NCBI RefSeq assembly: GCF_001975725.1
Contig: NZ_CP019434.1
Coordinates: 434,001-498,000 of the forward strand
Reading direction: 5' to 3'
DNA: 64,000 nucleotides
Origin: Acidihalobacter ferrooxydans
GTDB taxonomy: Bacteria; Pseudomonadota; Gammaproteobacteria; DSM-5130; Acidihalobacteraceae
This document shows, one piece after another, positions 1 through 64,000 of this stretch. How positions within the stretch are numbered: the first letter of the stretch is position 1; every line of letters starts with the position of its first letter. Under the pieces are notes generated by a model, which worked only from the letters and a program-made list of their open reading frames with translations, was not told the DNA's origin and did not search any database. Both the position numbers and the translations under genes were made by a program.

Positions 1-30
1 CGTCGACAATGACATTCACGGAATACGAGC

Positions 31-1485
31 ATGAATCACAAGACCCTCGCAGAGTTGTCCGCCGCATTGCGCGACGGACAGATCAGTAGCCGCGCGCTGA
101 CCGAGCATTTCCTTGCCCGTATCCGCGCACTGAACGGTGCTTTGAACGCGGTCATCACCGTCACTGAAGAGCAGGCGCTGGCACAGGCCGACGCCGCCGA
201 CGCGCGCATCGCCGCCGGTGAAGCCGGCCCGTTGACCGGCATTCCGTTGCTGCACAAGGATCTGTTCTGCACCGACGGTGTGCGTACTTCCTGCGGTTCG
301 CGCATGCTGGACAATTTCGCCGCGCCATACGATGCCGGCGTGGTCGAGCGTCTGCGCGAGGCCGGCATGGTGATGCTCGGCAAGACCAATATGGATGAGT
401 TCGCCATGGGCTCCTCCAACGAAAACAGTTTTTATGGCCCGGTGCGTAATCCGTGGGACACCGAGCGCGTACCCGGCGGTTCCTCGGGTGGTTCGGCGGC
501 GGCTGTTGCCGCGCGCCTAGCGCCGGCCGCGACCGGTACCGACACCGGCGGCTCGATCCGCCAGCCGGCAGCGCTGACCGGCGTCACCGGCATCAAGCCG
601 ACCTATGGCCGGGTGTCGCGCTGGGGCATGGTGGCCTTCGCTTCCAGTCTCGACCAGGGCGGTGTGTTTGCCCGCACGGCGGAGGATTGCGCGTTGGTGC
701 TGGGCGCAATGGCCGGTTTCGATCCGCGTGACTCGACCAGTATCGAGCGCGAGGTGCCGGATTACGCCGCGGGCCTGAATGCGGACCTCGACGGCCTACG
801 CATCGGTCTGCCCAGGGAGTACTTCGGCGAAGGGCTGGATGCGGGCATTGCCGCGGCGGTTGAGGCGGCGACGGATACGTTCAGGGCGCTCGGCGCCGAG
901 GTCAGGGAAATCAGCTTGCCGAACACGCATCTGGCCGTGCCGGCGTACTATGTCGTCGCGCCCGCGGAGTGTTCGTCGAACCTGTCGCGCTTCGATGGCG
1001 TGCGCTACGGCTATCGCTGCGAGCATCCGAAGGATTTGACCGATCTCTACGAGCGCTCGCGGGGCGAGGGTTTCGGGCCCGAGGTGCAGCGGCGTATCAT
1101 GGTCGGCACTTACGCCTTGTCGGCCGGTTACTACGACGCCTACTACCTCAAGGCGCAGCGTGTGCGCCGCCTGATCAGCGGAGATTTCAGCAGCGCTTTC
1201 GCGGACGTCGATCTGATTCTGGGGCCGACGACTCCGGGCACGGCTTTCCGCATCGGCGAGAAGTCCGATGATCCGGTGAGCATGTATTTGTCCGATATCT
1301 ACACCGTCGCGGTGAACCTCGCCGGCCTGCCGGGCATGTCCGTGCCGGCCGGATTCGTGGAGGGCCTGCCGGTCGGTTTGCAGATCATCGGCAACTATTT
1401 CGAGGAAGGGCGCATGCTCAATGCCGCGCACCGCTTCCAGCAGGCCACCGATTGGCACACTCGCGCCCCGCGCGGTTTTGAGTAA
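31..1485 (+). CDS. gatA: Glu-tRNA(Gln)/Asp-tRNA(Asn) amidotransferase subunit A
   Basis: Catalytic amidase of the GatCAB complex, which releases ammonia from glutamine and passes it to GatB to amidate misacylated tRNA. The 484 residues are full family length. The Ser-cisSer-Lys triad is visible as Lys76 (in PLLHKDL), Ser151 (in PGGSSGGS) and Ser175 (in DTGGSIRQP), each three residues before the S. aureus numbering. gatB follows after 19 bp. The 30 bases before the ATG are too few to assign, but would fit the end of gatC. Two of the three frames there hit a stop at 10-12 or 32-34, the latter giving an ATGA overlap. Confidence 0.97.
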
Positions 1486-1504
1486 ACAACTCAGGTACGA
1501 CGTG

Positions 1505-2941
1505 ATGGAATGGGAAGTCGTCATCGGGCTGGAAATCCACGCCCAGCTCGCCACCCGCAGCAAGATCTTCTCCGGCGCGGCCACGGCCTACGGCGCCGCG
1601 CCAAACACGCAGGCCTGCGCCATCGATCTGGGCATGCCCGGCGTGCTGCCGGTGCTCAACGCCGAAGCCGTGCGCATGGCCGCCAAGTTCGGCCTGGCGA
1701 TCGGCGCCACCGTGGCCGAACGCTCGGTGTTCGCGCGCAAGAATTACTTCTATCCCGATCTGCCCAAGGGCTATCAGATTTCGCAGTACGAACTGCCCGT
1801 GGTCAGCCAGGGCACGCTGGACATCGAGCTGGAGGACGGCACGACGAAGACCATCGGCGTAACCCGTGCGCACCTCGAAGAGGACGCCGGCAAGTCGCTG
1901 CATGAGGAATTTGCCAACGCCACCGGCATCGATCTCAACCGCGCCGGCACGCCGCTGCTGGAGATTGTCTCTGAGCCGGACATGCGTTCGGCCAAGGAAG
2001 CGGTCGCCTACATGAAGAAGATCCACTCGCTGGTGCGCTACCTCGGCATCTGCGACGGCAATATGCAGGAGGGTTCCTTCCGGTGCGACGCCAACGTTTC
2101 ACTGCGCAAAAAAGGCAGCGAGAAATTCGGCACCCGCACCGAGACCAAGAACCTCAACTCCTTTCGCTTCGTCGAGCGCGCGATCAACTACGAGATCGAG
2201 CGCCAGATGGATGTTCTCGAAAGCGGCGGCAGCATCGTGCAGGAAACGCGCCTGTACGACGCCAACAAGGACGAGACGCGCTCCATGCGCTCCAAGGAAG
2301 AGGCGAACGATTACCGCTACTTTCCCGATCCGGATTTGCTGCCTCTGGCAATCGACGCCGCTTTCCTGAACACGGTGCGCGCCGCGCTGCCTGAACTGCC
2401 GGACGCGAAAAAACAGCGTTTCATGGACGAGTACGGCCTGTCCTTCTACGACGCGGGCGTGCTGACCACCAGCCGCGAACTGGCCGATTTTTACGAGGCC
2501 GTGGCCGCCGCCTGCGGCGGGCAGGCCAAGCTGGCTGCCAACTGGGTGATGGGCGATTTTTCCGCGTTCCTGAACAGGGACAACCACGAGATCGCCGATG
2601 CGCCGGTGAATGCCGCGATGCTCGGTGGCCTGCTGGCACGCATCGAGGACAACACGATCTCCGGCAAGATCGCCAAGGAGGTATTCGAGGCGATGTGGGC
2701 CGGCGAGGGCGACGCCGATACGGTCATCGAAAAGCGCGGACTCAAGCAGATCACCGATTCTTCGGCCATCGAGGCGATTATCGACGAGATCATCGCTGCC
2801 AATCCGGCACAGGTCGAGCAGTACCGTGGCGGCAAGGACAAGCTCTTCGGCTTCTTCGTCGGGCAGGCGATGAAAGCCACCCAGGGCAAGGCCAACCCGC
2901 AACAGTTGAACGAACTGCTCAAGCGAAAACTCGCTGGCTGA
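1505..2941 (+). CDS. gatB: Glu-tRNA(Gln)/Asp-tRNA(Asn) amidotransferase subunit B
   Basis: GatB binds the misacylated tRNA, activates the Glu or Asp side chain with ATP and receives ammonia from GatA. The product is 478 residues, the usual size. It starts [15 protein letters not shown], the conserved N-terminus of the family, and has the typical RCDANVS and YRYFPDPDL motifs. The frame is open further upstream to 1421, but that part overlaps gatA and is not conserved-looking, so the ATG at 1505 was chosen. The C-terminal YqeY-like tail ([16 protein letters not shown]) is complete. Confidence 0.97.
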
Positions 2942-2948
2942 AACGCGT

Positions 2949-2977
2949 CGCGCCCGGGGCCTGCGGTCCCGGGCGCG
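2949..2977 (+). other. perfect 10-bp stem-loop between gatB and hslO
   Basis: The arms cgcgcccggg (2949-2958) and cccgggcgcg (2968-2977) pair perfectly around a 9-nt loop. No T tract follows, so it is not a classic intrinsic terminator. It may be a 3' end-stabilising hairpin for gatAB mRNA or a weak attenuator. It would cover the ribosome-binding region of the upstream ATG at 2983, which favours 3028 as the hslO start. Confidence 0.6.
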
Positions 2978-3027
2978 TGCCAATGACACCCGAGACAGGA
3001 CGCGATGCCTTGCGCGCCGATGCCGCC

Positions 3028-3936
3028 ATGATCGAACGAGACAGCCTGCACCGTTTCCTCATCGAGCGCACCCATGTGCGCGGCGAGTGGATTCATCTTG
3101 ACGCCACCTGGAACGCCTTGTGCGAGCGCGCCGCTTACCCGGCGCCGGTGCGCAACCTGCTCGGCGAGGCGCTGGCCGCGACGGCGCTGCTTTCGGCCAC
3201 GATCAAGTTCAGCGGCGCGCTGACGCTGCAGGTCCGCGGCGACGGTGACGTGTCCCTGCTCGTCATACAGGCGCAGGTCGGCCCGGCGCGCGTTGGCGAG
3301 GCTGAGGGTCATGGGCGGCGGACGCTGCGCGGTCTGGCGCGCTGGCAGGGCGCGCCGCAGGCCGGGTCGCTGGCGACGTTGTGCGGCAGTGGGCACATGG
3401 CGCTGACCATCGATCCCGGTCGGGGCGGCGAGCGTTATCAGGGTATCGTCGCGCTGGAAGGCGAGTGTCTGGCCGACGCGTTGCACGATTATTTCGAGCG
3501 CTCCGAACAGTTGCCGACCCGGCTCTGGCTGGCTGCCGGGGAACAGGGCGTCGCCGGCTTGCTGTTGCAGGCGCTGCCCGGAGCGGTGCCGGATCCCGAT
3601 GCCTGGGAGCGTACCGTCGCGCTGGCGGATACCGTCACGTCAGCCGAGTTGCTCGAACTGTCCGCCGAGGCGCTGCTGCATCGCCTCTATCACGAAGAGG
3701 ATGTGCGCCTGTTCGAGCGTGAGCCGGTCGGTTTCTACTGCGGTTGCTCGCGTGAACGCGTGGCAGACATGCTGCGCGGCCTGGGGCGACAGGAGACCCG
3801 CGCGATTCTTGCCGAACAGGGGCGTATCGAGGTCGATTGTGAGTTCTGCGGGGCGCACTATGGTTTCGATGCGGTGGATGCCGAAGCGATTTTTTCCGCC
3901 GGCGATCAGCCGGCGATGCCACGCACCGAACATTGA
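3028..3936 (+). CDS. hslO: Hsp33 redox-regulated holdase chaperone
   Basis: Cytoplasmic chaperone switched on by oxidative unfolding. The 302-residue product shows the Hsp33 pattern LHRFLIERTHVRGE at the N-terminus, YHEEDVRLFE in the middle, and the zinc-binding cysteines Cys238-x-Cys240 and Cys271-x2-Cys274 at the C-terminus. Under oxidation these cysteines form disulfides and release zinc. The frame is open from well inside gatB. An ATG at 2983 lies just after a strong hairpin, whereas the ATG at 3028 gives a start colinear with E. coli Hsp33 (MPQHDQLHRYLF). The 170 bp after it precede mrdA. Confidence 0.95.
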   Translation: MIERDSLHRFLIERTHVRGEWIHLDATWNALCERAAYPAPVRNLLGEALAATALLSATIKFSGALTLQVRGDGDVSLLVIQAQVGPARVGEAEGHGRRTLRGLARWQGAPQAGSLATLCGSGHMALTIDPGRGGERYQGIVALEGECLADALHDYFERSEQLPTRLWLAAGEQGVAGLLLQALPGAVPDPDAWERTVALADTVTSAELLELSAEALLHRLYHEEDVRLFEREPVGFYCGCSRERVADMLRGLGRQETRAILAEQGRIEVDCEFCGAHYGFDAVDAEAIFSAGDQPAMPRTEH

Positions 3937-4106
3937 GGCGTTCACGACTGCAGGAAGATTGACCCTTGGTAAGGTCTTGCCGGGCGTTATGCCGGTAAAG
4001 TGATCCGAACGGTCGATGTGTGGCGGCGGGCGAACGCGCGCGCCATGCACGGTCCAAAACCGCAGCCCGGCCGGTCGGCGGGCGTGTTATGCGAATGTGA
4101 TAGCCG

Positions 4107-6239
4107 ATGTCGAAGAGGAGAAGTCCCGTTGCTGATGCGCGTCAGCAACGACGTATATTCAGTTTTCGTGTGGTGGTGCTGGCCGCGCTGGTCTTCGTCA
4201 TGCTGGGCGGGGCCGTGTACCGCCTGGCCGAGTTGCAGGTTCTGGAGCACCGCAGTTATGCTCTGGCGGCCCACGATAATCGGGTGCGCATCGATCCGGT
4301 GCCGCCGCCGCGAGGGCTGATCTATAGCCGCAACGGTATCCTGCTGGCCGAAAACGTGCCCAGCTACGCGCTGGTCATCGTGCCCGACGACGTTCATCAC
4401 ATGGCGCAGACGCTGCAGGCATTGACCCGTTTGCTGAACATCGCGCCGACCGATCTGAAGCATTTCACGCAGCTATTGCACCGCACGCCGCCGTACCGCG
4501 CGGTGCCGCTGCTTACTGAGCTGACGCCGAAACAGATCGCGAAGTTTGCCGTCGAGCGGTACCGGTTTGCCGGTGTGCATGTCCAGGCGCATCTGGTGCG
4601 CCGTTATCCGTACCGTGGGCTGACGACGGATTCCGTAGGTTACGTCGGGCGGATCAATGCCACCGAACTGTCCAAGGTGAATGCGAACAATTACGCGGGT
4701 ACGGACTACTTCGGCAAGAGTTGGCTCGAAGCGGACTACGAGCCGCAGCTGCACGGCACGGCCGGCTACGTCGTACATCGGGTCAATGCGGGCGGGCAAC
4801 CGCTGGAGACCTTGCAGCGTCATTTGCCGGTGCCTGGGCAGGATATCGTGCTGACGCTGGACAAGGGCCTGCAAGAGGTCGCCCAGAAAGCGATGCGCGG
4901 CAAGCTGGGGGCCGTGGTGGTATTGAATCCACGTAATGGCGCGATTCTCGCGCTTGTCTCCAGCCCGAGCTTTGATCCGAACTGGTTCGTGAACGGGATA
5001 TCCGAAAAACGTTATCTGAGTTTGCTCAACAACCCAGCCAAGCCGCTCTGGAATCGCGCCTTGCAAGCCGGCTATGCGCCGGGTTCGACGATCAAGCCCT
5101 ATATCGCGGTGGGCGCGCTGCAGGACGGCGTGGTCACGGCCAAGGAAAAGATATTCGCCGGCCCGTACTACGTGCTGCCGCACGATCCGACCAAGCATAA
5201 GTTCTGGGACTGGACGCCCTACGGCGCAGGCATGACCGACCTCAAGAAAGCCATCGAAGAGTCGGTGGATACCTATTTCTATCCGGTTGCGGTCAAGATG
5301 GGCATCACACGGCTGGATCGCACGCTGGCCAAATTCGGTTTCGGCAAGGACCCCATGCCGAGCCTGAACGGCGTTGCCAGTGGGCTGTTGCCGTCGCCGG
5401 CCTGGAAACGGCGTGCGCTGGGGCAGTCCTGGTATCCGGGCGATACGGTGGTGATGGGTATCGGCCAGGGCTATCTGCAGATCACGCCGCTGCAACTGGC
5501 CAAGGCCGTGTCGATCATTGCGATGCACGGTCAGGGTTTCGTGCCGCGGCTGGTGCGGGCCTGGTACGATCCGACGACGCACGCGCTGCGCCCGAATCCA
5601 CCTCGCCCGCTGCCGACAATACGGCTGCGCGATCCAAAGTACTGGAGCGACGTGATCGCCGGCATGCACGCAGTGACCGCATCGCCAAATGGCACGGCGT
5701 ATCCGTCATTCATCGGCTTCCCGCACACCGTGGCCGGCAAGACCGGGACCGCGCAATTGTTCAGTACGCCGCATACCAATCCGTTCGCCCGCCAGGCGCC
5801 GGTGCCCTACAATCTGCGCGACAACAATCTGTTCGAGGCATTCACGCCTATCGACCATCCGCAATTGGCCGTGGTGGTAGTCGTCGAGCATACCGGTGTG
5901 CGCATCGGCGCCGCATCGCGGGTGGCGCGCAAGATCATGACCTACTGGTACGCGCACCGCGCGCAGATCGACCGGCCGCTGCACCAGCTTAAGCTGCACA
6001 CGCAGGCCAAGCCACCGGCGAAGCAGAGCGCCAAGCCGACGCCGCATCCGCCGGGGCACCAGGTTATGGTCACCATTCGCGCCGGGGATACCCTGTGGCA
6101 GTTGGCGCATCACTATGGCGTGACCGTCAAACAACTGGTGAAGTGGAATCATTTCGTCAATGCAGGGCAGCCGCTCAGCATTGGCCAACAGATCGTCGTG
6201 TGGACGCAACTGCCCGTGTCCAAGGGCAAGGCGCCTTGA
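4107..6239 (+). CDS. mrdA: penicillin-binding protein 2 with C-terminal LysM domain
   Basis: Transpeptidase of the elongasome, cross-linking peptidoglycan during rod growth with RodA. The N-terminal membrane anchor lies at about residues 18-40, followed by the PBP dimer region. The transpeptidase has Ser327-x-x-Lys330 (GSTIKP), Ser386-Val-Asp (ESVDTYF, the form of the SxN motif usual in PBP2) and Lys545-Thr-Gly. At 710 residues it is about 75 longer than E. coli PBP2. After a Lys/Pro/His-rich linker (about 620-650) it carries a LysM-like module from about residue 654 (VTIRAGDTLWQLAHHYG) to 700. rodA follows after 15 bp, so the two are probably co-transcribed. Confidence 0.95.
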   Translation: MSKRRSPVADARQQRRIFSFRVVVLAALVFVMLGGAVYRLAELQVLEHRSYALAAHDNRVRIDPVPPPRGLIYSRNGILLAENVPSYALVIVPDDVHHMAQTLQALTRLLNIAPTDLKHFTQLLHRTPPYRAVPLLTELTPKQIAKFAVERYRFAGVHVQAHLVRRYPYRGLTTDSVGYVGRINATELSKVNANNYAGTDYFGKSWLEADYEPQLHGTAGYVVHRVNAGGQPLETLQRHLPVPGQDIVLTLDKGLQEVAQKAMRGKLGAVVVLNPRNGAILALVSSPSFDPNWFVNGISEKRYLSLLNNPAKPLWNRALQAGYAPGSTIKPYIAVGALQDGVVTAKEKIFAGPYYVLPHDPTKHKFWDWTPYGAGMTDLKKAIEESVDTYFYPVAVKMGITRLDRTLAKFGFGKDPMPSLNGVASGLLPSPAWKRRALGQSWYPGDTVVMGIGQGYLQITPLQLAKAVSIIAMHGQGFVPRLVRAWYDPTTHALRPNPPRPLPTIRLRDPKYWSDVIAGMHAVTASPNGTAYPSFIGFPHTVAGKTGTAQLFSTPHTNPFARQAPVPYNLRDNNLFEAFTPIDHPQLAVVVVVEHTGVRIGAASRVARKIMTYWYAHRAQIDRPLHQLKLHTQAKPPAKQSAKPTPHPPGHQVMVTIRAGDTLWQLAHHYGVTVKQLVKWNHFVNAGQPLSIGQQIVVWTQLPVSKGKAP

Positions 6240-6254
6240 GGCGCGGAGGCGTGG

Positions 6255-7367
6255 ATGTTTGGTGAGAGCCTGTTAGAGCGCTGGGCGCGCGCGCTGTCGA
6301 ATTTGAAGGTCGACTGGCCGTTGCTGGCGGGTATCGTGCTGATCTTCGCCGTTGGCGAGGCGGTGCTGTACAGCGCGTCCGGACCGGGTTACGGCATTGT
6401 GCTGCGGCAGGGTTTGAAGTTCCTGTTCGCCATCGGCGTGATGCTGCTGGTCGCGCAGATTCCGCCGCGGCACCTGAAGCGGATCAGTCCGTTCGTCTAT
6501 CTGTTTGGTGTCGTGTTGCTGATCGGTGTGCTCGTGCACGGGCACTCGGCGCTCGGCGCGCGGCGCTGGCTTGATCTGGGGCCTTTGCGCGTCCAGCCAT
6601 CCGAGTTCATGAAGCTGGCGCTGCCGATGATGCTGGCCTGGCTGATCAGTCGCAATCCCCTGCCGGTCAGGTTCGGTGTGTTGCTCCAGGTGCTGCTGCT
6701 GCTGGCCATCCCTGCGGTGCTGATCGACAAGGAGCCGGATCTGGGCACCGCACTGATCATCGCGATGGGCGGGGTTATCATGATTGTGCTTGCCGGCACA
6801 CGCTGGCGGTACTTGCTGTTCGGCGCGCTGATCTGCGCCGCGCTGATGCCGGTCGCGTGGCATTTCATGCATGCTTATCAGCGCGAGCGCATTCTGGTCT
6901 TCCTCAATCCGGCCAGTGCTCCGCTCGGCGCCGGTTATCATATCGTGCAGTCGATGATTTCGATCGGTTCGAGCGGGCTGTATGGCCTTGGCTGGCCACA
7001 CGCGCCGCAGGCTCAGCTCGGGTTTTTACCCGAGAGTCGCACGGATTTCATTTTCGCCGTATTCAGCGAGGAGTTCGGTCTGCTCGGTAGCCTGGCTTTG
7101 CTGGGTGCGTACACGTTCGTGATCATGCGCGGCCTGTATATCGCGTGGTGCGCCAGCGACAACTATTCGCGGTTGCTTGCCGGTTGTCTGTCACTGGTTT
7201 TCGCCATCGACGTGTTCATCAACATCGATATGACCATGGGCTTGCTGCCCGTGGTCGGGGTGCCGTTGCCGTTCATGAGTTATGGGGGAACTTCGCTGGT
7301 GAGTATGGCTGCGGCCATGGGCATGCTGCAGAGCATCGCCCGGCATAAGCCGCTGGTGGCTTCGTGA
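6255..7367 (+). CDS. rodA: RodA peptidoglycan glycosyltransferase
   Basis: SEDS-family glycan polymerase that partners PBP2 in the elongasome. The 370 residues contain about ten hydrophobic segments and SEDS landmarks: RRWLDLGPLRVQPSEFMK (the RW-PSE region), DLGTALI, and the C-terminal GLLPVVGVPLPFMSYGG loop. The start ATG at 6255 lies 15 bp after the mrdA stop with AGGCG in front. The usual mreBCD genes are not upstream; hslO and gatAB are. Confidence 0.96.
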   Translation: MFGESLLERWARALSNLKVDWPLLAGIVLIFAVGEAVLYSASGPGYGIVLRQGLKFLFAIGVMLLVAQIPPRHLKRISPFVYLFGVVLLIGVLVHGHSALGARRWLDLGPLRVQPSEFMKLALPMMLAWLISRNPLPVRFGVLLQVLLLLAIPAVLIDKEPDLGTALIIAMGGVIMIVLAGTRWRYLLFGALICAALMPVAWHFMHAYQRERILVFLNPASAPLGAGYHIVQSMISIGSSGLYGLGWPHAPQAQLGFLPESRTDFIFAVFSEEFGLLGSLALLGAYTFVIMRGLYIAWCASDNYSRLLAGCLSLVFAIDVFINIDMTMGLLPVVGVPLPFMSYGGTSLVSMAAAMGMLQSIARHKPLVAS

Positions 7368-7994
7368 GTGTGTCGCCGACGCTTCGATAACCGCAGCACG
7401 GTTCCCTATTTCAGCCAGTGGGAGTCTGCCGCGCTGGCTCCGGATATCGCGTCCGGCCGCGCACGGCTGATCGATGATCCGCATTGGTCCGCATCGGGGG
7501 CGCGCACGCCTGAGGAGTACGCAGCATGGGCGAATCATGTCTGCGGTATGGCTTGTCTGAAAATGGTGCTGGCAACGCGCACAGGTCGGATCGTCCCAAC
7601 GCTTGAACTGGCCCGGATCGCACGGCGTTACGGTGCCTATACGGTGGACAACGACGCGATCCGAGGGCTTATTTATGCGCCATTCGTCGAATGCGTGGCG
7701 TTGGAGTTCGGCATACGCGCTGAGGTCGTAACCGAAATCACGGCGGCCGATCTCGCGGCGCAATTGAGACGGGCTGAATTTTTCATGGCCTCGGTTCATC
7801 CAGGGATACGCGAACCGCAGGTCGCGCCACCGACACGTGGTGGCCATCTGGTGTTGGTCACTGCCGCGCAGGGCGCGATGGTGCGTTTCCATAATCCGTC
7901 GGGGATTGATCCGGCAACGCGGGCTGACGTGTGCATGCCAGTGACGGTCTTTGCCGGGTTCTTTGCCGGGAGAGGGATCGCGATCCTGCGCTGA
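7368..7994 (+). CDS. C39-like cysteine peptidase-fold protein
   Basis: A 208-residue protein starting with GTG directly after the rodA stop, so translation is probably coupled. The pattern matches the peptidase C39-like family: PYFSQW near residue 13, Cys59 in NHVCGMACLKMVL, His160 in RGGHLVLVTA and Asn176 in FHNPSG, the expected Cys/His/Asn set. No signal peptide or membrane segment is evident, so its compartment is unclear. A role in wall metabolism follows only from its place in the rod-shape operon. The substrate is unknown, and it could be a non-proteolytic member of the fold. Confidence 0.75.
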   Translation: MCRRRFDNRSTVPYFSQWESAALAPDIASGRARLIDDPHWSASGARTPEEYAAWANHVCGMACLKMVLATRTGRIVPTLELARIARRYGAYTVDNDAIRGLIYAPFVECVALEFGIRAEVVTEITAADLAAQLRRAEFFMASVHPGIREPQVAPPTRGGHLVLVTAAQGAMVRFHNPSGIDPATRADVCMPVTVFAGFFAGRGIAILR

Positions 7995-8098
7995 GGGGCA
8001 TTGCGCATCGCGCCTTGTGTTGACGTATCCGCGGAATCTGAATGTGCTCCTGAGAATGCTGCAGTGCGCTTTACTGAGGCAGGGAGATGGGGTGGTCG

Positions 8099-8144
8099 CG
8101 CACAAAATATGTGCTTGTCCATGTAAGTGCTTTATTTTGGTGCA
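8099..8144 (+). promoter_or_regulatory. two NtrC-like boxes upstream of the sigma-54 promoter
   Basis: Compared with the NtrC consensus TGCACCAWWWTGGTGCA, TGCTTTATTTTGGTGCA at 8128-8144 matches 14 of 17 positions. A second site at 8099-8115 contains the palindrome GCACA-aaata-TGTGC. Their centres are 29 bp apart, about three helical turns, and lie near -118 and -147 relative to the start predicted from the sigma-54 promoter. This is the layout of the E. coli glnA enhancer. It implies nitrogen control of the importer downstream. Confidence 0.55.
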
Positions 8145-8227
8145 TGGCGAATTGCGCATGGAATGCCTAAACTACGCGAATCGGGCGTTTATGCCATGAC
8201 GCGGTGAAAATGGCCGATGTGTTGGGA

Positions 8228-8243
8228 TGGCACTTTTATTGCT
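8228..8243 (+). promoter_or_regulatory. sigma-54 (RpoN) promoter of the amino-acid ABC operon
   Basis: TGGCAC-N5-TTGCT matches the sigma-54 consensus, with GG and GC at the required -24/-12 spacing. Predicted transcription start is near 8254, giving a leader of about 160 nt to the binding-protein gene at 8413. The whole 7995-8412 gap holds no convincing gene; short frames in it have no recognisable features. Confidence 0.65.
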
Positions 8244-8412
8244 GTCGGAATACTCGCTTGAACGAGGGACGCCATGAACGGCTGACCGCGCCGGATGCTG
8301 GATAAACAGGACATCGCGCGGCGCCAAGCGGCCAACCCAAGGGCTATTGATCGGACGGCGGCCGATTCCATCCGGGGTCATCCGTCACACTTTAAATGAG
8401 GGGAAATTCAGA

Positions 8413-9282
8413 ATGAAGTATCGAAAGAACCGCGGTTTCGCACTGGGCATGGGTGTTGCCGCTGTCGTGCTGGCAGCCGGCGTGGTACAGAATGCCTACG
8501 CTGCCAAGGCGCAGTATGGCGATTGCAAGGTGACCGGCAAATGGGCTTCGGATCCGATCAAGCCGGCGATTCCGGGACAATTGACCGTCGAGGTCAATCT
8601 GCCGGCGCCGGGTTGGTGGAACGGCAATTCGCCGTCGACGATCAAGAGTGGTTATGAGTACTGCATGGCGGCCAACATTGCCTACCGCGCTGGTCTGCCG
8701 AAGCTGGTGGTCAAGAATGTGGGGTGGGACGGTCTGGTCGCTGGTCAGACCAAGAACTTCGATCTCGCACTGTCCGAAATTTCCATTACGCCCAAACGCG
8801 CCAAGGTGGTTCAGTTCTCCACGCCGTACTTCGAATCCACGATGGGCGTGCTGGTGCGCAAGGGCAGCCATGTGACGCAGGACAATATCAGGGATCAGGT
8901 TATCGGTGTACAAGGCGGAACCACCGGCGCCAGTTTCGTTGCCAATAAGCTCAAGCCCACCAAGCAGGTGCGCGTGTTCAGCGGCGAAGCAGCGCAGTTC
9001 ACGGCGCTGGCGGCACGTCAGGTTGGCGTCGCGGTCAACGATACATCCATCGTGCTCGCCCAGCAGGGCAAGAGCCACGGTATGCTCCATGTGGTTGGTC
9101 AGTACGACACCGGAGAGAGCTACGGCGCGTTGTTCCCGAAAAATTCGCCGAATGTGAAGGCCGTTGACAAGATGATCAAGGACATGATCCATGACGGCAC
9201 ACTCAAGATGCTGGCGGACAAGTATCTGGCTGCCGCCTGGGGCGCTTCGCCGAATAGCGTGCCGACCTGGACGCTGAAGTAA
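8413..9282 (+). CDS. polar amino-acid ABC transporter substrate-binding protein
   Basis: Periplasmic family 3 solute-binding protein. The 289-residue precursor has a signal peptide (basic KYRKNRG, then a hydrophobic core, cleavage likely after AYA near residue 31). The mature part has the SBP_bac_3 pattern: DLALSEISITPKRAKVV, FSTPYFESTMGVLV, GVQGGTTGASF. The ATG at 8413 follows GAGGGG and gives the signal peptide at the right place; the upstream in-frame ATG at 8347 does not. The permease and ATPase genes follow. Ligand is probably glutamate, glutamine or a related amino acid, given the nitrogen-type promoter, but this is inference. Confidence 0.9.
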   Translation: MKYRKNRGFALGMGVAAVVLAAGVVQNAYAAKAQYGDCKVTGKWASDPIKPAIPGQLTVEVNLPAPGWWNGNSPSTIKSGYEYCMAANIAYRAGLPKLVVKNVGWDGLVAGQTKNFDLALSEISITPKRAKVVQFSTPYFESTMGVLVRKGSHVTQDNIRDQVIGVQGGTTGASFVANKLKPTKQVRVFSGEAAQFTALAARQVGVAVNDTSIVLAQQGKSHGMLHVVGQYDTGESYGALFPKNSPNVKAVDKMIKDMIHDGTLKMLADKYLAAAWGASPNSVPTWTLK

Positions 9283-9288
9283 GACCCG

Positions 9289-9327
9289 CCAGGCCTCCTG
9301 TGTACGTGTCGTGCGCAGGGGGCCTGG
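9289..9327 (+). other. intercistronic stem-loop after the binding-protein gene
   Basis: Arms at 9289-9300 (CCAGGCCTCCTG) and 9316-9327 (CAGGGGGCCTGG) form a 12-bp stem with one G-U pair. It lies 6 bp after the stop codon. Such hairpins commonly protect the 3' end of the abundant binding-protein mRNA in ABC operons. No T tract follows. Confidence 0.55.
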
Positions 9328-9406
9328 TAGCCGGGGGTCTGTGTTGTTCCGCCGCATGCCGGTTGCAGACCGACATTGCACGCGGTTCGGCATGTGCAGC
9401 ACGAAC

Positions 9407-9509
9407 CCTGTGAGCTTGCCGGACTTGGCGGATGGTAGTGAGGCGAGTAGTGAATGGGGTCTACCCCATTGCCACCGTAAATTCTTGCCAGGTCCGACAG
9501 ACTCACAGG
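9407..9509 (-). repeat. family 1 inverted-repeat element, copy 1
   Basis: A 103-bp element with 23-bp terminal inverted repeats (19 of 23 match) and an internal palindrome aatggggtctaccccatt. Its reverse complement aligns along the length with the copies at 27555, 39338, 41978 and 55794. It lies between the binding-protein and permease genes of one ABC operon. No coding capacity; it resembles a MITE or REP-type element. Confidence 0.75.
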
Positions 9510-9543
9510 CGACACTCCGCCCTATCCGATTGGAAACCTCTTC

Positions 9544-10650
9544 ATGACAACGTCTTTCGAAGGCGAGCCGGCGACTGAGCACCCGTCGCAGCGCAGTTCG
9601 ATACCCAAGGATCAGCGCCGGTTCGCGTTTGGTGCGACCGCAATGGCCGCCTGCATGGTCGTCGCCACTTGGTGGGTGGCGTTTTTCGTACATGGGGTGA
9701 TGCTCAAGATCGGCGCTTCGAACCATCTGTTCGAGGTGCTGGTCTTCGGCGTCGCCGTCCTGTCGTTCGGACTGCTCATTCCGGCCTGGCGCAGCGTGAC
9801 GCGGGCGCAACACGCCAGCGCGAGCTTGCGCGCATCGGATGTGATCACCGCACGCGTTGCGGGTGCGCAGGCGCGTGAGTTGGGCTGGGTCGCCTACGGC
9901 TACGGCGCTGCCCTGCTGATTCTGCTGCTGTTCGTCCTGTTCGTACTGGTTAACAACGAAGCGGTTGGCCGCACGTTCTTCGACCTGCCGTTGATCGGCT
10001 CCTCCTTTGGCCTCGTGCTTGAAGCGTTCTGGCTGAATGTGGTGATTTTCTGTGCGACCGAGGCGATCGTGCTCGTCTGGGCGCTGGTCGTCGCTGTGGC
10101 GCGTTTCGCGCCGGGGCCGGCCGGGCGGCCGATCCGCTTGCTATCCATCGCGTACATCGATGGTTTCCGTGGCCTGCCGGCGATCATTACGCTGTATCTG
10201 GTCGGTTTCGGACTGCCGCTGACCGGGTTGCCGTTTCTGAGCAATCTGCCGCTGACCTGGCTGGCGGTGATCGCCCTGTCTTTGACCTACGGCGCCTACA
10301 ACGCCGAGGTCTACCGTGCAGGTATTGACAGTATTCACCCCAGCCAGATTTCCGCGGCACGCTCGCTTGGCCTGTCATATGTCAAAACGCTGCGCTTTGT
10401 GGTGGTGCCACAGGCGGTGCGGCGCATGGTGCCGCCCTTGCTCAACAATTTCATCAGCTTGCAGAAGGACACCGCGCTGGTCAGCGTGATCGGCGCTATC
10501 GACGCCTTCAATCAGGCCAAGATCATCGCGAGCAATGAGTTCAATCTGTCGGCGGTGACCACGGTGGCGTTTTTGTTTGTGCTGATCACGATTCCGCAGG
10601 CGCGCATCGTCGATCGCATGCTCGAACGCGACAAGCTGCGCCGCGGCTAG
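9544..10650 (+). CDS. polar amino-acid ABC transporter permease
   Basis: Inner-membrane subunit of the importer, 368 residues. The N-terminal third has two hydrophobic segments and a long extra loop. The C-terminal part is the HisM/GlnP-type domain with the EAA-like loop (AGIDSIHPSQISAARSLGLS) that docks on the ATPase, then VVPQAVRRMVPPLLNN. Only one permease gene is present, so it probably works as a homodimer. The ATPase gene starts 12 bp downstream. The start at 9544 is the first ATG after the repeat element. Confidence 0.9.
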   Translation: MTTSFEGEPATEHPSQRSSIPKDQRRFAFGATAMAACMVVATWWVAFFVHGVMLKIGASNHLFEVLVFGVAVLSFGLLIPAWRSVTRAQHASASLRASDVITARVAGAQARELGWVAYGYGAALLILLLFVLFVLVNNEAVGRTFFDLPLIGSSFGLVLEAFWLNVVIFCATEAIVLVWALVVAVARFAPGPAGRPIRLLSIAYIDGFRGLPAIITLYLVGFGLPLTGLPFLSNLPLTWLAVIALSLTYGAYNAEVYRAGIDSIHPSQISAARSLGLSYVKTLRFVVVPQAVRRMVPPLLNNFISLQKDTALVSVIGAIDAFNQAKIIASNEFNLSAVTTVAFLFVLITIPQARIVDRMLERDKLRRG

Positions 10651-10662
10651 GGGGGCGGATCG

Positions 10663-11406
10663 ATGGCTTTTCTCGAAATGCACGATGTCGTCAAGCATTA
10701 TGGCGAACATCAGATTCTCAGCGGCATTCAGCTCGACGTCGAGGAGCATCAGGTGGTGTGCCTGATCGGGCCGTCGGGTTGCGGCAAGTCCACGCTCCTG
10801 CGCTGTCTCAACGGGCTGGAGACCATCACCAGTGGGGATATCCGGCTCAACGGCGACCGCATCTCCGGGCCGGGGGTGGATGTCAACGCGCTGCGCCGCG
10901 ATATCGGCATTGTGTTTCAGAGTTTCAATCTGTTTCCGCATATGTCCGTGCTGCAAAACGTCACGCTGGCGCCGATCCAGGTGCTGGGCATGGCGCGTGC
11001 CGAGGCAGAGTCCCGGGCTATGACCTTGCTCAAACGAATTGGGCTTGAGGCCAAGGCTAAGGCTTATCCAGACCAGCTGTCCGGTGGACAGCAGCAGCGC
11101 GTCGCCATTGTCCGTGCGCTGATCATGGACCCGATGGTCATGCTGCTCGACGAAATCACCTCCGCGCTCGATCCGGAGCTGGTGTCCGAGGTGCTCAACA
11201 TTGTGCGCGATCTGGCCGAGCAAGGCATGACCATGCTGCTCGCCACGCATGAAATGGGTTTCGCCCGAGAGGTGTCCAGCAAAGTCTGCTTTCTGCAGGA
11301 TGGCCTGGTGCATGAAGAAGGTCCGCCCGAGCAGATTTTCGGCGAACCGCAGCAGGAGCGCACGCGCGCTTTTCTGAAGCGCATCATTGAAGCCGGGCGT
11401 CTTTGA
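10663..11406 (+). CDS. polar amino-acid ABC transporter ATP-binding protein
   Basis: Cytoplasmic ATPase of the importer, 247 residues, GlnQ/HisP class. Walker A is GPSGCGKST, the signature is LSGGQQQR, Walker B is [12 protein letters not shown] and the switch histidine is in [10 protein letters not shown]. The Pro that usually follows the catalytic Glu (DEPTSALD) is Ile here, a mild oddity. It follows GGGGCGG and a 12-bp gap after the permease. A weak 7-bp stem-loop (11414-11438) follows the gene. Confidence 0.93.
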
Positions 11407-11736
11407 TCGGTCCTGCCGCTTCGTCTGTCGTAGCGGCACGAGTCTATAGCACACCGCAAGTCGCGTGTATTTCACCTCTTTTCCAGTCGTGGATCACGCC
11501 GCCGCGCTCAGTCAACGGTAGCGGCTCTGCTGCGTACTGGGACTCTTGGAAACCCAGGCCGCTTGAGAACGCCCGGATCGGTGCGGCGGGTATGCTTTCG
11601 CGTCCCGTGACCGCAAGCGAGCGGGATGCGCGGCATCCCTCCCTCGGGGCAGAACGTGGGCGCCGTCAACGCCCTGGACGCTCCAGATGAATTCCACGAT
11701 GCATCCCGCATAGGTTTTTCCTCGCGTCATCCATAA
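11407..11736. other. intergenic stretch without a recognised gene
   Basis: About 330 bp between the importer and the katG promoter. It holds short inverted repeats (for example gggatgc/gcatccc at 11623-11639) but no frame with recognisable protein features, no RNA gene and no match to the other repeat families in this window. It may be a decayed or uncharacterised repeat. Confidence 0.4.
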
Positions 11737-11773
11737 ATAGTCTGACGCTATCTAAAATATGAATATGATAAAT
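11737..11773 (+). promoter_or_regulatory. OxyR-like box overlapping the katG promoter
   Basis: ATAG-N7-CTAT (11737-11751) is a perfect OxyR half-palindrome. It is followed at the correct spacing by ATGA-N7-AAAT (11759-11773), a weaker second half. A good -10 hexamer TATGAT lies at 11764-11769, with no recognisable -35, as expected for an activator-dependent promoter. OxyR control of katG is well established in gammaproteobacteria; its use here is inferred. Confidence 0.55.
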
Positions 11774-11844
11774 TGGCGTTATGGGTATTGCTGAGCCAGA
11801 CTTTATCCAAGGTTGCCGGCCGGCAATCGTGGCGCCGCCCCTGA

Positions 11845-14058
<2,214 letters not shown>

Positions 14059-14071
14059 TGGGTGTAAATGG

Positions 14072-14125
14072 CCGTCAAAGCCACAGGCTGGGTCGCAACA
14101 GGAGGCTCAGCCTGTGATTTGACGG
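14072..14125 (+). other. large imperfect stem-loop after katG
   Basis: The arms ccgtcaaagccacaggctg (14072-14090) and cagcctgtgatttgacgg (14108-14125) pair over 17 bp with one small bulge and a 17-nt loop, 13 bp after the katG stop. No T tract follows. It may act as an RNA end or be an element end. The following 14126-14379 shows no gene. Confidence 0.5.
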
Positions 14126-14379
14126 ATCCGAGCAGTGCGGTAGCGACACTGGTGGGGGTTCAATGCGAACTCAGTGGATCGCAGCGGTACACTGCGGCAG
14201 TGTTTCATAGGATAACGGCTGCCATGATCGAACGTGTCGTGTAACAACCCGAATATAAGACAGATTATCACTGATCTCACGGGTCTCTTGAGCCCACAAG
14301 GGGATTGCATCAGGCGGGCTTTATCACCGAGGTGCCGCTCCTTCGGGGGGCTCTCGTGAAATCACTATCCGGCGCGACA

Positions 14380-14727
14380 TCAGCATAAATTCATGAATCA
14401 TCCGGGTTAGGCTTTGCTCCGTCCAGCGAAGTCACAGCGCCGGACTGCGAAACCGTGATCACCCGGCCGTGGAGACCGCGTCGACGACGCATGAGACCAT
14501 CCGTCTGTTGTCCCACCACGACCCGTCCTGGACGGGCTTTACCGCCGGCACGATGTGGGACGACGCCAGGAGCCTGTCGCACTGCGCGGTCGGGGAAAGG
14601 CGCCGTGGTGACCGACGTGCCGTGGATTCGCCGCGTCATCACGTTCTTCGGCTTTACCCTTCCGGGTGAGGTGCGATTGTTCGCCAACCGCGAACCCGAA
14701 GCAGCCAAGAGCTTGTTGACCGGCTGA
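14380..14727 (+). pseudogene. frameshifted SpoIIAA-like (STAS-type) protein remnant
   Basis: Three successive frame segments read like one SpoIIAA-like family protein: GFAPSSEVTAPDCETVI (ending near 14460), then ETIRLLSHHDPSWTGFTAG and TMWDDARSL in another frame (about 14489-14575), then VVTDVPWIRRVITFFGF and PGEVRLFANREPEAAKSLL back in the first frame (about 14605-14720). This needs at least two frameshifts, near 14460 and 14590, and no start codon fits. The family has an unknown role in many proteobacteria. The remnant ends 110 bp before coaD. Confidence 0.6.
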
Positions 14728-14753
14728 ACCAGGGGTCGGCTTGCGCGGGTTGA

Positions 14754-15630
<877 letters not shown>

Positions 15631-15652
15631 GCCATGCGGCTGCCAGCTCCGG

Positions 15653-16468
15653 TCAATGCTGGCAATGCGGGCAGTAAACGCTCGACCGCTGGCCGATGAC
15701 CGTCTGCTTGAGCGTCGCGCCGCAGCTGGGGCACGGTTCTCCGGCGTGTCCGTATACCTCTAATTCGATGCGAAAATAGCCCGGATTGCCATCCGCATGC
15801 GTGAAGTCGCGCAGCGTCGTGCCGCCCTTGGCGATCGCCTCAAGTAACACTGTCCTGGCAACGTCGGCGAATTTTTCATACCGCGCCGCGCCGATGCGTC
15901 CCGCCGCCCGCAAGGGGTGGATGCCGGCCCGAAACAGCGTTTCGTTGGCGTAGATGTTGCCCAATCCGACCACGATACGGTTATCCATCACAAAATTTTT
16001 CACCGGCCCGCGCCGTCCGCGCGAGAGCCGGTAAAGCCGCGCGCCGTCGAAAGCCGCGCTGAGGGGTTCCGGCCCGAGTTCGGCGAGCAGCGGGTGGCGT
16101 AGCGGATCGTCGCGTGTCCACAGCACCGCGCCGAAACGCCGCGGGTCGCGCAGGCGCAACAGTTGCCCGCTGTCGAGCACGAGATCGAGATGATCGTGCT
16201 TGCCCGGCGCCGTCGCATCGGGCAGCACGCGCAGGCTGCCGGACATGCCCAGATGCACGATGGCGGTGCCGGCGCGCGTGCGCAGCAGCAGGTATTTGGC
16301 CCGTCGCTCAACCGCCTCGATGCGCTGACCACGCAGTGCCTGTACCAGTTCGACAGGAATCGGCCAGCGCAGCCGACGCTCACGCACGATGACCTGCATG
16401 ACGACGTGATCGCGCAGATAGGGCTCGATGCCGCGGCGGGTGGTTTCGACTTCGGGCAGTTCGGGCAT
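15653..16468 (-). CDS. mutM: formamidopyrimidine-DNA glycosylase
   Basis: Base-excision repair enzyme removing 8-oxoguanine and formamidopyrimidines. The 271 residues begin [13 protein letters not shown], where Pro2 is the catalytic nucleophile after Met removal and Glu3 assists. [15 protein letters not shown] is present in the helix-two-turn-helix region, and a C-terminal zinc finger CPSC...CPHC closes the protein. The start lies one base after the stop of the upstream AMP ligase gene, so it may be translated with the pigment genes. Confidence 0.96.
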
Positions 16469-16469
16469 A

Positions 16470-19088
16470 TCAGCGGCGTTTGTGGCGAACGAGCAGATCG
16501 AGCAGCGCACGCCGTGGCAGTTTGCCGGTGGCGTTGCGCGGCAGCGCGTCAACCTTGAGCAGCGGGCGTGGCAGAAATGCCGGGTCGATCCCGCGGCCGA
16601 GTGCCTGCAGGATCTGCGCTGTGCCGAGTTGCGGCGCGACGACGGCAGCGGCCAGCCGGCTGCCCGGTTCCGAAACGAAGAAGGCACCGTCTTCCACGCC
16701 GTCGATGGCGAGCAGCCGTTGATTCAGATCGCCGAGCGTGGTGCGCTTGCCGGCGATATTGATCAATTCCCGCTTGCGGCCGCGCAGTTCGAAACGTCCA
16801 TTGGGCTGCACTTTGGCATAGTCGCCCATGAGCTGCGGGGCATTCAGATGCGGGCCGTCGATGCGCAACAGGCCGTGCTTGCCAAGGTCGGTGCGGATGC
16901 CGTCGAGGGGCGTCCAAAGGCGTTCTGCCGCGGGCCGGCGACTGGCGACAGCGCCGGTTTCGGTGCTGCCATAGATTTCGTACACAGGGCAGCCGAGCGC
17001 GATTTCGGCGCGCTCGGCGAGTTCGCCCCCGAGTGGTGCCGTAGAACAGATCACGAAGGCGAGTGGTGGCCAGTCGAGGCCGGCTTCTGTGCAGGCGCGC
17101 AGATGCAGTGGCGTGGTCAGCAAGACCCGCGCCGCATCCAGTTCGGCGAGTGCGGCGCGGATGTCGGCGGGATAGAACGGGCGGCCGCTGTGTACCACGC
17201 AGGGACCGAGCAGTGGATAGAGAATGCTGAATTCAAGGCCGAACATGTGCTGCGGCGGTACGGTGGCGACAAGCTGATGGCCGGTGCGGTCGAGGCCGAA
17301 GTGACGCATGCCGAGACGGATGCCTGCTGTGAGCCTCGCCCAGGTCTTGCGGTTGGCCTGCGCGGTACCGCTGGTGCCGGAGGTGAACAAGACGACTTCG
17401 GTGCGTGGGTCGATGGGGGCGCCAGGCTCGGCGGCATGTGTGCCCGGGGCGATTTGCACATGATGACGCAGAGCGCAACGTACATCGGGTTTCGGGTCGG
17501 ATAGCAGGCAGTAGGCGGCGTATTCGTCCGCTATTTCATCGATGACCTGTGGCGCCTGGCTGGGTGGCAGCAATACGGTCTGGCCGCGTAGCAGCAGGGC
17601 GGCGAAGCCGAGCATGAACAGGTATCGATCGTGGCTGAGGTTGAGCGCGCGGGCATGTTCGGGCAGCGCTCGCGCGAGCGCCTGGGCCTGATGCAGGAAT
17701 TGGCCGCGGCTTACTGCATGGCCGTGATACCACAGTAGCGGATCGTTTGCGTCGGCCATGTACGGTAGCAAGTGCATGTTGCGGCGAGGCGTCGCGAGCA
17801 GGGCCTCGACGCTTTGTCGGGTCAGTTTTCCGGTGGCATTGCGCGGCAAGGCGTCGACCTTGAGAAGTGGGCGTGGCAGGAACACCGGGTCAAGCACGCG
17901 GCGCAGTTCGCGCAGGATGTCGACCTCGCTGAGTTCGGGAGCGACAACCAGTGCGGCGAGACGATCGGGGTGGTTGCCGCCGGGGGCGATAAAGGCCGCG
18001 TCGCTGACGCCGGATATGGCGAGCAGGCGCTGGGTGAAATCCTGCAGCGAGCCGCGCTTGCCGGCGATGTTGACCATATCCGCATGGCGACCAAGCAGTT
18101 CGAAGCGCCCGTCGGCATGTACCTCGATAGCATCAGCCAGCGTTTGCTCGGTGTGCAGATAGGGCGCTTCGACTCGCGCCGGCTCGCCGGCGCAGATGCG
18201 AATATCATCGTAAGGTTGCCACAGCACGCCGTCCACGGTCCGTCGGCAGGCCAGTGCGCCCGTTTCGCTACAGCCATAAATTTCGTACACAGGGCAGCCG
18301 AACGTGCGTTCCGCGCGCCGCGCCAGATCCTCAGACAGCGGCGCGGTGGCGGAAATGACCCGATCGATTTGCGGCCACGCCAGGTCGGCTTCGGTGCACA
18401 CGCGCAGGTGGATCGGTGTGGTGACGAGCACCCGCGGCGTGTCGACCTCGACCAGTGCGGCGCGTACGTCTTCGGCATAAAACGGTTGTCCGGTTTGCGC
18501 CGTGCAGGCACTGAGCAACGCGTATAGCACGGTCGATTCGAGGCCGTAGGAATGTTGCGCCGGGACTGTCGCGACGAGCTGCACGGGCGCGCTGTCGAAG
18601 CCGAAACAGCGCAGTGCGACGGCTGTGCCTCCCACGAGCTGACCCCAGCTCTTGGCGGTTGGGGCGGGTTTGCCAGTGCTGCCCGAAGTGAATAGCACGG
18701 CGGCGGTATGTGCGCCCGCAATTGTGGGTGTGGCGGTAGAGGAGACGGCAGCGGATGTGGTGTAGTCGAGCACTCTCTGGGAGGCTTCGATGTCTGTCAT
18801 GGGCTGATCGGTAAGACAATAGGCAGCGTATTCAGAGGCGATTTCGTCGATGATCTGCGGTGCGTGACTCGGCGGTAGCAGATTGATCTGACCGCGTACC
18901 AACACAGCGCCGAATGCGACCATGAACCGGTAACGGTCGGTGCAGAGGTTGATGGCATGATGGCCGACGGGCAGACGCGCAGCGACCTGCATGACATGCG
19001 AGAGGTAGGTGGCGCGGCTGATCGGGCGTCCGTCTTGCCAGGCGATGGGCGTGTCCGGCTCGCCGACGATGAGCGGCAGACGGCTCAC
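16470..19088 (-). CDS. tandem double acyl/aryl-AMP ligase of the pigment cluster
   Basis: An 872-residue protein made of two complete ANL adenylation domains (about 1-435 and 438-872). Each has its own P-loop (TSGSTGK at 134-140; TSGTSGTAQ at 569-577), YG.SETG/YGSTETG motif, INIAGKR-type hinge and catalytic lysine (Lys421 and Lys856). The segment [17 protein letters not shown] is identical in both halves, which points to internal duplication. Aryl-polyene clusters normally carry a single such ligase to load the aromatic starter onto a carrier protein. The GTG start overlaps the stop of the upstream membrane-protein gene (GTGA). Confidence 0.85.
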
Positions 19089-19684
19089 GGTTGGAACATG
19101 CGCCGAAAATCGACGCGCGACAGGGCCTGCAGAGTCTCACGCAAACCGGCGGTGGGTTCGCCGCGCAGCACAATGTGACGCAGCGCGAACTCTGCGCCGA
19201 AAAATGCGCCAAGCAGCAGATAATTAATGAAGTTGGTGAACAGCGACCAGACTTCGAGTGGAGCGGCAACGGCCAGCATCGCGGAGAGCAACGCCAGGGC
19301 GAGGGAAAACCACATCCATGCCCAACTGACTCGCCGTGTATAGCGCAGCACGCGCGCCGAGCGGTGTGGGCGTACGTGCAGCGCGATGCGCGTAATGAGG
19401 TCCGTGCGGCCGGGCAGCAGGCCGCGCATGAAGAACAACGCGGCAGCCAGGTTGAGCGCGACTGGGGGCAGGAACAGCATGCCGTAGAGGCCCGCGAAAC
19501 GCAGCATAAGCAGGGTGGCGAGCACATAAAGAGCAAGGAACACCAGGCTGCTGCGATCACGGCGCACGATGGCCTGCACGAGGCTGAGCAGCAACAGCGC
19601 TGCGAGCGCTAGCACGGCGGGCAACGGATAACCGTAACTGACGCTCAGGTGTACTGTCAGCGCATAGCCCGCCAACAGGAGCAT
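19085..19684 (-). CDS. COG4648-type multi-spanning membrane protein
   Basis: A 199-residue inner-membrane protein with about five to six hydrophobic segments (PMLLLAGYALTVHLSV, AVLALAALLLLSLVQ, GMLFLPPVALNLAAALFF, FSLALALLSAMLAV). Such proteins often sit between the carrier protein and the AMP ligase in aryl-polyene clusters; the function is unknown. The start is uncertain: the first ATG clear of the carrier-protein gene is at 19684, with TTG at 19699 as an alternative. Confidence 0.65.
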   Translation of the reverse strand: MLLLAGYALTVHLSVSYGYPLPAVLALAALLLLSLVQAIVRRDRSSLVFLALYVLATLLMLRFAGLYGMLFLPPVALNLAAALFFMRGLLPGRTDLITRIALHVRPHRSARVLRYTRRVSWAWMWFSLALALLSAMLAVAAPLEVWSLFTNFINYLLLGAFFGAEFALRHIVLRGEPTAGLRETLQALSRVDFRRMFQP

Positions 19685-19715
19685 GGGCCAGAGCTTCAAC
19701 GCCTTGAACTCCAGT

Positions 19716-19985
19716 TCAATCGACCCGGTTCTGCTCAATATGCTGACTGAGGGACCGCAGTGAAGCGAAGACCTGACGGTTGTGTTCGTCGTCGGATTTG
19801 AGCTGGAAACCGTAACGTTTGGAGATAGCCAATGCGAGTTCCAGCGCGTCGATGGAGTCGAGCCCCAGACCATCGCGGAACAATGGTTCTTGCGGATCGA
19901 TATCTTCGGCGTTCAGGTCGTCAAGATTGAGTGCGTCGACGATGAGCTGAGCAACCTCACGTTCCTGCTCGGTCATTTCTGTCAT
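19716..19985 (-). CDS. acyl carrier protein 1 of the pigment cluster
   Basis: An 89-residue acyl carrier protein. The phosphopantetheine serine is Ser44 in GLGLDSIDALEL. The ATG at 19985 follows GAGGGA at good spacing; the frame is open far upstream but without protein-like sequence. It likely carries the aromatic starter or the growing polyene. It is the first gene of a minus-strand unit with the membrane protein and the AMP ligase. Confidence 0.88.
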   Translation of the reverse strand: MTEMTEQEREVAQLIVDALNLDDLNAEDIDPQEPLFRDGLGLDSIDALELALAISKRYGFQLKSDDEHNRQVFASLRSLSQHIEQNRVD

Positions 19986-20029
19986 GGTTTCCCTCATTGA
20001 GCGACAAAATAGGCTTGCATAGGGTAAAT

Positions 20030-20041
20030 CCGGATAATCCA
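20030..20041 (+). repeat. family 3 end fragment, left of the cupin gene
   Basis: The 12-mer ccggataatcca, which is the terminal sequence of the family 3 element at 50816-50985, occurs here and again at 20615-20626 in the same orientation. The two enclose 585 bp holding the cupin gene. The 19986-20290 gap otherwise shows only probable promoter sequence for the two divergent units. Confidence 0.5.
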
Positions 20042-20290
20042 CCAGGGGCGGCATCCTTGCTGGATCTTTGAATCCACCGATTGTTTCTTTACTCGGGCAT
20101 AGTGCGACCATGCCGCGCGCTGAGAAATCACCCGTGTGAATCCAAATCTCTGCGCAATCATCGCCTCGCCTAATGGAATATCTGGGGTAAACTGATATGC
20201 GGAAAATTCGCCGGAATCCTATCACAGCGTCCCACCATGCGGGTCGGATGCGTGGGCGGTGAGCTTGCGTGGTAAACATTCATTCGGATC

Positions 20291-20602
20291 ATGAAAATTT
20301 TTCGAGCCAGAGAATTTACGGCCAGCCGCCCTTGGGGAGCGCTCGATATCGCGACTATGAACGGTATCACTACGCGCCTGCACTGGACGAATCAACCGTA
20401 CGAATGGCACGTCAATGAGGGGCAAGAGGTGTTTGCAGTGCTTGATGGCCGTGTAGAGATGTACTGGCGTGAAGACGGCAAGCAGCAATCGGTTGTGCTC
20501 GAAACCGGCGATGTTTTTTATGCGTCTATCGGCACGGAGCATGTCGCCCATCCAATAGGTCAGGCACGTATCCTTGTCGTTGAGACTGCGGGAAGTGTCT
20601 GA
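20291..20602 (+). CDS. small single-domain cupin protein
   Basis: A 103-residue cupin. The first motif is around WHVNEGQEVFAVLDG and the second around LETGDVFYASIGTEHVAHP, with metal-ligand candidates His, Glu and His. Substrate and reaction are unknown. It is transcribed away from the carrier-protein gene and is flanked by direct 12-bp fragments of the family 3 repeat. It may be a sensor or isomerase-like accessory protein, but there is no direct evidence. Confidence 0.75.
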   Translation: MKIFRAREFTASRPWGALDIATMNGITTRLHWTNQPYEWHVNEGQEVFAVLDGRVEMYWREDGKQQSVVLETGDVFYASIGTEHVAHPIGQARILVVETAGSV

Positions 20603-20614
20603 CAGTTGTTCAAA

Positions 20615-20626
20615 CCGGATAATCCA
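20615..20626 (+). repeat. family 3 end fragment, right of the cupin gene
   Basis: Second direct copy of ccggataatcca, 12 bp after the cupin stop and immediately before the family 2 fragment. See the copy at 20030. Confidence 0.5.
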
Positions 20627-20631
20627 TAACA

Positions 20632-20708
20632 AGGCTGTCGTTGCTTAGGCGAGTGCGGAGAAGGATTGTCGGGCGAAAAAGCGCGGTTTACAGGGCGTTA
20701 ATGGACGC
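20632..20708 (+). repeat. family 2 element, partial copy
   Basis: Contains gggcgaaaaagcgcggttta and the surrounding gagtgcg-gagaagga and cagggcgttaatgg, closely matching the body of the complete family 2 element at 47876-48019. Only the left part is present and no paired right end was found. The gap up to 20850 should also hold the promoter of the DarA/DarB unit. Confidence 0.65.
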
Positions 20709-20850
20709 AAGAGTCCGATCTTTGATGGGGACAATAGTCGTTCTCAAGATGAAAAAGAGTATGTTATGAACCCATTATTCCATGACTACAGTCAATTTTT
20801 AACTGTTTAGGCAGTCACTTACGGCGCCTCTTAACGCTAGCGATCAATAC

Positions 20851-21801
20851 GTGTACAAAATTCTCGTCGTTTATTACTCCCAGTCAGGGCAATTGGAACG
20901 CGTCGCGCGCACAGTGGCTGCGCCGCTGGATGCAGCGCAGGACGTGCAGGTTGATTACCTGCGCCTCGAACCCGCGGTGGCGTATCCGTTCCCCTGGGGC
21001 TTGTTTTCCTTTCTCGACACATTTCCCGAAGCGGTCTATCTGGACGCGCCGCGACTGCGGCCGTTCGGCCTGGCGCCAGAGGCACGTTACGATGCGATCA
21101 TTCTGGCCTATACCGTGTGGTATCTTTCGCCGGCCCCGCCTATCACGGGCTTTCTGAAATCGCCCGAGGGTCGGCGCTTGCTGGCCGGGACACCGGTCGT
21201 CACCCTCACTGCCTGCCGTAACATGTGGCTGATGGCGCACGAGCAGATCAAGGCTTTACTGGCCGATGCCGGTGCGCGGCATTGCGACCATGTTGCCTTG
21301 GTCGATCAGGGCAACAGTCTGGCGACTTTCTTTACCACGCCGCGTTGGATGCTCACCGCACGCCAGGACCGCTGGCTGGGGCTGTTTCCGCCGGCCGGCG
21401 TCAGTGAGCGTGACATCGCCGGCAGCATCCGTTTCGGGCGTGCGCTGCTTGCCGCCGTGCGCGCCGGAACGCTCGACGGTACACAGGCGGTGCTGACCGG
21501 CCTCGGCGCGGCGCGCATGGACGTGCGTCTGCTCGCCAGCGAACGCATCGGTCGTCGCTCGTTTTTGATCTGGGGGCGATTGCTGCGCCGAGTCGGCCCC
21601 CCGCGTTCGGCACGCCGCAAACCCGTGTTGTTGATCTATGTGATGTTTCTGATCGGCATGATCATCGTGGTGGTGCCGCCGAGTATGCTCGTGCGCAGCC
21701 TGCTGCGATCCTTCCAAGGTGAACGTGTGGCCCGTGAACGCGCTTATTTCGAGGCACCGTCGGGGTCTGGCACCGAACGCATGGGTGAGTTTTCCGCATG
21801 A
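20851..21801 (+). CDS. DarA-like flavodoxin-fold protein (dialkylresorcinol pathway)
   Basis: A 316-residue protein with an N-terminal flavodoxin-like fold: the phosphate-binding loop YYSQSGQLERVA at about residues 8-20 and an Ile/Leu-Ala-Tyr-Thr-Val-Trp-Tyr loop near 90. A C-terminal membrane segment lies at about 265-285 (LLIYVMFLIGMIIVVV). Proteins like this are paired with DarB ketosynthases and are often labelled dialkylresorcinol condensing enzyme. GTG start at 20851. It overlaps the next gene by four bases, so the two are translationally coupled. Confidence 0.75.
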   Translation: MYKILVVYYSQSGQLERVARTVAAPLDAAQDVQVDYLRLEPAVAYPFPWGLFSFLDTFPEAVYLDAPRLRPFGLAPEARYDAIILAYTVWYLSPAPPITGFLKSPEGRRLLAGTPVVTLTACRNMWLMAHEQIKALLADAGARHCDHVALVDQGNSLATFFTTPRWMLTARQDRWLGLFPPAGVSERDIAGSIRFGRALLAAVRAGTLDGTQAVLTGLGAARMDVRLLASERIGRRSFLIWGRLLRRVGPPRSARRKPVLLIYVMFLIGMIIVVVPPSMLVRSLLRSFQGERVARERAYFEAPSGSGTERMGEFSA

Positions 21802-22958
21802 CACATCCGGTTTATATCAACCGCATCGCCGCCTTTTTGCCGGGCGAGCCGGTCGACAACGAGCATATGGAACAGGTGCTCGGGCAGGTCGGTGAACGCC
21901 CATCGCGCGCACGTCGCCTGGTGCTACGCCGCAACGGTATCCGGCAGCGTTACTACGTGCTCGATCCGCAGACCGGCGTACCCCGCTGGACGAACGCGGA
22001 ACTGACCGCCGAAGCCGTGCGTGGTCTGACCGGCACGGAGGTCGACCTCGCGGATATCGAAGTGCTGGCCTGCGGGACCACAATGGCTGATCAGCTTGCG
22101 CCGGGCCATGGGGTGATGGTGCATGGCGAGCTTGGTAACCCGGGCTGCGAGGTCGTGTCGCTGGCCGGGATTTGCGCCGCCGGTGTGGCCGCGCTCAAGT
22201 ACGCCTGGATGAGCGTGCTCAGTGGGCAGCATGGCAATGCGGTGGCGACCGGATCGGAGAACGCATCCACGCTCATGGCGGCGCGCAACTTTGCCACCGA
22301 AAACGCGGCGCGCGTGGCGGCGCTGGAGGAGCATCCGGAGATTGCCTTCGAGAAGGACTTCCTGCGCTGGATGCTATCCGACGGCGCTGGCGCCATGCTG
22401 TTGCAGGATCGCCCCAATGCAACCGGTTTATCGCTGCGCATCGACTGGATCGACATCCATTCCTATGCCGACCGTCTGCCGGTGTGCATGTATGCCGGCG
22501 GAGACAAGGATGCCGACGGCCGCTTCGTGCCCTGGCGCCATTATTCGTCGCTGGAAGCGGCGCTGGCGCAGTCCGCATTCGCTCTGAAGCAGGACGTACG
22601 CCTGCTCAACGATCAAGTGGTTGAGGTGAGCGCAGGACACGGCCTGCGCGATACCCTGACGCGCCATCCGTTGTCGGCGACAGAGATCGATTGGTTCCTG
22701 CCGCACTATTCCTCACAATTCTTCCGCCAACCGTTGTACGACAAGTTGGCCGAGTGCGGCCTGGAAATCCCCTTCGAGCGCTGGTTTACCAATCTGCCCG
22801 AGGTAGGCAATGTCGGCTCCGCTTCGCCCTATCTCATGCTTGAGGCGCTATTCAACGGCGCGGGCCGCTTGCGCGCCGGACAGCGAGTACTTTGTTATGT
22901 GCCAGAAAGTGGTCGGTTTTCTTCGGCCTTCATGCACTTCACGGTGGTAGAGGCATGA
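21798..22958 (+). CDS. DarB-like ketosynthase III
   Basis: FabH-fold condensing enzyme, 386 residues. The thiolase-fold triad is visible: Cys126 (LAGICAAGV), His303 (FLPHYSSQ) and Asn338 (VGNVGSAS). Homologous DarB enzymes join two beta-keto-acyl chains to form the ring of 2,5-dialkylresorcinols. In Bacteroidetes and some proteobacteria these become ester-linked to aryl polyenes as flexirubins. ATG overlaps the DarA-like stop; the next gene overlaps by ATGA. Confidence 0.85.
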   Translation: MTHPVYINRIAAFLPGEPVDNEHMEQVLGQVGERPSRARRLVLRRNGIRQRYYVLDPQTGVPRWTNAELTAEAVRGLTGTEVDLADIEVLACGTTMADQLAPGHGVMVHGELGNPGCEVVSLAGICAAGVAALKYAWMSVLSGQHGNAVATGSENASTLMAARNFATENAARVAALEEHPEIAFEKDFLRWMLSDGAGAMLLQDRPNATGLSLRIDWIDIHSYADRLPVCMYAGGDKDADGRFVPWRHYSSLEAALAQSAFALKQDVRLLNDQVVEVSAGHGLRDTLTRHPLSATEIDWFLPHYSSQFFRQPLYDKLAECGLEIPFERWFTNLPEVGNVGSASPYLMLEALFNGAGRLRAGQRVLCYVPESGRFSSAFMHFTVVEA

Positions 22959-23356
22959 AACGAGACGAGGTTCCGCAGTACCGCAACCGCGTGCTGGCTG
23001 GCGCGCGCAAGGCCGTTTACGCGGTGGATGAAAACGGTGAAATTGGTGCGGTGGCAAGCACTGGCTGGGAGGTGGAGGAGATAGTCACTACGCTTGCGCT
23101 GGACGATTTCCGCCTGCACGCCGATGAAGCTCTGGCACGCGCGCGTCGCGCAGAGACCTCGCCACTGGAATACCATATGTACGCGCAGCGCATGGACCTG
23201 CCGACACTGGCACAGAGCGTCGGTCTGCAGCGCTGGCGAGTGCGCCGGCACCTGCGCTCGCGCACATTCGCGCGGCTCTCGCCAGCGCTGCTGCGGCGCT
23301 ATGCCGAGGCCTTGGGCATCAGCGTCGACGCTTTGCGTCGACTGCCGGGACAGTGA
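22955..23356 (+). CDS. small protein with C-terminal helix-turn-helix
   Basis: A 133-residue protein of the dialkylresorcinol-like unit. The C-terminal half (MDLPTLAQSVGLQRWRVRRH and FARLSPALLRRYAEALGI) looks like a Cro/XRE helix-turn-helix. The N-terminal half has no recognised domain. It overlaps the ketosynthase gene by four bases and the next gene by GTGA, so it is made with the biosynthetic proteins. It may be a regulator or an accessory protein; the sequence does not decide. Confidence 0.65.
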   Translation: MKRDEVPQYRNRVLAGARKAVYAVDENGEIGAVASTGWEVEEIVTTLALDDFRLHADEALARARRAETSPLEYHMYAQRMDLPTLAQSVGLQRWRVRRHLRSRTFARLSPALLRRYAEALGISVDALRRLPGQ

Positions 23357-24363
23357 GCATGCAGGTCGAAGGTTACCAGCACCGCCACGCCGGCCACTGC
23401 GAAAGCGGCGTCATGTCTGCGCTGCTGAGCCACCAAGGGCTTGAGCTCAGCGAACCGTTGGCTTTCGGTTTGTCTTCTGCCTTGGTATTCGCGCATTTTC
23501 CGTTCGTCCGCGTGGGTGGCGTGCCGCTGACTTCGTACCGCATGCCACCCGGCCACATCATCAAAGGTCTGGAGCGCAGCCTGGGCGTACGCATTACCCG
23601 CCGCCGCTATCGTGATCCCGCGCGCGGCATGCGCGAACTCGACGAACTGCTCGATGCGGGGCGGCCCGTGGGCTTACAGACTTCGGTGTACTGGCTGCCC
23701 TATTTCCCGCCGGACATGCGGTTTCACTTTAACGCGCATAACCTCATCATCTTCGGCCGCGAGGGCGACGACTATCTGGTCAGCGATCCGGTGGTCGAAC
23801 ATCCGCAACGCATCGCGCGAGCCGACCTGGAGAAGGCGCGGTTTGTGCGCGGTCCGTTCGCCCCGCGCGGCCTGATTTATTTCCCGACCGACGTGCCGCA
23901 GTCGGTCGATCTGACGCATGCGGTACCCAGGGCGATCCGCCGCACGCTGAATATCAATACTCGCCTGCCCCTGCCAGTGGTCGGTTTGCCGGCGATCCGC
24001 CGCATGGCGAAAACCCTGCGCGAGATGCCGCGCCGCCATCCCGACCCGCGCTACCAACGCCTGTACGTGGGCAGTATCGTTCGCATGCAGGAGGAAATCG
24101 GCACCGGTGGTGGGGGGTTTCGCTTCATCCAGGGCGCATTTTTGCAGCAAGCCGGGCATGCCTTGGGCGACGAACGTTTGCATGCTGCGGCCGAGGCTAT
24201 GATCGCGGCCGGCGATCAGTGGCGGCAGTTCGCGTTGAGAGGGGCGCGGCTCGTCAAGGCGAAGCAGCCGACGGCGCAGGGATTTGCGGAGCTGGCCGAC
24301 GAGTTGCTTGCCTGTGCCGAGGTCGAGCGCAAGGCATTCGAGGCCTTGCGCTCGACGCTATAA
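23353..24363 (+). CDS. BtrH-type acyltransferase
   Basis: A 336-residue protein with the BtrH N-terminal signature: HCESG at residues 15-19 with Cys16 as likely nucleophile, then SEPLAFGLSSALVFAHF and a downstream NAHNLIIFGREGDDYLVSDP. BtrH moves an acyl side chain from a carrier protein to an acceptor in butirosin synthesis. Here it could esterify the resorcinol with the aryl-polyene chain, which is inference. The start is GTG 23353 (GTGA overlap) or ATG 23359. It ends 13 bp from the convergent secreted-protein gene. Confidence 0.75.
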   Translation: MSMQVEGYQHRHAGHCESGVMSALLSHQGLELSEPLAFGLSSALVFAHFPFVRVGGVPLTSYRMPPGHIIKGLERSLGVRITRRRYRDPARGMRELDELLDAGRPVGLQTSVYWLPYFPPDMRFHFNAHNLIIFGREGDDYLVSDPVVEHPQRIARADLEKARFVRGPFAPRGLIYFPTDVPQSVDLTHAVPRAIRRTLNINTRLPLPVVGLPAIRRMAKTLREMPRRHPDPRYQRLYVGSIVRMQEEIGTGGGGFRFIQGAFLQQAGHALGDERLHAAAEAMIAAGDQWRQFALRGARLVKAKQPTAQGFAELADELLACAEVERKAFEALRSTL

Positions 24364-24376
24364 GCTCACCCCGGCC

Positions 24377-25105
24377 TCAGTAGCCGGAGGCGTTCGGGTT
24401 CAGGTGCACTTCCTTCACGCGCATGCCCGAGGTGTACGCGCTGGTGTTGGAGAAGGTGACGCTGCCCTGACCCTTGTACTTGAATTGGGTGCGGTAATCG
24501 TCGTTGCCCTTGAAATGAAAGGGAATCCACGCCTTGCCTGTCTGGTAACTGTGTGAGGAGGTTGGCGGGCCGCACAGAGCTTCGACCTCCTGCATCGACA
24601 TGCCGGGTTTTACCACGCTGATGGGTTTGTAGTTGCCGCGGGGCACCGGAGTTTGGGCTGTGCGCGGATTCTGTGCGGATTGGGCCGGGGTGATCGCGCC
24701 ATTGGGGTATTGCTCGCCGGCCGGGCCGCCCAGATCGGATGCTCCGCGACCACAGTACTTGCGCAATTTGCCGTTGAGCTGACCGTTATCGGCGATGTTT
24801 TTCATCAGGGTGTAATAGCGTTTCTGACCGCTGATACCGAGCGCCTTACAGCCCCAGGATAGTGCATCGACGTAGGTGCGCCCTTGTTCGTGTTTGTGCT
24901 GCAGTATGATGCCCGCCAGCGTGTCCAGCACCGCAGGCGCGGCACCGCGCTGATGGTAGATGTTTTCCGCTGCGGAGCGGATTTGCACCGGGTTGCCGCT
25001 GCGCAAGAGTTGAATGTTGTATTCGGCGCCGGCCGACAGCGCCGCGGAAGCTGAGCCCAGCCAAACGGCGGCGAGAAGTCCGATAATGAACGTGAAAAAT
25101 TTCAT
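24377..25105 (-). CDS. secreted protein with BamE/SmpA-like C-terminal domain
   Basis: A 242-residue precursor. The signal peptide is MKFFTFIIGLLAAVWLGSASA. The middle is low in known features. The C-terminal region (KPGMSMQEVEALCGPP, then FKYKGQGSVTFSN) has the shape of small BamE/SmpA-like outer-membrane-associated domains. No lipobox cysteine is seen. Its function is unknown. It lies between the convergent BtrH-type gene and the truncated ketosynthase-like gene. Confidence 0.65.
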   Translation of the reverse strand: MKFFTFIIGLLAAVWLGSASAALSAGAEYNIQLLRSGNPVQIRSAAENIYHQRGAAPAVLDTLAGIILQHKHEQGRTYVDALSWGCKALGISGQKRYYTLMKNIADNGQLNGKLRKYCGRGASDLGGPAGEQYPNGAITPAQSAQNPRTAQTPVPRGNYKPISVVKPGMSMQEVEALCGPPTSSHSYQTGKAWIPFHFKGNDDYRTQFKYKGQGSVTFSNTSAYTSGMRVKEVHLNPNASGY

Positions 25106-25196
25106 GCCTGAATTCCCCTGAGTGATTATTAGATATGTGACGATGGCGACATTAGCACACCGAACGCGGTTGTTTCATGCGTATTCACGATAAATT

Positions 25197-26066
25197 TCAC
25201 GTACGGCTGATCTGTATAGCCTGCCAGCCGGCCGTGGTTTTGCCGAGCAGCGCGAAAGGCCGCTCCAGTCGCGTAAGAGCGGCGCACAGGGTCTGCATCT
25301 CGGCGCTTGCGTAATAGCCGTTCGCGGCCGTGGTCGGTGTCCAGATGGGATGGTCGCGCGGGGCGAGTGCGTGGACGAGTTCGCTGTCCTCGGGTGTCGC
25401 CGGGACGAGGGCCTGCGTCGGCGGCAAGGTTCGAAGCCAGGCTTCGAGTGCGGGTCTTGCCGCGAGGCGGACTACCGCATTGATGACGCCGAGCGGCACG
25501 GTGGCGGTCTGGTCGACCGCCAGCCAGTGGCTGCCTTCGCCCAGTGGCGTGTCTGCGGCGATTTGCAGCCGTTCGCGATGCCTGTCCAGCGGCCAGCAGC
25601 ATTCGTCGACCGCACCGATCATTGCCTGGGCCAGGCGCCCGGACCCTGCGTCGGCCAGGGCGAGTTCCAGCGCCGCGCCGAGCGCGGAGTCGCGCCGCGA
25701 CACGGTCAGGTTTGAACCATTGAGCCCAAGCGCGGCGGCAATCTGAAATCCGGCGACGTTGCTTGACACGTTGATGAAGGCGAACGGCATTGGCGCTTCG
25801 CCGAGGCGGTAAAGACCTTCGAGTACAGCGGCGGTATCAGCGACGTTGCCCGCACCGGTGGCGAGATAGAGCGCGCTACCGGCATCCAGTGGCGCGGCGA
25901 GCATGGCGGTCGCAAGGCGGGCGCCGAGCAGGGCGAGTTGGGTGAAGCGACTGCTGCGCCGTGGCGCTTTGAGGCCAAGTCCGGCATACAGCGGGTCGAG
26001 CGGCGTCGGCGCACCGCCGGCGGCCAGCGCAATGCCGCCGGCGGCCACGATACGCAAACCGGTCAT
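25197..26066 (-). CDS. ketosynthase-like protein without catalytic cysteine (chain-length-factor type)
   Basis: A 289-residue truncated ketosynthase-like protein. The nucleophile position reads INVSSNVAGF, without cysteine, and the second half of a normal ketosynthase is shortened. In type II polyketide and aryl-polyene systems such partners pair with an active ketosynthase and set chain length. Its ATG overlaps the stop of the active ketosynthase gene (ATGA), which supports an obligate heterodimer. Confidence 0.75.
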   Translation of the reverse strand: MTGLRIVAAGGIALAAGGAPTPLDPLYAGLGLKAPRRSSRFTQLALLGARLATAMLAAPLDAGSALYLATGAGNVADTAAVLEGLYRLGEAPMPFAFINVSSNVAGFQIAAALGLNGSNLTVSRRDSALGAALELALADAGSGRLAQAMIGAVDECCWPLDRHRERLQIAADTPLGEGSHWLAVDQTATVPLGVINAVVRLAARPALEAWLRTLPPTQALVPATPEDSELVHALAPRDHPIWTPTTAANGYYASAEMQTLCAALTRLERPFALLGKTTAGWQAIQISRT

Positions 26067-27214
26067 GCCGCGCGCTCCACGACAAGCACGCTGTTGTTGC
26101 CCCCGAAGCCGAAATAGTTCAGCAGATACAGGCCGTGCGGTGCGGGTGCGGGTGTGGTCAGCGGCTGCGCGCCGAGTTCTGGATCGGGCGTGTTGAAGCC
26201 GACCGTGGCGGGCATGCGCCGGTCAGCGAGGGTGCGCATGAACAGCACGGTTTCGATCAGGCCGCAGGCGCCCAGCGTGTGGCCGAGTTGAGGTTTGATT
26301 GAGGTCAATGGCGGCAGGGTGCGGCCGAACACGCGGCGCAGACCGAGCGCCTCGGCCTGGTCGTTGCTCGGTGTGCCGGTGCCGTGCGCCTTGATGCCGC
26401 GTACCGCGTCGTGCGTGGCGCCGGCATCGGCCAGTGCTGCGTGCACCGTGGCGGCAATGTGTTCTGGCGTGGTGTAGGTGGTGCTGGTGGTATCGCAGGC
26501 AGTGGCGCCGCCGCGCAGGCGCAGCCCGTCCAGTGGGCCATGATCGCTGTCGCGGCCGAGGACGGCGGCGGCGACGGCTTCGCCGAGCACCAGTCCTTGT
26601 CGGTGCAGGTCGAAAGGACGTGTGGTTTTTTCAGCGTACAGCATCAGGGAATGGAAGCCGTAGCAGGACAGGCCGTTGTGGACTTCGCTGCCGATGACCA
26701 GCGCGTGATCGAGCGTGCCGGCACCGATCAGGCGCTGCGCGTAGAGCAGCGCGTTGGCAGCCGACGAGCAGGCGGTATTGAATGTGTAGGTCGGTCCCTT
26801 CAGACCGTGGCGTGCGGCGAGACGGGCAGCAAGATTGCCGTAGCCGGCTAGCGGCAGGGGATTGGCGCTCGCCTCGTTGGTGAGCGCATGCCGATAACGC
26901 GCTTCGGAAACGCTGATGTCCATCGAACTGCTGGCGAGAAAAATGCCCGTGCGGGCGCGTGCGGCCGGTGACAGGTCGGCGGTGTCGAGTGCCGCGGCAA
27001 CCGCGCTGTCGAGCAGGTGATAAAGGCGTTCGCGGGGCGGCAGTTCGACGCCGACAATCGGCAGATAGGGCAGACGCAGGGGTGAGTGCAGCGCATCGAG
27101 TTCCAGCGTGACGAGCGGTTGATGGCCGGCCAGCAGCGCCGCGGCAGCGGTGTCGAGGTCATCGCCCAGGGCGCAGTGCAGACCGGTGCCGAGAATGGAT
27201 GTGGCGTCATTCAC
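26063..27214 (-). CDS. FabF-type ketosynthase of the aryl-polyene pathway (1)
   Basis: A 383-residue condensing enzyme. The triad is Cys149 (FNTACSSAAN), His277 (KAHGTGTPSND) and His312 (PQLGHTLGACG), so it should be active. It extends the carrier-bound chain with malonyl units. It overlaps both the carrier-protein gene upstream and the cysteine-less partner downstream by four bases each. Confidence 0.9.
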   Translation of the reverse strand: MNDATSILGTGLHCALGDDLDTAAAALLAGHQPLVTLELDALHSPLRLPYLPIVGVELPPRERLYHLLDSAVAAALDTADLSPAARARTGIFLASSSMDISVSEARYRHALTNEASANPLPLAGYGNLAARLAARHGLKGPTYTFNTACSSAANALLYAQRLIGAGTLDHALVIGSEVHNGLSCYGFHSLMLYAEKTTRPFDLHRQGLVLGEAVAAAVLGRDSDHGPLDGLRLRGGATACDTTSTTYTTPEHIAATVHAALADAGATHDAVRGIKAHGTGTPSNDQAEALGLRRVFGRTLPPLTSIKPQLGHTLGACGLIETVLFMRTLADRRMPATVGFNTPDPELGAQPLTTPAPAPHGLYLLNYFGFGGNNSVLVVERAA

Positions 27215-27474
27215 TGCGCTTCGAGGTAGGCGGCCAGGGCGTCGATCGAGGTCAGGATGCGGCGCAGTTGCTTGGGATCCGCGATGCGGATGCCGTAGCG
27301 TTTTTGCAGCGCCATGGAGATCTGCAGGCCGTCGAGAGAGTCGAGGTCGAGCGCTGATTCAGGACCGAACAAGGGCGCGTCGTCGGGCAGTGCCGAGGGT
27401 TCGATATCGCGGTCGCACTCGTCGACGATCAGGCGTTTGAGTTCGAGTTTGAGAGTGTCGCGGTCGATTGTCAT
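27211..27474 (-). CDS. acyl carrier protein 2 of the pigment cluster
   Basis: An 87-residue carrier protein with phosphopantetheine Ser46 in LDLDSLDGLQIS. It overlaps the ketosynthase gene. Together with carrier protein 1 it gives the cluster two distinct acyl carriers, perhaps one for the starter and one for elongation. A family 1 repeat lies just upstream. Confidence 0.9.
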   Translation of the reverse strand: MTIDRDTLKLELKRLIVDECDRDIEPSALPDDAPLFGPESALDLDSLDGLQISMALQKRYGIRIADPKQLRRILTSIDALAAYLEAQ

Positions 27475-27554
27475 GGGTATTCGGGCGGCAGCGTCTGGCG
27501 GTCAGCGCAATGTCGGCAGTGTAACAAACTGCACCGGTCCAGCGATCTGCTGCC

Positions 27555-27716
27555 AGGAGCCTGTCGGACTTGGAAAGAATCGACTGCGGCGATGGGATAA
27601 TGGGCCCACAACCCGCTCTTTTTCGTCGAATAGAACCACTCGTCCTGAAAAGAGCGGGAAACCGGGCTCCATTCCCCTCTCGCCTCGCTTCGATCCTCCA
27701 AGTCCGACAGGCTCCT
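27555..27716 (+). repeat. family 1 inverted-repeat element, copy 2 (long form)
   Basis: A 162-bp element with perfect 20-bp terminal inverted repeats (aggagcctgtcggacttgga and its complement). Compared with the ~100-bp copies it carries about 60 extra bases (about 27610-27669) that themselves form an 11-bp hairpin (cccgctctttt at 27612, aaaagagcggg at 27648). Its right end contains two bases of the TAG stop of the ABC permease gene. Confidence 0.85.
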
Positions 27717-28923
27717 AGCGATCGGCACGGCGCATCGAGGCGGCGGCGAGGAGCAGACAGATCAGGCCGAACAGCGTGAGTTTGCCGGCATCGGGCAGCA
27801 CGGCTGTCCAGCTTTCGTCGCGCAGGATAATGTCGAGGAAACCGTTCAACGCCCAGGCCATCGGCGAGAAGCCGGCGACCTGCTGCATGAACGGTGTCAT
27901 CACGGCCGTGGGTACCATCACGCCGCCGATGGCGCCGAGGGCAAGGTTGGCGACGCCGCCGAAAGTAGTGGCCTGGATGCTGGTGCGGGCGATGGCGGCG
28001 ATCAGCAGGGCGAAACCGATGGCGGCGAAGCTGGTGGCCGAGCCAATCAGGAACAGGCCGAACGGCGCATGGCCAAGATTGAGAGTGTTGCCGCCGAGCA
28101 GCGGCACCACCCATACGCCGACCGCGAGCATTGCGAGCATCTGGCCGAGATTGATCAGGTAATACGGCGGCACCCGTGCGAGCATCACGGTCAGCGCGGG
28201 GATACCCAGCGAGCGCAGGCGCAGCAGGCTGCCCTGCTGGCGTTCGACGATCAGCGCAGTGGACAGCGGGATGACCACGAAGAACATGGCGAACACCAGC
28301 CAGGCCGGTACGCTCTGTTGCACGGCGTTGGGCATGCGCGCCTCGACGCCGTGGCCGGCGACAACTTCAGTCACGGGAATGTGCAGCATGCCGCCACTTG
28401 TGCCGGGCGGGCCACCGAGCAGTCGAGCGACCAGTTGCCGACCTTCCAGTGAGGCGAGCAGCGCGGTGACGCTGACGCGGAACAGCGCGCGCGCCTGCGG
28501 CAGCGCGGTGGGAGCGTAGTACAGCGTGACCAGGCCGGCGGTGTCCGGTTTGGCGTGGACATCGCCAATGCTGGATTCCACGCGGCGGCCGAAATCAGCG
28601 GGAATGAGCAGGCCGAACTGCGGGGTCCCGGCACGCAGGCGGCGCTGTAGTTCGGCAGCGGCGTCGGCGCCGGTGAGCAGCGTCGGGCGCAGTTTGCCGA
28701 CGGCGCGCATCTGCGCGAGCAGGGTTTTGGCCAGCGGTCCGCCGTCGTGGTCGATCACCAGCACGCTTTGCAGCGTGTCGTTGTGCTCGGCGATGGGCGC
28801 GCGCAGCACCAGCGACATGATGCAGATGAAAATCGCCGGCATCAGGAACAGCACCAGCAGGCCGTGGCGGTCGCGGCCGAGTACGCGCAGTTCCTTGAGG
28901 ACGAGAGCAAGCAGCGTGTCCAT
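27715..28923 (-). CDS. ABC-2 type exporter permease
   Basis: A 402-residue YhhJ/YbhR-like permease. One N-terminal membrane segment (LLVLFLMPAIFICIMSLVL) is followed by a large periplasmic region (about 45-190) and five C-terminal segments. The start at 28923 shares one base with the ATPase stop. The TAG stop overlaps the end of the family 1 repeat, so the last codons may have been set by that insertion. It probably exports a pigment intermediate or an outer-envelope lipid, which is inferred from location. Confidence 0.85.
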   Translation of the reverse strand: MDTLLALVLKELRVLGRDRHGLLVLFLMPAIFICIMSLVLRAPIAEHNDTLQSVLVIDHDGGPLAKTLLAQMRAVGKLRPTLLTGADAAAELQRRLRAGTPQFGLLIPADFGRRVESSIGDVHAKPDTAGLVTLYYAPTALPQARALFRVSVTALLASLEGRQLVARLLGGPPGTSGGMLHIPVTEVVAGHGVEARMPNAVQQSVPAWLVFAMFFVVIPLSTALIVERQQGSLLRLRSLGIPALTVMLARVPPYYLINLGQMLAMLAVGVWVVPLLGGNTLNLGHAPFGLFLIGSATSFAAIGFALLIAAIARTSIQATTFGGVANLALGAIGGVMVPTAVMTPFMQQVAGFSPMAWALNGFLDIILRDESWTAVLPDAGKLTLFGLICLLLAAASMRRADR

Positions 28924-29843
28924 CAGTCCCTCAGTTCGCGGCGGGTCAGGTGCAGGAACAATGCTTCGAGCGTGGCGCAGCCGTAACGCGCACAGCGCAG
29001 GCGCACGCGGCTGCCGGTCAGCGTGTGCTCCAGCATGCGCAGTGCGTCGCCTGGATGCTGTGTGTCGATCCACAAACGTTGTGCGTCGACGAAGTGCGCG
29101 GCGCAGGCGGTTTCGATCCGCTGACGCAAAGCGCTGTCCGGTGCCGGGTCGAGGTCGGCGTGCAGGCTGTTGTTGGCTGTGCCGCTGAGCAGTTCGCCAA
29201 TCTCTCCGGCGCAGAGAATACGGCCGTGGTCGATGATGGCGACTTGGCGGCAGAGTTGCTCGACTTCTTCCATGTAGTGCGAAGCGTAGATCAGCGTCAT
29301 GCCTGCGGCGTTGAGTTGGCGCAGGGTGTCGAGGATGAAGTTGCGCGATTGGGGGTCGATGCCGACGGTGGGCTCGTCGAGCACCAGTACGCGCGGCTTG
29401 CCGAGCAGACCGATGGCCAGGTTGAGGCGCCGCTTGAGCCCGCCGGAGAGGTGTTCTGCCGGCTGGTCCATGTGCTGCTGGAGCTTGGTGGTGGCGGCGG
29501 CCCAGGCGATGCGCGACGTGCGTTCGGCACGCGGTACGCGCGTTGCGGCGGCGTAGAAATCCAGGTTCGCGCGCACGCTTAGCGTCGGATAAAAGGCCAG
29601 TTCCTGAGGCACCAGGGCGATATCGCTCGGGTCGCGTGTCGCGAGCGGGCGGTCGCCGATGCGTACGTCGCCGCTGTCCGCGGCAAGGATGCCGGTGAGG
29701 ATGTGCAGCAGCGTGGTCTTGCCGGCGCCGTTCGGGCCGAGCAAGCCGAACAGCGCGCCGGCGGCAATATTCAGGTCGATGCCGTCAAGCGCCCGTTGCC
29801 GCGTGTTGCGGTAGGTCTTGCCGATGCCGGAGAGACGGATCAT
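28923..29843 (-). CDS. ABC exporter ATP-binding protein
   Basis: A 306-residue ATPase paired with the ABC-2 permease. Walker A is LGPNGAGKTT, the signature is LSGGLKRRL, Walker B is VLVLDEPTVGID and the H-loop is in YASHYMEE. The C-terminal 80 residues form the DrrA-like extension. The ATG at 29843 overlaps the stop of the glycosyltransferase gene; the longer upstream reading lies within that gene. Confidence 0.9.
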   Translation of the reverse strand: MIRLSGIGKTYRNTRQRALDGIDLNIAAGALFGLLGPNGAGKTTLLHILTGILAADSGDVRIGDRPLATRDPSDIALVPQELAFYPTLSVRANLDFYAAATRVPRAERTSRIAWAAATTKLQQHMDQPAEHLSGGLKRRLNLAIGLLGKPRVLVLDEPTVGIDPQSRNFILDTLRQLNAAGMTLIYASHYMEEVEQLCRQVAIIDHGRILCAGEIGELLSGTANNSLHADLDPAPDSALRQRIETACAAHFVDAQRLWIDTQHPGDALRMLEHTLTGSRVRLRCARYGCATLEALFLHLTRRELRD

Positions 29844-30673
29844 GAGGAGGCGGTGGGCAGATCGCGCGCGTCGACCGTGTGCGGGCGACGGCGCCACAGG
29901 CGGCTGAGCGCGACCGGCAGGCCGAGCGGGTTCATGCCGCGGCGCAGCAGTTGCCCGGCGACGTAGACCACGATGCGCCATGTGTCGTAATGGCGGTAGT
30001 GACTGGGGCGCTGGCCGGCGAAGTAGCGGGTATCAATGTCCAGATAGAGGAATGGTACGTTGCAGTGCGCGGCGCGGATCAGCAGGGCAGTCTCGAAGGT
30101 GAAGCCGTCGCGTCGCGGTGGAGCGGCCGGCAGCGGGTCGAGAAAGCGTGCCGGGTAGACACGAAAGCCGCTTTGCGAGTCGTGGATCAGGCGGCCGGCG
30201 GCCCAGCTGATCCAGAAGTCGGCGATCAGGTTGGCCATGCGGCGGATGCCGGGCGAAAGTTCGCGGCGGCGCGTGCGTGCGGCGATCAGCAGTGCGCCGG
30301 GGCGGCGGGCGTGCAGTGCCAGCAGGCGGGGGAGATCTTCGGGGCGGTGCTGACCGTCGCCGTCGAGTGTGACCACTGCGCCGGCGCCCTGAGCGAGTGC
30401 GTGCGCGAAGCCGGTGAGCAGGGTCTGGGCTTTGCCGGCGTTGCGTTCGTGACGCAGAAGGGTGACGCCGTCCAGGTCCGCAAGTGCGGCGGCGGTGCCG
30501 TCTTGCGAGCCGTCGTCGACCACGATCACGCAGTCGAGATGCGCACGCACACCGATGATCACTTCGCGGATAGTGGCTGCTTCGTTGTAGGCCGGGATGA
30601 CGGCGCAGACGCCCGGACGCTTCGACACGCCGTCCACGCGACCCGATTGCAGCGCTGGGGCGCGCTCGCTCAT
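29840..30673 (-). CDS. family 2 glycosyltransferase of the pigment cluster
   Basis: A 277-residue GT-A fold enzyme. It has AVIPAYNEAATI at the N-terminus, VVDDGSQDGTAA, and the metal-binding TLDGDGQH. No strong membrane segments follow, so it is likely soluble or peripheral. GT2 enzymes occur in aryl-polyene and xanthomonadin clusters, where the polyene head group is thought to be glycosylated. The adjacent UDP-glucose dehydrogenase raises the chance that the donor is UDP-glucuronate. Confidence 0.88.
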   Translation of the reverse strand: MSERAPALQSGRVDGVSKRPGVCAVIPAYNEAATIREVIIGVRAHLDCVIVVDDGSQDGTAAALADLDGVTLLRHERNAGKAQTLLTGFAHALAQGAGAVVTLDGDGQHRPEDLPRLLALHARRPGALLIAARTRRRELSPGIRRMANLIADFWISWAAGRLIHDSQSGFRVYPARFLDPLPAAPPRRDGFTFETALLIRAAHCNVPFLYLDIDTRYFAGQRPSHYRHYDTWRIVVYVAGQLLRRGMNPLGLPVALSRLWRRRPHTVDARDLPTASS

Positions 30674-31128
30674 GCGGCGGTGTCCTCGGCGAGGTGGGCA
30701 ATGGTGAACTGGCCGCTGGCGAGCGGCGTGTCGGCGTGTGCGACCGTGAAAGCGTAAACCCAGCCGCCGTCGCCGGCGAACAGGCGTTGGGCATCGATCT
30801 CCAGTGCGCCGGGCAGTGAGTTCAATGGGGTTGCGGGCAGTTGCAGACGGCGGGTGGCGACCAGATAGCCGCGGCGGGGCGGCGCACCGTCGGCAGCGGC
30901 CAGCAGGCCGCCGTGGATAGCCGCGGCCTGCGCAGCGTATTCAAGCAGATGGGCTGCGCCGAGCGTACCGTCGGCGCGGCGCAGCGGATTGTCGGGCGCA
31001 CGGTGGCTGGTACTGCGGCAGCGGATACTCGCGGCATCCCAGGCGAGCACTGCATCGAGCAGGCACATGTCGCCGGCATGCGGAATCAGGGCGCACAGGG
31101 CGGTTTTGTCGATGGGTGCGTGGAACAT
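30670..31128 (-). CDS. hotdog-fold 3-hydroxyacyl-ACP dehydratase (ApeP-like)
   Basis: A 152-residue FabA/FabZ-like protein. The conserved IPHAGDMCLLD carries the likely catalytic His17, and AAHLLEYAAQAAAIHGG forms the central helix. In aryl-polyene synthesis a dehydratase works with the ketosynthase to leave each new double bond conjugated. It overlaps the glycosyltransferase gene by ATGA and lies 14 bp after the UDP-glucose dehydrogenase gene. Confidence 0.82.
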   Translation of the reverse strand: MFHAPIDKTALCALIPHAGDMCLLDAVLAWDAASIRCRSTSHRAPDNPLRRADGTLGAAHLLEYAAQAAAIHGGLLAAADGAPPRRGYLVATRRLQLPATPLNSLPGALEIDAQRLFAGDGGWVYAFTVAHADTPLASGQFTIAHLAEDTAA

Positions 31129-31142
31129 GCCGGTTGACGCGC

Positions 31143-32309
31143 TCAGTCGTGCCCGAACAGGTCGCGGCTGTAGACCTTGTCGGCCACATCGCGGATTTCA
31201 TCGGTGATGCGGTTGGCGACGATGACGTCCGCCAGCGATTTAAACTCGGCCAGGTCGTTGATCACTCTAGAGTTGAAGAATTCGTCCGCTTCGAGCACCG
31301 GTTCGTAAACGATCACTTCGATGCCCTTGGCCTTGATGCGTTTCATGATGCCCTGAATGCTCGATGCCCGGAAGTTGTCCGAGCCGGCCTTCATGATGAG
31401 GCGGTGCACGCCGACGATCCCGGGCTGGCGCGCGATGATTTCGTCGGCGACGAAGTCCTTGCGCGTGGTGTTGGAGTCGACGATGGCGCGGATCAGGGTC
31501 TGCGGTACGTCGCGGTAGTTGGCCAATAACTGTTTGGTGTCCTTGGGCAGGCAGTAACCGCCGTAGCCGAACGAGGGGTTGTTGTAGTGGTTGCCGATGC
31601 GTGGGTCCAGCGAAACGCCGTCGATGATCTGTTTGGTGTCGAGGCCGTGCCGGGCGGCGTAGGTGTCCAGTTCGTTGAAATAGGCGACGCGCATGGCGAG
31701 GTAGGTGTTGGCGAACAGTTTGATTGCTTCGGCTTCGGTCGCGTCGGTGAACAGGGTTGGGATGTCTTGTTTGATGGCGCCCTGGCGGAGCAGGCCGGCG
31801 AAGGTTTCGGCGCGCCGGGAGCGTTCGCCGATGACGATGCGCGAGGGGTGCAGGTTGTCGTGCAGCGCCTGGCCTTCGCGCAGAAATTCGGGCGAGAAGA
31901 GGATGTTGTCGCAGCCGAGCTCCGCTTTGATCATGGCCGTGTAGCCGACCGGCACGGTCGATTTGATAACCATCACTGCCTGGGGATTGATCGCCATGAC
32001 GTCGCGGATCACCGCCTCGACCGAGTCGGTGTTGAAGTAATTGGTCACCGGGTCGTAGTCGGTTGGCGTGGCGATGATCACGTAGGCGGCGCCGGCATAG
32101 GCTTCATGTTTGTCCAACGTGGCGAGGAAGTTCAGCGGTTTGTGCCGCAGGTAGTCCTCGACCTCGGCGTCGACGATGGGTGATTCCTTGCGGTTGAGCA
32201 TCGCCACCTTCTCGGGCACGATGTCGAGCGCGATAACTTCGTTGTGCTGCGCCAGCAAAATGGCATTGGACAGGCCGACGTAGCCGGTGCCGGCGATGGC
32301 GATTTTCAT
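31143..32309 (-). CDS. ugd: UDP-glucose 6-dehydrogenase
   Basis: Makes UDP-glucuronate from UDP-glucose and two NAD+. The 388 residues match the short E. coli-type enzyme. The Rossmann motif GTGYVGLSN is at the N-terminus, and the catalytic nucleophile is Cys253 in [11 protein letters not shown]. It sits between the dehydratase and a chain-length-factor gene, in the same direction and with gaps of 14 and 25 bp. It therefore looks like part of the operon, although standard aryl-polyene clusters do not carry it. Confidence 0.95.
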
Positions 32310-32334
32310 GGTCGTGCTTCCTTCGGAATGCGAT

Positions 32335-33141
32335 TCAGGGCGTGCATGGTACCTGAGCGGGCGTATAGGTGACCGCTATGCCGGAGTCGGCGTCCAGATA
32401 GGGCAGCACGAGGCGGGTGGGCGTGTCGCCGGCCAGCGCGGCCAGCAGCGGCAGAGCACGCGCGGCGGGATTGTCGGTGCGCAGGGCTTCGAGGGCGTGA
32501 TCGGCGCACGGCGTCGGCGTGTCGGTGGTCAGTTCCAGGTCGATGGTGGGGGCGTCTTCGCGCGGTGCGGCGAGCACCAGAGCCACCGCGCAGTCGGCGC
32601 CGATGGGGCGCACGGTGTCGAACGGTTGCGCCATGGCCTGTTCGTAGGCGACGAGCAGTACGCCGCGGTTTTCCGCGACGCACAGCGTGGCCGCTTCGAG
32701 CAGGCCAGCGGCGAAGCTGGCGTCGTAGGCGCCGAGGCTGGCCGATGGAGCGTGGGCGTCCATCGCAATGCTCCAATAACCGGCCGGCGCGTTGTGCACG
32801 GAGTTGTGGAAGTGGGTGGGCGACAGTGCGCGGTCCGTACTCGCCAGCGTGCTGCAGATGGCGTCAACCAGCGGCATGTCGCCGCTGGAACTGGCGAACA
32901 CGGTCGCCAGCGCGGCGGGGTTGCAGGCGGCGGTGTCCAGGGCTTGCCGCGCGGCGGTCAGCGCAAGGCGGATGGTGGCTGTGGTGCGGCGGCGTTCGTT
33001 GCGCGGCAGACACAGCGGTTGCGGCGGCGGCAGCGGCGTATGCGTATAGGCACGGTCGCCGCGCAGGATCGGCGCGGCTTGTGCGAAAGATTCGAGGCCG
33101 GGCGCGTAGAGGCCGATGCCGAGGATGCTGCAAACCGTCAT
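32335..33141 (-). CDS. ketosynthase-like chain-length factor (ApeC-like)
   Basis: A 268-residue member of the short ketosynthase-like family found next to aryl-polyene ketosynthases. Its hallmark [17 protein letters not shown] replaces the usual active-site region, and there is no nucleophilic cysteine. It overlaps the second active ketosynthase gene (ATGA), suggesting heterodimer formation as in the ApeO/ApeC pair. Confidence 0.8.
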
Positions 33142-34313
33142 ACGGCCCCCAGCAGCAGGCTGCAGTTGCTGCCGCCGAAACCCAGCGAATTGCTGAGCAC
33201 ACGGCGCGGGGCGCCGGTGCGGCTGTTGCGCACGAGGTTCAGGCCGATGGCCGGGTCGGGCGTGCGCAGGTTCAGCGTGCCGGGCAGGAAGCCGTGTTCG
33301 ATGGACAGAGCGCAGAACACCGCTTCAAGAGCGCCGGCGGCGCCGAGGGTGTGGCCTGTCCAGCCTTTGGTGCCACTGGTCGGCGGTGCGTCGAGCAGTG
33401 CGCTGAGGGCGCGACTTTCCGCACTGTCGTTGGCCGGGGTGCCGGTGGCATGCAGGTTGACATAGTCCAGCCCGGCGGCGTCGAGACCGGCGCGGGTCAG
33501 CGCCGCGCGCATGGCTTCGAGCGCGCCGCGACCGTTCGGCTCAGGGCGGGCGATGTGGTAGGCATCGGCGCTTTCGCCGTAGCCAAGCAGGGCGACGGCA
33601 TTGTCGCGCGGCGCCGCTTCGAGCAGGGCGAAGGAGCCGGCTTCGCCGATCGAGAGTCCGTTGCGCTGCGCGTCCAGCGGGCGGCAGGGTTCGGCGGACA
33701 CCAGTTGCAGCGAGTGGAAGCCATACAGCGTCATCTGGCACAGGCTGTCCACGCCACCCACCACGGCCGCATCGCACCAGCCGACCTGGATGTGGCGCGC
33801 GGCGGTGGCGAACACCTTGGCGCTGGACGAGCAGGCGGTGGAAAGCGTCAGCGCGGGGCCGCGCAGTCCCAGGTGGCGGCGCACGAAGTCGGTCAGCGAG
33901 AAAATTTCGTGGCTTTCGCGGAAACGGTAGTCGGCGGGCAGCGCACCGTCGGCCTTGCGCCGGCGGTAGGCGTGCTCGGTTTCCAGGATGCCGGAGGTAC
34001 TGGTGCCGAGGAATACGCCAATACGTGCGGCGCCGAGGCGGCGGCGCGCATCGGCAACGGCGGCGGCGAAGCCGTCGGCCTCCAGTGCCAGCGCGGCAAG
34101 GCGGTTGTTGCGACAGTCATAGGCGGCCAGATGGCCGGTAATCGGGGCATCCTCGATGCCCGTGACGCGGCCGATCCAGGTGTCGAGGTCCACATCCTCG
34201 AAGTCGCAGGGGCGCAGCCCGCCGCGCATGGTGCGCAGTGCGTCGGCGTGCGCCGCGTTGCCGTGGCCGAGTGCTGATGTCGCGGTATACGCGGTCAGGT
34301 GAAGCGGTTGCAT
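33138..34313 (-). CDS. FabF-type ketosynthase of the aryl-polyene pathway (2)
   Basis: A 391-residue condensing enzyme with Cys161 (LSTACSSSAK), His288 (NLHATGTPAND) and His321 (WTGHTLGAAG), all present. It is a second active ketosynthase in the cluster, paired with the short chain-length factor. A 73-bp gap holding a short tandem repeat separates it from the exporter gene upstream. The ribosome-binding site is weak, so expression may differ from that of the exporter. Confidence 0.9.
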   Translation of the reverse strand: MQPLHLTAYTATSALGHGNAAHADALRTMRGGLRPCDFEDVDLDTWIGRVTGIEDAPITGHLAAYDCRNNRLAALALEADGFAAAVADARRRLGAARIGVFLGTSTSGILETEHAYRRRKADGALPADYRFRESHEIFSLTDFVRRHLGLRGPALTLSTACSSSAKVFATAARHIQVGWCDAAVVGGVDSLCQMTLYGFHSLQLVSAEPCRPLDAQRNGLSIGEAGSFALLEAAPRDNAVALLGYGESADAYHIARPEPNGRGALEAMRAALTRAGLDAAGLDYVNLHATGTPANDSAESRALSALLDAPPTSGTKGWTGHTLGAAGALEAVFCALSIEHGFLPGTLNLRTPDPAIGLNLVRNSRTGAPRRVLSNSLGFGGSNCSLLLGAV

Positions 34314-34320
34314 CGAGAGC

Positions 34321-34376
34321 CCGTTTTATCGAAAACCGTTTTATTGAAAACCCATTTTATCGAAAACGTTTTATAA
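34321..34376 (+). repeat. AT-rich 15-bp tandem repeat, about 3.6 units
   Basis: Units ccgttttatcgaaaa (34321), ccgttttattgaaaa (34336), cccattttatcgaaaa (34351) and a partial cgttttataa (34367). It fills the gap between the MMPL exporter stop and the ketosynthase start. It is strikingly AT-rich for this GC-rich region. It could be a slippage-prone spacer or a protein-binding array. Confidence 0.8.
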
Positions 34377-34386
34377 ATTTTATGGA

Positions 34387-36702
34387 TTAATCCGCGCGGC
34401 GCCGTGTCCCTGCGGGGGCGAGAGCCCAGGCAAACAGGAAGGCGGCGGTCGCACCGACACCGGCGGTCAGACCGATGGCGCGCAGCACGGGGATATCCGA
34501 AAGACCAAGGATACCAAACAGACTGACTGTGGACAGCAAGCAAATGCTCAGCGCAGGAGCGGTGCGGCGGTGTTCCTCGGGATGCGGCTCGGGGCGATTG
34601 AAGAACAGCGCGTAATCGATGCCGACGCCGGCGACCAGCAGCAGGGTGACAAGATTGAACAGCGATAGCTGCGTGCCGCTGGCGAGGATCGCGCCGATGT
34701 CGATCAGCAGGGCGAGAGTGACCGGTGCGACGACACGCAGCAGCGGGCGCAGTCGGCGCAGGCCGACGATCAGCAGCGCGAGCATGCCGAGCGCACCCCA
34801 GGCAAAACGGTGCAGGGCTTCGGTGCGAAAGCCGGTCATGAGTGCGTTGCTTTGGGCCTTGAGGTCGAGCAGCGTGATACCCGGCAGCGGGGCGTGCCTA
34901 TACCAGGCTTCGAGCGCGGTGAGGTCAGTGACACCGGCGAGCGGCACGAGCCCGATCCAGTGGCCGTCGGGCTGTGCGAACAACAGCGGGGCGATGCGCG
35001 CGCCGAGCGCAGTGCCATGCAGCATGGTCGGGCGCAGCGGTGCCAGCGTGCGCGAGGCTTCAACATCGCGCACGAAGGGTGCGAAGGTGGCAGCGGCAAA
35101 AGGCAGGCCGTGGACCGCCTTGGCGAGCGCCGCGTCGAGGGCTGCACGGTCGGGCAGGGCGGCCTGGCGGGCGCGTTGCTGCGCGGCGCTGGGCAGGTAA
35201 CGCGCGGCCATGTCGTAGCCTTGCAGGAGCTTGTCGGCGCGGGCCGCGCGCAGGCGCTCGGCGAGCGTTGCGCTGCGCGTGAGCACGGTTTGCGCATCAG
35301 CACCGCGGACGACGAACAGCAGGCGCGGACCCGGCGCGCCAAGCGCCTGGCGCAGCGAGGCGTCCAGCGCGCGTGCCTTGGCCGGCGCGGGGCTGAGCGC
35401 GGCCAGATCGTCTTGCCAGAGGTGATTGTGTTGGATGACGATCAACACGGCTGAGGCAGCGGCCAGGATGAGCAGCGTGCCGCGCACGGTGTGGCGCAGC
35501 CGGGGCGGTACGCTTAACCGCGGCAGCCAGGGCCGCGGATTGTGGCCGTGCAGGAGCACGGGCAGCACCCAGCGTGTGGTCAGTGCGGCAGCGAGCAGAC
35601 CGGTGACCGCGAACACGCCGAGTTGGGCCAGGCCGGGGAAGTTGGCAACGATCATCGCGGCGTAGCCCAGCGCGGTGGTCAGCACGCCGAGACGCAGCGT
35701 GGGCCACAGCCGGCGCAGTGTCGTGGCAGGCGTTTCGTTGTCGCGCAGGTGGCTGAACAGGTGTACCGGGTAGTCTACGGCGACGCCGAGCAGCGTGGCG
35801 CCGAAGGCGAAGGTGATGCCGCCGATGCCGCCGAAAATCAGGCCGACAGCGGCGATGCCGCAGGCCAGTCCGGTGGCCAGTGGCAGCGCGGCAAGCAGGG
35901 TCAGACGCAAGGAACGATAGGCGAGCAGCAGCAGGGCGATGAGCAGGGCGCTGGCCACGATGCTGAGCACGGTGGCGGTGGTGCGGATGCTGTTGCGGGT
36001 ATGCACGGCAATGGCCGGGACACCGGAAAGCTGGAGTGTGGCGCCGGCCGCGTCCGGCAGTTTGGCAAAGGCGGTGCGGATGAAGTGAAGGTCTCGCGCC
36101 TGGGCGGCAAGCGCGCCGCCGGTGCCGCGCAGTTCGGCGAGCAGCAGCATGCGGTTGCCATGTTCGTCACACCATACCCCGGCGCATTGTGCCGGAACGT
36201 GTGTGGGCAGCAGGCGGGTGGCGACTGCCTGTAGCGCGCCGGTCGGGTCTTGCGGCAGTAGTTTGGCGACGAAGGCGGCGGCAGGCGTGGCGAGTTCGCC
36301 GAGGCGGGCTTGAAGGTCGGCGTGGAGCGCGGCGGCGGAGAAAGGATGCGGCCCGGTTTCAGGAGCGAGCAAATAGCGGTATTTGAATAACAGGTCGCCG
36401 CTGTGCCGCAAGGTGCCGTCGGCACCGTTGGCGACGCGGACGAAGGCGGGGTTGGTGCTCAGCGCGTGGGCGAGGCCACGGCTGAGTGCGGGCAGTTTCG
36501 CGGGGTCGGCGCCGGTGATGCCGATGAGCACCAGGCGCGCGGCCGGCCCTTCGCTGAGCTGGTCGAGCAGCAGGCGCTGGTCGGCGTTCTGGCCATGCGG
36601 CAGGAAGGCGGCAAGTGAGGATTCAATGTGCACGCGCGTGGCGAACGCGCCGGCCAGGACGAGCAGTAGTATCCAGAGGACGAGGATGATCCGGGACTTC
36701 AT
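34387..36702 (-). CDS. MMPL/RND-family exporter of the pigment cluster
   Basis: A 771-residue inner-membrane protein with two repeats. Each has one segment, a large periplasmic loop and five further segments, with characteristic GVAVDYPVHLFSH and GVGIDYALFFNRP motifs. Members of this family in aryl-polyene and xanthomonadin clusters are thought to move the pigment lipid to the outer leaflet or outer membrane. It overlaps the LolA-like gene by four bases. Confidence 0.9.
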   Translation of the reverse strand: MKSRIILVLWILLLVLAGAFATRVHIESSLAAFLPHGQNADQRLLLDQLSEGPAARLVLIGITGADPAKLPALSRGLAHALSTNPAFVRVANGADGTLRHSGDLLFKYRYLLAPETGPHPFSAAALHADLQARLGELATPAAAFVAKLLPQDPTGALQAVATRLLPTHVPAQCAGVWCDEHGNRMLLLAELRGTGGALAAQARDLHFIRTAFAKLPDAAGATLQLSGVPAIAVHTRNSIRTTATVLSIVASALLIALLLLAYRSLRLTLLAALPLATGLACGIAAVGLIFGGIGGITFAFGATLLGVAVDYPVHLFSHLRDNETPATTLRRLWPTLRLGVLTTALGYAAMIVANFPGLAQLGVFAVTGLLAAALTTRWVLPVLLHGHNPRPWLPRLSVPPRLRHTVRGTLLILAAASAVLIVIQHNHLWQDDLAALSPAPAKARALDASLRQALGAPGPRLLFVVRGADAQTVLTRSATLAERLRAARADKLLQGYDMAARYLPSAAQQRARQAALPDRAALDAALAKAVHGLPFAAATFAPFVRDVEASRTLAPLRPTMLHGTALGARIAPLLFAQPDGHWIGLVPLAGVTDLTALEAWYRHAPLPGITLLDLKAQSNALMTGFRTEALHRFAWGALGMLALLIVGLRRLRPLLRVVAPVTLALLIDIGAILASGTQLSLFNLVTLLLVAGVGIDYALFFNRPEPHPEEHRRTAPALSICLLSTVSLFGILGLSDIPVLRAIGLTAGVGATAAFLFAWALAPAGTRRRAD

Positions 36703-37307
36703 TTTCCGTCGGTGGCGGGAGGCTGCATCTTCATCACCGAACGGTCGCCGTTGGCCTGGCGGGTGTCGATGGTTTCGATGCGCGCGCCGTCGCCGTCGAT
36801 GGTTACGTTTTTCAGATAGTTCTGCAGGTTACGTGCCTTGGGCTCGAGGACAAGTCGCCAGTGCCGGCCCTGGGCGCGGAAGGTCGTCCAGTAGTTGAAT
36901 TCGAGCGCATTGCGGTCGCCGCGCAGCAGCGCGCGGTAGGCATCGACGATGCCGCTGAGGGCGGGGGGCGCCATGTTGAGCGAGATAGAGCGGGTCTGGC
37001 CCTGTGCGTCGACCAGTGTGATGCGGTTGCCGTTGAGCGTAAAGCGTTGTTTGACGGGCGCGGTGATGCGTTTTTCGAGGAAGTCGGGTTTGCGGTAAAT
37101 CAGTTCGCCGTGCAGCGTGAGCGCGCGGGTGAGGATGGAGAGGTGTCGGACTTCCGTGAACGGGACTTTGATGCTTTGCACGTTGGCAAGGTCGCCAAGG
37201 ACTTGCCCGAAGGTGATGTTGGCGGCGTGCGCGAACGGGGCGATCAGCAGGGTGAGCGTGAGTCCTGCAGCACCGAACAGCTTACGTATGAAAGCGCCAG
37301 AAGTCAT
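36699..37307 (-). CDS. LolA-like periplasmic carrier
   Basis: A 202-residue precursor with a signal peptide (KLFGAAGLTLTLLIAPFAHA). The mature part has a LolA-type beta layout and the pattern VPFTEVRHLSILTRALTLHG, typical of outer-membrane lipoprotein carrier-like proteins in aryl-polyene clusters. It probably shuttles the hydrophobic pigment across the periplasm with the MMPL exporter. The ATG at 37307 overlaps the upstream acyltransferase gene by 26 bp. Confidence 0.85.
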   Translation of the reverse strand: MTSGAFIRKLFGAAGLTLTLLIAPFAHAANITFGQVLGDLANVQSIKVPFTEVRHLSILTRALTLHGELIYRKPDFLEKRITAPVKQRFTLNGNRITLVDAQGQTRSISLNMAPPALSGIVDAYRALLRGDRNALEFNYWTTFRAQGRHWRLVLEPKARNLQNYLKNVTIDGDGARIETIDTRQANGDRSVMKMQPPATDGK

Positions 37308-38196
37308 AGAAGTTGAACCAGTTGTAGGGGGCGTTGCGTAGCTGGTGTTCGAGGCTTGCCGCGTAGCGTTGCACGAGTTCCTGCGCTCGGGCATCACGCG
37401 CATTGCGCGGGGTTTCGGTGCCATCGTCCAGGCGCTCGAACTGTAGCACATAGCGCCCGGCGCCCTGGTACAGCCCGACGAACAGGATGACCGGCGCGTG
37501 CAGCGCCAGCGCAAGACGCATCGGCCCCAGCGGAAAGTGCGCGGGGGCGCCGAGGAAGTCGACGACGACGGTTTTGTCCGCAGGATCGTGCGTGCGGTCA
37601 GCGAGGATGCCGATGAATTCGCCGTCTGCCAATGCTTCGTGAATGCGCAGCGCGGTGTCCGCTCGCCCGGGCTGCAACGCGGTGCGCGCGATGTCGGGGT
37701 TGAGCGCGTGGAGCAGGCGGGTGATCGCGGGGTTGTGTTCGGTATCCATGAGTACACGCAAGGGGAGGTCGACCCGTGCCTGGCCGAGTGCGCGGGCGGC
37801 ATCGAAGCTGCCGATGTGGGCGCCGATGAGGATGGCGCCGCCGTCGCCGGTGTCCCGCGCTGCCTGTACGACGTCGGCGCCGCGAATGTCGATGTGCAGG
37901 CGTGCGTGCCGGCCGCTGAGGAAGAATACGCGGTCGAGAATGACGCTGGCGAAAGTGAAGAAGTGATGCCAGAGGTCGCGCGCGCGCGGCTCGCGGTCGA
38001 GCACGCGCCTCAGATAGGCGCGTGAGACGCGCCGCGAGGTGGGCGAGGTGGCAATGTAATAAACGGTGATCGGGTAGAGCAGCGCGCGGCCCAGCCAGCG
38101 GCCGCCGCGCAGGGCGAGGGTGCGGATCAGCCACAGGGTGAAAGGGTTGCTGCGTTCGGGGCGGTCGCGCCAGTCCGGGCTGCCGGTCGCGTTCAT
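37282..38196 (-). CDS. LpxL-like acyltransferase of the pigment cluster
   Basis: A 304-residue member of the lysophospholipid/LpxL acyltransferase group. One N-terminal hydrophobic segment is followed by GAHIGSFDAARA and later DPADKTVVVDFLGAPAHF. The usual HxxxxD motif reads H-I-G-S-F-D here, which fits. It likely transfers the polyene acyl chain to a lipid or glycerol acceptor, like XanD-type enzymes. The gene overlaps both neighbours. Confidence 0.82.
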   Translation of the reverse strand: MNATGSPDWRDRPERSNPFTLWLIRTLALRGGRWLGRALLYPITVYYIATSPTSRRVSRAYLRRVLDREPRARDLWHHFFTFASVILDRVFFLSGRHARLHIDIRGADVVQAARDTGDGGAILIGAHIGSFDAARALGQARVDLPLRVLMDTEHNPAITRLLHALNPDIARTALQPGRADTALRIHEALADGEFIGILADRTHDPADKTVVVDFLGAPAHFPLGPMRLALALHAPVILFVGLYQGAGRYVLQFERLDDGTETPRNARDARAQELVQRYAASLEHQLRNAPYNWFNFYDFWRFHT

Positions 38197-38498
38197 GCCG
38201 GTTTGCCCCGTTTGCCGCGAACGGCGAGTTCGGCGCCGATACGTACTTCGAAGTCAAGAGCGCCGTGCGGGGCCGGGTGCAGCAGTGCGTCCAGGCGGTC
38301 ACCGGGGCGGGCGGGACGCAGGAACTTGGCATGCACGTCTGCGCCATGCAGGCCGCTGCCGTAGGCTTGCGTGGCACAGGCGTCGAGCCAGTCGAGGATC
38401 ACGCAAGCCGGCAGCAGCGGGTCGTCAGGGAAGTGTCCGGCCAGTGCCGGGTGGTCGGCGGGCACGATCCAGGCGCAGCGGCGGTCGGCGGCGCTCAT
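38193..38498 (-). CDS. ApeI-like hotdog dehydratase
   Basis: A 101-residue FabZ-like protein with HPALAGHFPDDPLLPA near the N-terminus, where the second His (residue 22) is the catalytic candidate. It is short compared with FabZ (about 150). ApeI-type dehydratases pair with a second subunit (ApeP), which is encoded at 30670-31128. It overlaps the acyltransferase and outer-membrane protein genes. Confidence 0.8.
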   Translation of the reverse strand: MSAADRRCAWIVPADHPALAGHFPDDPLLPACVILDWLDACATQAYGSGLHGADVHAKFLRPARPGDRLDALLHPAPHGALDFEVRIGAELAVRGKRGKPA

Positions 38499-39325
38499 CG
38501 GGCTGCATGCGCCGCGGCGGGTGCGGCGCGCTGGGTCGATTGGGCGAAGATCCAGGCCACGCCGACGCCTGCCGAAAGATAGCGGCGGGTGCGGACCAGG
38601 GGCGAGTGTTCGAAGACGGCGCCTTGCAGGGAGTCGTAGTGCAGGAAGCCGCCGACCCAGAACCGACCGAAGCGGCGGTTGGCGGCCAGATAGAGGTTGG
38701 TGCCGCTATAGCCGGCCGGGGCGCGGTAGGTGGGGCGGTTGGCGGTCGCGTATTGCGGGGCGACGTCGTAAAAATAGCGGTGGTAACCGCGGTCGCCAAA
38801 ATCCGGCCCCAGGGCCAGGCCGAGATTCCAGCCGCTGTCGCGCCAGTCGGGCAGGTTAAGGTTGAGGTACGGTGCGGCGACCCAGCCGATCTGCGTGAGC
38901 CTGAGGGTCTGTACGGAGCGGATCGCCAGGCGCAGGTCGAGGGTGGCCTGCGGGGTGCGGTAAAGGTGCAGCTTGAGTTGGGGGCCGACTTCGAACGTGG
39001 GTTGCAGGTTCGGCATGCCGCGGCGAATGGGGACGTGCGCGCTGGAGACCGGCGGCGAGGCGGTGGCGCTGAGGCTGAGGCTGAGGCGCGGGGATGCGAA
39101 GAACACGCCGCGGATGCCGTGGCGGTCGGCGCGCAGGAACTGCCCGCGATAGATGACGAAGGGGAACGGCAGGAGATAGGTCTGGTACTCGGTCGCGCCG
39201 GGGTAGGCGGGCAGTGAGAGCAGGTAAGTGCCGGCGCCGAGTTCCCACAGGGGTTTGCCGTTTGTGCCGGCCTCGGCGAGCGCGGGCAGCAGCCCGAGGC
39301 AGAGTATGGTCAGGATGCGGCGCAT
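38495..39325 (-). CDS. MipA/OmpV-like outer-membrane protein
   Basis: A 276-residue precursor with a signal peptide (MRRILTILCLGLLPALAEAG). The mature part reads as a beta-barrel with alternating polar and hydrophobic residues: WELGAGTYLLSLPAYPGA, then paired aromatic strands, ending in VGVAWIF. It could anchor or pass pigment at the outer membrane. The ATG at 39325 was chosen; the upstream extension is translated from the family 1 repeat. Confidence 0.78.
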   Translation of the reverse strand: MRRILTILCLGLLPALAEAGTNGKPLWELGAGTYLLSLPAYPGATEYQTYLLPFPFVIYRGQFLRADRHGIRGVFFASPRLSLSLSATASPPVSSAHVPIRRGMPNLQPTFEVGPQLKLHLYRTPQATLDLRLAIRSVQTLRLTQIGWVAAPYLNLNLPDWRDSGWNLGLALGPDFGDRGYHRYFYDVAPQYATANRPTYRAPAGYSGTNLYLAANRRFGRFWVGGFLHYDSLQGAVFEHSPLVRTRRYLSAGVGVAWIFAQSTQRAAPAAAHAAR

Positions 39326-39337
39326 CAGCGCTGCCCC

Positions 39338-39437
39338 AGGAGTCTGCCGGACTTGGATAATTGAAGCGAGGCGGGTGGGAAATGGACCCATTATTTCACC
39401 GCCGCAGCCGATTCTTTCAAAGTCCGACCGGTTCCCT
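39338..39437 (-). repeat. family 1 inverted-repeat element, copy 3
   Basis: A 100-bp element. Its reverse complement aligns along its length with copy 2 and copy 4, including gaatcg-ctgcggcg in the left half and cgcctcgctt in the right half. Its one end lies inside the chorismatase gene and encodes the last 14 residues plus the stop; the other end lies 13 bp before the outer-membrane protein start. Confidence 0.85.
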
Positions 39438-40425
39438 GAGAGAGGCCTTCGATCTCCATCAGCAGGTCGCTGCGGCAGACGGTGGCATGCAGGTATATGC
39501 GCGCTGCGGCGCCTGCCGGCAGGCGGGTTTCGAGGGCGTCGCGCACAGGTTCGAGCAGTGCAGGTTCGCGCAGGTAGACCTTGAGCAGGTCGAGTTCGGC
39601 GATGCTGCGGATGCTCAGACCGTGCCGCGTGTGGGCTTCGCCGATCAGTGCGTCAATGTTGGTCAGGATTTCCTCCAGCTGCGGCAGTAAGGTGGCGTGG
39701 CGGCTTTCGTGGCCGACGATGCTGGCCGTGCCGGAGATGTAGAGGTGATCCCGCTCTGGCCAGCGTTTGAGCAGCGCGCGCGCGAACGAGGGGCTGCGTG
39801 GGCTGTAGCGGGGCGGGTAGCGAAAGGCGCTGATCTGGCGCGGGTTTTCGATCTGGATGCCGGGTTCACGGGCGGCGAGAAGGTAGACGTTGAGCGGGCC
39901 GCCGTGAGAGCCGAGGGCGCTGGCGGCAGGCAGGGCGGCTTCGAATTCGCCGAGCATTTCGAGTGCGTGGTAACGTCCGACGCAGAACGACTGGTAGCGC
40001 TCCAGGCCGTCCTCGACGTCGAGGATGCGCGGAAAATAGTTCCAGACGCGCAGCAGGTGCGGGTAGGCCGAATCGTCGAGCAATTCGAGGATGCGGTCGT
40101 AGATGGCATGGGCGCTGGAGCGGATGTCGTCGGCCGGCAGTTGCAGGCTGGCGAACAGGATGTCGTCGTTGCGGGCGATGCGCAGGCCGTCGCGGGCGAT
40201 GCGTTCGACCGGGGTCGGGCTGGACCAGTGTTCGCAGAGCGGTGTGCCGGCCAGTTGCGGCAGGACAAGGTCGAAGTTGCAGGTGTCGTCGGCGGACAGC
40301 CACGGCGCGTCGGCAAAGCCGATCAGTGCGAGTGTGTGCGGATCGCGCGCGAGTTCGTCGCGCCGGGCGGCGTTGATATAGCGAACCGCGAACGGCGCCG
40401 GTGCTGAATGTGTTGGGTCGGGCAT
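39391..40425 (-). CDS. XanB2/FkbO-type chorismatase
   Basis: A 344-residue protein of the chorismatase (pteridine-dependent deoxygenase-like) group: RVWNYFPRILD, CVGRYHALEML, PLNVYLLAAREPG and SGTASIVGHESRH are characteristic. XanB2 splits chorismate to 3- and 4-hydroxybenzoate, the aromatic starters of xanthomonadin. This links the cluster to the shikimate pathway. The ATG at 40425 gives a normal N-terminus. The C-terminal tail GTGRTLKESAAAVK comes from the family 1 repeat, so the native end has been replaced or extended. Confidence 0.85.
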   Translation of the reverse strand: MPDPTHSAPAPFAVRYINAARRDELARDPHTLALIGFADAPWLSADDTCNFDLVLPQLAGTPLCEHWSSPTPVERIARDGLRIARNDDILFASLQLPADDIRSSAHAIYDRILELLDDSAYPHLLRVWNYFPRILDVEDGLERYQSFCVGRYHALEMLGEFEAALPAASALGSHGGPLNVYLLAAREPGIQIENPRQISAFRYPPRYSPRSPSFARALLKRWPERDHLYISGTASIVGHESRHATLLPQLEEILTNIDALIGEAHTRHGLSIRSIAELDLLKVYLREPALLEPVRDALETRLPAGAAARIYLHATVCRSDLLMEIEGLSQGTGRTLKESAAAVK

Positions 40426-40602
40426 CGCTTGGCGTCTGTCTGATTCAGGTGGTCGTCGCGAGTGAGTGGGCAGTAACAGCTGTGGTCTGTTGTTTGAGGT
40501 TGATCGTGGCTCCTGGCCAAATATGCACAGGGCAATGGTCCTGGTGTCTCGTCGGAGCAGAGTGGATGGTCTCTGCATCCGACAAATGACAGGTCCGGTT
40601 GT

Positions 40603-41940
40603 TCAGTCTTTGTCTACCGAGAGTGTGCCGCCGCTGAAGGTCAGCGCGTTGTTACGCCGGCGCAGTGCGGCGGCGCGGCGCTGCGCCGGCCAGTTGGCGA
40701 GTACGGTGATGTAGTAGATGGCCTTGAAGACCAGTGTCGGTATACGCATTGGCGTCGGGCGGAACACGTCGCCGGCGAGCATGGTGGTGACGGCGTCGCG
40801 TACGCGGAAGACGTTGCGTGGTGACATGAACAGGTTTTGCATGGCCGGGGTGTTGAAACGGTAGATGAACCAGGCGAAATGCTTCATGCCGCGGCGCATG
40901 TGGCGTTCGTGGGCGGCGATGAGCTGTGCGCGGCGTTCGGGATGGTCGAGCAATTGATCAACCACGTCGGCGGCGCTGAAGGCGCTGGTCAGCGCCAGGT
41001 GCACGCCACTGGAGAACACCGGGTCGAGAAAGGCATAGGCATCGCCGATCATGAGGTAGCCGTCACCGGCGGACGCTTTTGAGTAGTAGGTGAAGTTGCC
41101 GGTGGCCTGCACCTCGCCGACCTGTTCGGCATGCTGCATCCGCTCGGCCACGCCGGGCGACAGGGCGATGGTGCGTTGCAGGAATTCGGCCGGCGGGCAA
41201 TCGCGGGTTTTGAGGTATTCGGGCCAGCAGACGGCGCCGACGCTGGTGATGCCGTCGCGCAGCGGAATCATCCAGAACCAGCCGTGTTCGAACCAGTACA
41301 CGCTGATATTGCCGGCATCGTGGCCGTCGCGGCGCGGGATGTTGCGAAAGTGTCCGAAAATCGCAGCGCTGTTGTGGTCGGGGTTCTTGTACTTGAGGCC
41401 GAAGCGTTTGGAGAGCAGCGTGTCGCGGCCACTGGCGTCGATCACGAAACGGGCTTCCCAGGTGTGGGTGTCGCCCGCGGCGTCTTGTGCCTGAACGAGG
41501 CTGGTCTGGCCGGGGCGGAAGTCGATTCGGCTCACGCGCATGCCTTCATAGGTTTGCGCACCCTTGACGCCGGCGTTGCGGAACAGCGCCTGATCGAAGT
41601 CCGAGCGGCGCACTTCGTAGGCGTGCGGCCAATTTTTGTCCCAGGCGTGTTTGAAGTAATAGACCTGATGGCGGTTGGAGTGGCTGTCGGAGTTGAATTC
41701 CGCGCCGGGTTTGAGGACACCGATATCGTCGCGCACCGCGTCGAGCACACCGAGTTTTTCCAGCAACGGAAGCGATTGCGGCAACAGGGATTCACCGATG
41801 TGAAAGCGTGGATGGTGGTCTTTTTCCAGCAACACGACCTGGCGTCCTTTCTGCGCCAGCAGTGCGGCGGCGCTGCTGCCGGCCGGCCCGCCGCCGACGA
41901 TGAGTACGTCGCAGTTTTGCGTGGTGGATGTTGCGGTCAT
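40603..41940 (-). CDS. flavin-dependent halogenase-like enzyme
   Basis: A 445-residue FAD enzyme. The dinucleotide motif is GGGPAGSS (16-22). The halogenase-specific WxWxIP motif is present as WFWMIP (221-226), and the LKPGAEF segment has Lys77 at a position usual for the variant group acting on carrier-bound substrates. FFDH-type enzymes brominate or chlorinate the aromatic ring; xanthomonadins are brominated. A 177-bp gap separates it from the chorismatase, and a family 1 repeat lies upstream. Confidence 0.85.
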   Translation of the reverse strand: MTATSTTQNCDVLIVGGGPAGSSAAALLAQKGRQVVLLEKDHHPRFHIGESLLPQSLPLLEKLGVLDAVRDDIGVLKPGAEFNSDSHSNRHQVYYFKHAWDKNWPHAYEVRRSDFDQALFRNAGVKGAQTYEGMRVSRIDFRPGQTSLVQAQDAAGDTHTWEARFVIDASGRDTLLSKRFGLKYKNPDHNSAAIFGHFRNIPRRDGHDAGNISVYWFEHGWFWMIPLRDGITSVGAVCWPEYLKTRDCPPAEFLQRTIALSPGVAERMQHAEQVGEVQATGNFTYYSKASAGDGYLMIGDAYAFLDPVFSSGVHLALTSAFSAADVVDQLLDHPERRAQLIAAHERHMRRGMKHFAWFIYRFNTPAMQNLFMSPRNVFRVRDAVTTMLAGDVFRPTPMRIPTLVFKAIYYITVLANWPAQRRAAALRRRNNALTFSGGTLSVDKD

Positions 41941-41977
41941 GCAATGAGCCCCTTGATGTTTTTTGATTGTGCCGTAT

Positions 41978-42076
41978 GGGAGCCTGTCGGGCCGGTCAGT
42001 AATCGACAGCGGCGGTAGGATCTTAAGTCCATTCCCCACCCGTCTCGCCCCAACCCGCAAGATTCGACCGGCTCCC
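41978..42076 (+). repeat. family 1 inverted-repeat element, copy 4
   Basis: A 99-bp copy in the same orientation as copy 2. Outer ends gggagcctgtcgg and ccggctccc pair; the body reads aatcgacagcggcggtagga, like the other copies, and the right half has ccacccgtctcgcc. It lies between the halogenase start and the DUF4340 gene. Confidence 0.78.
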
Positions 42077-42139
42077 GGGCGGCCATTACGCGGCGCATTG
42101 TGGCATAAAATCCGCCGTGTATGCCGTCGTCGCCGACGT

Positions 42140-43003
42140 TTACGGAGCCGGGTGCGCAGCGCTGGCGGGCAGGTGGAGGAGGCGCCCGGCGAGGGCTGCG
42201 GGCAGGTGGTAGTCGGCGCGCAGACCGGGGGCGCGCAGGATCAGTGAGGGCTGTGTCGCGATGATCTGGAAGTGCAGTTGCGTGCCGTCGGCGAGGCCGA
42301 CGCGGATGTCACCCTGCGTGTTCGCGGTGGAACGGGCCGCGGGTGTGATCCGCAGCGCGTGGGCCTGGCGCCAGGCGTCGAGCAGGGCGGCGATTTGTGC
42401 GGCGCTGGCGTGTGCGTGCGCGAGGGTCCAGCCGGAGGGCGCTTTGGCGCGGAGGTCGAGCGTGGGCAGGTGAAGCGCCGTGATGCGCGCGCCGGGCGGC
42501 AGCAGCTTGAGGCTGATCCAGCTCAGCGCGGGGCTTTCGGGGAGGGTCGAGAGGGCGTCGGAAACGAGGTAGAGCATGCCGTTGCGCAGTGCATAGCGGC
42601 GCTGGTTCAGTGGGTTGAGCGTGCCAAGTTCGATGCGGGTCTTGCCGAAGCGGATGGTGGCGCGCGGCGGAGCGAGGCCGTACTGCGCGAGATCCAGTCT
42701 GGCGGCGGCGTAGCGCTTGTTGCTGCGTGCCTGCGGCAGGTCGAGCAGCGCCCGCATGAGGGCCGGGTTGGCGCGGGCGCGGATGGGGGCGGTCAAATGC
42801 CAGGCGTGATTGACGCGGGCGAAGGTCAATGCGGGCTGGCCGGGACGGCTGATGGTGATGTGCCGTACGGTGGCGGCGTCGATGCCGGGGGCGAGCACGA
42901 CGCCGGTCGGCGCGGGTTGTGGGTGCGGGCGTAGCGCCACCATGGCGAGGCCGATGACGACGAGCAGCAGTGCCAGATTGAGCAGCAGGCGGCGGTTGAG
43001 CAT
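42140..43003 (-). CDS. DUF4340 domain protein of a Gld-type ABC system
   Basis: A 287-residue protein with one N-terminal membrane segment (LLLNLALLLVVIGLAMVAL) and a periplasmic DUF4340-like region with repeated beta strands (ITISRPGQPALTFARV, WHLTAPIRARAN). Such proteins are found beside GldG-like ABC subunits. Function is unknown. It lies 10 bp after the GldG-like gene. Confidence 0.75.
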   Translation of the reverse strand: MLNRRLLLNLALLLVVIGLAMVALRPHPQPAPTGVVLAPGIDAATVRHITISRPGQPALTFARVNHAWHLTAPIRARANPALMRALLDLPQARSNKRYAAARLDLAQYGLAPPRATIRFGKTRIELGTLNPLNQRRYALRNGMLYLVSDALSTLPESPALSWISLKLLPPGARITALHLPTLDLRAKAPSGWTLAHAHASAAQIAALLDAWRQAHALRITPAARSTANTQGDIRVGLADGTQLHFQIIATQPSLILRAPGLRADYHLPAALAGRLLHLPASAAHPAP

Positions 43004-43013
43004 GCGGGCGGCG

Positions 43014-44384
43014 TCAGCGGGCCGGCCGGCGGCGGCGCAGCCAGATCACGCCGCCGGTGATGAACAACGCGAGTGGCAGGGCGACGAGGAACAGCCCGGC
43101 GATGACGTAACCGTCAACGCGACTGAGTTGCAGCCGGGTGTCCGGCGCGGCGGGCAGGTGGACCTGGATCAGGCTGTCGTCGTGGCCGAGCCAGTTGATA
43201 GCGGCGAGGGCGAGTTCGAGGTTGGCGCCCTGACCGATGAAGGCGTTGCTGGCGAAGGCGCCGCTGCCGAGGATTACGGCGCGCGGTTGTTTGCCGCCGT
43301 GCACGGACTTGCCGGTCAGCGCTTCGCCGAGAATCAGCGGTCCGGCGGTGTCGCCGCGGGCGGCGTCGAAGTGTACGGTGCCGTGCAGTGGCGCGGTCGT
43401 GCTCCAACTCTGTTGCAGCGTGCGCAGCAGCGGCACGGCGCTCCAGTGCGCGTTGCCGGCCGGCTGCACGATGCCGGCGCTGAACGGGATCAGGGTCTGG
43501 ATCTGAAGGTGTTCGGTGACCGGGGAAGGGCCGTAGTTGAGGATCGGAACGATGGCCGGGTTCTTGATGCCGAGCATGGTGCGCAGATTCGCGTCGGCGT
43601 CGACCACGGTGCCGGGCACGAAGCGGATGCCGAGCTGCTTGGCCAGTGGGTCGAGGCCGTGCAGCGAGCCCGGGGCGTGCAGCCAGAGCAGTGCGCCGCC
43701 GCCGGCCAGGTATTTGCCGATGGCCGTCACTTCGCCGGCGGTGAGGGCGGTCTTTGGTTCGGCGATGACCAGTACCGATGTGTTTTCCGGAATCTGCGGG
43801 GTGCGCAGCAGGTTCAGCGGCTGCAGGTGGAAGCCGTCATGTTGCAGGGCGGCGGCGAGGCGGCTGAGGCCGGCGCTGGTGGTGTCGAAGGGCGAGCGTT
43901 CCTGATGGCCGTCCAGGAATACAACCCATTGGTCGGCGCCGCGGGTCAGATGCAGCAAGGCGTTGAGCAGCGTTTCCTGGCTGAGGTTTTCGACCACGCG
44001 TGTGCGCCCGTCGAGCGCGATGGCGAGCTGGCCGGTGTGGGTGACGCCGTATCGGTTGGCTTGCGCGGGGTGCAGATCAGGGTTGACGAACTTGAGGCTG
44101 ATGTGCGGATCGACGGCCTGGTACAGGGCGATCTGGCGGCGCACGCGCGCGTGCAGATCGGCATTGTTGGCGACGAAGGCGATGAATTGATACGGCCTTG
44201 GGTTGGCGCGCAGGAGCTTGACGGTGGTCGGCGCGAGGCTGTTGCGGTGGTTGGCGGTCCAGTCCTGCACATAACGGTATTGATGGCTGAGCCAGGCGAG
44301 CAGGCCGATCGCGAGCAGGAACAGCGCGAGAAAGAGCAGCGAGTTCAGGCGCAGCTTCCAGCGGGTGGTGCGGGATACGTGCAT
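43014..44384 (-). CDS. GldG-like ABC system auxiliary subunit
   Basis: A 456-residue protein with an N-terminal segment (LLFLALFLLAIGLLAWL), a large periplasmic domain of the ABC-type uncharacterised transport / GldG family (RYGVTHTGQLAIALDG, VVFLDGHQERSPFD, GGALLWLHAPGS) and a C-terminal segment (VIAGLFLVALPLALFITGGVI). In the gliding bacteria GldG works with GldA and GldF; in other bacteria the role is undefined. Confidence 0.85.
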   Translation of the reverse strand: MHVSRTTRWKLRLNSLLFLALFLLAIGLLAWLSHQYRYVQDWTANHRNSLAPTTVKLLRANPRPYQFIAFVANNADLHARVRRQIALYQAVDPHISLKFVNPDLHPAQANRYGVTHTGQLAIALDGRTRVVENLSQETLLNALLHLTRGADQWVVFLDGHQERSPFDTTSAGLSRLAAALQHDGFHLQPLNLLRTPQIPENTSVLVIAEPKTALTAGEVTAIGKYLAGGGALLWLHAPGSLHGLDPLAKQLGIRFVPGTVVDADANLRTMLGIKNPAIVPILNYGPSPVTEHLQIQTLIPFSAGIVQPAGNAHWSAVPLLRTLQQSWSTTAPLHGTVHFDAARGDTAGPLILGEALTGKSVHGGKQPRAVILGSGAFASNAFIGQGANLELALAAINWLGHDDSLIQVHLPAAPDTRLQLSRVDGYVIAGLFLVALPLALFITGGVIWLRRRRPAR

Positions 44385-44400
44385 CGGTGGCTCCCTTGGC

Positions 44401-45156
44401 TTAGCGCGGCAGGCGCAGGCCGTCGAGCTGGCGCACGGTGAGCACCAGAAAGGTGAGGGTGAACAGTACGTAGTACGCAGCGGCGGCGGTGTCGAATTCG
44501 CCGCGCAAAAAGGGCAGAAAGTGGCTGAAGTGCGAGAGGTAGACGAACAGTCTGCTGGCGGTGCTCTGCGCGGTGCCGGAGATGTATAGCACGGTGAGCA
44601 GCAGCAGCAGGCCGAAGCTGCCGACTGCGGCCAGTGTGGGTTGACGGGTGAGGCTGGAGATGTAGAGCCCGGCCGCGGTGAACGAGCCGACCAGCAGGAG
44701 CAGGCCAAGGACTTCGGCGGCCAGATGGCCCCAGTCGAGGTGCGTGCCGACCGTAAGCGACAGCGGCATGAGCGTGATCATGGCGATCATCACCAGCATG
44801 AACCCCATCAGGCCGAGGTATTTGCCGAGTACGATCTGCGTCATCGAAACCGGTGCGGAGGTCAGCAGGGATAGCGTGTTTGCCTGATATTCTTCGCTCA
44901 GGCTGCGCATGGTCAGCAGCGGCGTGATGGCGAGCATGAGCACGCCGGCCCATAGGTATAGCGGCGAGAGCACGACGCTGACCACGCCGGGCGCGTTCGG
45001 TACGCCGACGAGCTTGGGCGCGATGCTGTCGATGAAGTTCTGCACCGCGCTGAGGAACAGCAAGGCCAGAACGAGTTGGGTGATGCCGAGTATGGTCCAG
45101 GCCAGTGGCGAGTAGAACAGGCGTTTCAGTTCGTGGCGGGCGATAACCAGAATCAT
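44401..45156 (-). CDS. GldF-like ABC permease
   Basis: A 251-residue permease with six hydrophobic segments. SEEYQANTLSLLTSAPVSMTQIV is the conserved loop of the ABC-2 GldF/NatB group. It overlaps the ATPase gene by four bases (ATGA). Longer upstream readings lie in the ATPase gene and were not used. Confidence 0.88.
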   Translation of the reverse strand: MILVIARHELKRLFYSPLAWTILGITQLVLALLFLSAVQNFIDSIAPKLVGVPNAPGVVSVVLSPLYLWAGVLMLAITPLLTMRSLSEEYQANTLSLLTSAPVSMTQIVLGKYLGLMGFMLVMIAMITLMPLSLTVGTHLDWGHLAAEVLGLLLLVGSFTAAGLYISSLTRQPTLAAVGSFGLLLLLTVLYISGTAQSTASRLFVYLSHFSHFLPFLRGEFDTAAAAYYVLFTLTFLVLTVRQLDGLRLPR

Positions 45157-46094
45157 GGGGTCCGATCCTCGTGGGTTTCGGCGTAGACGGCGCGCATGAA
45201 GACCTGTTCCAGGGATTGGCGTTCGGCGCGCAGTTCGCGCAGTTGCCAGCCGCGATCGCAGGCGGTCTGGGCGACGCTGCCCGGTGACGTGGCGCTGTCG
45301 TGTTCGAGACGGAAGCGCCCGCCACCCAGCACATGCGCGGCCTGGATGCCGGCGATGGCGGTCAGCTCGGCGACATCTGGCGGGGCGCCAAACGCGACGA
45401 TCAGGCTGCTGGCGGTGTGTCCGGCGAGGTTGGCGAGCGTGTCGGCGAACACCGTGCGTCCGCGGTTGATGATATGCACGCGGTCGCACACCGCTTGCAC
45501 TTCGGCGAGGATGTGGGTGGACAGAATGACCGCGTGCGCGGCGCGCAGTTCGCCGATCAGCTCGCGGATTTCGCGTATCTGGAGCGGATCGAGGCCGACC
45601 GTGGGTTCGTCGAGAATGATCAGGCCCGGTTGATGGATCAGCGCCTGGGCGATGCCAACGCGCTGCCGGAAGCCTTTGGACAGCGTGCCGATGAGTGCGC
45701 GCCCGGCGGCGTCCAGCCCGGTGCGCTGCTTGGCGCGTTGCAACGCGGCGGGCAGTTGCGCACGCCGCATTCCGTGTAGTCGCGCAGCGTAACGCAGATA
45801 CTCGTCTACGCACAGGTCGTCGTACAAGGGCGGGTGTTCGGGCAGGTAGCCGATATGACGTTTGGCCCGCTTCGGGCGCTCCAGCAGATCGACGCCGTCA
45901 ATGACGATCTGTCCGGCGCTGGGCGCGAGGCAGCCGCTGAGCAGGCCCATGGTGGTCGATTTGCCCGCGCCGTTGGGGCCGAGCAGACCGAGTACCTCGC
46001 CGGCGCTGACGTCGAGCGAAATGCCCTCGATGGCGCGGTGCTTGCCATAGTAGCGGGCCAGTCCCTGGGCGTGCAGCAGAGGCGTTGCACTCAT
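45153..46094 (-). CDS. GldA-like ABC ATPase
   Basis: A 313-residue ATPase. Walker A is LGPNGAGKST, the signature is LSKGFRQRVG, Walker B is LIILDEPTVGLD and the H-loop is in LSTHILAE. Signature LSKGFRQRVG is the GldA/CcmA form. It begins the minus-strand set GldA-GldF-GldG-DUF4340 that precedes the halogenase gene. Confidence 0.92.
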   Translation of the reverse strand: MSATPLLHAQGLARYYGKHRAIEGISLDVSAGEVLGLLGPNGAGKSTTMGLLSGCLAPSAGQIVIDGVDLLERPKRAKRHIGYLPEHPPLYDDLCVDEYLRYAARLHGMRRAQLPAALQRAKQRTGLDAAGRALIGTLSKGFRQRVGIAQALIHQPGLIILDEPTVGLDPLQIREIRELIGELRAAHAVILSTHILAEVQAVCDRVHIINRGRTVFADTLANLAGHTASSLIVAFGAPPDVAELTAIAGIQAAHVLGGGRFRLEHDSATSPGSVAQTACDRGWQLRELRAERQSLEQVFMRAVYAETHEDRTP

Positions 46095-46113
46095 GCGTGA
46101 TTTATTCCTTCAT

Positions 46114-46131
46114 CAAGTCCGGCAGGCTCAT
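46114..46131 (+). repeat. family 1 end fragment
   Basis: caagtccggcaggctcat matches 16 of 18 bases of the family 1 right end and lies 19 bp upstream of the GldA-like start. No partner end was found, so it is a truncated copy. A weaker left-end-like match sits at 14568-14583. Confidence 0.45.
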
Positions 46132-46310
46132 AGCCCGGAAAATTCGCGAGTTGCCGCCGCGAGTTCAGCGCAGATTCATGAAATATCCGGAGCAGAGCCG
46201 CACGCGCAGTGTACGGGTTCGCAGCCACGGCGCGCGTGCCCCGTTGGCCCTTTGTCCCTCGCGTGCCCGGTTTTGTTTCCTTCGTCTTCGTCTGGAGCGC
46301 GATCATGGGA

Positions 46311-46319
46311 TGGTATAAT
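46311..46319 (+). promoter_or_regulatory. extended -10 promoter of the desaturase gene
   Basis: TGGTATAAT is a perfect -10 hexamer with the TGn extension; no good -35 is seen 17-18 bp upstream, as is common for extended -10 promoters. The predicted start near 46326 gives a short leader to the ATG at 46355. Confidence 0.6.
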
Positions 46320-46354
46320 CACACGTACGGTTCAATCCAAACAGGTAATGTTTC

Positions 46355-47548
46355 ATGTCCATGTTGTATGGTCTGCTCGATCTGCCCTGGTGGGGCTACG
46401 TGTTGGTGGCCTTGGCGCTGACGCACGTCACTATCGTCAGTGTGACGTTGTTCTTGCATCGCGCCCAGGCGCACCGTGCGCTCGAAATGCATCCGGCGTT
46501 GGCCCATTTCTTCCGTTTCTGGCTGTGGTTGACGACCGGCATGATCACCCGGGAATGGGTGGCGGTGCACCGCAAGCACCATGCGAAATGCGAAACCGCC
46601 GAGGACCCGCACAGTCCGCATCACAAAGGAATTGGCACCGTGCTGTGGCAAGGCGCGGAACTCTACGGCGAAGAAACCGCGCGTGCGGAAACGGTGGAGC
46701 ACTATGGCCATGGCGCGCCCGACGATTGGCTGGAACGCCACCTCTACACGCCATACAACCTGGCTGGCGTTGCCCTGATGCTGTTGCTCGATCTGGCGCT
46801 GTTCGGCGTCTACGGCATCATCATCTGGGCCGTACAGATGATCTGGATTCCGTTCTGGGCGGCCGGCGTGATCAACGGGCTTGGACATTGGTGGGGTTAT
46901 CGTAACTACGAAACCACCGACGGCTCCACCAACCTCGGTCCGCTCGGTATCCTGATCGGCGGCGAAGAGATGCACAACAATCATCACGCCTTCCCCGGTT
47001 CGGCGAAATTCTCGCTCAAGCGCTGGGAATTCGATATCGGCTGGATGTATCTGAGCATTTTCAGGGCCGCGGGTCTGGTACGGATCAAGAAACTGGCGCC
47101 CAAGCCGGTGTTCGATCCGAGCAAGGACCGCGTGGATCTCGAAACGGCGCGTGCCGTGGTTGTCGGCCGTCTGCACCTGATGGCACAGTTTGCACGTCTG
47201 GTCATGCTACCGGTGCTGCACGATGAATTGGACAAGGCCGATGCATCCTGCCGACGCCTGCTCAAGCGTGGTCGCCGCGTGCTGGTGCGTGAAGAGAGCC
47301 GGATGGATGCGCGTGCGCAAAATCGTCTGATGCAGGCGTTGCAGCACAATGAAACACTGCAAACGGTGTACGAATACCGGGTTCGCTTGCAGGCGCTTTG
47401 GGCGCGCAGTCAGGGTACGGAAAAATTCCTGGCCGCATTGCAGGAATGGTGCGCGCAGGCGGAGGCCAGCGGTATCCAGGCGTTGCAGGATTTCGCGCGC
47501 GCCGTGCGTGGTTATTCGCTGGCGCCGCGCCCGGTCGCCGTGGGGTGA
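46355..47548 (+). CDS. DesA-like fatty acid desaturase
   Basis: Membrane di-iron delta-9 type desaturase. The 397 residues contain the three histidine boxes: HRAQAH (35-40), HRKHH (72-76) and HNNHH (207-211), with hydrophobic segments between. It would introduce double bonds in membrane acyl chains. The last 130 residues are soluble and charged; the stretch LQALWARSQGTEKFLAALQ and WCAQAEASGIQALQDFARA resembles the C-terminus of ISL3-family transposases, an extension probably shared by related pseudomonad desaturases. Confidence 0.92.
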   Translation: MSMLYGLLDLPWWGYVLVALALTHVTIVSVTLFLHRAQAHRALEMHPALAHFFRFWLWLTTGMITREWVAVHRKHHAKCETAEDPHSPHHKGIGTVLWQGAELYGEETARAETVEHYGHGAPDDWLERHLYTPYNLAGVALMLLLDLALFGVYGIIIWAVQMIWIPFWAAGVINGLGHWWGYRNYETTDGSTNLGPLGILIGGEEMHNNHHAFPGSAKFSLKRWEFDIGWMYLSIFRAAGLVRIKKLAPKPVFDPSKDRVDLETARAVVVGRLHLMAQFARLVMLPVLHDELDKADASCRRLLKRGRRVLVREESRMDARAQNRLMQALQHNETLQTVYEYRVRLQALWARSQGTEKFLAALQEWCAQAEASGIQALQDFARAVRGYSLAPRPVAVG

Positions 47549-47640
47549 TGCGCGAACACGACTGATAACCCACGCCGTTGTCGTCGGCAACGGCGACCGG
47601 CTTTCATGCGTATGCCGAATCACCGTCCAGCGGTATGGCG

Positions 47641-47678
47641 GACACAAAAAACCCGGCTTTGGCCGGGTTTTTTGTGTC
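47641..47678. terminator. bidirectional intrinsic terminator
   Basis: A perfect 17-bp stem (47641-47657 with 47662-47678) around a tttg loop, made of gacacaaaaaacccggc and its complement. The A and T runs on each side let it work for the desaturase on the plus strand and rpmG on the minus strand. Confidence 0.92.
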
Positions 47679-47693
47679 CTGGGTGGAAAGCGT

Positions 47694-47861
47694 TTATTTG
47701 ATTTTGCCTTCCTTGTACATCACATGCTGGCGAACGACGGGATCGTATTTTTTGATCTCCATCTTTTCGGGCATGTTCCGCTTGTTTTTGGTCGTGGTGT
47801 AGAAGTGACCGGTGCCGGCAGACGAATTCAGACGAATTTTTTCGCGAGGACCTTTAGCCAT
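47694..47861 (-). CDS. rpmG: ribosomal protein L33
   Basis: The 55-residue large-subunit protein [16 protein letters not shown]...[14 protein letters not shown] matches E. coli L33 nearly throughout. It is the cysteine-free (zinc-independent) form. AAAGGAG lies 6 bp before the ATG. It is normally immediately after rpmB; here a 144-bp repeat lies between them. Confidence 0.97.
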
Positions 47862-47875
47862 GATGTGTCTCCTTT

Positions 47876-48019
47876 AGCAGGCTGTTGAAATTCGCTCAGG
47901 CGAGTGCGAGAGAAGGAAAAATCGGGCGAAAAAGCGCAGTTTACAGAACGTAAATGAGCATTTTGAGCCCGATTTTGACGCCCTGGCGTGCCGCATGAGT
48001 AGAATTTCAACTGCCTGTT
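47876..48019 (+). repeat. family 2 inverted-repeat element between rpmB and rpmG
   Basis: A 144-bp element with 18-bp terminal inverted repeats (16 of 18 match: agcaggctgttgaaattc and gaatttcaactgcctgtt). The body is aaaaagcgcagtttacagaa cgtaaatgagc-like. One end overlaps two bases of the rpmB stop codon, the other stops just before the rpmG ribosome-binding site. A partial copy lies at 20632. Confidence 0.85.
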
Positions 48020-48254
48020 AGATCTTCTCGCCGCGGGCGCGGATGTCAGTCAGCACCGAATCGATACCCTTCTTGTCGATGATGCGCATGCCCTTGGTCG
48101 ACACGCGCAGGCTTACCCAGCGATTTTCGCTGTCCACCCAGAAACGATGCGTGTGCAGATTGGGCAGGAAGCGGCGACGCGTCTTGTTATGTGCGTGGGA
48201 CACGTTGTTGCCCACCATCGGGCGTTTACCCGTGACCTGACAGACTCTAGCCAT
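48018..48254 (-). CDS. rpmB: ribosomal protein L28
   Basis: A 78-residue large-subunit protein with [34 protein letters not shown] and [15 protein letters not shown], all characteristic of L28. The ATG at 48254 gives the standard start. Its TAA stop lies on the edge of the family 2 element. Confidence 0.97.
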
Positions 48255-48462
48255 TGCATGTGACTCCAAAAGACAGCTTTGCGGTGCAGAAAAGGGGGCG
48301 GATGTTAGCCGATCCCTTTTCCGATGACAAGAACTGTTGCTGCAAACGGTTACATGGGCCATCGCGCATTCGCCCGGGAGTCCGCCCAAGAGAGGCGACA
48401 AATGCGGCATCATGGGCGACGATTATCGGCGGGCGTCTATTTCATTCTACGAGGAACCAACG

Positions 48463-48831
48463 TTGGATACCGTATTCATTCGCGGCCTGCGGGTCGAAAC
48501 GCGCATTGGCGTGTACTCCTGGGAACGACGCATTCGGCAGATTTTGCGGGTGGACGTGGAACTGGCGAGCGACAACGCGCGTGCGGCTACCAGCGAGGAT
48601 ATTGCCGACACGGTGAATTATGCCGAGGTGGCCGACCGACTGCATGCGCTGGGCGTGGCGCAGGACTGGACGCTGGTGGAGAGTTATGCCGAACGCGCGG
48701 CGGCCACGATTCTGGATGAATTTGACACGCCGTGGGTACGGATCGCGGTCACCAAAGAGGTGCGCCTGCCGCAGCGTACCGAAGTTGGCGTGGTCATCGA
48801 GCGGGGGCGGCACCCGGGAGCGTCGGCATGA
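48463..48831 (+). CDS. folB: dihydroneopterin aldolase
   Basis: Folate synthesis: converts dihydroneopterin to 6-hydroxymethyl-dihydropterin. The 122 residues have the family pattern DTVFIRGLRVETRIGVYSWE and the lysine of VAVTKEVRLP-like AVTKEVRLP. It starts with TTG at 48463, after GAGGAACC; upstream codons are in frame but not conserved. It is the first of three overlapping genes with folK last. Confidence 0.93.
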   Translation: MDTVFIRGLRVETRIGVYSWERRIRQILRVDVELASDNARAATSEDIADTVNYAEVADRLHALGVAQDWTLVESYAERAAATILDEFDTPWVRIAVTKEVRLPQRTEVGVVIERGRHPGASA

Positions 48832-49562
48832 GCGCATCCCGTCTGCGTTTTCTTGGCACCGGCGATTCCGAGGCCATCGATTTCTGGAACACGAACCTGT
48901 TGCTGGAGGCCGGTGCTCGGCGGCTGTTGATCGATTGCGGCTATACCATCAAGTACGCGTTGCGCGATGCGGGTCTGGCAATTCCCGACATCGACGGTAT
49001 TCTCATCACGCATGTCCACGCCGATCATGCCTACGGACTGGAACGTTTCGGCATCGAAACGCGCTACCGCTATGGCATGCGCGTGAGGCTGTATGCCGAA
49101 CCCGATGTGTTGCCCGCGCTCTGGCACGAAACGCTCAAGGGCAGCATGGGTCACAGCAGTGACGGCGAGAACCGGTTGGAGGATTTTTTCGACGTGGTGC
49201 CGATCGAGGATCATGCGTTCACGTTTGCCGGTCACAGCCTGCGGACGTTTCCGACGCCGCACACCGTGGGCATGGCGACCTACGGGGTGGAAATCGACGA
49301 CCGCGTGATCTTTACCGCCGACAGCAAGCCGCTGCCATGGCTGGCGCAGGATCGCACCGCACGCACCATCCTGCACGATTGCAGTTTGCAGGACGCAAAC
49401 CCCGTCCACGCCACGCTTGGCGAAATCATTGCCTATTATCCGCCTGACGTGCGCCGGCGCATGCTGGCCATCCATTATGGCGACGCGCTCGACGCGCATC
49501 GTGCAACGATCGAGCGGGAACTGGCCGGCGTGGCGGAGCAGGGCGCGAGTCTGCCGCTGTGA
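48828..49562 (+). CDS. metallo-beta-lactamase fold hydrolase
   Basis: A 244-residue MBL-fold protein with the metal-binding motif THVHADHAYG (His62, His64, Asp66, His67) and later FTADSKP and LHDCSLQ, with a final AIHYGD. It overlaps folB (ATGA) and folK (GTGA), so it is made within a folate operon. Substrate is unknown; RNase Z-like or phosphodiesterase activity is possible. Confidence 0.85.
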   Translation: MSASRLRFLGTGDSEAIDFWNTNLLLEAGARRLLIDCGYTIKYALRDAGLAIPDIDGILITHVHADHAYGLERFGIETRYRYGMRVRLYAEPDVLPALWHETLKGSMGHSSDGENRLEDFFDVVPIEDHAFTFAGHSLRTFPTPHTVGMATYGVEIDDRVIFTADSKPLPWLAQDRTARTILHDCSLQDANPVHATLGEIIAYYPPDVRRRMLAIHYGDALDAHRATIERELAGVAEQGASLPL

Positions 49563-50098
49563 ACGGCCCGCCGCTGCGCCGGGGTTACGTGATCGGTATC
49601 GGCAGCAACATCGCGCCCGAGCGCAATGTGCCGCGCATTCTGCGCGCGCTGCTCGATCAATTCGGGGCCTTGCGCATGAGTCGCATCGTGCGCACCCGGC
49701 CGGTGGGCATGCGCACGGTGGCGGACTTTCTCAATCTGGCCGTGTTCGTCGAGACCGATCTCGATGCCCGCGCGCTCAAAGCGGCGTGCAACCGCATCGA
49801 AACCGCGCTGGGCCGCAATCGTGCCGATCCGGGCAGTGCGCACAAGGATCGTCCGGCCGATCTCGACATTCTGTTTCCCGTGCTGCCGGGCGCGCCGCCG
49901 CGCCCTGTGGTCGAAGGCGAGTACCAGCGCGCGGTGGTGGCAGAACTGCTGGCGACGCTGGCACTGGCGCCGCCGCCGGCCGGGTTGCCGCGCGGCGAGG
50001 CAGTGGATCTGGGCGGCGTGTCAGCGGGCGAGGTGGCGGCCGCCGTCCACCGGCAGGGCGGCGCCGGTGATGAAATCGTTGTCGAGCAGTGCGCGTAG
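49559..50098 (+). CDS. folK: HPPK, 6-hydroxymethyl-dihydropterin pyrophosphokinase
   Basis: Step after FolB. The 179 residues contain GIGSNIAPERN and the HPPK signature DRPADLDILFP, with metal-binding aspartates. The GTG start overlaps the MBL stop. The C-terminus after about residue 155 is encoded by DNA that also encodes the end of folM on the other strand (78 bp shared), so the tail may be poorly conserved. Confidence 0.88.
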   Translation: MNGPPLRRGYVIGIGSNIAPERNVPRILRALLDQFGALRMSRIVRTRPVGMRTVADFLNLAVFVETDLDARALKAACNRIETALGRNRADPGSAHKDRPADLDILFPVLPGAPPRPVVEGEYQRAVVAELLATLALAPPPAGLPRGEAVDLGGVSAGEVAAAVHRQGGAGDEIVVEQCA

Positions 50099-50740
50099 GG
50101 CGCGGTAGATCGGCTCGGCGCCGCCTTCATGCCCGAGTGGGATCTGGGCGAGAATGTTTGCGCGGATTTCCGGCGTGTGCGAGGGCTGGAACAGGATCGG
50201 GCCAGGGCGGATGCAGTTGACCTTGATCTGCGGCGCATAACGCTGCGCAAACGACAGGCTCAGATTTTCCAGCCCGGCCTTGGTCGAGCAGTACAGGTCG
50301 AATTGCGGATTCGGACGCTCGGCGAAGATGTCGGTGATGTGTACGATGTCCGCCGGCGTGGTTTGAGCCGCGCGCAGCAGCGGCGCCAGTTCGGTATTCA
50401 GCAGCCAGGGCGCGAGCATGTGTACGGCGAAAAAATGCCGGTACTGCGCGGCGGCCGCGTGCGGCTCGTCCGCGCTGGGCGTAAAGGCGGAAGCGTTGTG
50501 CACGATCGCGCGCAGGCGCGGCGTCGCCTCTCGCACAGCGGTCGCCACGGCCAGCGCACCTTCGGTCGAATCAAGATCGCCCTGCACCAGCGTGACCCCG
50601 CGTGCCTGGAGCGTGGCGATGTCGGGCGTTTGCGTGCGGTAATGCGCGACGACCTGCGCGCCGTCGTCCAGCAGGCGCTGCGCCAGATGCAGGCCGACGC
50701 GTCGTCCGGCGCCGGTGATCAGAATGGGATCGGGGTACAT
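50021..50740 (-). CDS. folM: dihydromonapterin reductase
   Basis: Short-chain dehydrogenase of 239 residues, the length of E. coli FolM. It has ITGAGRRVGLHLA (NADPH loop), HNASAF, and the catalytic Tyr/Lys in DLYCSTKAG. It reduces dihydromonapterin to tetrahydromonapterin and weakly dihydrofolate. The ATG at 50740 was chosen, with ATG 50770 possible. It converges on folK and overlaps it by 78 bp. Confidence 0.88.
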   Translation of the reverse strand: MYPDPILITGAGRRVGLHLAQRLLDDGAQVVAHYRTQTPDIATLQARGVTLVQGDLDSTEGALAVATAVREATPRLRAIVHNASAFTPSADEPHAAAAQYRHFFAVHMLAPWLLNTELAPLLRAAQTTPADIVHITDIFAERPNPQFDLYCSTKAGLENLSLSFAQRYAPQIKVNCIRPGPILFQPSHTPEIRANILAQIPLGHEGGAEPIYRALRALLDNDFITGAALPVDGGRHLAR

Positions 50741-50815
50741 GGCTGGCCTCGGTGTAGAATCGTCGGCCATTCTAGCAAGCGCAAGGCAGAGGCGCGGATG
50801 TGACCATCGTGAACC

Positions 50816-50985
50816 CGGATAATCCATTAGGCGGTTCTGCGACCCTACGCGCGCGCTGGCGGGCGCTTTGCGGCGCCTCGACGCCCGTGCTTCGCACCCA
50901 TAGGCACGGCTATGGGCTTGTCGCACGTGAGCCGATTCACTCGCAAACCGCCTCGCCATCATCGCGCGTCCTAATGGATTATCCG
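50816..50985 (+). repeat. family 3 inverted-repeat element
   Basis: A 170-bp element with perfect 16-bp ends (cggataatccattagg and its complement), a second inner pair (aggcggttctgcga at 50829, tcgcaaaccgcct at 50941) and a central hairpin (cccatag/ctatggg at 50898-50917). It fills the folM upstream region and ends on the G of the next gene's GTG. Confidence 0.85.
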
Positions 50986-52193
50986 TGTTGAACGCAGCGG
51001 CGGACCGATTGCCGGCGCCGGACGCCGGGGCGCGCGAAATCAGTGCGCGATTGAGCGAGGTGATCGTGGCGCAGATCGCCGCCAGCGACGGCTGGATGCC
51101 GTTCGACCGTTACATGCAGCTGGCGCTGTATGCGCCGGAACTGGGCTATTACAGTGCCGGACTGCCGGTGTTCGGCGCGGGCGGCGATTTCGTGACCGCA
51201 CCGGAACTGGGTTCCCTGTTCGCGCGCACCCTCGCCCGCCAGAGCGCGGCGGTGCTGGAGTCGCTGGGCGGCGGCGACATTCTGGAGTTCGGCGGTGGCT
51301 CCGGCGCGCTGGCGGCTGAGTTGCTGGCCGAATGCAGCCGCTGCGCCGCGCCACTCGAACGCTACCGGATTCTCGAAGTCAGCGCCCATCTGCGCGCGCG
51401 TCAGCGCGCCGCAATCGCCGCGCGCGCGCCACAATGGCTGGATCGGGTCGAATGGCTCGATACCTGGCCGACAGCGCCGTGGCGTGGCGTGGCGCTGGGC
51501 AACGAAGTGCTCGACGCCATGCCGGTGCGCTGCTTCAGTCTGGCGCAGGGAGCGGTGTTCGAGCGCGGCGTCGCGGTCGATGGTGGCGGGTTCGAGGGCG
51601 CCGGGTTCGCCTGGGACGAACGGCCGGCGTCGCCCGCCTTCGCAGCGGCGGTGCGCGGCGCGCTGGACCGCGATCCTGCGGCTTATCCGGACGGTTATCT
51701 CGGCGAATTGAACGAGCAATACCCCGGCTGGCTGAGCGGGCTTGCGGCCTGCTTCGGGCGTGGCGTGGCGGTGTTGATCGACTATGGCGACGCACGCGCA
51801 GGTCGGTATCATCCCGCGCGCAGCGGCGGCTCGCTCCGGGCCTACTACCGCCAGCGCGTGCATGAAAATCCGTTCTGGTATCCGGGGCTGTGCGATTTGA
51901 CGGCAGATGTCGATTTCAGTGCAGTGGCCACGGCGGCGGCCAGCGCGGGTTTCGACGTGGCCGGTTTCACACCACAGGCGCAGTTGTTGCTCGGCGGAGG
52001 GTTGGAGGCGGTGTTCGCGCAGGCCTGGGCCGAGGCGAACGACACGCGCGCGCAGTTGCGTTTGGCGCAGGAGGTGAAGCGGCTGACGCTGCCGGACGAG
52101 ATGGGCGAGCGGTTTCGCGCCATCGCGCTGACTCGCGGCGCGGTTGCGCCACCTCCCGGCTTTGCCTTGCGTGATCTGCGCGACCGTCTTTGA
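50985..52193 (+). CDS. MidA-like class I SAM-dependent methyltransferase
   Basis: A 402-residue protein of the MidA/NDUFAF7 family: MQLALYAPELGYYSAG, GDFVTAPELGSLFARTLA, DILEFGGGSGALAAELL (SAM-binding) and ALGNEVLDAMPVRCF. The mitochondrial homologue methylates an arginine in complex I; the bacterial target is undefined. Start is GTG 50985 or TTG 50988, the former's first base being the last of the family 3 repeat. Confidence 0.85.
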   Translation: MLNAAADRLPAPDAGAREISARLSEVIVAQIAASDGWMPFDRYMQLALYAPELGYYSAGLPVFGAGGDFVTAPELGSLFARTLARQSAAVLESLGGGDILEFGGGSGALAAELLAECSRCAAPLERYRILEVSAHLRARQRAAIAARAPQWLDRVEWLDTWPTAPWRGVALGNEVLDAMPVRCFSLAQGAVFERGVAVDGGGFEGAGFAWDERPASPAFAAAVRGALDRDPAAYPDGYLGELNEQYPGWLSGLAACFGRGVAVLIDYGDARAGRYHPARSGGSLRAYYRQRVHENPFWYPGLCDLTADVDFSAVATAAASAGFDVAGFTPQAQLLLGGGLEAVFAQAWAEANDTRAQLRLAQEVKRLTLPDEMGERFRAIALTRGAVAPPPGFALRDLRDRL

Positions 52194-52473
52194 TTAGTGA
52201 GCACGCACGGGACAGGTGTGTTTTCTGCTGAGGCCGACCGTTATGTGGAGCTTGCCCGGGTTTCGGTTGATCGCCAGTCCGACGCCCCCGCTGGCCGCGG
52301 GCAGCATGCGAGATCTGCAAGACGAGACCTGCAAGACGATGATATTTTTCTGACAACCGATTAGTATTCGCTGTTCTGCGCGACGGTCGCCTTTGCGGCG
52401 GCGCAATAATTAAAGCGGGGATGCTCTTGATCGTAAGGGCGTTGCCACGCGAGTGTTTCTTGGAGAAGACCCT

Positions 52474-54168
52474 GTGGAATTGACCGGCGCTGAAATTTTC
52501 GTGCGCTGCCTGAGGGAAGAGGGCGTGGACATCCTCTTCGGTTACCCGGGTGGCGCCGTCCTGCATATCTACGATGTTCTGTACCGGCAGGAAGAGGTCA
52601 GCCACGTACTCGTACGCCACGAGCAGGCCGCGGTTCATGCGGCCGAGGGTTTTGCCAAATCGACCGGCAGGGTTGGCGTGGCGCTGGTGACCTCCGGGCC
52701 CGGCGCGACCAATGCGGTGACCGGCATCGCAGACGCCTATATGGACTCCGTGCCGCTGGTGGTGTTTACCGGGCAGGTGCCGACGCATGTGATCGGCAGC
52801 GACGCGTTCCAGGAAACCGATTCGGTCGGCATCACGCGCCCGATCGTGAAGCACAATTTTCTGGTCAAGGACGTGGCCGACATGGCCGAGACGATCAAAA
52901 AGGCGTTCTACATTGCCGCCAGCGGCCGTCCCGGTCCGGTCGTGGTCGATCTCCCGAAGGACGTGACCGCTGCAAAGACGAACTTCAAGTACCCGAAATC
53001 AATCCGCCTGCGCTCCTACAAGCCCACCATCAAGGGGCATCCGGGGCAGATCAAGCGCGCGCTGGAGATGATCGTGAAGGCCGAGAAGCCGATTGTATAC
53101 GCCGGCGGCGGCGTCGTCCTCGGCGGTGCGTCGGAGGAACTGACCACGTTCACCCGCGAACTCGGCTATCCGATTACCAATACCTTGATGGGGCTCGGCG
53201 GCTATCCGGCGAGTGATACGCAGTCGCTCGGGATGCTTGGCATGCACGGCACCTACGAGGCCAACATGGCCATGCACCACGCTGACGTGGTGATCGCCAT
53301 CGGTGCGCGCTTCGACGATCGCGTCACCGGCAATATCGATAAATTCTGTCCGCATGCCAAAATCGTGCATATGGATGTCGATCCGGCCTCGATTTCCAAG
53401 ACCGTCAAGGTCGACGTGCCGATCGTCGGGCAGGTCAAGGAAATTCTCGGCGACCTGATTGCCGCGCTGCGCGATTCCGGCAAGAAGCCGAAGGCCGATG
53501 CGCTCAAGGCTTGGTGGAAGCAGATCGACGAATGGCGCTCGATGGACTGTCTCAAGTACGACCGCGAAAGCGAGCTGATCAAGCCGCAGTACGTGATCGA
53601 GCGTCTGCACGCACTGACCGGGGGCGACGCCTACGTGACCTCCGACGTCGGTCAGCATCAGATGTGGGCTGCGCAGTACTACAAGTTCGACAAGCCGAAC
53701 CGTTGGATCAATTCCGGCGGCCTGGGCACCATGGGCGTCGGCCTGCCCTTTGCCATGGGCGTGCAGATGGCGCACCCGGAGGCGACGGTTGCCTGCATTA
53801 CCGGCGAGGGCAGCATCCAGATGTGCATCCAGGAGCTGTCGACCTGTCTGCAGTACGGCCTGCCGCTCAAGATCGTACTGCTCAACAACCGCTACCTCGG
53901 CATGGTGCGGCAGTGGCAGGAATTCTTCTATCAGGGCCGCTATGCGATGTCGTACATGAACGCGCTGCCGGATTTCGTGAAGCTGGCCGAGGCCTACGGC
54001 CATGTCGGCATGCAGATCGAGCGCCCGCAGGACGTGGACGGCGCGCTGCAGGAGGCGCTGGCCATGAAGGATCGCCTCGTGTTCATGAACTTCATCACGG
54101 ACGACACCGAAAACGTCTACCCGATGATCCCGGCCGGTGCCGGCCAGAACGAAATGATTCTGATCTAA
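52474..54168 (+). CDS. ilvI: acetolactate synthase large subunit
   Basis: First common step of valine, leucine and isoleucine synthesis; thiamine-diphosphate and FAD enzyme. The 564 residues have [13 protein letters not shown] with the catalytic Glu in [11 protein letters not shown], and [16 protein letters not shown] 52474 follows TTGGAGA; the frame extends to 52453 but MELTGAEIF is the conserved start. No leader peptide or attenuator was recognised in 52194-52473. Confidence 0.95.
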
Positions 54169-54184
54169 GGGGGAGCCGCCAGCT

Positions 54185-55751
<1,567 letters not shown>

Positions 55752-55793
55752 TCCAGTTCGAGGTCCGCTCGCGGCATTCTCTGCAACCTTCCC

Positions 55794-55854
55794 GGGAGCC
55801 GGTCGGACTTGGAGGATCGCCGTAGCCGATTCTTTCCACGTCCGACCGCCTCCT
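55794..55854 (-). repeat. family 1 inverted-repeat element, copy 5 (short form)
   Basis: A 61-bp deleted copy: ends gggagccggtcggacttgga and tccacgtccgaccgcctcct, with only gatcgccgtagccgattctt between them. Its reverse complement matches the left part and right end of copy 2. The rest of the 55752-56088 gap holds a 12-bp tandem duplication (gtggaaccaaga at 56011 and 56023) and no gene. Confidence 0.78.
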
Positions 55855-56088
55855 AAGGAGCAGGCAAGGACGCCCCTCCTGATGGATCATCTGGAGTTAA
55901 CCCGAATGTTTCATAACGCGTGCTGAGATCGCGCCGGATCGTGTTTTCACAAGGCAATTTCAGAAGGAGCCGCGCATCGGTGATGACGGCCGACCGAGGA
56001 AATACCCCTGGTGGAACCAAGAGTGGAACCAAGAGACCCGCGAGATCGGCGGTCGTTGTGAAGCTTTCGGGTTAAGAGAGAGGTATCG

Positions 56089-56676
56089 ATGCCGCTTGCC
56101 CGAGAAGGACACTGGCCGCTGGCGGCGCTGTTGGCGCTGGGACTGTTGGTCGGGCTTTTCATCGCCTGGCCGCTCAGCCTTCCCGTTTGGGTTGTGCTGG
56201 TTCTGGGTCTGTTCGTTTTCAGGCAGCCGCCGCGTGCCGTGGAGGCCGCACCCCTGAATCTGTTGAGCCCGATTGACGGGCGCGTACGCGCGGTCGATAC
56301 GGCACAAGACCCTCTGCTGGATCGGTCGGCGCGGCGGATCAGCTTGCACCAAAACCTGTTCGGACCCTATGTCGTCTATGCGCCGACCGAAGGCCGGTTG
56401 CAGCGTCTGGGCGGGACGTGGACGGTCGCCCTGCTGCTGCGCACCGACGAAGGCGATGAACTGACGCTCGAAGTCACACGCAGCCGTGCGCTGCGTTATC
56501 TGCATTGCCAGATGTCGGCAGGCGAGCGCATGCGCCAGGGCGGCGTATGCGGTTTCGCCGGATTCGGCCGTATCGTTCATCTGTACCTGCCCGCAGACGT
56601 GCGGGTGGAAGTCGCAGTGGGTGCGAAGGTGCGGGCTGGGCAGCCGCTGGCTAAACTGGCACCTCGCGCGGGCTGA
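56089..56676 (+). CDS. phosphatidylserine decarboxylase-like protein lacking the cleavage serine
   Basis: A 195-residue protein with the shape of the short Psd proenzymes: LAREGHWP, two N-terminal membrane segments, LLSPIDGRVRAVD, ISLHQNLFG and a C-terminal LYLPADVRVEVAVGAKV. True Psd cuts itself at Gly-Ser (RFGSR) to make the pyruvoyl group. The matching place reads AGFGRIVHLYLP, with Arg161 for Ser. It is therefore unlikely to be an active decarboxylase, although it lies next to pssA. Confidence 0.72.
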   Translation: MPLAREGHWPLAALLALGLLVGLFIAWPLSLPVWVVLVLGLFVFRQPPRAVEAAPLNLLSPIDGRVRAVDTAQDPLLDRSARRISLHQNLFGPYVVYAPTEGRLQRLGGTWTVALLLRTDEGDELTLEVTRSRALRYLHCQMSAGERMRQGGVCGFAGFGRIVHLYLPADVRVEVAVGAKVRAGQPLAKLAPRAG

Positions 56677-56769
56677 CTCACGGTCGGGCTGCATGGCATA
56701 GAATCAACCACGGTTGTTCGCGTTTTTTGCGCAATACACGCTCCGATTACTGGGCCAGAGGGATGCCAC

Positions 56770-57570
56770 ATGTCGAATCAGTCTGAGCAAGTCCAGCCGG
56801 CCAAGCACAGGCGCGGCATCTATCTGTTGCCGAACCTGTTCACCACCGCTGCGCTGTTCGGCGGGTTCTACGCCATTGTCGCGGCAATGAGCGGGCGGTT
56901 TACCGATGCCGCGATTGCGGTGTTCATCGCCATGGTACTCGATGGCCTGGATGGACGCGTGGCGCGCATGACCAATACCCAGAGCGCCTTCGGTGCCGAG
57001 TACGACAGCCTTTCCGACATGGTTTCCTTTGGCCTCGCCCCGGCATTGGTGATGTATCAATGGTCGCTGGTGGATCTGCATACGCTGGGCTGGTTTGGGG
57101 GCAAAGCGAGCTGGCTGGTGGCTTTTTTCTATGCCGCGTCGGCGGCGTTGCGACTGGCGCGCTTCAACACCAAGATCGGCGTGGCCGACAAGCGGTATTT
57201 CCAGGGCCTGCCGAGCCCGACCGCGGCCGCCGTCATGATGGGCACGGTGTGGGTCGCGCCGCAGTTCCAGCTCTCCGGGACAACGCTGATGTTCCCCGCG
57301 CTCGTCATTACCGTGCTGACCGGCGCGTTGATGGTCAGCAATGTCGCCTATTACAGTTTCAAGGATTTCGACCTGCGCAAGCGGGTGCCGTTTTTCGCTG
57401 TGCTGCTGGTGCTCGGCATCTTTGTGCTGATCGCGCTGTGGCCATCGATTGTGCTCTATAGCCTGTTCGTGACCTATACCCTGTCAGGCCCGGCGCTGAG
57501 CGTCTGGCGGCGTTGGCGCAAGCGTCGGCGCAACAGGGCTGGCGCAGAATCCCGTTCGGAGGAATCATGA
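56770..57570 (+). CDS. pssA: CDP-diacylglycerol-serine O-phosphatidyltransferase
   Basis: Makes phosphatidylserine from CDP-diacylglycerol and serine. The 266-residue integral membrane protein has the CDP-alcohol phosphatase motif [19 protein letters not shown]-x3-DSLSD. Around six further hydrophobic segments follow. ATG 57567 of leuA overlaps its stop, so the two are co-transcribed. Confidence 0.93.
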
Positions 57571-59114
57571 CGAATACCCAAGCGCTGATTGTTTTTGATA
57601 CCACGCTGCGCGACGGCGAGCAGAGCCCCGGCGCGTCGATGACGCGCGAGGAAAAAGTGCGTATTGCCAAGGTGCTCGAACGCATGCGCGTGGATGTGAT
57701 CGAGGCCGGATTTCCAGTCGCCAGTCCGGACGATTTCGCGTCTGTGCGCGCGGTGGCGCAGGCGGTCAGGGACAGCCGCGTGTGCGGCCTGGCCCGCGCC
57801 CTGGAAACAGACATCCAGCGCGCCGGCGAGGCGCTGAAAGACGCCGCCGCGCCGCGCATCCACACCTTTATCGCCACTTCGCCGATCCACATGCAGCAGA
57901 AGTTGCGCATGGCGCCGGATCAGGTGGTGGAGCAGGCCGTCAAAGCCGTCAAGTGGGCGCGCAATCGGGTCGAAGATGTGGAGTTTTCGGCCGAGGACGC
58001 CGGGCGTTCCGAGCCGGATTTCCTGTGTCGCATCATCGAGGCGGCGATCACGGCCGGCGCGCGCACCATCAATATTCCGGACACGGTCGGCTACAACGTG
58101 CCCGAACAGTTCGGCAAGCTGATCGAAACCCTGCTGACGCGCATTCCCAACGCCGACAAGGCGATTTTCTCGGTACATTGCCACAACGACCTCGGTCTGG
58201 CCGTGGCCAATTCGCTGGCAGCCGTGCAGCATGGCGCGCGACAGGTCGAGTGCACCATCAACGGCCTGGGCGAACGCGCCGGCAATGCGGCGCTGGAGGA
58301 GGTGGTGATGACGGTGCGCACACGCCGTGATGTGTTCGCCTGCGACACGCGTATCGACACCACCCAGATCGTGCCGGCCTCGCGGCTGGTGTCCACCATC
58401 ACCGGTTTTCCGGTGCAGCCGAACAAGGCCATCGTCGGCGCCAACGCCTTCGCGCATGAATCAGGGATTCATCAGGATGGCGTGCTCAAATCGCGCGAGA
58501 CCTATGAAATCATGCGCGCCGAGGACGTGGGCTGGAGCGCCAACCGCATCGTGCTGGGCAAGCACTCCGGGCGCAACGCACTGCGCACCCGGTTCAAGGA
58601 GCTGGGCATCGAGTTCGCTGCGGAAGAAGAACTCAATGCGGCTTTCGCCCGCTTCAAGACTCTGGCGGATAAAAAACACGAGGTGTTCGACGAGGACTTG
58701 CAAGCGCTGGTTTCGGAAGCCGAAGCGGCCGAACAGGAGCGTTATGCGCTGGTGTCCATGCGGGTGTGCTGCGAAACCGGGGAGACGCCCGTGGCCAGCG
58801 TGATCCTCTCGCTCGACGGCCAGGAGCGTCGCGCCGAAGCCTCGGGCGGGGGGCCGGTCGACGCGACGTTTCGCGCCATCGAGGCGATCGTCGGCAGCGG
58901 CGCCGAGCTCAAGCTGTATTCGGTCAATGCGATTACCAGCGGCACCGACGCGCAGGGCGAGGTCACCGTGCGGCTGGAACAGGACGGGCGCATCGTCAAC
59001 GGTCAGGGCGCGGATACCGACATCGTAATCGCCTCGGCGCGTGCATATCTGAATGCGCTCGACAGGCTCAAGGCCGATGCAAGGCGCGCGCATCCGCAAT
59101 TTGGCGATGTGTGA
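57567..59114 (+). CDS. leuA: 2-isopropylmalate synthase
   Basis: First dedicated step of leucine synthesis. 515 residues. [28 protein letters not shown] (metal-binding histidines) and [13 protein letters not shown] are present, and the C-terminal domain for leucine feedback is complete. The start overlaps the pssA stop (ATGA) with GGAGG before it. Confidence 0.97.
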
Positions 59115-59299
59115 GCCCGGTGCGGTAGCAACCGAGTGGGTGTGATCGTCGTATCCGGCGTCGCCAGAATGCTGCCGTTGGACGGCGGAGGTTTCTGCCG
59201 TGCTTGCCCGGATCTGCGCGGCTTGCGATGCTCGCGTCGATTACGAGGCGCTACAATGAGGCCATTGGCGCATCGGTGCCGCAGCGCGGTGGGGGCGTG

Positions 59300-60046
59300 G
59301 TGAGCGAGGCGAGGGAGCGTTATCTGGAGGCGATGGGCATTCAGGCCTGGGTGCTGCGCCGCGCGGAACCGGAACCGGCGGCCGCCGCAGAGTCGGCGCA
59401 GCCCGGCGTGGCTCGCCCGGCATCTGCGCGCGTTCAGATCGGGGAGACGGATCGGGACGCCTCTGTGGTGCAGCCCGGCGTCGCGGAACTCGATTGGTCC
59501 GGGCTCGAAGCCCGCGTTGCGGCGTGCAGATTGTGCAGTCTGCACACCACGCGCACGCGCACCGTATTCGGCAGCGGAGCGCGTGATGCCGACTGGATGA
59601 TTATCGGCGAGGGGCCGGGCGCGGAGGAGGATCGCCAGGGCGAGCCATTTGTCGGCCCGGCCGGGCATTTGCTCAACAACATGTTGCGCGCGCTGGACCT
59701 GACGCGCGAGGCGGTGTACATCGCCAACATCGTCAAATGCCGCCCCCCCGGGAACCGTGACCCGCAGCCGGAAGAAGCCGCCGCCTGCCGGGCGTATCTC
59801 GAACGCCAGATCGCGCTGGTACGTCCGCGCCTGATCCTGGCCGTCGGTCGCGTGGCCGCGCAGAACCTGCTGGAGACGACCGTCCCGGTCGGGAAACTGC
59901 GTGGCCGGGTGCATCGTTATGGTGCGGCGCAACGTCCACTCATTGTGACCTACCACCCCGCGTATCTGCTGCGCAGTCCTGAGCATAAAGCGCAGGCGTG
60001 GGAGGATTTGCAACTCGCGCGCGGCGCGCTCGAAGGGCACCCATGA
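59300..60046 (+). CDS. family 4 uracil-DNA glycosylase
   Basis: Iron-sulfur uracil-DNA glycosylase, 248 residues. The four cluster cysteines are Cys76, Cys79, Cys147 and Cys163. Active-site motifs are GEGPGAEEDRQGEPF and HPAYLLR. The start GTG 59300 (MSEARERYLEAMGIQ) follows a G-rich site; 59297 is also possible. The first 70 residues before the catalytic fold are a low-complexity Ala/Pro region. rimI overlaps its end. Confidence 0.9.
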   Translation: MSEARERYLEAMGIQAWVLRRAEPEPAAAAESAQPGVARPASARVQIGETDRDASVVQPGVAELDWSGLEARVAACRLCSLHTTRTRTVFGSGARDADWMIIGEGPGAEEDRQGEPFVGPAGHLLNNMLRALDLTREAVYIANIVKCRPPGNRDPQPEEAAACRAYLERQIALVRPRLILAVGRVAAQNLLETTVPVGKLRGRVHRYGAAQRPLIVTYHPAYLLRSPEHKAQAWEDLQLARGALEGHP

Positions 60047-60510
60047 GCGCGCGTTTTCGACGCGATGAGCGGTATTGCCGCGCGTTACAGATGCAGGACC
60101 TGCCGCTGCTGATGGCGATCGAGGTGCGTGCTTATACGCATCCGTGGACCGAAGGCGTTTTTCGCGACTGTCTGCGCGTCGGTTACGGTTGCTGGGCCCT
60201 GATCGCCGATGAGATCTTCACCGGCTACGCGGTGACCTCGGTGGCCGTCGGCGAATGCCACATTCTCAACCTCACCGTCGCGCCCGAATCGCAGGGGCGC
60301 GGCCTGGGGCGTTACCTGCTGCGCGAAGTGCTGTGCGCGGCGACCAAAGCCGGTGCCGATACGGCGTTTCTGGAAGTGCGGCCATCGAATGCGGCAGCAC
60401 GGCATTTGTACGTCAGCGAGGGGTTCAACGAAGTGGGCACGCGGCGCAATTACTACCCCGGCGGCAAAGGCGGGCGCGAAGATGCGCTCGTCATGGCCAA
60501 GACTCTGTAA
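60043..60510 (+). CDS. rimI: ribosomal protein S18 alanine N-acetyltransferase
   Basis: A GNAT enzyme of 155 residues. The acetyl-CoA loop is ESQGRGLGRYLL and the C-terminus includes NAAARHLYVSEGFNEVGTRRNYY, standard for RimI. It overlaps the glycosylase gene by ATGA. RimI often sits beside TsaB or such DNA-repair genes. Confidence 0.92.
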   Translation: MSARFRRDERYCRALQMQDLPLLMAIEVRAYTHPWTEGVFRDCLRVGYGCWALIADEIFTGYAVTSVAVGECHILNLTVAPESQGRGLGRYLLREVLCAATKAGADTAFLEVRPSNAAARHLYVSEGFNEVGTRRNYYPGGKGGREDALVMAKTL

Positions 60511-60593
60511 GCCGATTCTGTAGATCTGATTCTGTCCGGGTGGCCATCGGGCCGGTACAATAGGCGGTTTTCCCAACGTCCGACCGATAATTT

Positions 60594-62186
<1,593 letters not shown>

Positions 62187-62251
62187 GCGCATCGACGGGG
62201 CAGGCGGTACGATAGCGAACAGCATTGGATACTCGGCGGAGCGAACGGGAA

Positions 62252-62734
62252 ATGAGCGATATTCGTATGGGGCACGGCTACGACGTGCACGCCTTCGAGG
62301 CCGGGGACCATCTGATGCTCGGCGGTGTGCGTATTGCGCACACACAGGCGTTCAAGGCGCATTCGGACGGCGACGTGCTGATTCACGCGCTGTGCGATGC
62401 ACTGCTCGGCGCGGCAGCGCTGGGTGATATCGGCCGGCATTTCCCCGACACCGATCCGCGCTATGCCGGAGCCGATAGCCGGGCATTGCTGCGCGAGGTA
62501 TTGCAATTGCTCAGTGCCGGGGGCTGGCGAGTGGCCAACGTGGATTGCACGGTGGTGGCGCAGGTGCCGAAGCTGGCGCCGCATGTCGAGTCGATGCGCG
62601 AGAACCTGGCGTCCGATCTGGGGCTGGATGTGGGCCGGGTCAACGTCAAGGCTACGACGACAGAACGGCTCGGCTTTGCCGGGCGCGAAGAGGGCATTGC
62701 CGCCCATGCGGTGGCGTTGATCGAGCGCGACTGA
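62252..62734 (+). CDS. ispF: 2-C-methyl-D-erythritol 2,4-cyclodiphosphate synthase
   Basis: MEP-pathway enzyme of 160 residues. It has GHGYDVHAF (metal Asp and His), [19 protein letters not shown] and [14 protein letters not shown]. The ATG at 62252 follows GGAGCGAACGGGAA and is colinear with family members; TTG 62225 is an alternative that adds nine residues. Confidence 0.95.
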
Positions 62735-62828
62735 GCCGCGGGCGCGGGTGTCGCGCCGTGCATGTCCCGAAGCGGTCTGAACGCGTATACTTACGGGCTT
62801 TTCCAGGCTGGCTTGCGAGGCGCTGTCG

Positions 62829-64000
62829 ATGTTTTCCATTCATATGAGCATTTCCGATTACGATCCCGAACTGTGGTCCGCCATCGAGAACGAGGCGCGC
62901 CGGCAGGAGGAATACATCGAGTTGATCGCGTCCGAAAACTACGCCAGCCCGCGGGTGCTTGAAGCCCAGGGCTCGGTGCTCACCAACAAGTATGCCGAGG
63001 GCTACCCCGGCAAGCGGTATTACGGCGGTTGCGAGTTCGTCGATATTGCCGAGAAACTGGCCATCGCGCGCGTCAAGGAACTGTTCGGCGCGGACTACGC
63101 CAACGTGCAGCCGCACTCCGGCTCGCAGGCCAACGCCGCAGTCTACATGGCGCTGCTCAACCCGGGCGACACCGTGCTCGGCATGAGTCTGGCGCACGGC
63201 GGCCACCTGACCCACGGCGCCAAGGTCAATTTCTCCGGCCGCATCTACAACGCGGTGCAGTACGGTATCGACACCGAGACTGGCGAGATCGATTACGAGG
63301 ACGTGCGTCGCCTCGCGCTGGAGCATCGGCCGAAGATGATCGTGGCCGGTTTCTCCGCCTATTCGCGGATCGTCAACTGGCAGCGCTTCCGCGACATCGC
63401 GGACGAAGTCGGCGCCTATCTGATGGTGGATATGGCGCACGTGGCCGGGTTGGTCGCTGCGGGTGTGTACCCGAGTCCGGTCGCCATTGCCGACGTGACC
63501 ACATCCACCACGCACAAGACGCTGCGCGGCCCGCGCGGCGGCATTATCCTCGCCAAGGCCAATCCCGAAATCGAAAAGGCGCTCAACTCGCGGGTGTTTC
63601 CCGGCAGTCAGGGCGGCCCGCTGATGCATGTGATCGCCGGCAAGGCGGTGGCCTTCAAGGAGGCGCTGGAACCCGGTTTCAAGAGCTACCAGCAGCAGGT
63701 CGTGACCAACGCGCGCGCTATGGCCGAAGTGTTCATCGAGCGCGGTTACGATGTCGTTTCCGGCGGCACCGACAACCACCTCGTGCTGGTCAGCCTGATT
63801 GCCAGGGGCCTGACCGGCAAGGATGCGGAGGAAGCGCTGGAGCGGGCGCACATCACCACCAACAAGAACGCCGTACCCAACGATCCGCAGAAGCCGTTCA
63901 TCACCAGCGGTCTGCGCATCGGCACGCCGGCCTCGACCACGCGCGGCTTTGGCGAAACCGAGAGCACCGATCTGGCCGGCTGGATGTGCGATGTGCTCGA
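62829..64000 (+). CDS. glyA: serine hydroxymethyltransferase (3' end outside the window)
   Basis: PLP enzyme making glycine and methylene-THF from serine. About 390 of roughly 417 residues are present. [26 protein letters not shown] and the PLP lysine in [15 protein letters not shown] are clear. ATG 62829 ([16 protein letters not shown]) matches usual starts; ATG 62844 is the alternative. The reading is open to the window end. Confidence 0.96.

Follow-up and report, generated by a model that had tools for sequence, protein, structure and literature searches.

A tandem AMP ligase, probably for aryl acids, with two diverged acid pockets in an aryl-polyene gene cluster of Acidihalobacter ferrooxydans

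We analysed a stretch of 64,000 nucleotides from Acidihalobacter ferrooxydans (contig NZ_CP019434.1, positions 434,001 to 498,000; hereafter the window), in which one gene codes for two AMP ligase domains in a single chain. Both domains are complete and retain their catalytic residues, the duplication is old, and the acid pockets have diverged in a manner common to two genomes. Few secondary metabolites of bacteria are as widespread as aryl polyenes (APE), whose starter step is normally served by one single-domain ligase. Judging from the sequence, we are about evenly inclined to see in this protein a bifunctional aryl-acid:ACP ligase that arose by an old in-frame tandem duplication and carries two diverged pockets, its halves probably differing in the acid they prefer. 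What we propose on whether the halves are active, on their substrate and carrier and on how they share the work is inferred, the simplest explanation being that each site takes an acid, or serves a carrier, of its own.

Two ligase domains in one reading frame

The gene is a single open frame on the reverse strand, without internal stops, running from a GTG start at 19088 to a stop at 16470 (Table 1). The Pfam AMP-binding family was matched twice within the 872-residue ORF, and residues 1-437 could be aligned end to end with residues 438-872 (50% identity, E=1e-142). A single catalytic domain is usual, albeit not strictly defining, for the ApeH/ArcT role; this ORF has two. That two neighbouring genes were fused by a reading error is unlikely, since a second genome (G244, see below) has the same fusion and the junction is clean.

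When 53 single-domain relatives were aligned with the two halves (A, N-terminal; B, C-terminal), the residues that vary little or not at all across the family proved to be kept in both. The TSG..G P-loop, TVP.QH..G.E, EIYG..E and the hinge GR...NIAGKR are found in each, together with the residue pairs K146/K581, H179/H614, E275/E710, D319/D756 and K421/K856. The ribose Asp and the A4 and A5 motifs are present in each half, and the defining set of class I adenylate-forming (ANL) enzymes, that is the A3 P-loop, A5, the A7 Asp, the A8 hinge and the A10 Lys, is complete in both. The P-loop of half B is slightly unusual, reading SGTSG versus SGSTG in nearly all relatives; the swapped letters are both hydroxyl residues, and the glycines and the lysine are unchanged. 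Structure models of the halves (mean pLDDT 88 and 85) predict for both the N-core plus lid fold of ANL enzymes. Their best PDB matches were MenE and MatB/benzoate-CoA ligase chimeras, and 4-chlorobenzoyl-CoA ligase and salicylate-AMP ligase structures were matched as well; a PDB sequence search with the ligase returned distant NRPS and ANL matches only.

The initial annotation of this DNA had proposed a tandem AMP ligase with two intact active sites, which is confirmed by the one ORF, the two full domains and the motifs in both; the P-loops, hinge motifs and catalytic lysines that it placed in each half are borne out by the alignment with the 53 relatives. It had also pointed to an identical C-terminal stretch of 17 residues. 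The identity is real, but the run is 20 residues long (403-422 = 838-857) and is just the conserved A10 motif of the family, carrying no special information. Several of its codons differ synonymously between the halves, so that it gives no evidence of recent copying, and no long near-identical DNA was found elsewhere between halves A and B of this genome.

Table 1. Positions of the ligase gene, its parts and the neighbouring cluster genes in the window
Feature	Position	Strand	Remarks
Tandem aryl-acid AMP ligase	16470..19088	-	872 aa, GTG start
Half A (residues 1-437)	17778..19088	-	complete N-core and lid; pocket type S180/Y181/S185/A247
Half B (residues 438-872)	16473..17777	-	complete N-core and lid; pocket type M615/F616/F620/S682
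P-loop (A3) of half A	18648..18689	-	residues 134-147
P-loop (A3) of half B	17343..17384	-	residues 569-582, variant SGTSG
A4 pocket segment of half A	18507..18560	-	residues 177-194
A4 pocket segment of half B	17202..17255	-	residues 612-629
Catalytic A10 lysine K421	17826..17828	-	
Catalytic A10 lysine K856	16521..16523	-	
COG4648-type membrane protein	19085..19720	-	ApeG-like by position and conservation; overlaps ligase start
ACP1, phosphopantetheine carrier	19716..20012	-	
DarA-like protein	20851..21801	+	position beside DarB and 79% match in G244; no family match
StlD/DarB family ketosynthase	21798..22958	+	
DarG family protein	22892..23356	+	
DarH, BtrH-related acyltransferase	23353..24363	+	
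Ketosynthase of the DAR side	26063..27214	-	
ACP2	27214..27501	-	DarC-like carrier by position
APE ketosynthase	33138..34313	-	
FkbO/Hyg5 (XanB2-like) chorismatase	39391..40578	-	likely source of hydroxybenzoate
Flavin-dependent halogenase	40603..42060	-	

The ligase gene forms the end of a conserved ACP-COG4648-ligase run; its start is overlapped by the COG4648 gene, and fpg starts at 16468, 2 bases past it. The cluster is a yellow-pigment cluster of the halogenase-bearing aryl-polyene plus dialkylresorcinol (DAR) type and is arcuflavin-like: DarB, DarG, DarH/BtrH, a second ACP and the APE genes are all present, and the ligase adjoins the APE ACP and the COG4648 gene within an APE cluster, the context of a starter ligase. 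Further cluster genes code for an ABC exporter, a glycosyltransferase, a dehydratase-like protein, and MMPL, LolA-type and MipA proteins. ACP1 and ACP2 were the only carrier proteins with a DSL/DSI motif found from 14 to 48 kb.

Three other observations were made on the window. A UDP-glucose 6-dehydrogenase gene (31143-32309, reverse strand) lies within the aryl-polyene cluster and found no match among the related clusters used for comparison. Next to the cluster lies a gliding-type ABC set (DUF4340, ABC_transp_aux, permease and ATPase; 42140-46094, reverse strand), as it does in contig C30 of G244. The katG gene for catalase-peroxidase (11875-14058, forward strand) has one in-frame TAG stop at 12955-12957 that falls precisely where its N half meets its C half, the two being otherwise near full length (profile positions 3-353 and 360-719 of 725); the gene may yield two polypeptides, or the stop may come from a sequencing error or a mutation of recent date.

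Distribution and age of the tandem form

A tandem ligase was found in 2 of about 94 genomes with a close relative, the window's own and G244, and the others have single-domain ligases; this count is summed over class and phylum samples for which E-value cut-offs differed between searches, and single-domain status was judged from match extent and open frame in a partial sampling of genomes. Relative loci that were checked directly have one copy each, the same-family genomes G002-G004 have single-domain ligases, and 13 relatives taken from sequenced-genome contigs are all of the single-domain form. No second ligase of the same family was detected in any other of the 30 genomes searched more deeply. 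The family and order of G244 hold too few genomes to add tandem examples, and a literature search for the phrase 'tandem adenylation domains' gave no match. The earlier view that the double domain is exceptional and a single-domain ligase usual is upheld by these counts; that the double domain is universal in such clusters is rejected, nearly all relatives being single-domain.

G244 belongs to another family and order, and its tandem ligase (loci L036 and L062; L036:1492-3849 with L062:1-342) is 60% identical to that of the window. The gene is broken at a contig end, contigs C32 and C30 being joined by a 119-base overlap, and the A10 lysine of its half B is read from the second contig. This half has an in-frame gap of 28 residues in its core, including LLPPS. 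That the half sits on a short branch and keeps its motifs points to either a recent deletion or an error of assembly; the tandem examples number two, and the gap, if real, would probably disable that half.

The phylogeny of the halves, a check proposed with the initial annotation, paired A with A and B with B across genomes. In the N-terminal core tree, half A of the window's genome (G000) grouped with half A of G244 (support 100/89) and half B with half B (100/99); the single-domain ligases of the family to which the window belongs joined the B halves (98/93). Trees uniting the halves within one genome were rejected (p-AU 0.0009 and 0.002). Half B of G000 has a longer branch, that of G244 a short one (0.24); a tree built on the lids was too short to place them. 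This pairing indicates that the tandem duplication is old: it either arose before the two tandem lineages parted, or passed between them by transfer once it had arisen. A recent duplication is ruled out by the core tree and by the synonymous differences in the identical stretch.

Several genes of the cluster are nearer to G244 than to the same-family genomes. The halogenase, ACP1 and the COG4648 protein are 80, 74 and 68% identical to those of G244, against 67-68, 58-67 and 49-50% for the same-family genomes; MMPL, one ketosynthase and fpg stand at about equal distance from both. Segmental transfer or unequal loss is therefore likely for the cluster (19085-42060). Among the clusters compared, the DAR genes are common to the window and G244 only. 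Within G244, the two lids are 81% identical to each other and the cores about 57%, and a tract over residues 386-415 reaches 98% nucleotide identity, which we read as a sign of recent gene conversion.

Divergence of the acid pockets and its possible causes

A site was scored as diagnostic if the two A halves share a residue there that neither B half has. There are 25 such sites, all in the core: none of the 114 lid sites is diagnostic (p=2e-4), and single-domain comparison quartets give 3 to 17 lid sites. The A4 segment (residues 175-195) contains seven of the 25 (hypergeometric p=1e-4); tested as a densest-window scan, this clustering is modest (P=0.04). On alignment with EntE, H179/H614 correspond to H234, and the diagnostic positions 180, 181, 185 and 247 to N235, Y236, S240 and G308, all four near the aryl pocket and the first three lining it. 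The role of the A4 histidine has been described in 4-chlorobenzoyl-CoA ligase (PMC6122825). At these four positions the reading is S-Y-S-A in the two A halves, M-F-F-S in the two B halves and M-Y-S/T-A in most single-domain relatives. With these residues, the acid site of B is probably more hydrophobic and lined with bulkier side chains. The single-domain relative L022 (L022:6001-7311) reads M-F-F-A and its near relative L037, at about 79% core identity, M-Y-S, so that the pocket type switches without duplication.

Each half would be a self-sufficient adenylating enzyme with its own N-core and mobile lid, the junction taking up only a few residues. It would bind ATP and an aromatic acid, form the acyl-adenylate and load the acyl group onto a carrier's phosphopantetheine arm. 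That carrier would most likely be ACP1, encoded two genes upstream, which would then prime aryl-polyene synthesis, and the acid most likely a hydroxybenzoate from the XanB2-like chorismatase. With the surroundings of the acid pocket now different in the two cores, each half would probably favour its own acid (3-HBA against, for instance, 4-HBA or a substituted form), the lids staying alike. No confident substrate prediction was obtained for either half.

The doubling could alternatively serve flux, the two halves taking the same substrate to the same carrier as two identical jobs per chain, with pocket differences due to drift. The promiscuity of single-domain ArcT, the variation of pocket residues among single-domain relatives and the likeness of the lids, with the conversion tract of G244, are consistent with this; yet A- and B-type residues have been preserved separately in two distant genomes and the cores are untouched by conversion, and we regard a pure gain of flux as unlikely. 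Another reading assigns the halves to two carriers, one loading ACP1 for the polyene and the other activating an acid for the dialkylresorcinol-side ACP2. Both tandem genomes have a DAR module with ACP2 beside the ligase, which is absent from six single-ligase clusters compared, and both are among the 9 of 58 genomes with DarB above the cut-off (2 of 9 versus 0 of 49, chance about 0.02). However, the seven other DarB-positive genomes manage with one single-domain ligase only, so the idea that DAR requires doubling is rejected, and two sites are unnecessary for a second carrier. Lids of the adenylating family are expected to take part in carrier contact. The lids, and not the cores, would then be expected to have diverged, but they have not, which together with the single-domain DAR-positive genomes weakens the assignment to two carriers. 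Arcuflavin, moreover, is made with single-domain ArcT (PMC3949708), and we consider such an assignment quite improbable.

We think it quite improbable, too, that one half has no catalytic role and acts as a regulatory or structural partner that is being lost. Such decay would accord with the missing 28 residues in half B of G244, with the grouping of the G002-G004 single domains with B, and with the variant P-loop and longer branch of half B in G000. Nevertheless, the catalytic residues of B are all kept in both genomes, the short branch in G244 would make any decay recent, and the gap comes from a draft genome with a contig break in the same gene. Different acid preferences of the two halves remain our favoured reading.

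Relation to known ligases and implications

A closely related described cluster is that of ArcT, the arcuflavin AMP ligase of Azoarcus sp. BH72 and a homologue of Xanthomonas Xcc4015, a one-domain enzyme of 47.1 kDa that adenylates 3-HBA and several 4-substituted benzoates (PMC3949708). The clusters share the APE plus DAR type, a XanB2-like chorismatase, a halogenase, and an ACP and a gene at the COG4648 position as ligase neighbours; ArcT has one domain against two here, and the kinship is drawn from cluster position and description rather than from alignment. Since the single domain of ArcT handles such a range, two sites are unnecessary for activating both 3- and 4-hydroxybenzoate. The order ACP-COG4648-ligase is that of arcV-U-T (PMC3949708) and of E. 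coli apeF-G-H (PMC8253772). ApeH, which adenylates 4-HBA and loads the ACP directly without CoA (PMC8253772), resembles our protein, in E. coli and Xenorhabdus, as an aryl-acid:ACP ligase beside ACPs and COG4648 with about 440-450 aa per domain; it has a single ligase domain, 25-27% identical to either half. EntE and DhbE share fold, motifs and the H234-equivalent histidine, but are one-domain enzymes of a siderophore pathway with other pocket residues. Among these systems, only the G244 protein has two domains, the same neighbours and a DAR module, and it differs by the gap in half B and the recent lid conversion.

With less assurance than for the reading above, we can picture a two-headed starter ligase, each head with its own acid specificity, that would offer two alternative aryl starters (or differently loaded carriers) to a type II polyketide pathway, its lids homogenised by conversion and its pockets kept apart. 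The enzyme is also a case of mosaic evolution within one chain, cores diverging and lids homogenised. A natural tandem with two diverged pockets lends itself to testing what determines the choice of starter and defines residues to swap; it may also account for APE-DAR pigments whose starter units are mixed or halogenated.

Follow-up and report, generated by a model that had tools for sequence, protein, structure and literature searches.

The question raised by this locus of Acidihalobacter ferrooxydans is which enzyme would form the ester bond between a resorcinol and an aryl polyene, a yellow pigment, and whether the four genes at positions 20851 to 24363 of the window (the whole stretch of 64,000 nucleotides that was analysed) form a module of their own. 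On the basis of sequence comparison and predicted structures, we consider it fairly probable that the four genes represent the front half of a dialkylresorcinol (DAR) cassette within a xanthomonadin-type aryl-polyene/DAR pigment pathway of the arcuflavin/flexirubin kind, in which DarH acylates the resorcinol with the carrier-bound polyene.

The four-gene unit

The first-pass annotation had described four genes, each overlapping the next by four bases, and the open reading frames are found accordingly:

20851-21801, + strand: darA-like gene with a GTG start, read as a DAR aromatase from homology and position (its homologue adjoins DarB in relatives, Photorhabdus loci included)
21798-22958, + strand: darB, ketosynthase of the StlD/DarB family (NF005293)
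22955-23356, + strand: darG, 133 amino acids (NF053536, NCBIfam name), at the darD position of Azoarcus BH72
23353-24363, + strand: darH, acyltransferase with BtrH_N and DUF4872 domains (NF053550, NCBIfam name), at the darE position of Azoarcus BH72

The sequence contains a 4-nt overlap ATGA at the darA/darB junction (21798-21801) and at the darB/darG junction (22955-22958). The third overlap (GTGA at 23353-23356) hinges on the start of darH, as it is present if translation starts at the GTG at 23353 and replaced by a 2-nt gap after darG if the alternative ATG at 23359 is used. Such 4-nt overlaps are common in bacterial operons. We compared the unit with the best 80 of at least 584 related DarB loci (72 complete, 8 without DarG or DarH at the locus), a choice by which the loci over-represent the clade of the window. 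Of the 77 darA/darB junctions on one strand, 7 have a start that would allow a 4-nt overlap, as do 7 of 72 darB/darG junctions and 49 of 72 darG/darH junctions. None of the 72 complete loci combined all three, so that what is conserved is the coupling of darG and darH, and the three overlaps together were observed only in the window.

DarB scored 575.4 bits against the StlD/DarB model NF005293 (cut-off 450) and 490.7 bits against resorcinol_DarB (NF053539), which is below the cut-off of 550. For the darA-like product there was no Pfam match and no model above its cut-off (a weak flavodoxin match had an E-value of 0.0046), and its name therefore comes from homology and from its position next to DarB in relatives. 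The four genes stand in order on one strand in 69 of the 72 complete loci. The exceptions are L028, where darG and darH are inverted, L061, where the DarA match is inverted, and one more locus, which fails the order test. The pairwise distances of DarA, DarB, DarG and DarH correlate at 0.945-0.970 over 67 of the 72 complete loci plus the window, as is expected of any co-inherited genes. This set, on which identity and conservation were also determined, omits L066 and L096, where a contig end truncates DarH, L075, where DarA is truncated, L095, where DarA is split in two, and L084, whose four genes appear complete and for whose omission there was no good reason. A plasmid search returned DarA-like proteins, about 32% identical, from three Streptomyces plasmids and DarH-like matches in 69 records, none of which covers 80% of DarH.

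Association with aryl-polyene genes

The earlier suggestion that the BtrH-like protein makes the resorcinol-polyene ester is supported indirectly, by co-occurrence and by predicted fold. Among 398 sampled genomes of the host phylum, DarB, DarG and DarH were above their cut-offs in the same 13, and the aryl-polyene marker PF13723, a proxy for an aryl-polyene cluster and not proof of one, was present in all 13 carriers versus 78 of the 385 other genomes (Fisher p 2.3e-9, with shared ancestry ignored). The unit is thus not one that occurs mostly without aryl-polyene genes. DarG and DarH lie at most 50 bp apart in 11 of the 13 carriers (about 1 kb in G011 and about 5 kb in G272). In seven carriers PF13723 lies more than 30 kb from darH (one at 73 kb, one at 1.2 Mb and five on other contigs), which counts against the proposed role of DarH. 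Matches below the cut-offs were left uncounted, i.e. DarH in G078, G114 and G193, DarG in G368 (with internal stops) and DarB at 302-398 bits in seven further genomes and as a second copy in G379.

We also found natural negatives, as 7 of the best 80 of at least 584 DarB loci lack both DarG and DarH, which in all seven are absent genome-wide. PF13723 was run on 49 of the 80 loci (all 8 without DarG or DarH and 41 hand-picked ones) and was present in 42 of 42 genomes with DarG versus 3 of the 7 without DarG and DarH. The association was weaker for LolA_3 (PF19574), with matches in 37 of the 49 genomes (36 above cut-off), namely in 34 of 42 with DarG (33 above cut-off) versus 3 of 7 without; LolA_3 was the first marker used and PF13723 was adopted once its outcome was known. 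Two of the seven DarB-only genomes are Photorhabdus, for which alkylresorcinols have been proposed as signal molecules (PMC6403133). In 14 named control genomes, DarB was above cut-off in one (Caulobacter vibrioides or Bacteroides ihuae) and DarG and DarH in none, and PF13723 was present in B. ihuae. This indicates that DarB, perhaps together with a polyene, can exist without this DarG and DarH, which counts against the proposed role. Export, or protection of free resorcinol, would also fit the co-occurrence of DarH and DarG with the polyene.

DarH as candidate ester synthase

DarH scored 452 bits against NF053550 ("BtrH-related acyltransferase DarH", cut-off 300) and matched BtrH_N (PF14399) and DUF4872 with E-values of 1e-47 and 2.2e-45. 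Its AF2 model (pLDDT 92.8, pTM 0.90) found full-length matches at Z 24.9 in a chain of the AziU3/U2 complex, at Z 24.2 in CtaG and at Z 22.6 in CcbD, the matches to these three spanning Z 22.3-24.9 over 292-307 residues. They include the solved CtaG variants C11A, H128A and D144N and the structure of CcbD solved with a PCP. Identity in the structure alignments is 10-11% to CtaG and 16% to CcbD, and a PDB sequence search with DarG and DarH, as single sequences and as profiles, returned no credible relative (best E-values 0.0016-1, designed helical proteins included). The AziU3/U2 complex, the top fold match, is not known to be an acyltransferase, which counts against DarH as ester synthase.

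All 68 proteins compared (67 from relatives and that of the window) have C16, H129 and D145, and in CtaG the catalytic His and Asp are 16 residues apart, as are H129 and D145, suggesting a catalytic triad Cys16-His129-Asp145 in which the histidine is picked by spacing. With a BtrH_N domain and a Cys-His-Asp/Glu triad, DarH falls within the papain-like acyltransferases of the BtrH/CcbD type. CcbD (celesticetin) and CtaG (closthioamide) resemble DarH in full-length fold and BtrH (butirosin) in the BtrH_N domain, and the group further has in common with DarH the Cys-His-Asp/Glu triad and the (in DarH, predicted) carrier-protein acyl donor. CcbD is described as having a Cys-His-Glu triad and a ping-pong, carrier-protein-dependent reaction (PMC12945683), and the BtrH family was proposed to comprise transacylases that release or transesterify ACP-bound acyl groups (PMC2922099). 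All three enzymes acylate amines, yielding amide bonds, whereas DarH would acylate a phenol, which counts against ester formation.

In the pathway that we favour, DarB would couple two fatty-acid-derived chains and DarA would aromatise the product to a 2,5-dialkylresorcinol, as the literature on homologues describes. Cys16 of DarH would then take over the completed aryl polyene from the protein that carries it, and His129, positioned by Asp145, would activate a phenolic OH of the resorcinol, which may attack the Cys16 thioester to give the ester. DarG, a small HTH-fold companion of DarH in the genomes searched, may serve as a regulator or as a helper of DarH.

The role of DarG

An HTH protein had been placed in the middle of the unit, and this is borne out at the level of predicted fold. 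DarG scored 154.2 bits against DarG_fam (NF053536, cut-off 70), and its AF2 model (mean pLDDT 85) consists of an N-terminal hairpin followed by a predicted HTH of the XRE/lambda-repressor type at about residues 62-133. The HTH fold matches have Z 8.0-9.6 over 61-86 residues (rmsd 1.7-3.3), and such Z values can reflect a common helical arrangement. The best Foldseek match of DarG had an E-value of 0.0086, with none at or below 0.001, and 35 DarG members gave marginal HTH matches only in Pfam (HTH_26 in 7 of 35, best E-value 0.0068).

We give slightly less than an even chance to the reading that DarG binds DNA as an autoregulator and so places the unit under its own control, as suggested by the repressor-type fold with Z up to 9.6, by the HTH_26 matches and by an Arg-rich helix (residues 93-99). 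This helix, however, is kept across phyla in the conservation set, a similar fold is found in the enzymes HppE and HEPD, and 39 non-redundant regions upstream of darA contain no operator-like dyad common to relatives above shuffles, counting exact dyads whose arms are 4 or 5 bases long. The strong words in a k-mer search upstream of darA corresponded to an extended -10-like element of Pseudomonas. We consider it unlikely that DarG is instead a repressor-fold partner of DarH whose Arg-rich helix grips the acidic polyene carrier protein, in which case the two proteins would together make up a phenol-ester synthase and represent an O-acylating branch within the BtrH/CcbD type.

Surrounding genes and known clusters

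The unit is flanked by the following genes, all on the opposite strand:

16470-19088, - strand: ArcT-like tandem AMP-ligase
19085-19873, - strand: ArcU-like gene
19716-20279, - strand: ArcV-like ACP
25197-26066, - strand: darK-like gene, read as ketosynthase-like without an evident active-site Cys (no Pfam or NCBIfam match; homologue in 48 of 72 complete loci)
26063-27214, - strand: darJ-like ketosynthase with the motif TACSS (Pfam ketoacyl-synt N and C; homologue in 59 of 72 loci)
27211-27474, - strand: darC-like acyl carrier protein (PP-binding; homologue in 64 of 72 loci)
27715-29073, - strand: darI-like ABC-2 permease (ABC2_membrane_3; true start probably further inside)
28923-29981, - strand: darF-like ABC ATPase (ABC_tran; true start probably further inside)
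29840-42060, - strand: xanthomonadin-type aryl-polyene genes (glycosyltransferase, ApeP-like, ketosynthases, MMPL, LolA-like, LipA-type acyltransferase, MipA, chorismatase, halogenase)

The ArcT/ArcU/ArcV-like trio is also present in the Azoarcus MAG locus L085. The genes at 25197-29981 (ABC transporter, ACP, ketosynthase and ketosynthase-like) are convergent with the four genes and run into the polyene genes, and judged by sequence they are probably the darF, darI, darC, darJ and darK homologues, on the polyene strand. The idea of a self-contained, separately regulated module was only partly right and does not hold as proposed, given these companions on the polyene strand, the lack of shared dyads and the single promoter-like element between 20000 and 25200 (minus strand), compared with a shuffle mean of 1.8; the terminator count was also at shuffle level. 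That the four genes are a complete module was rejected, as further cassette genes accompany the unit in relatives.

The unit is part of a known cassette, for which NCBIfam already names DarG_fam and the BtrH-related acyltransferase DarH. Its gene order was rejected as a novelty, since darA, darB, an unknown gene and a BtrH-like gene are already tabulated in this order for the arcuflavin cluster azo0283-azo0293 of Azoarcus sp. BH72, where the aryl polyene is ester-linked to DAR as predicted from MS (PMC3949708). That cluster shares with the window the equivalents of the ABC ATPase, ABC permease, ACP, ketosynthase and darK, and the BH72 genome shares the xanthomonadin-type polyene genes with chorismatase and halogenase (PMC3949708). 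By gene order and by polyene genes in the genome, the locus is an arcuflavin-type DAR/aryl-polyene cluster. It differs from BH72 in that the two halves of the cassette are convergent, the second adjoining the polyene genes, in that no PHD/PilT pair can fit between its ABC genes, and in the three 4-nt overlaps as called.

In the flexirubin clusters of Bacteroidetes, DAR and an aryl polyene are likewise esterified (PMC3992019), and an NCBIfam flexirubin_DarG model (NF053545) exists, against which the DarG of the window scores 116.2 bits, below the cut-off of 170. The start also differs, with a chorismatase gene in the window versus a tyrosine ammonia-lyase in Chitinophaga. For the flexirubin of Chitinophaga the ligase-like FlxW was suggested as coupling enzyme (PMC3992019), which counts against DarH. 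The free-DAR operons of Pseudomonas chlororaphis and Photorhabdus share darA and darB with the window, whereas the two Photorhabdus and two Pseudomonas loci that we examined contain no DarG or DarH. P. chlororaphis further differs by a darC and the AraC-type DarS/DarR (PMC6403133).

Alternative roles of DarH

DarH might act earlier, for instance by loading or unloading DarB or the ACP of the cassette with an acyl chain, and another enzyme would make the ester. Since an ACP, a ketosynthase and a ketosynthase-like protein are encoded within the cassette, a carrier-bound substrate besides the polyene may exist, and enzymes with the BtrH fold are not limited to one acyl group (CcbD takes fatty acyl groups). 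We nevertheless regard an earlier step as improbable. Photorhabdus loci have darA, darB and a small ACP-like ORF, yet DarH is absent genome-wide, DAR was obtained when the C. pinensis darB and darA were expressed (PMC3992019), and the Azoarcus DAR proteins were studied in E. coli (PMC3949708). DarH is therefore probably dispensable for DAR itself. Similarly improbable is that DarH and the adjacent ABC transporter serve export, a C39-like domain processing or recognising cargo with no ester made, since the similarity of DarH residues ~1-181 to ABC-transporter C39 peptidase domains (Z ~13), although accompanied by both ABC genes in 65 of the 72 complete loci, is far weaker than the full-length matches to CtaG, AziU3/U2 and CcbD, and the C-terminal DUF4872 part is likewise conserved.

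Significance

The ester bond is the defining feature of flexirubins and arcuflavin, and flexirubins are a long-standing marker in bacterial taxonomy. We found no demonstrated enzyme for this resorcinol-polyene bond in the accessible parts of the open-licence PubMed Central literature. Co-occurrence, the genomes that have DarB but no DarG or DarH, and the resemblance in fold to CcbD and CtaG make DarH the prime candidate, for which individual catalytic residues can be named. They also draw attention to DarG as a companion that is still unexplained. If our reading of DarH is true, a papain-fold family whose members considered here (BtrH, CcbD and CtaG) make amides would also form phenol esters.

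Organization of the darA-like/darB/darG/darH unit

The window (G000:C1:434001-498000, in a single-contig genome of 3,448,835 bp) carries four consecutive genes that overlap by 4 nt, and this claim of the first-pass annotation was borne out: the overlaps read ATGA (darA/darB), ATGA (darB/darG) and GTGA (darG/darH), the third only with the darH start GTG 23353 and not with ATG 23359.

Genes of the unit
20851-21801, + strand: darA-like, no family model passed
21798-22958, + strand: darB, NCBIfam StlD/DarB cut-off passed (575.4 bits, cut-off 450)
22955-23356, + strand: darG, NCBIfam DarG_fam cut-off passed (154.2 bits, cut-off 70)
23353-24363, + strand: darH, NCBIfam DarH cut-off passed (452 bits, cut-off 300); Pfam BtrH_N and DUF4872

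The window proteins scored under the cut-offs of the narrower models resorcinol_DarB (490.7 bits, cut-off 550) and flexirubin_DarG (116.2 bits, cut-off 170). A series of minus-strand genes, convergent with the unit, begins 13 bases past darH.

Genes flanking darH
24377-25105, - strand: weakly BamE-like protein
25197-26066, - strand: ketosynthase-like protein (darK homologue), active cysteine not evident; read from the sequence, no model match
26063-27214, - strand: ketosynthase (darJ homologue), motif TACSS
27211-27474, - strand: ACP
27715-29073, - strand: ABC permease
28923-29981, - strand: ABC ATPase

Beyond the ABC ATPase, the same strand carries genes for a glycosyltransferase, ApeP-like, ketosynthase, MMPL and LolA-like proteins, a LipA-type acyltransferase, MipA, a chorismatase and a halogenase. 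The opposite flank holds an ACP and a tandem AMP-ligase. Together these surroundings form an aryl-polyene region of xanthomonadin type, comparable to that described for arcuflavin.

Judged by sequence, the darK and darJ homologues (25197-27214, - strand) look like a chain-length-factor/ketosynthase pair, one member being without an evident active cysteine. The ArcT-like AMP-ligase (16470-19088, - strand) contains two similar adenylation units in tandem within one 872-aa protein, and a UDP-glucose/GDP-mannose dehydrogenase gene within the polyene cluster (31143-32309, - strand), near a glycosyltransferase, perhaps hints at a sugar-decorated pigment. In the katG (catalase-peroxidase) frame (11875-14058, + strand) a single in-frame stop separates two halves, 11875-12957 and 12964-14058, that share the same frame.

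The gene list for Azoarcus sp. BH72 in PMC3949708 includes darA (azo0293), darB (azo0292), darD (azo0291, conserved hypothetical) and darE (azo0290, BtrH-like peptidase), together with darC (ACP), darF (ABC ATPase), darG and darH (PHD and PilT), darI (permease), darJ (ketosynthase) and darK. The names clash, as the darG and darH of that list (PHD, PilT) differ from NCBIfam DarG and DarH, which match its darD and darE by position. The module is already known from this earlier description and is larger than four genes.

Conservation and association with aryl-polyene genes

Among the 80 named DarB loci nearest to the window's DarB (the best 80 of at least 584, to which all locus counts below refer), DarA, DarB, DarG and DarH were all present in 72; both DarG and DarH were missing at seven, and one locus (L092) had DarG, with DarH on a different contig. 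The one-strand order darA-darB-darG-darH was found in 69 of the 72 complete loci. The flanking cassette partners oppose darH in 40/72, as in the window, are co-directional with it in 27/72, and in the other 5/72 the flank showed none. The ABC gene pair was present in 65/72, and in 55 of the 56 loci whose sequence extends 6 kb or more past darH. A 4-nt overlap is possible for darG/darH in 49/72, darB/darG in 7/72 and darA/darB in 7/77 loci.

An extended -10-like element, TGGCATAAT, is common to 34 of these DarB loci (33 from Pseudomonas or Stutzerimonas), 36-53 bp before the called darA start (L029-L035, L037-L048, L052-L054, L056, L063, L064, L067, L073, L074, L079, L080, L083, L087, L089 and L101); it was not found in the 250 bases preceding the window's darA.

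The unit does not occur mostly without aryl-polyene genes, the outcome that the first-pass annotation had named as adverse. Across 398 genomes sampled from the phylum, DarH, DarB and DarG each exceeded the NCBIfam cut-off in 13, the identical 13 genomes, and the aryl-polyene marker PF13723, present in 91 genomes, occurred in 13/13 carriers versus 78/385 others (p 2.3e-9, not corrected for ancestry). The marker lay within 30 kb of darH in six carriers, at 73 kb in one, at 1.2 Mb in one and on a different contig in five. The cassette can therefore be parted from the polyene genes, and it is the resorcinol genes that DarG and DarH accompany. In a set of 37 genomes (the window's own and 36 relatives) DarB exceeded the cut-off in the window's genome alone, so the cluster is patchy among relatives.

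The seven DarB genomes without DarG and DarH at the locus (Brenneria, a Helicobacteraceae MAG, two Pseudomonas, MAG Deltapro3 and two Photorhabdus) had neither gene elsewhere in a genome-wide search. Among the 49 loci, out of the 80, that were tested, PF13723 was present in 3/7 of these negatives versus 42/42 with DarG; for LolA_3 (PF19574), the first marker tried, this was 3/7 versus 34/42. The negatives that carry PF13723 were the two Pseudomonas and the Brenneria, so that a polyene does not imply DarG/DarH; conversely, PF13723 was present in every genome with DarG and DarH in which it was searched. By analogy with P. chlororaphis, for which PMC6403133 describes the resorcinol HPR from darABC under AraC-type DarSR control, the two Pseudomonas negatives may be HPR-type producers.

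At the loci of Brenneria and the Helicobacteraceae MAG (L036 and L071) nothing matching DarA accompanies the DarB-like gene, a pattern that StlD-type enzymes might be expected to show. The Brenneria gene adjoins ribonucleotide reductase genes and the MAG gene lies near a sodium:solute symporter gene, the search there covering 0.8 kb upstream.

In 14 named control genomes, the DarH and DarG models had no matches, PF13723 was found in one (Bacteroides ihuae) and DarB exceeded the cut-off in one, either Caulobacter vibrioides or B. ihuae, which has DarB without DarG and DarH model matches and, if B. ihuae, also has the polyene marker. This genome may encode a free resorcinol maker or a divergent or different coupling enzyme, and it counts against a strict co-occurrence rule.

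DarG and regulation

The AF2 model of DarG is confident at about residues 50-130, and residues 62-133 or so resemble XRE/lambda-repressor-type domains (NGO0477, Z 9.6; DdrO, 8.7; SinR, 8.4); two enzymes, HppE and HEPD, match nearly equally through their HTH portions (Z 8.2), and the best Foldseek E is 0.0086. By the comparison tool's own guidance, Z scores of 8-9 for such a small predicted helical domain are suggestive, not decisive, and the HTH protein proposed within the unit stands to that extent. Of nine segments compared, conservation is highest in the helix that occupies the recognition position (93-99; mean 0.85 versus 0.53-0.71), with W94 and R98 each conserved in 67/68 and H99 in 68/68 sequences. 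DarG could be a regulator or a DarH helper; we lean slightly towards a regulator. The further proposal of a separately regulated module found no support: the described module is larger than four genes, and across 39 non-redundant regions upstream of darA no exact operator-like dyad recurred beyond the level of shuffled sequences.

DarH as a candidate ester-forming enzyme

The AF2 model of DarH (33 sequences; pLDDT 92.8, pTM 0.90) matched over its full length an AziU3/U2 chain (Z 24.9, 306 residues, rmsd 4.0), CtaG (Z 24.2, 293 residues, rmsd 3.2) and CcbD (Z 22.6, 306 residues, rmsd 4.2), followed by C39 peptidases and their kin (Z about 13.5, DarH residues 5-181 or so). The AziU3/U2 reaction is not known to be acyl transfer, and therefore the fold alone is no proof of DarH chemistry. 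Solved CtaG variants (C11A, H128A, D144N) point to its active-site residues, and the His-Asp spacing is equal in CtaG (H128-D144) and DarH (H129-D145); C16, H129 and D145 of DarH are invariant in 68/68 sequences.

BtrH is presented as a C39-related acyl carrier protein:aminoglycoside acyltransferase in PMC10318531, and its family is proposed as ACP transacylases in PMC2922099. According to PMC12945683, CcbD uses a Cys-His-Glu mechanism of the ping-pong type and takes its acyl group from a carrier, while PMC6772006 treats CtaG as a peptidyl transferase that works between carrier proteins. For Azoarcus BH72, the resorcinol-polyene ester link was predicted from mass spectra, and the cluster account in PMC3949708 does not assign the coupling step to the BtrH-like gene. 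The predicted fold and the invariant residues are the observed part; the acyl donor, acceptor and bond of DarH are inferred. The proposal that DarH forms the ester between dialkylresorcinol and aryl polyene has good indirect support from co-occurrence, the predicted acyltransferase-like fold and the invariant residues, and the unit in the window makes this a concrete, testable question.
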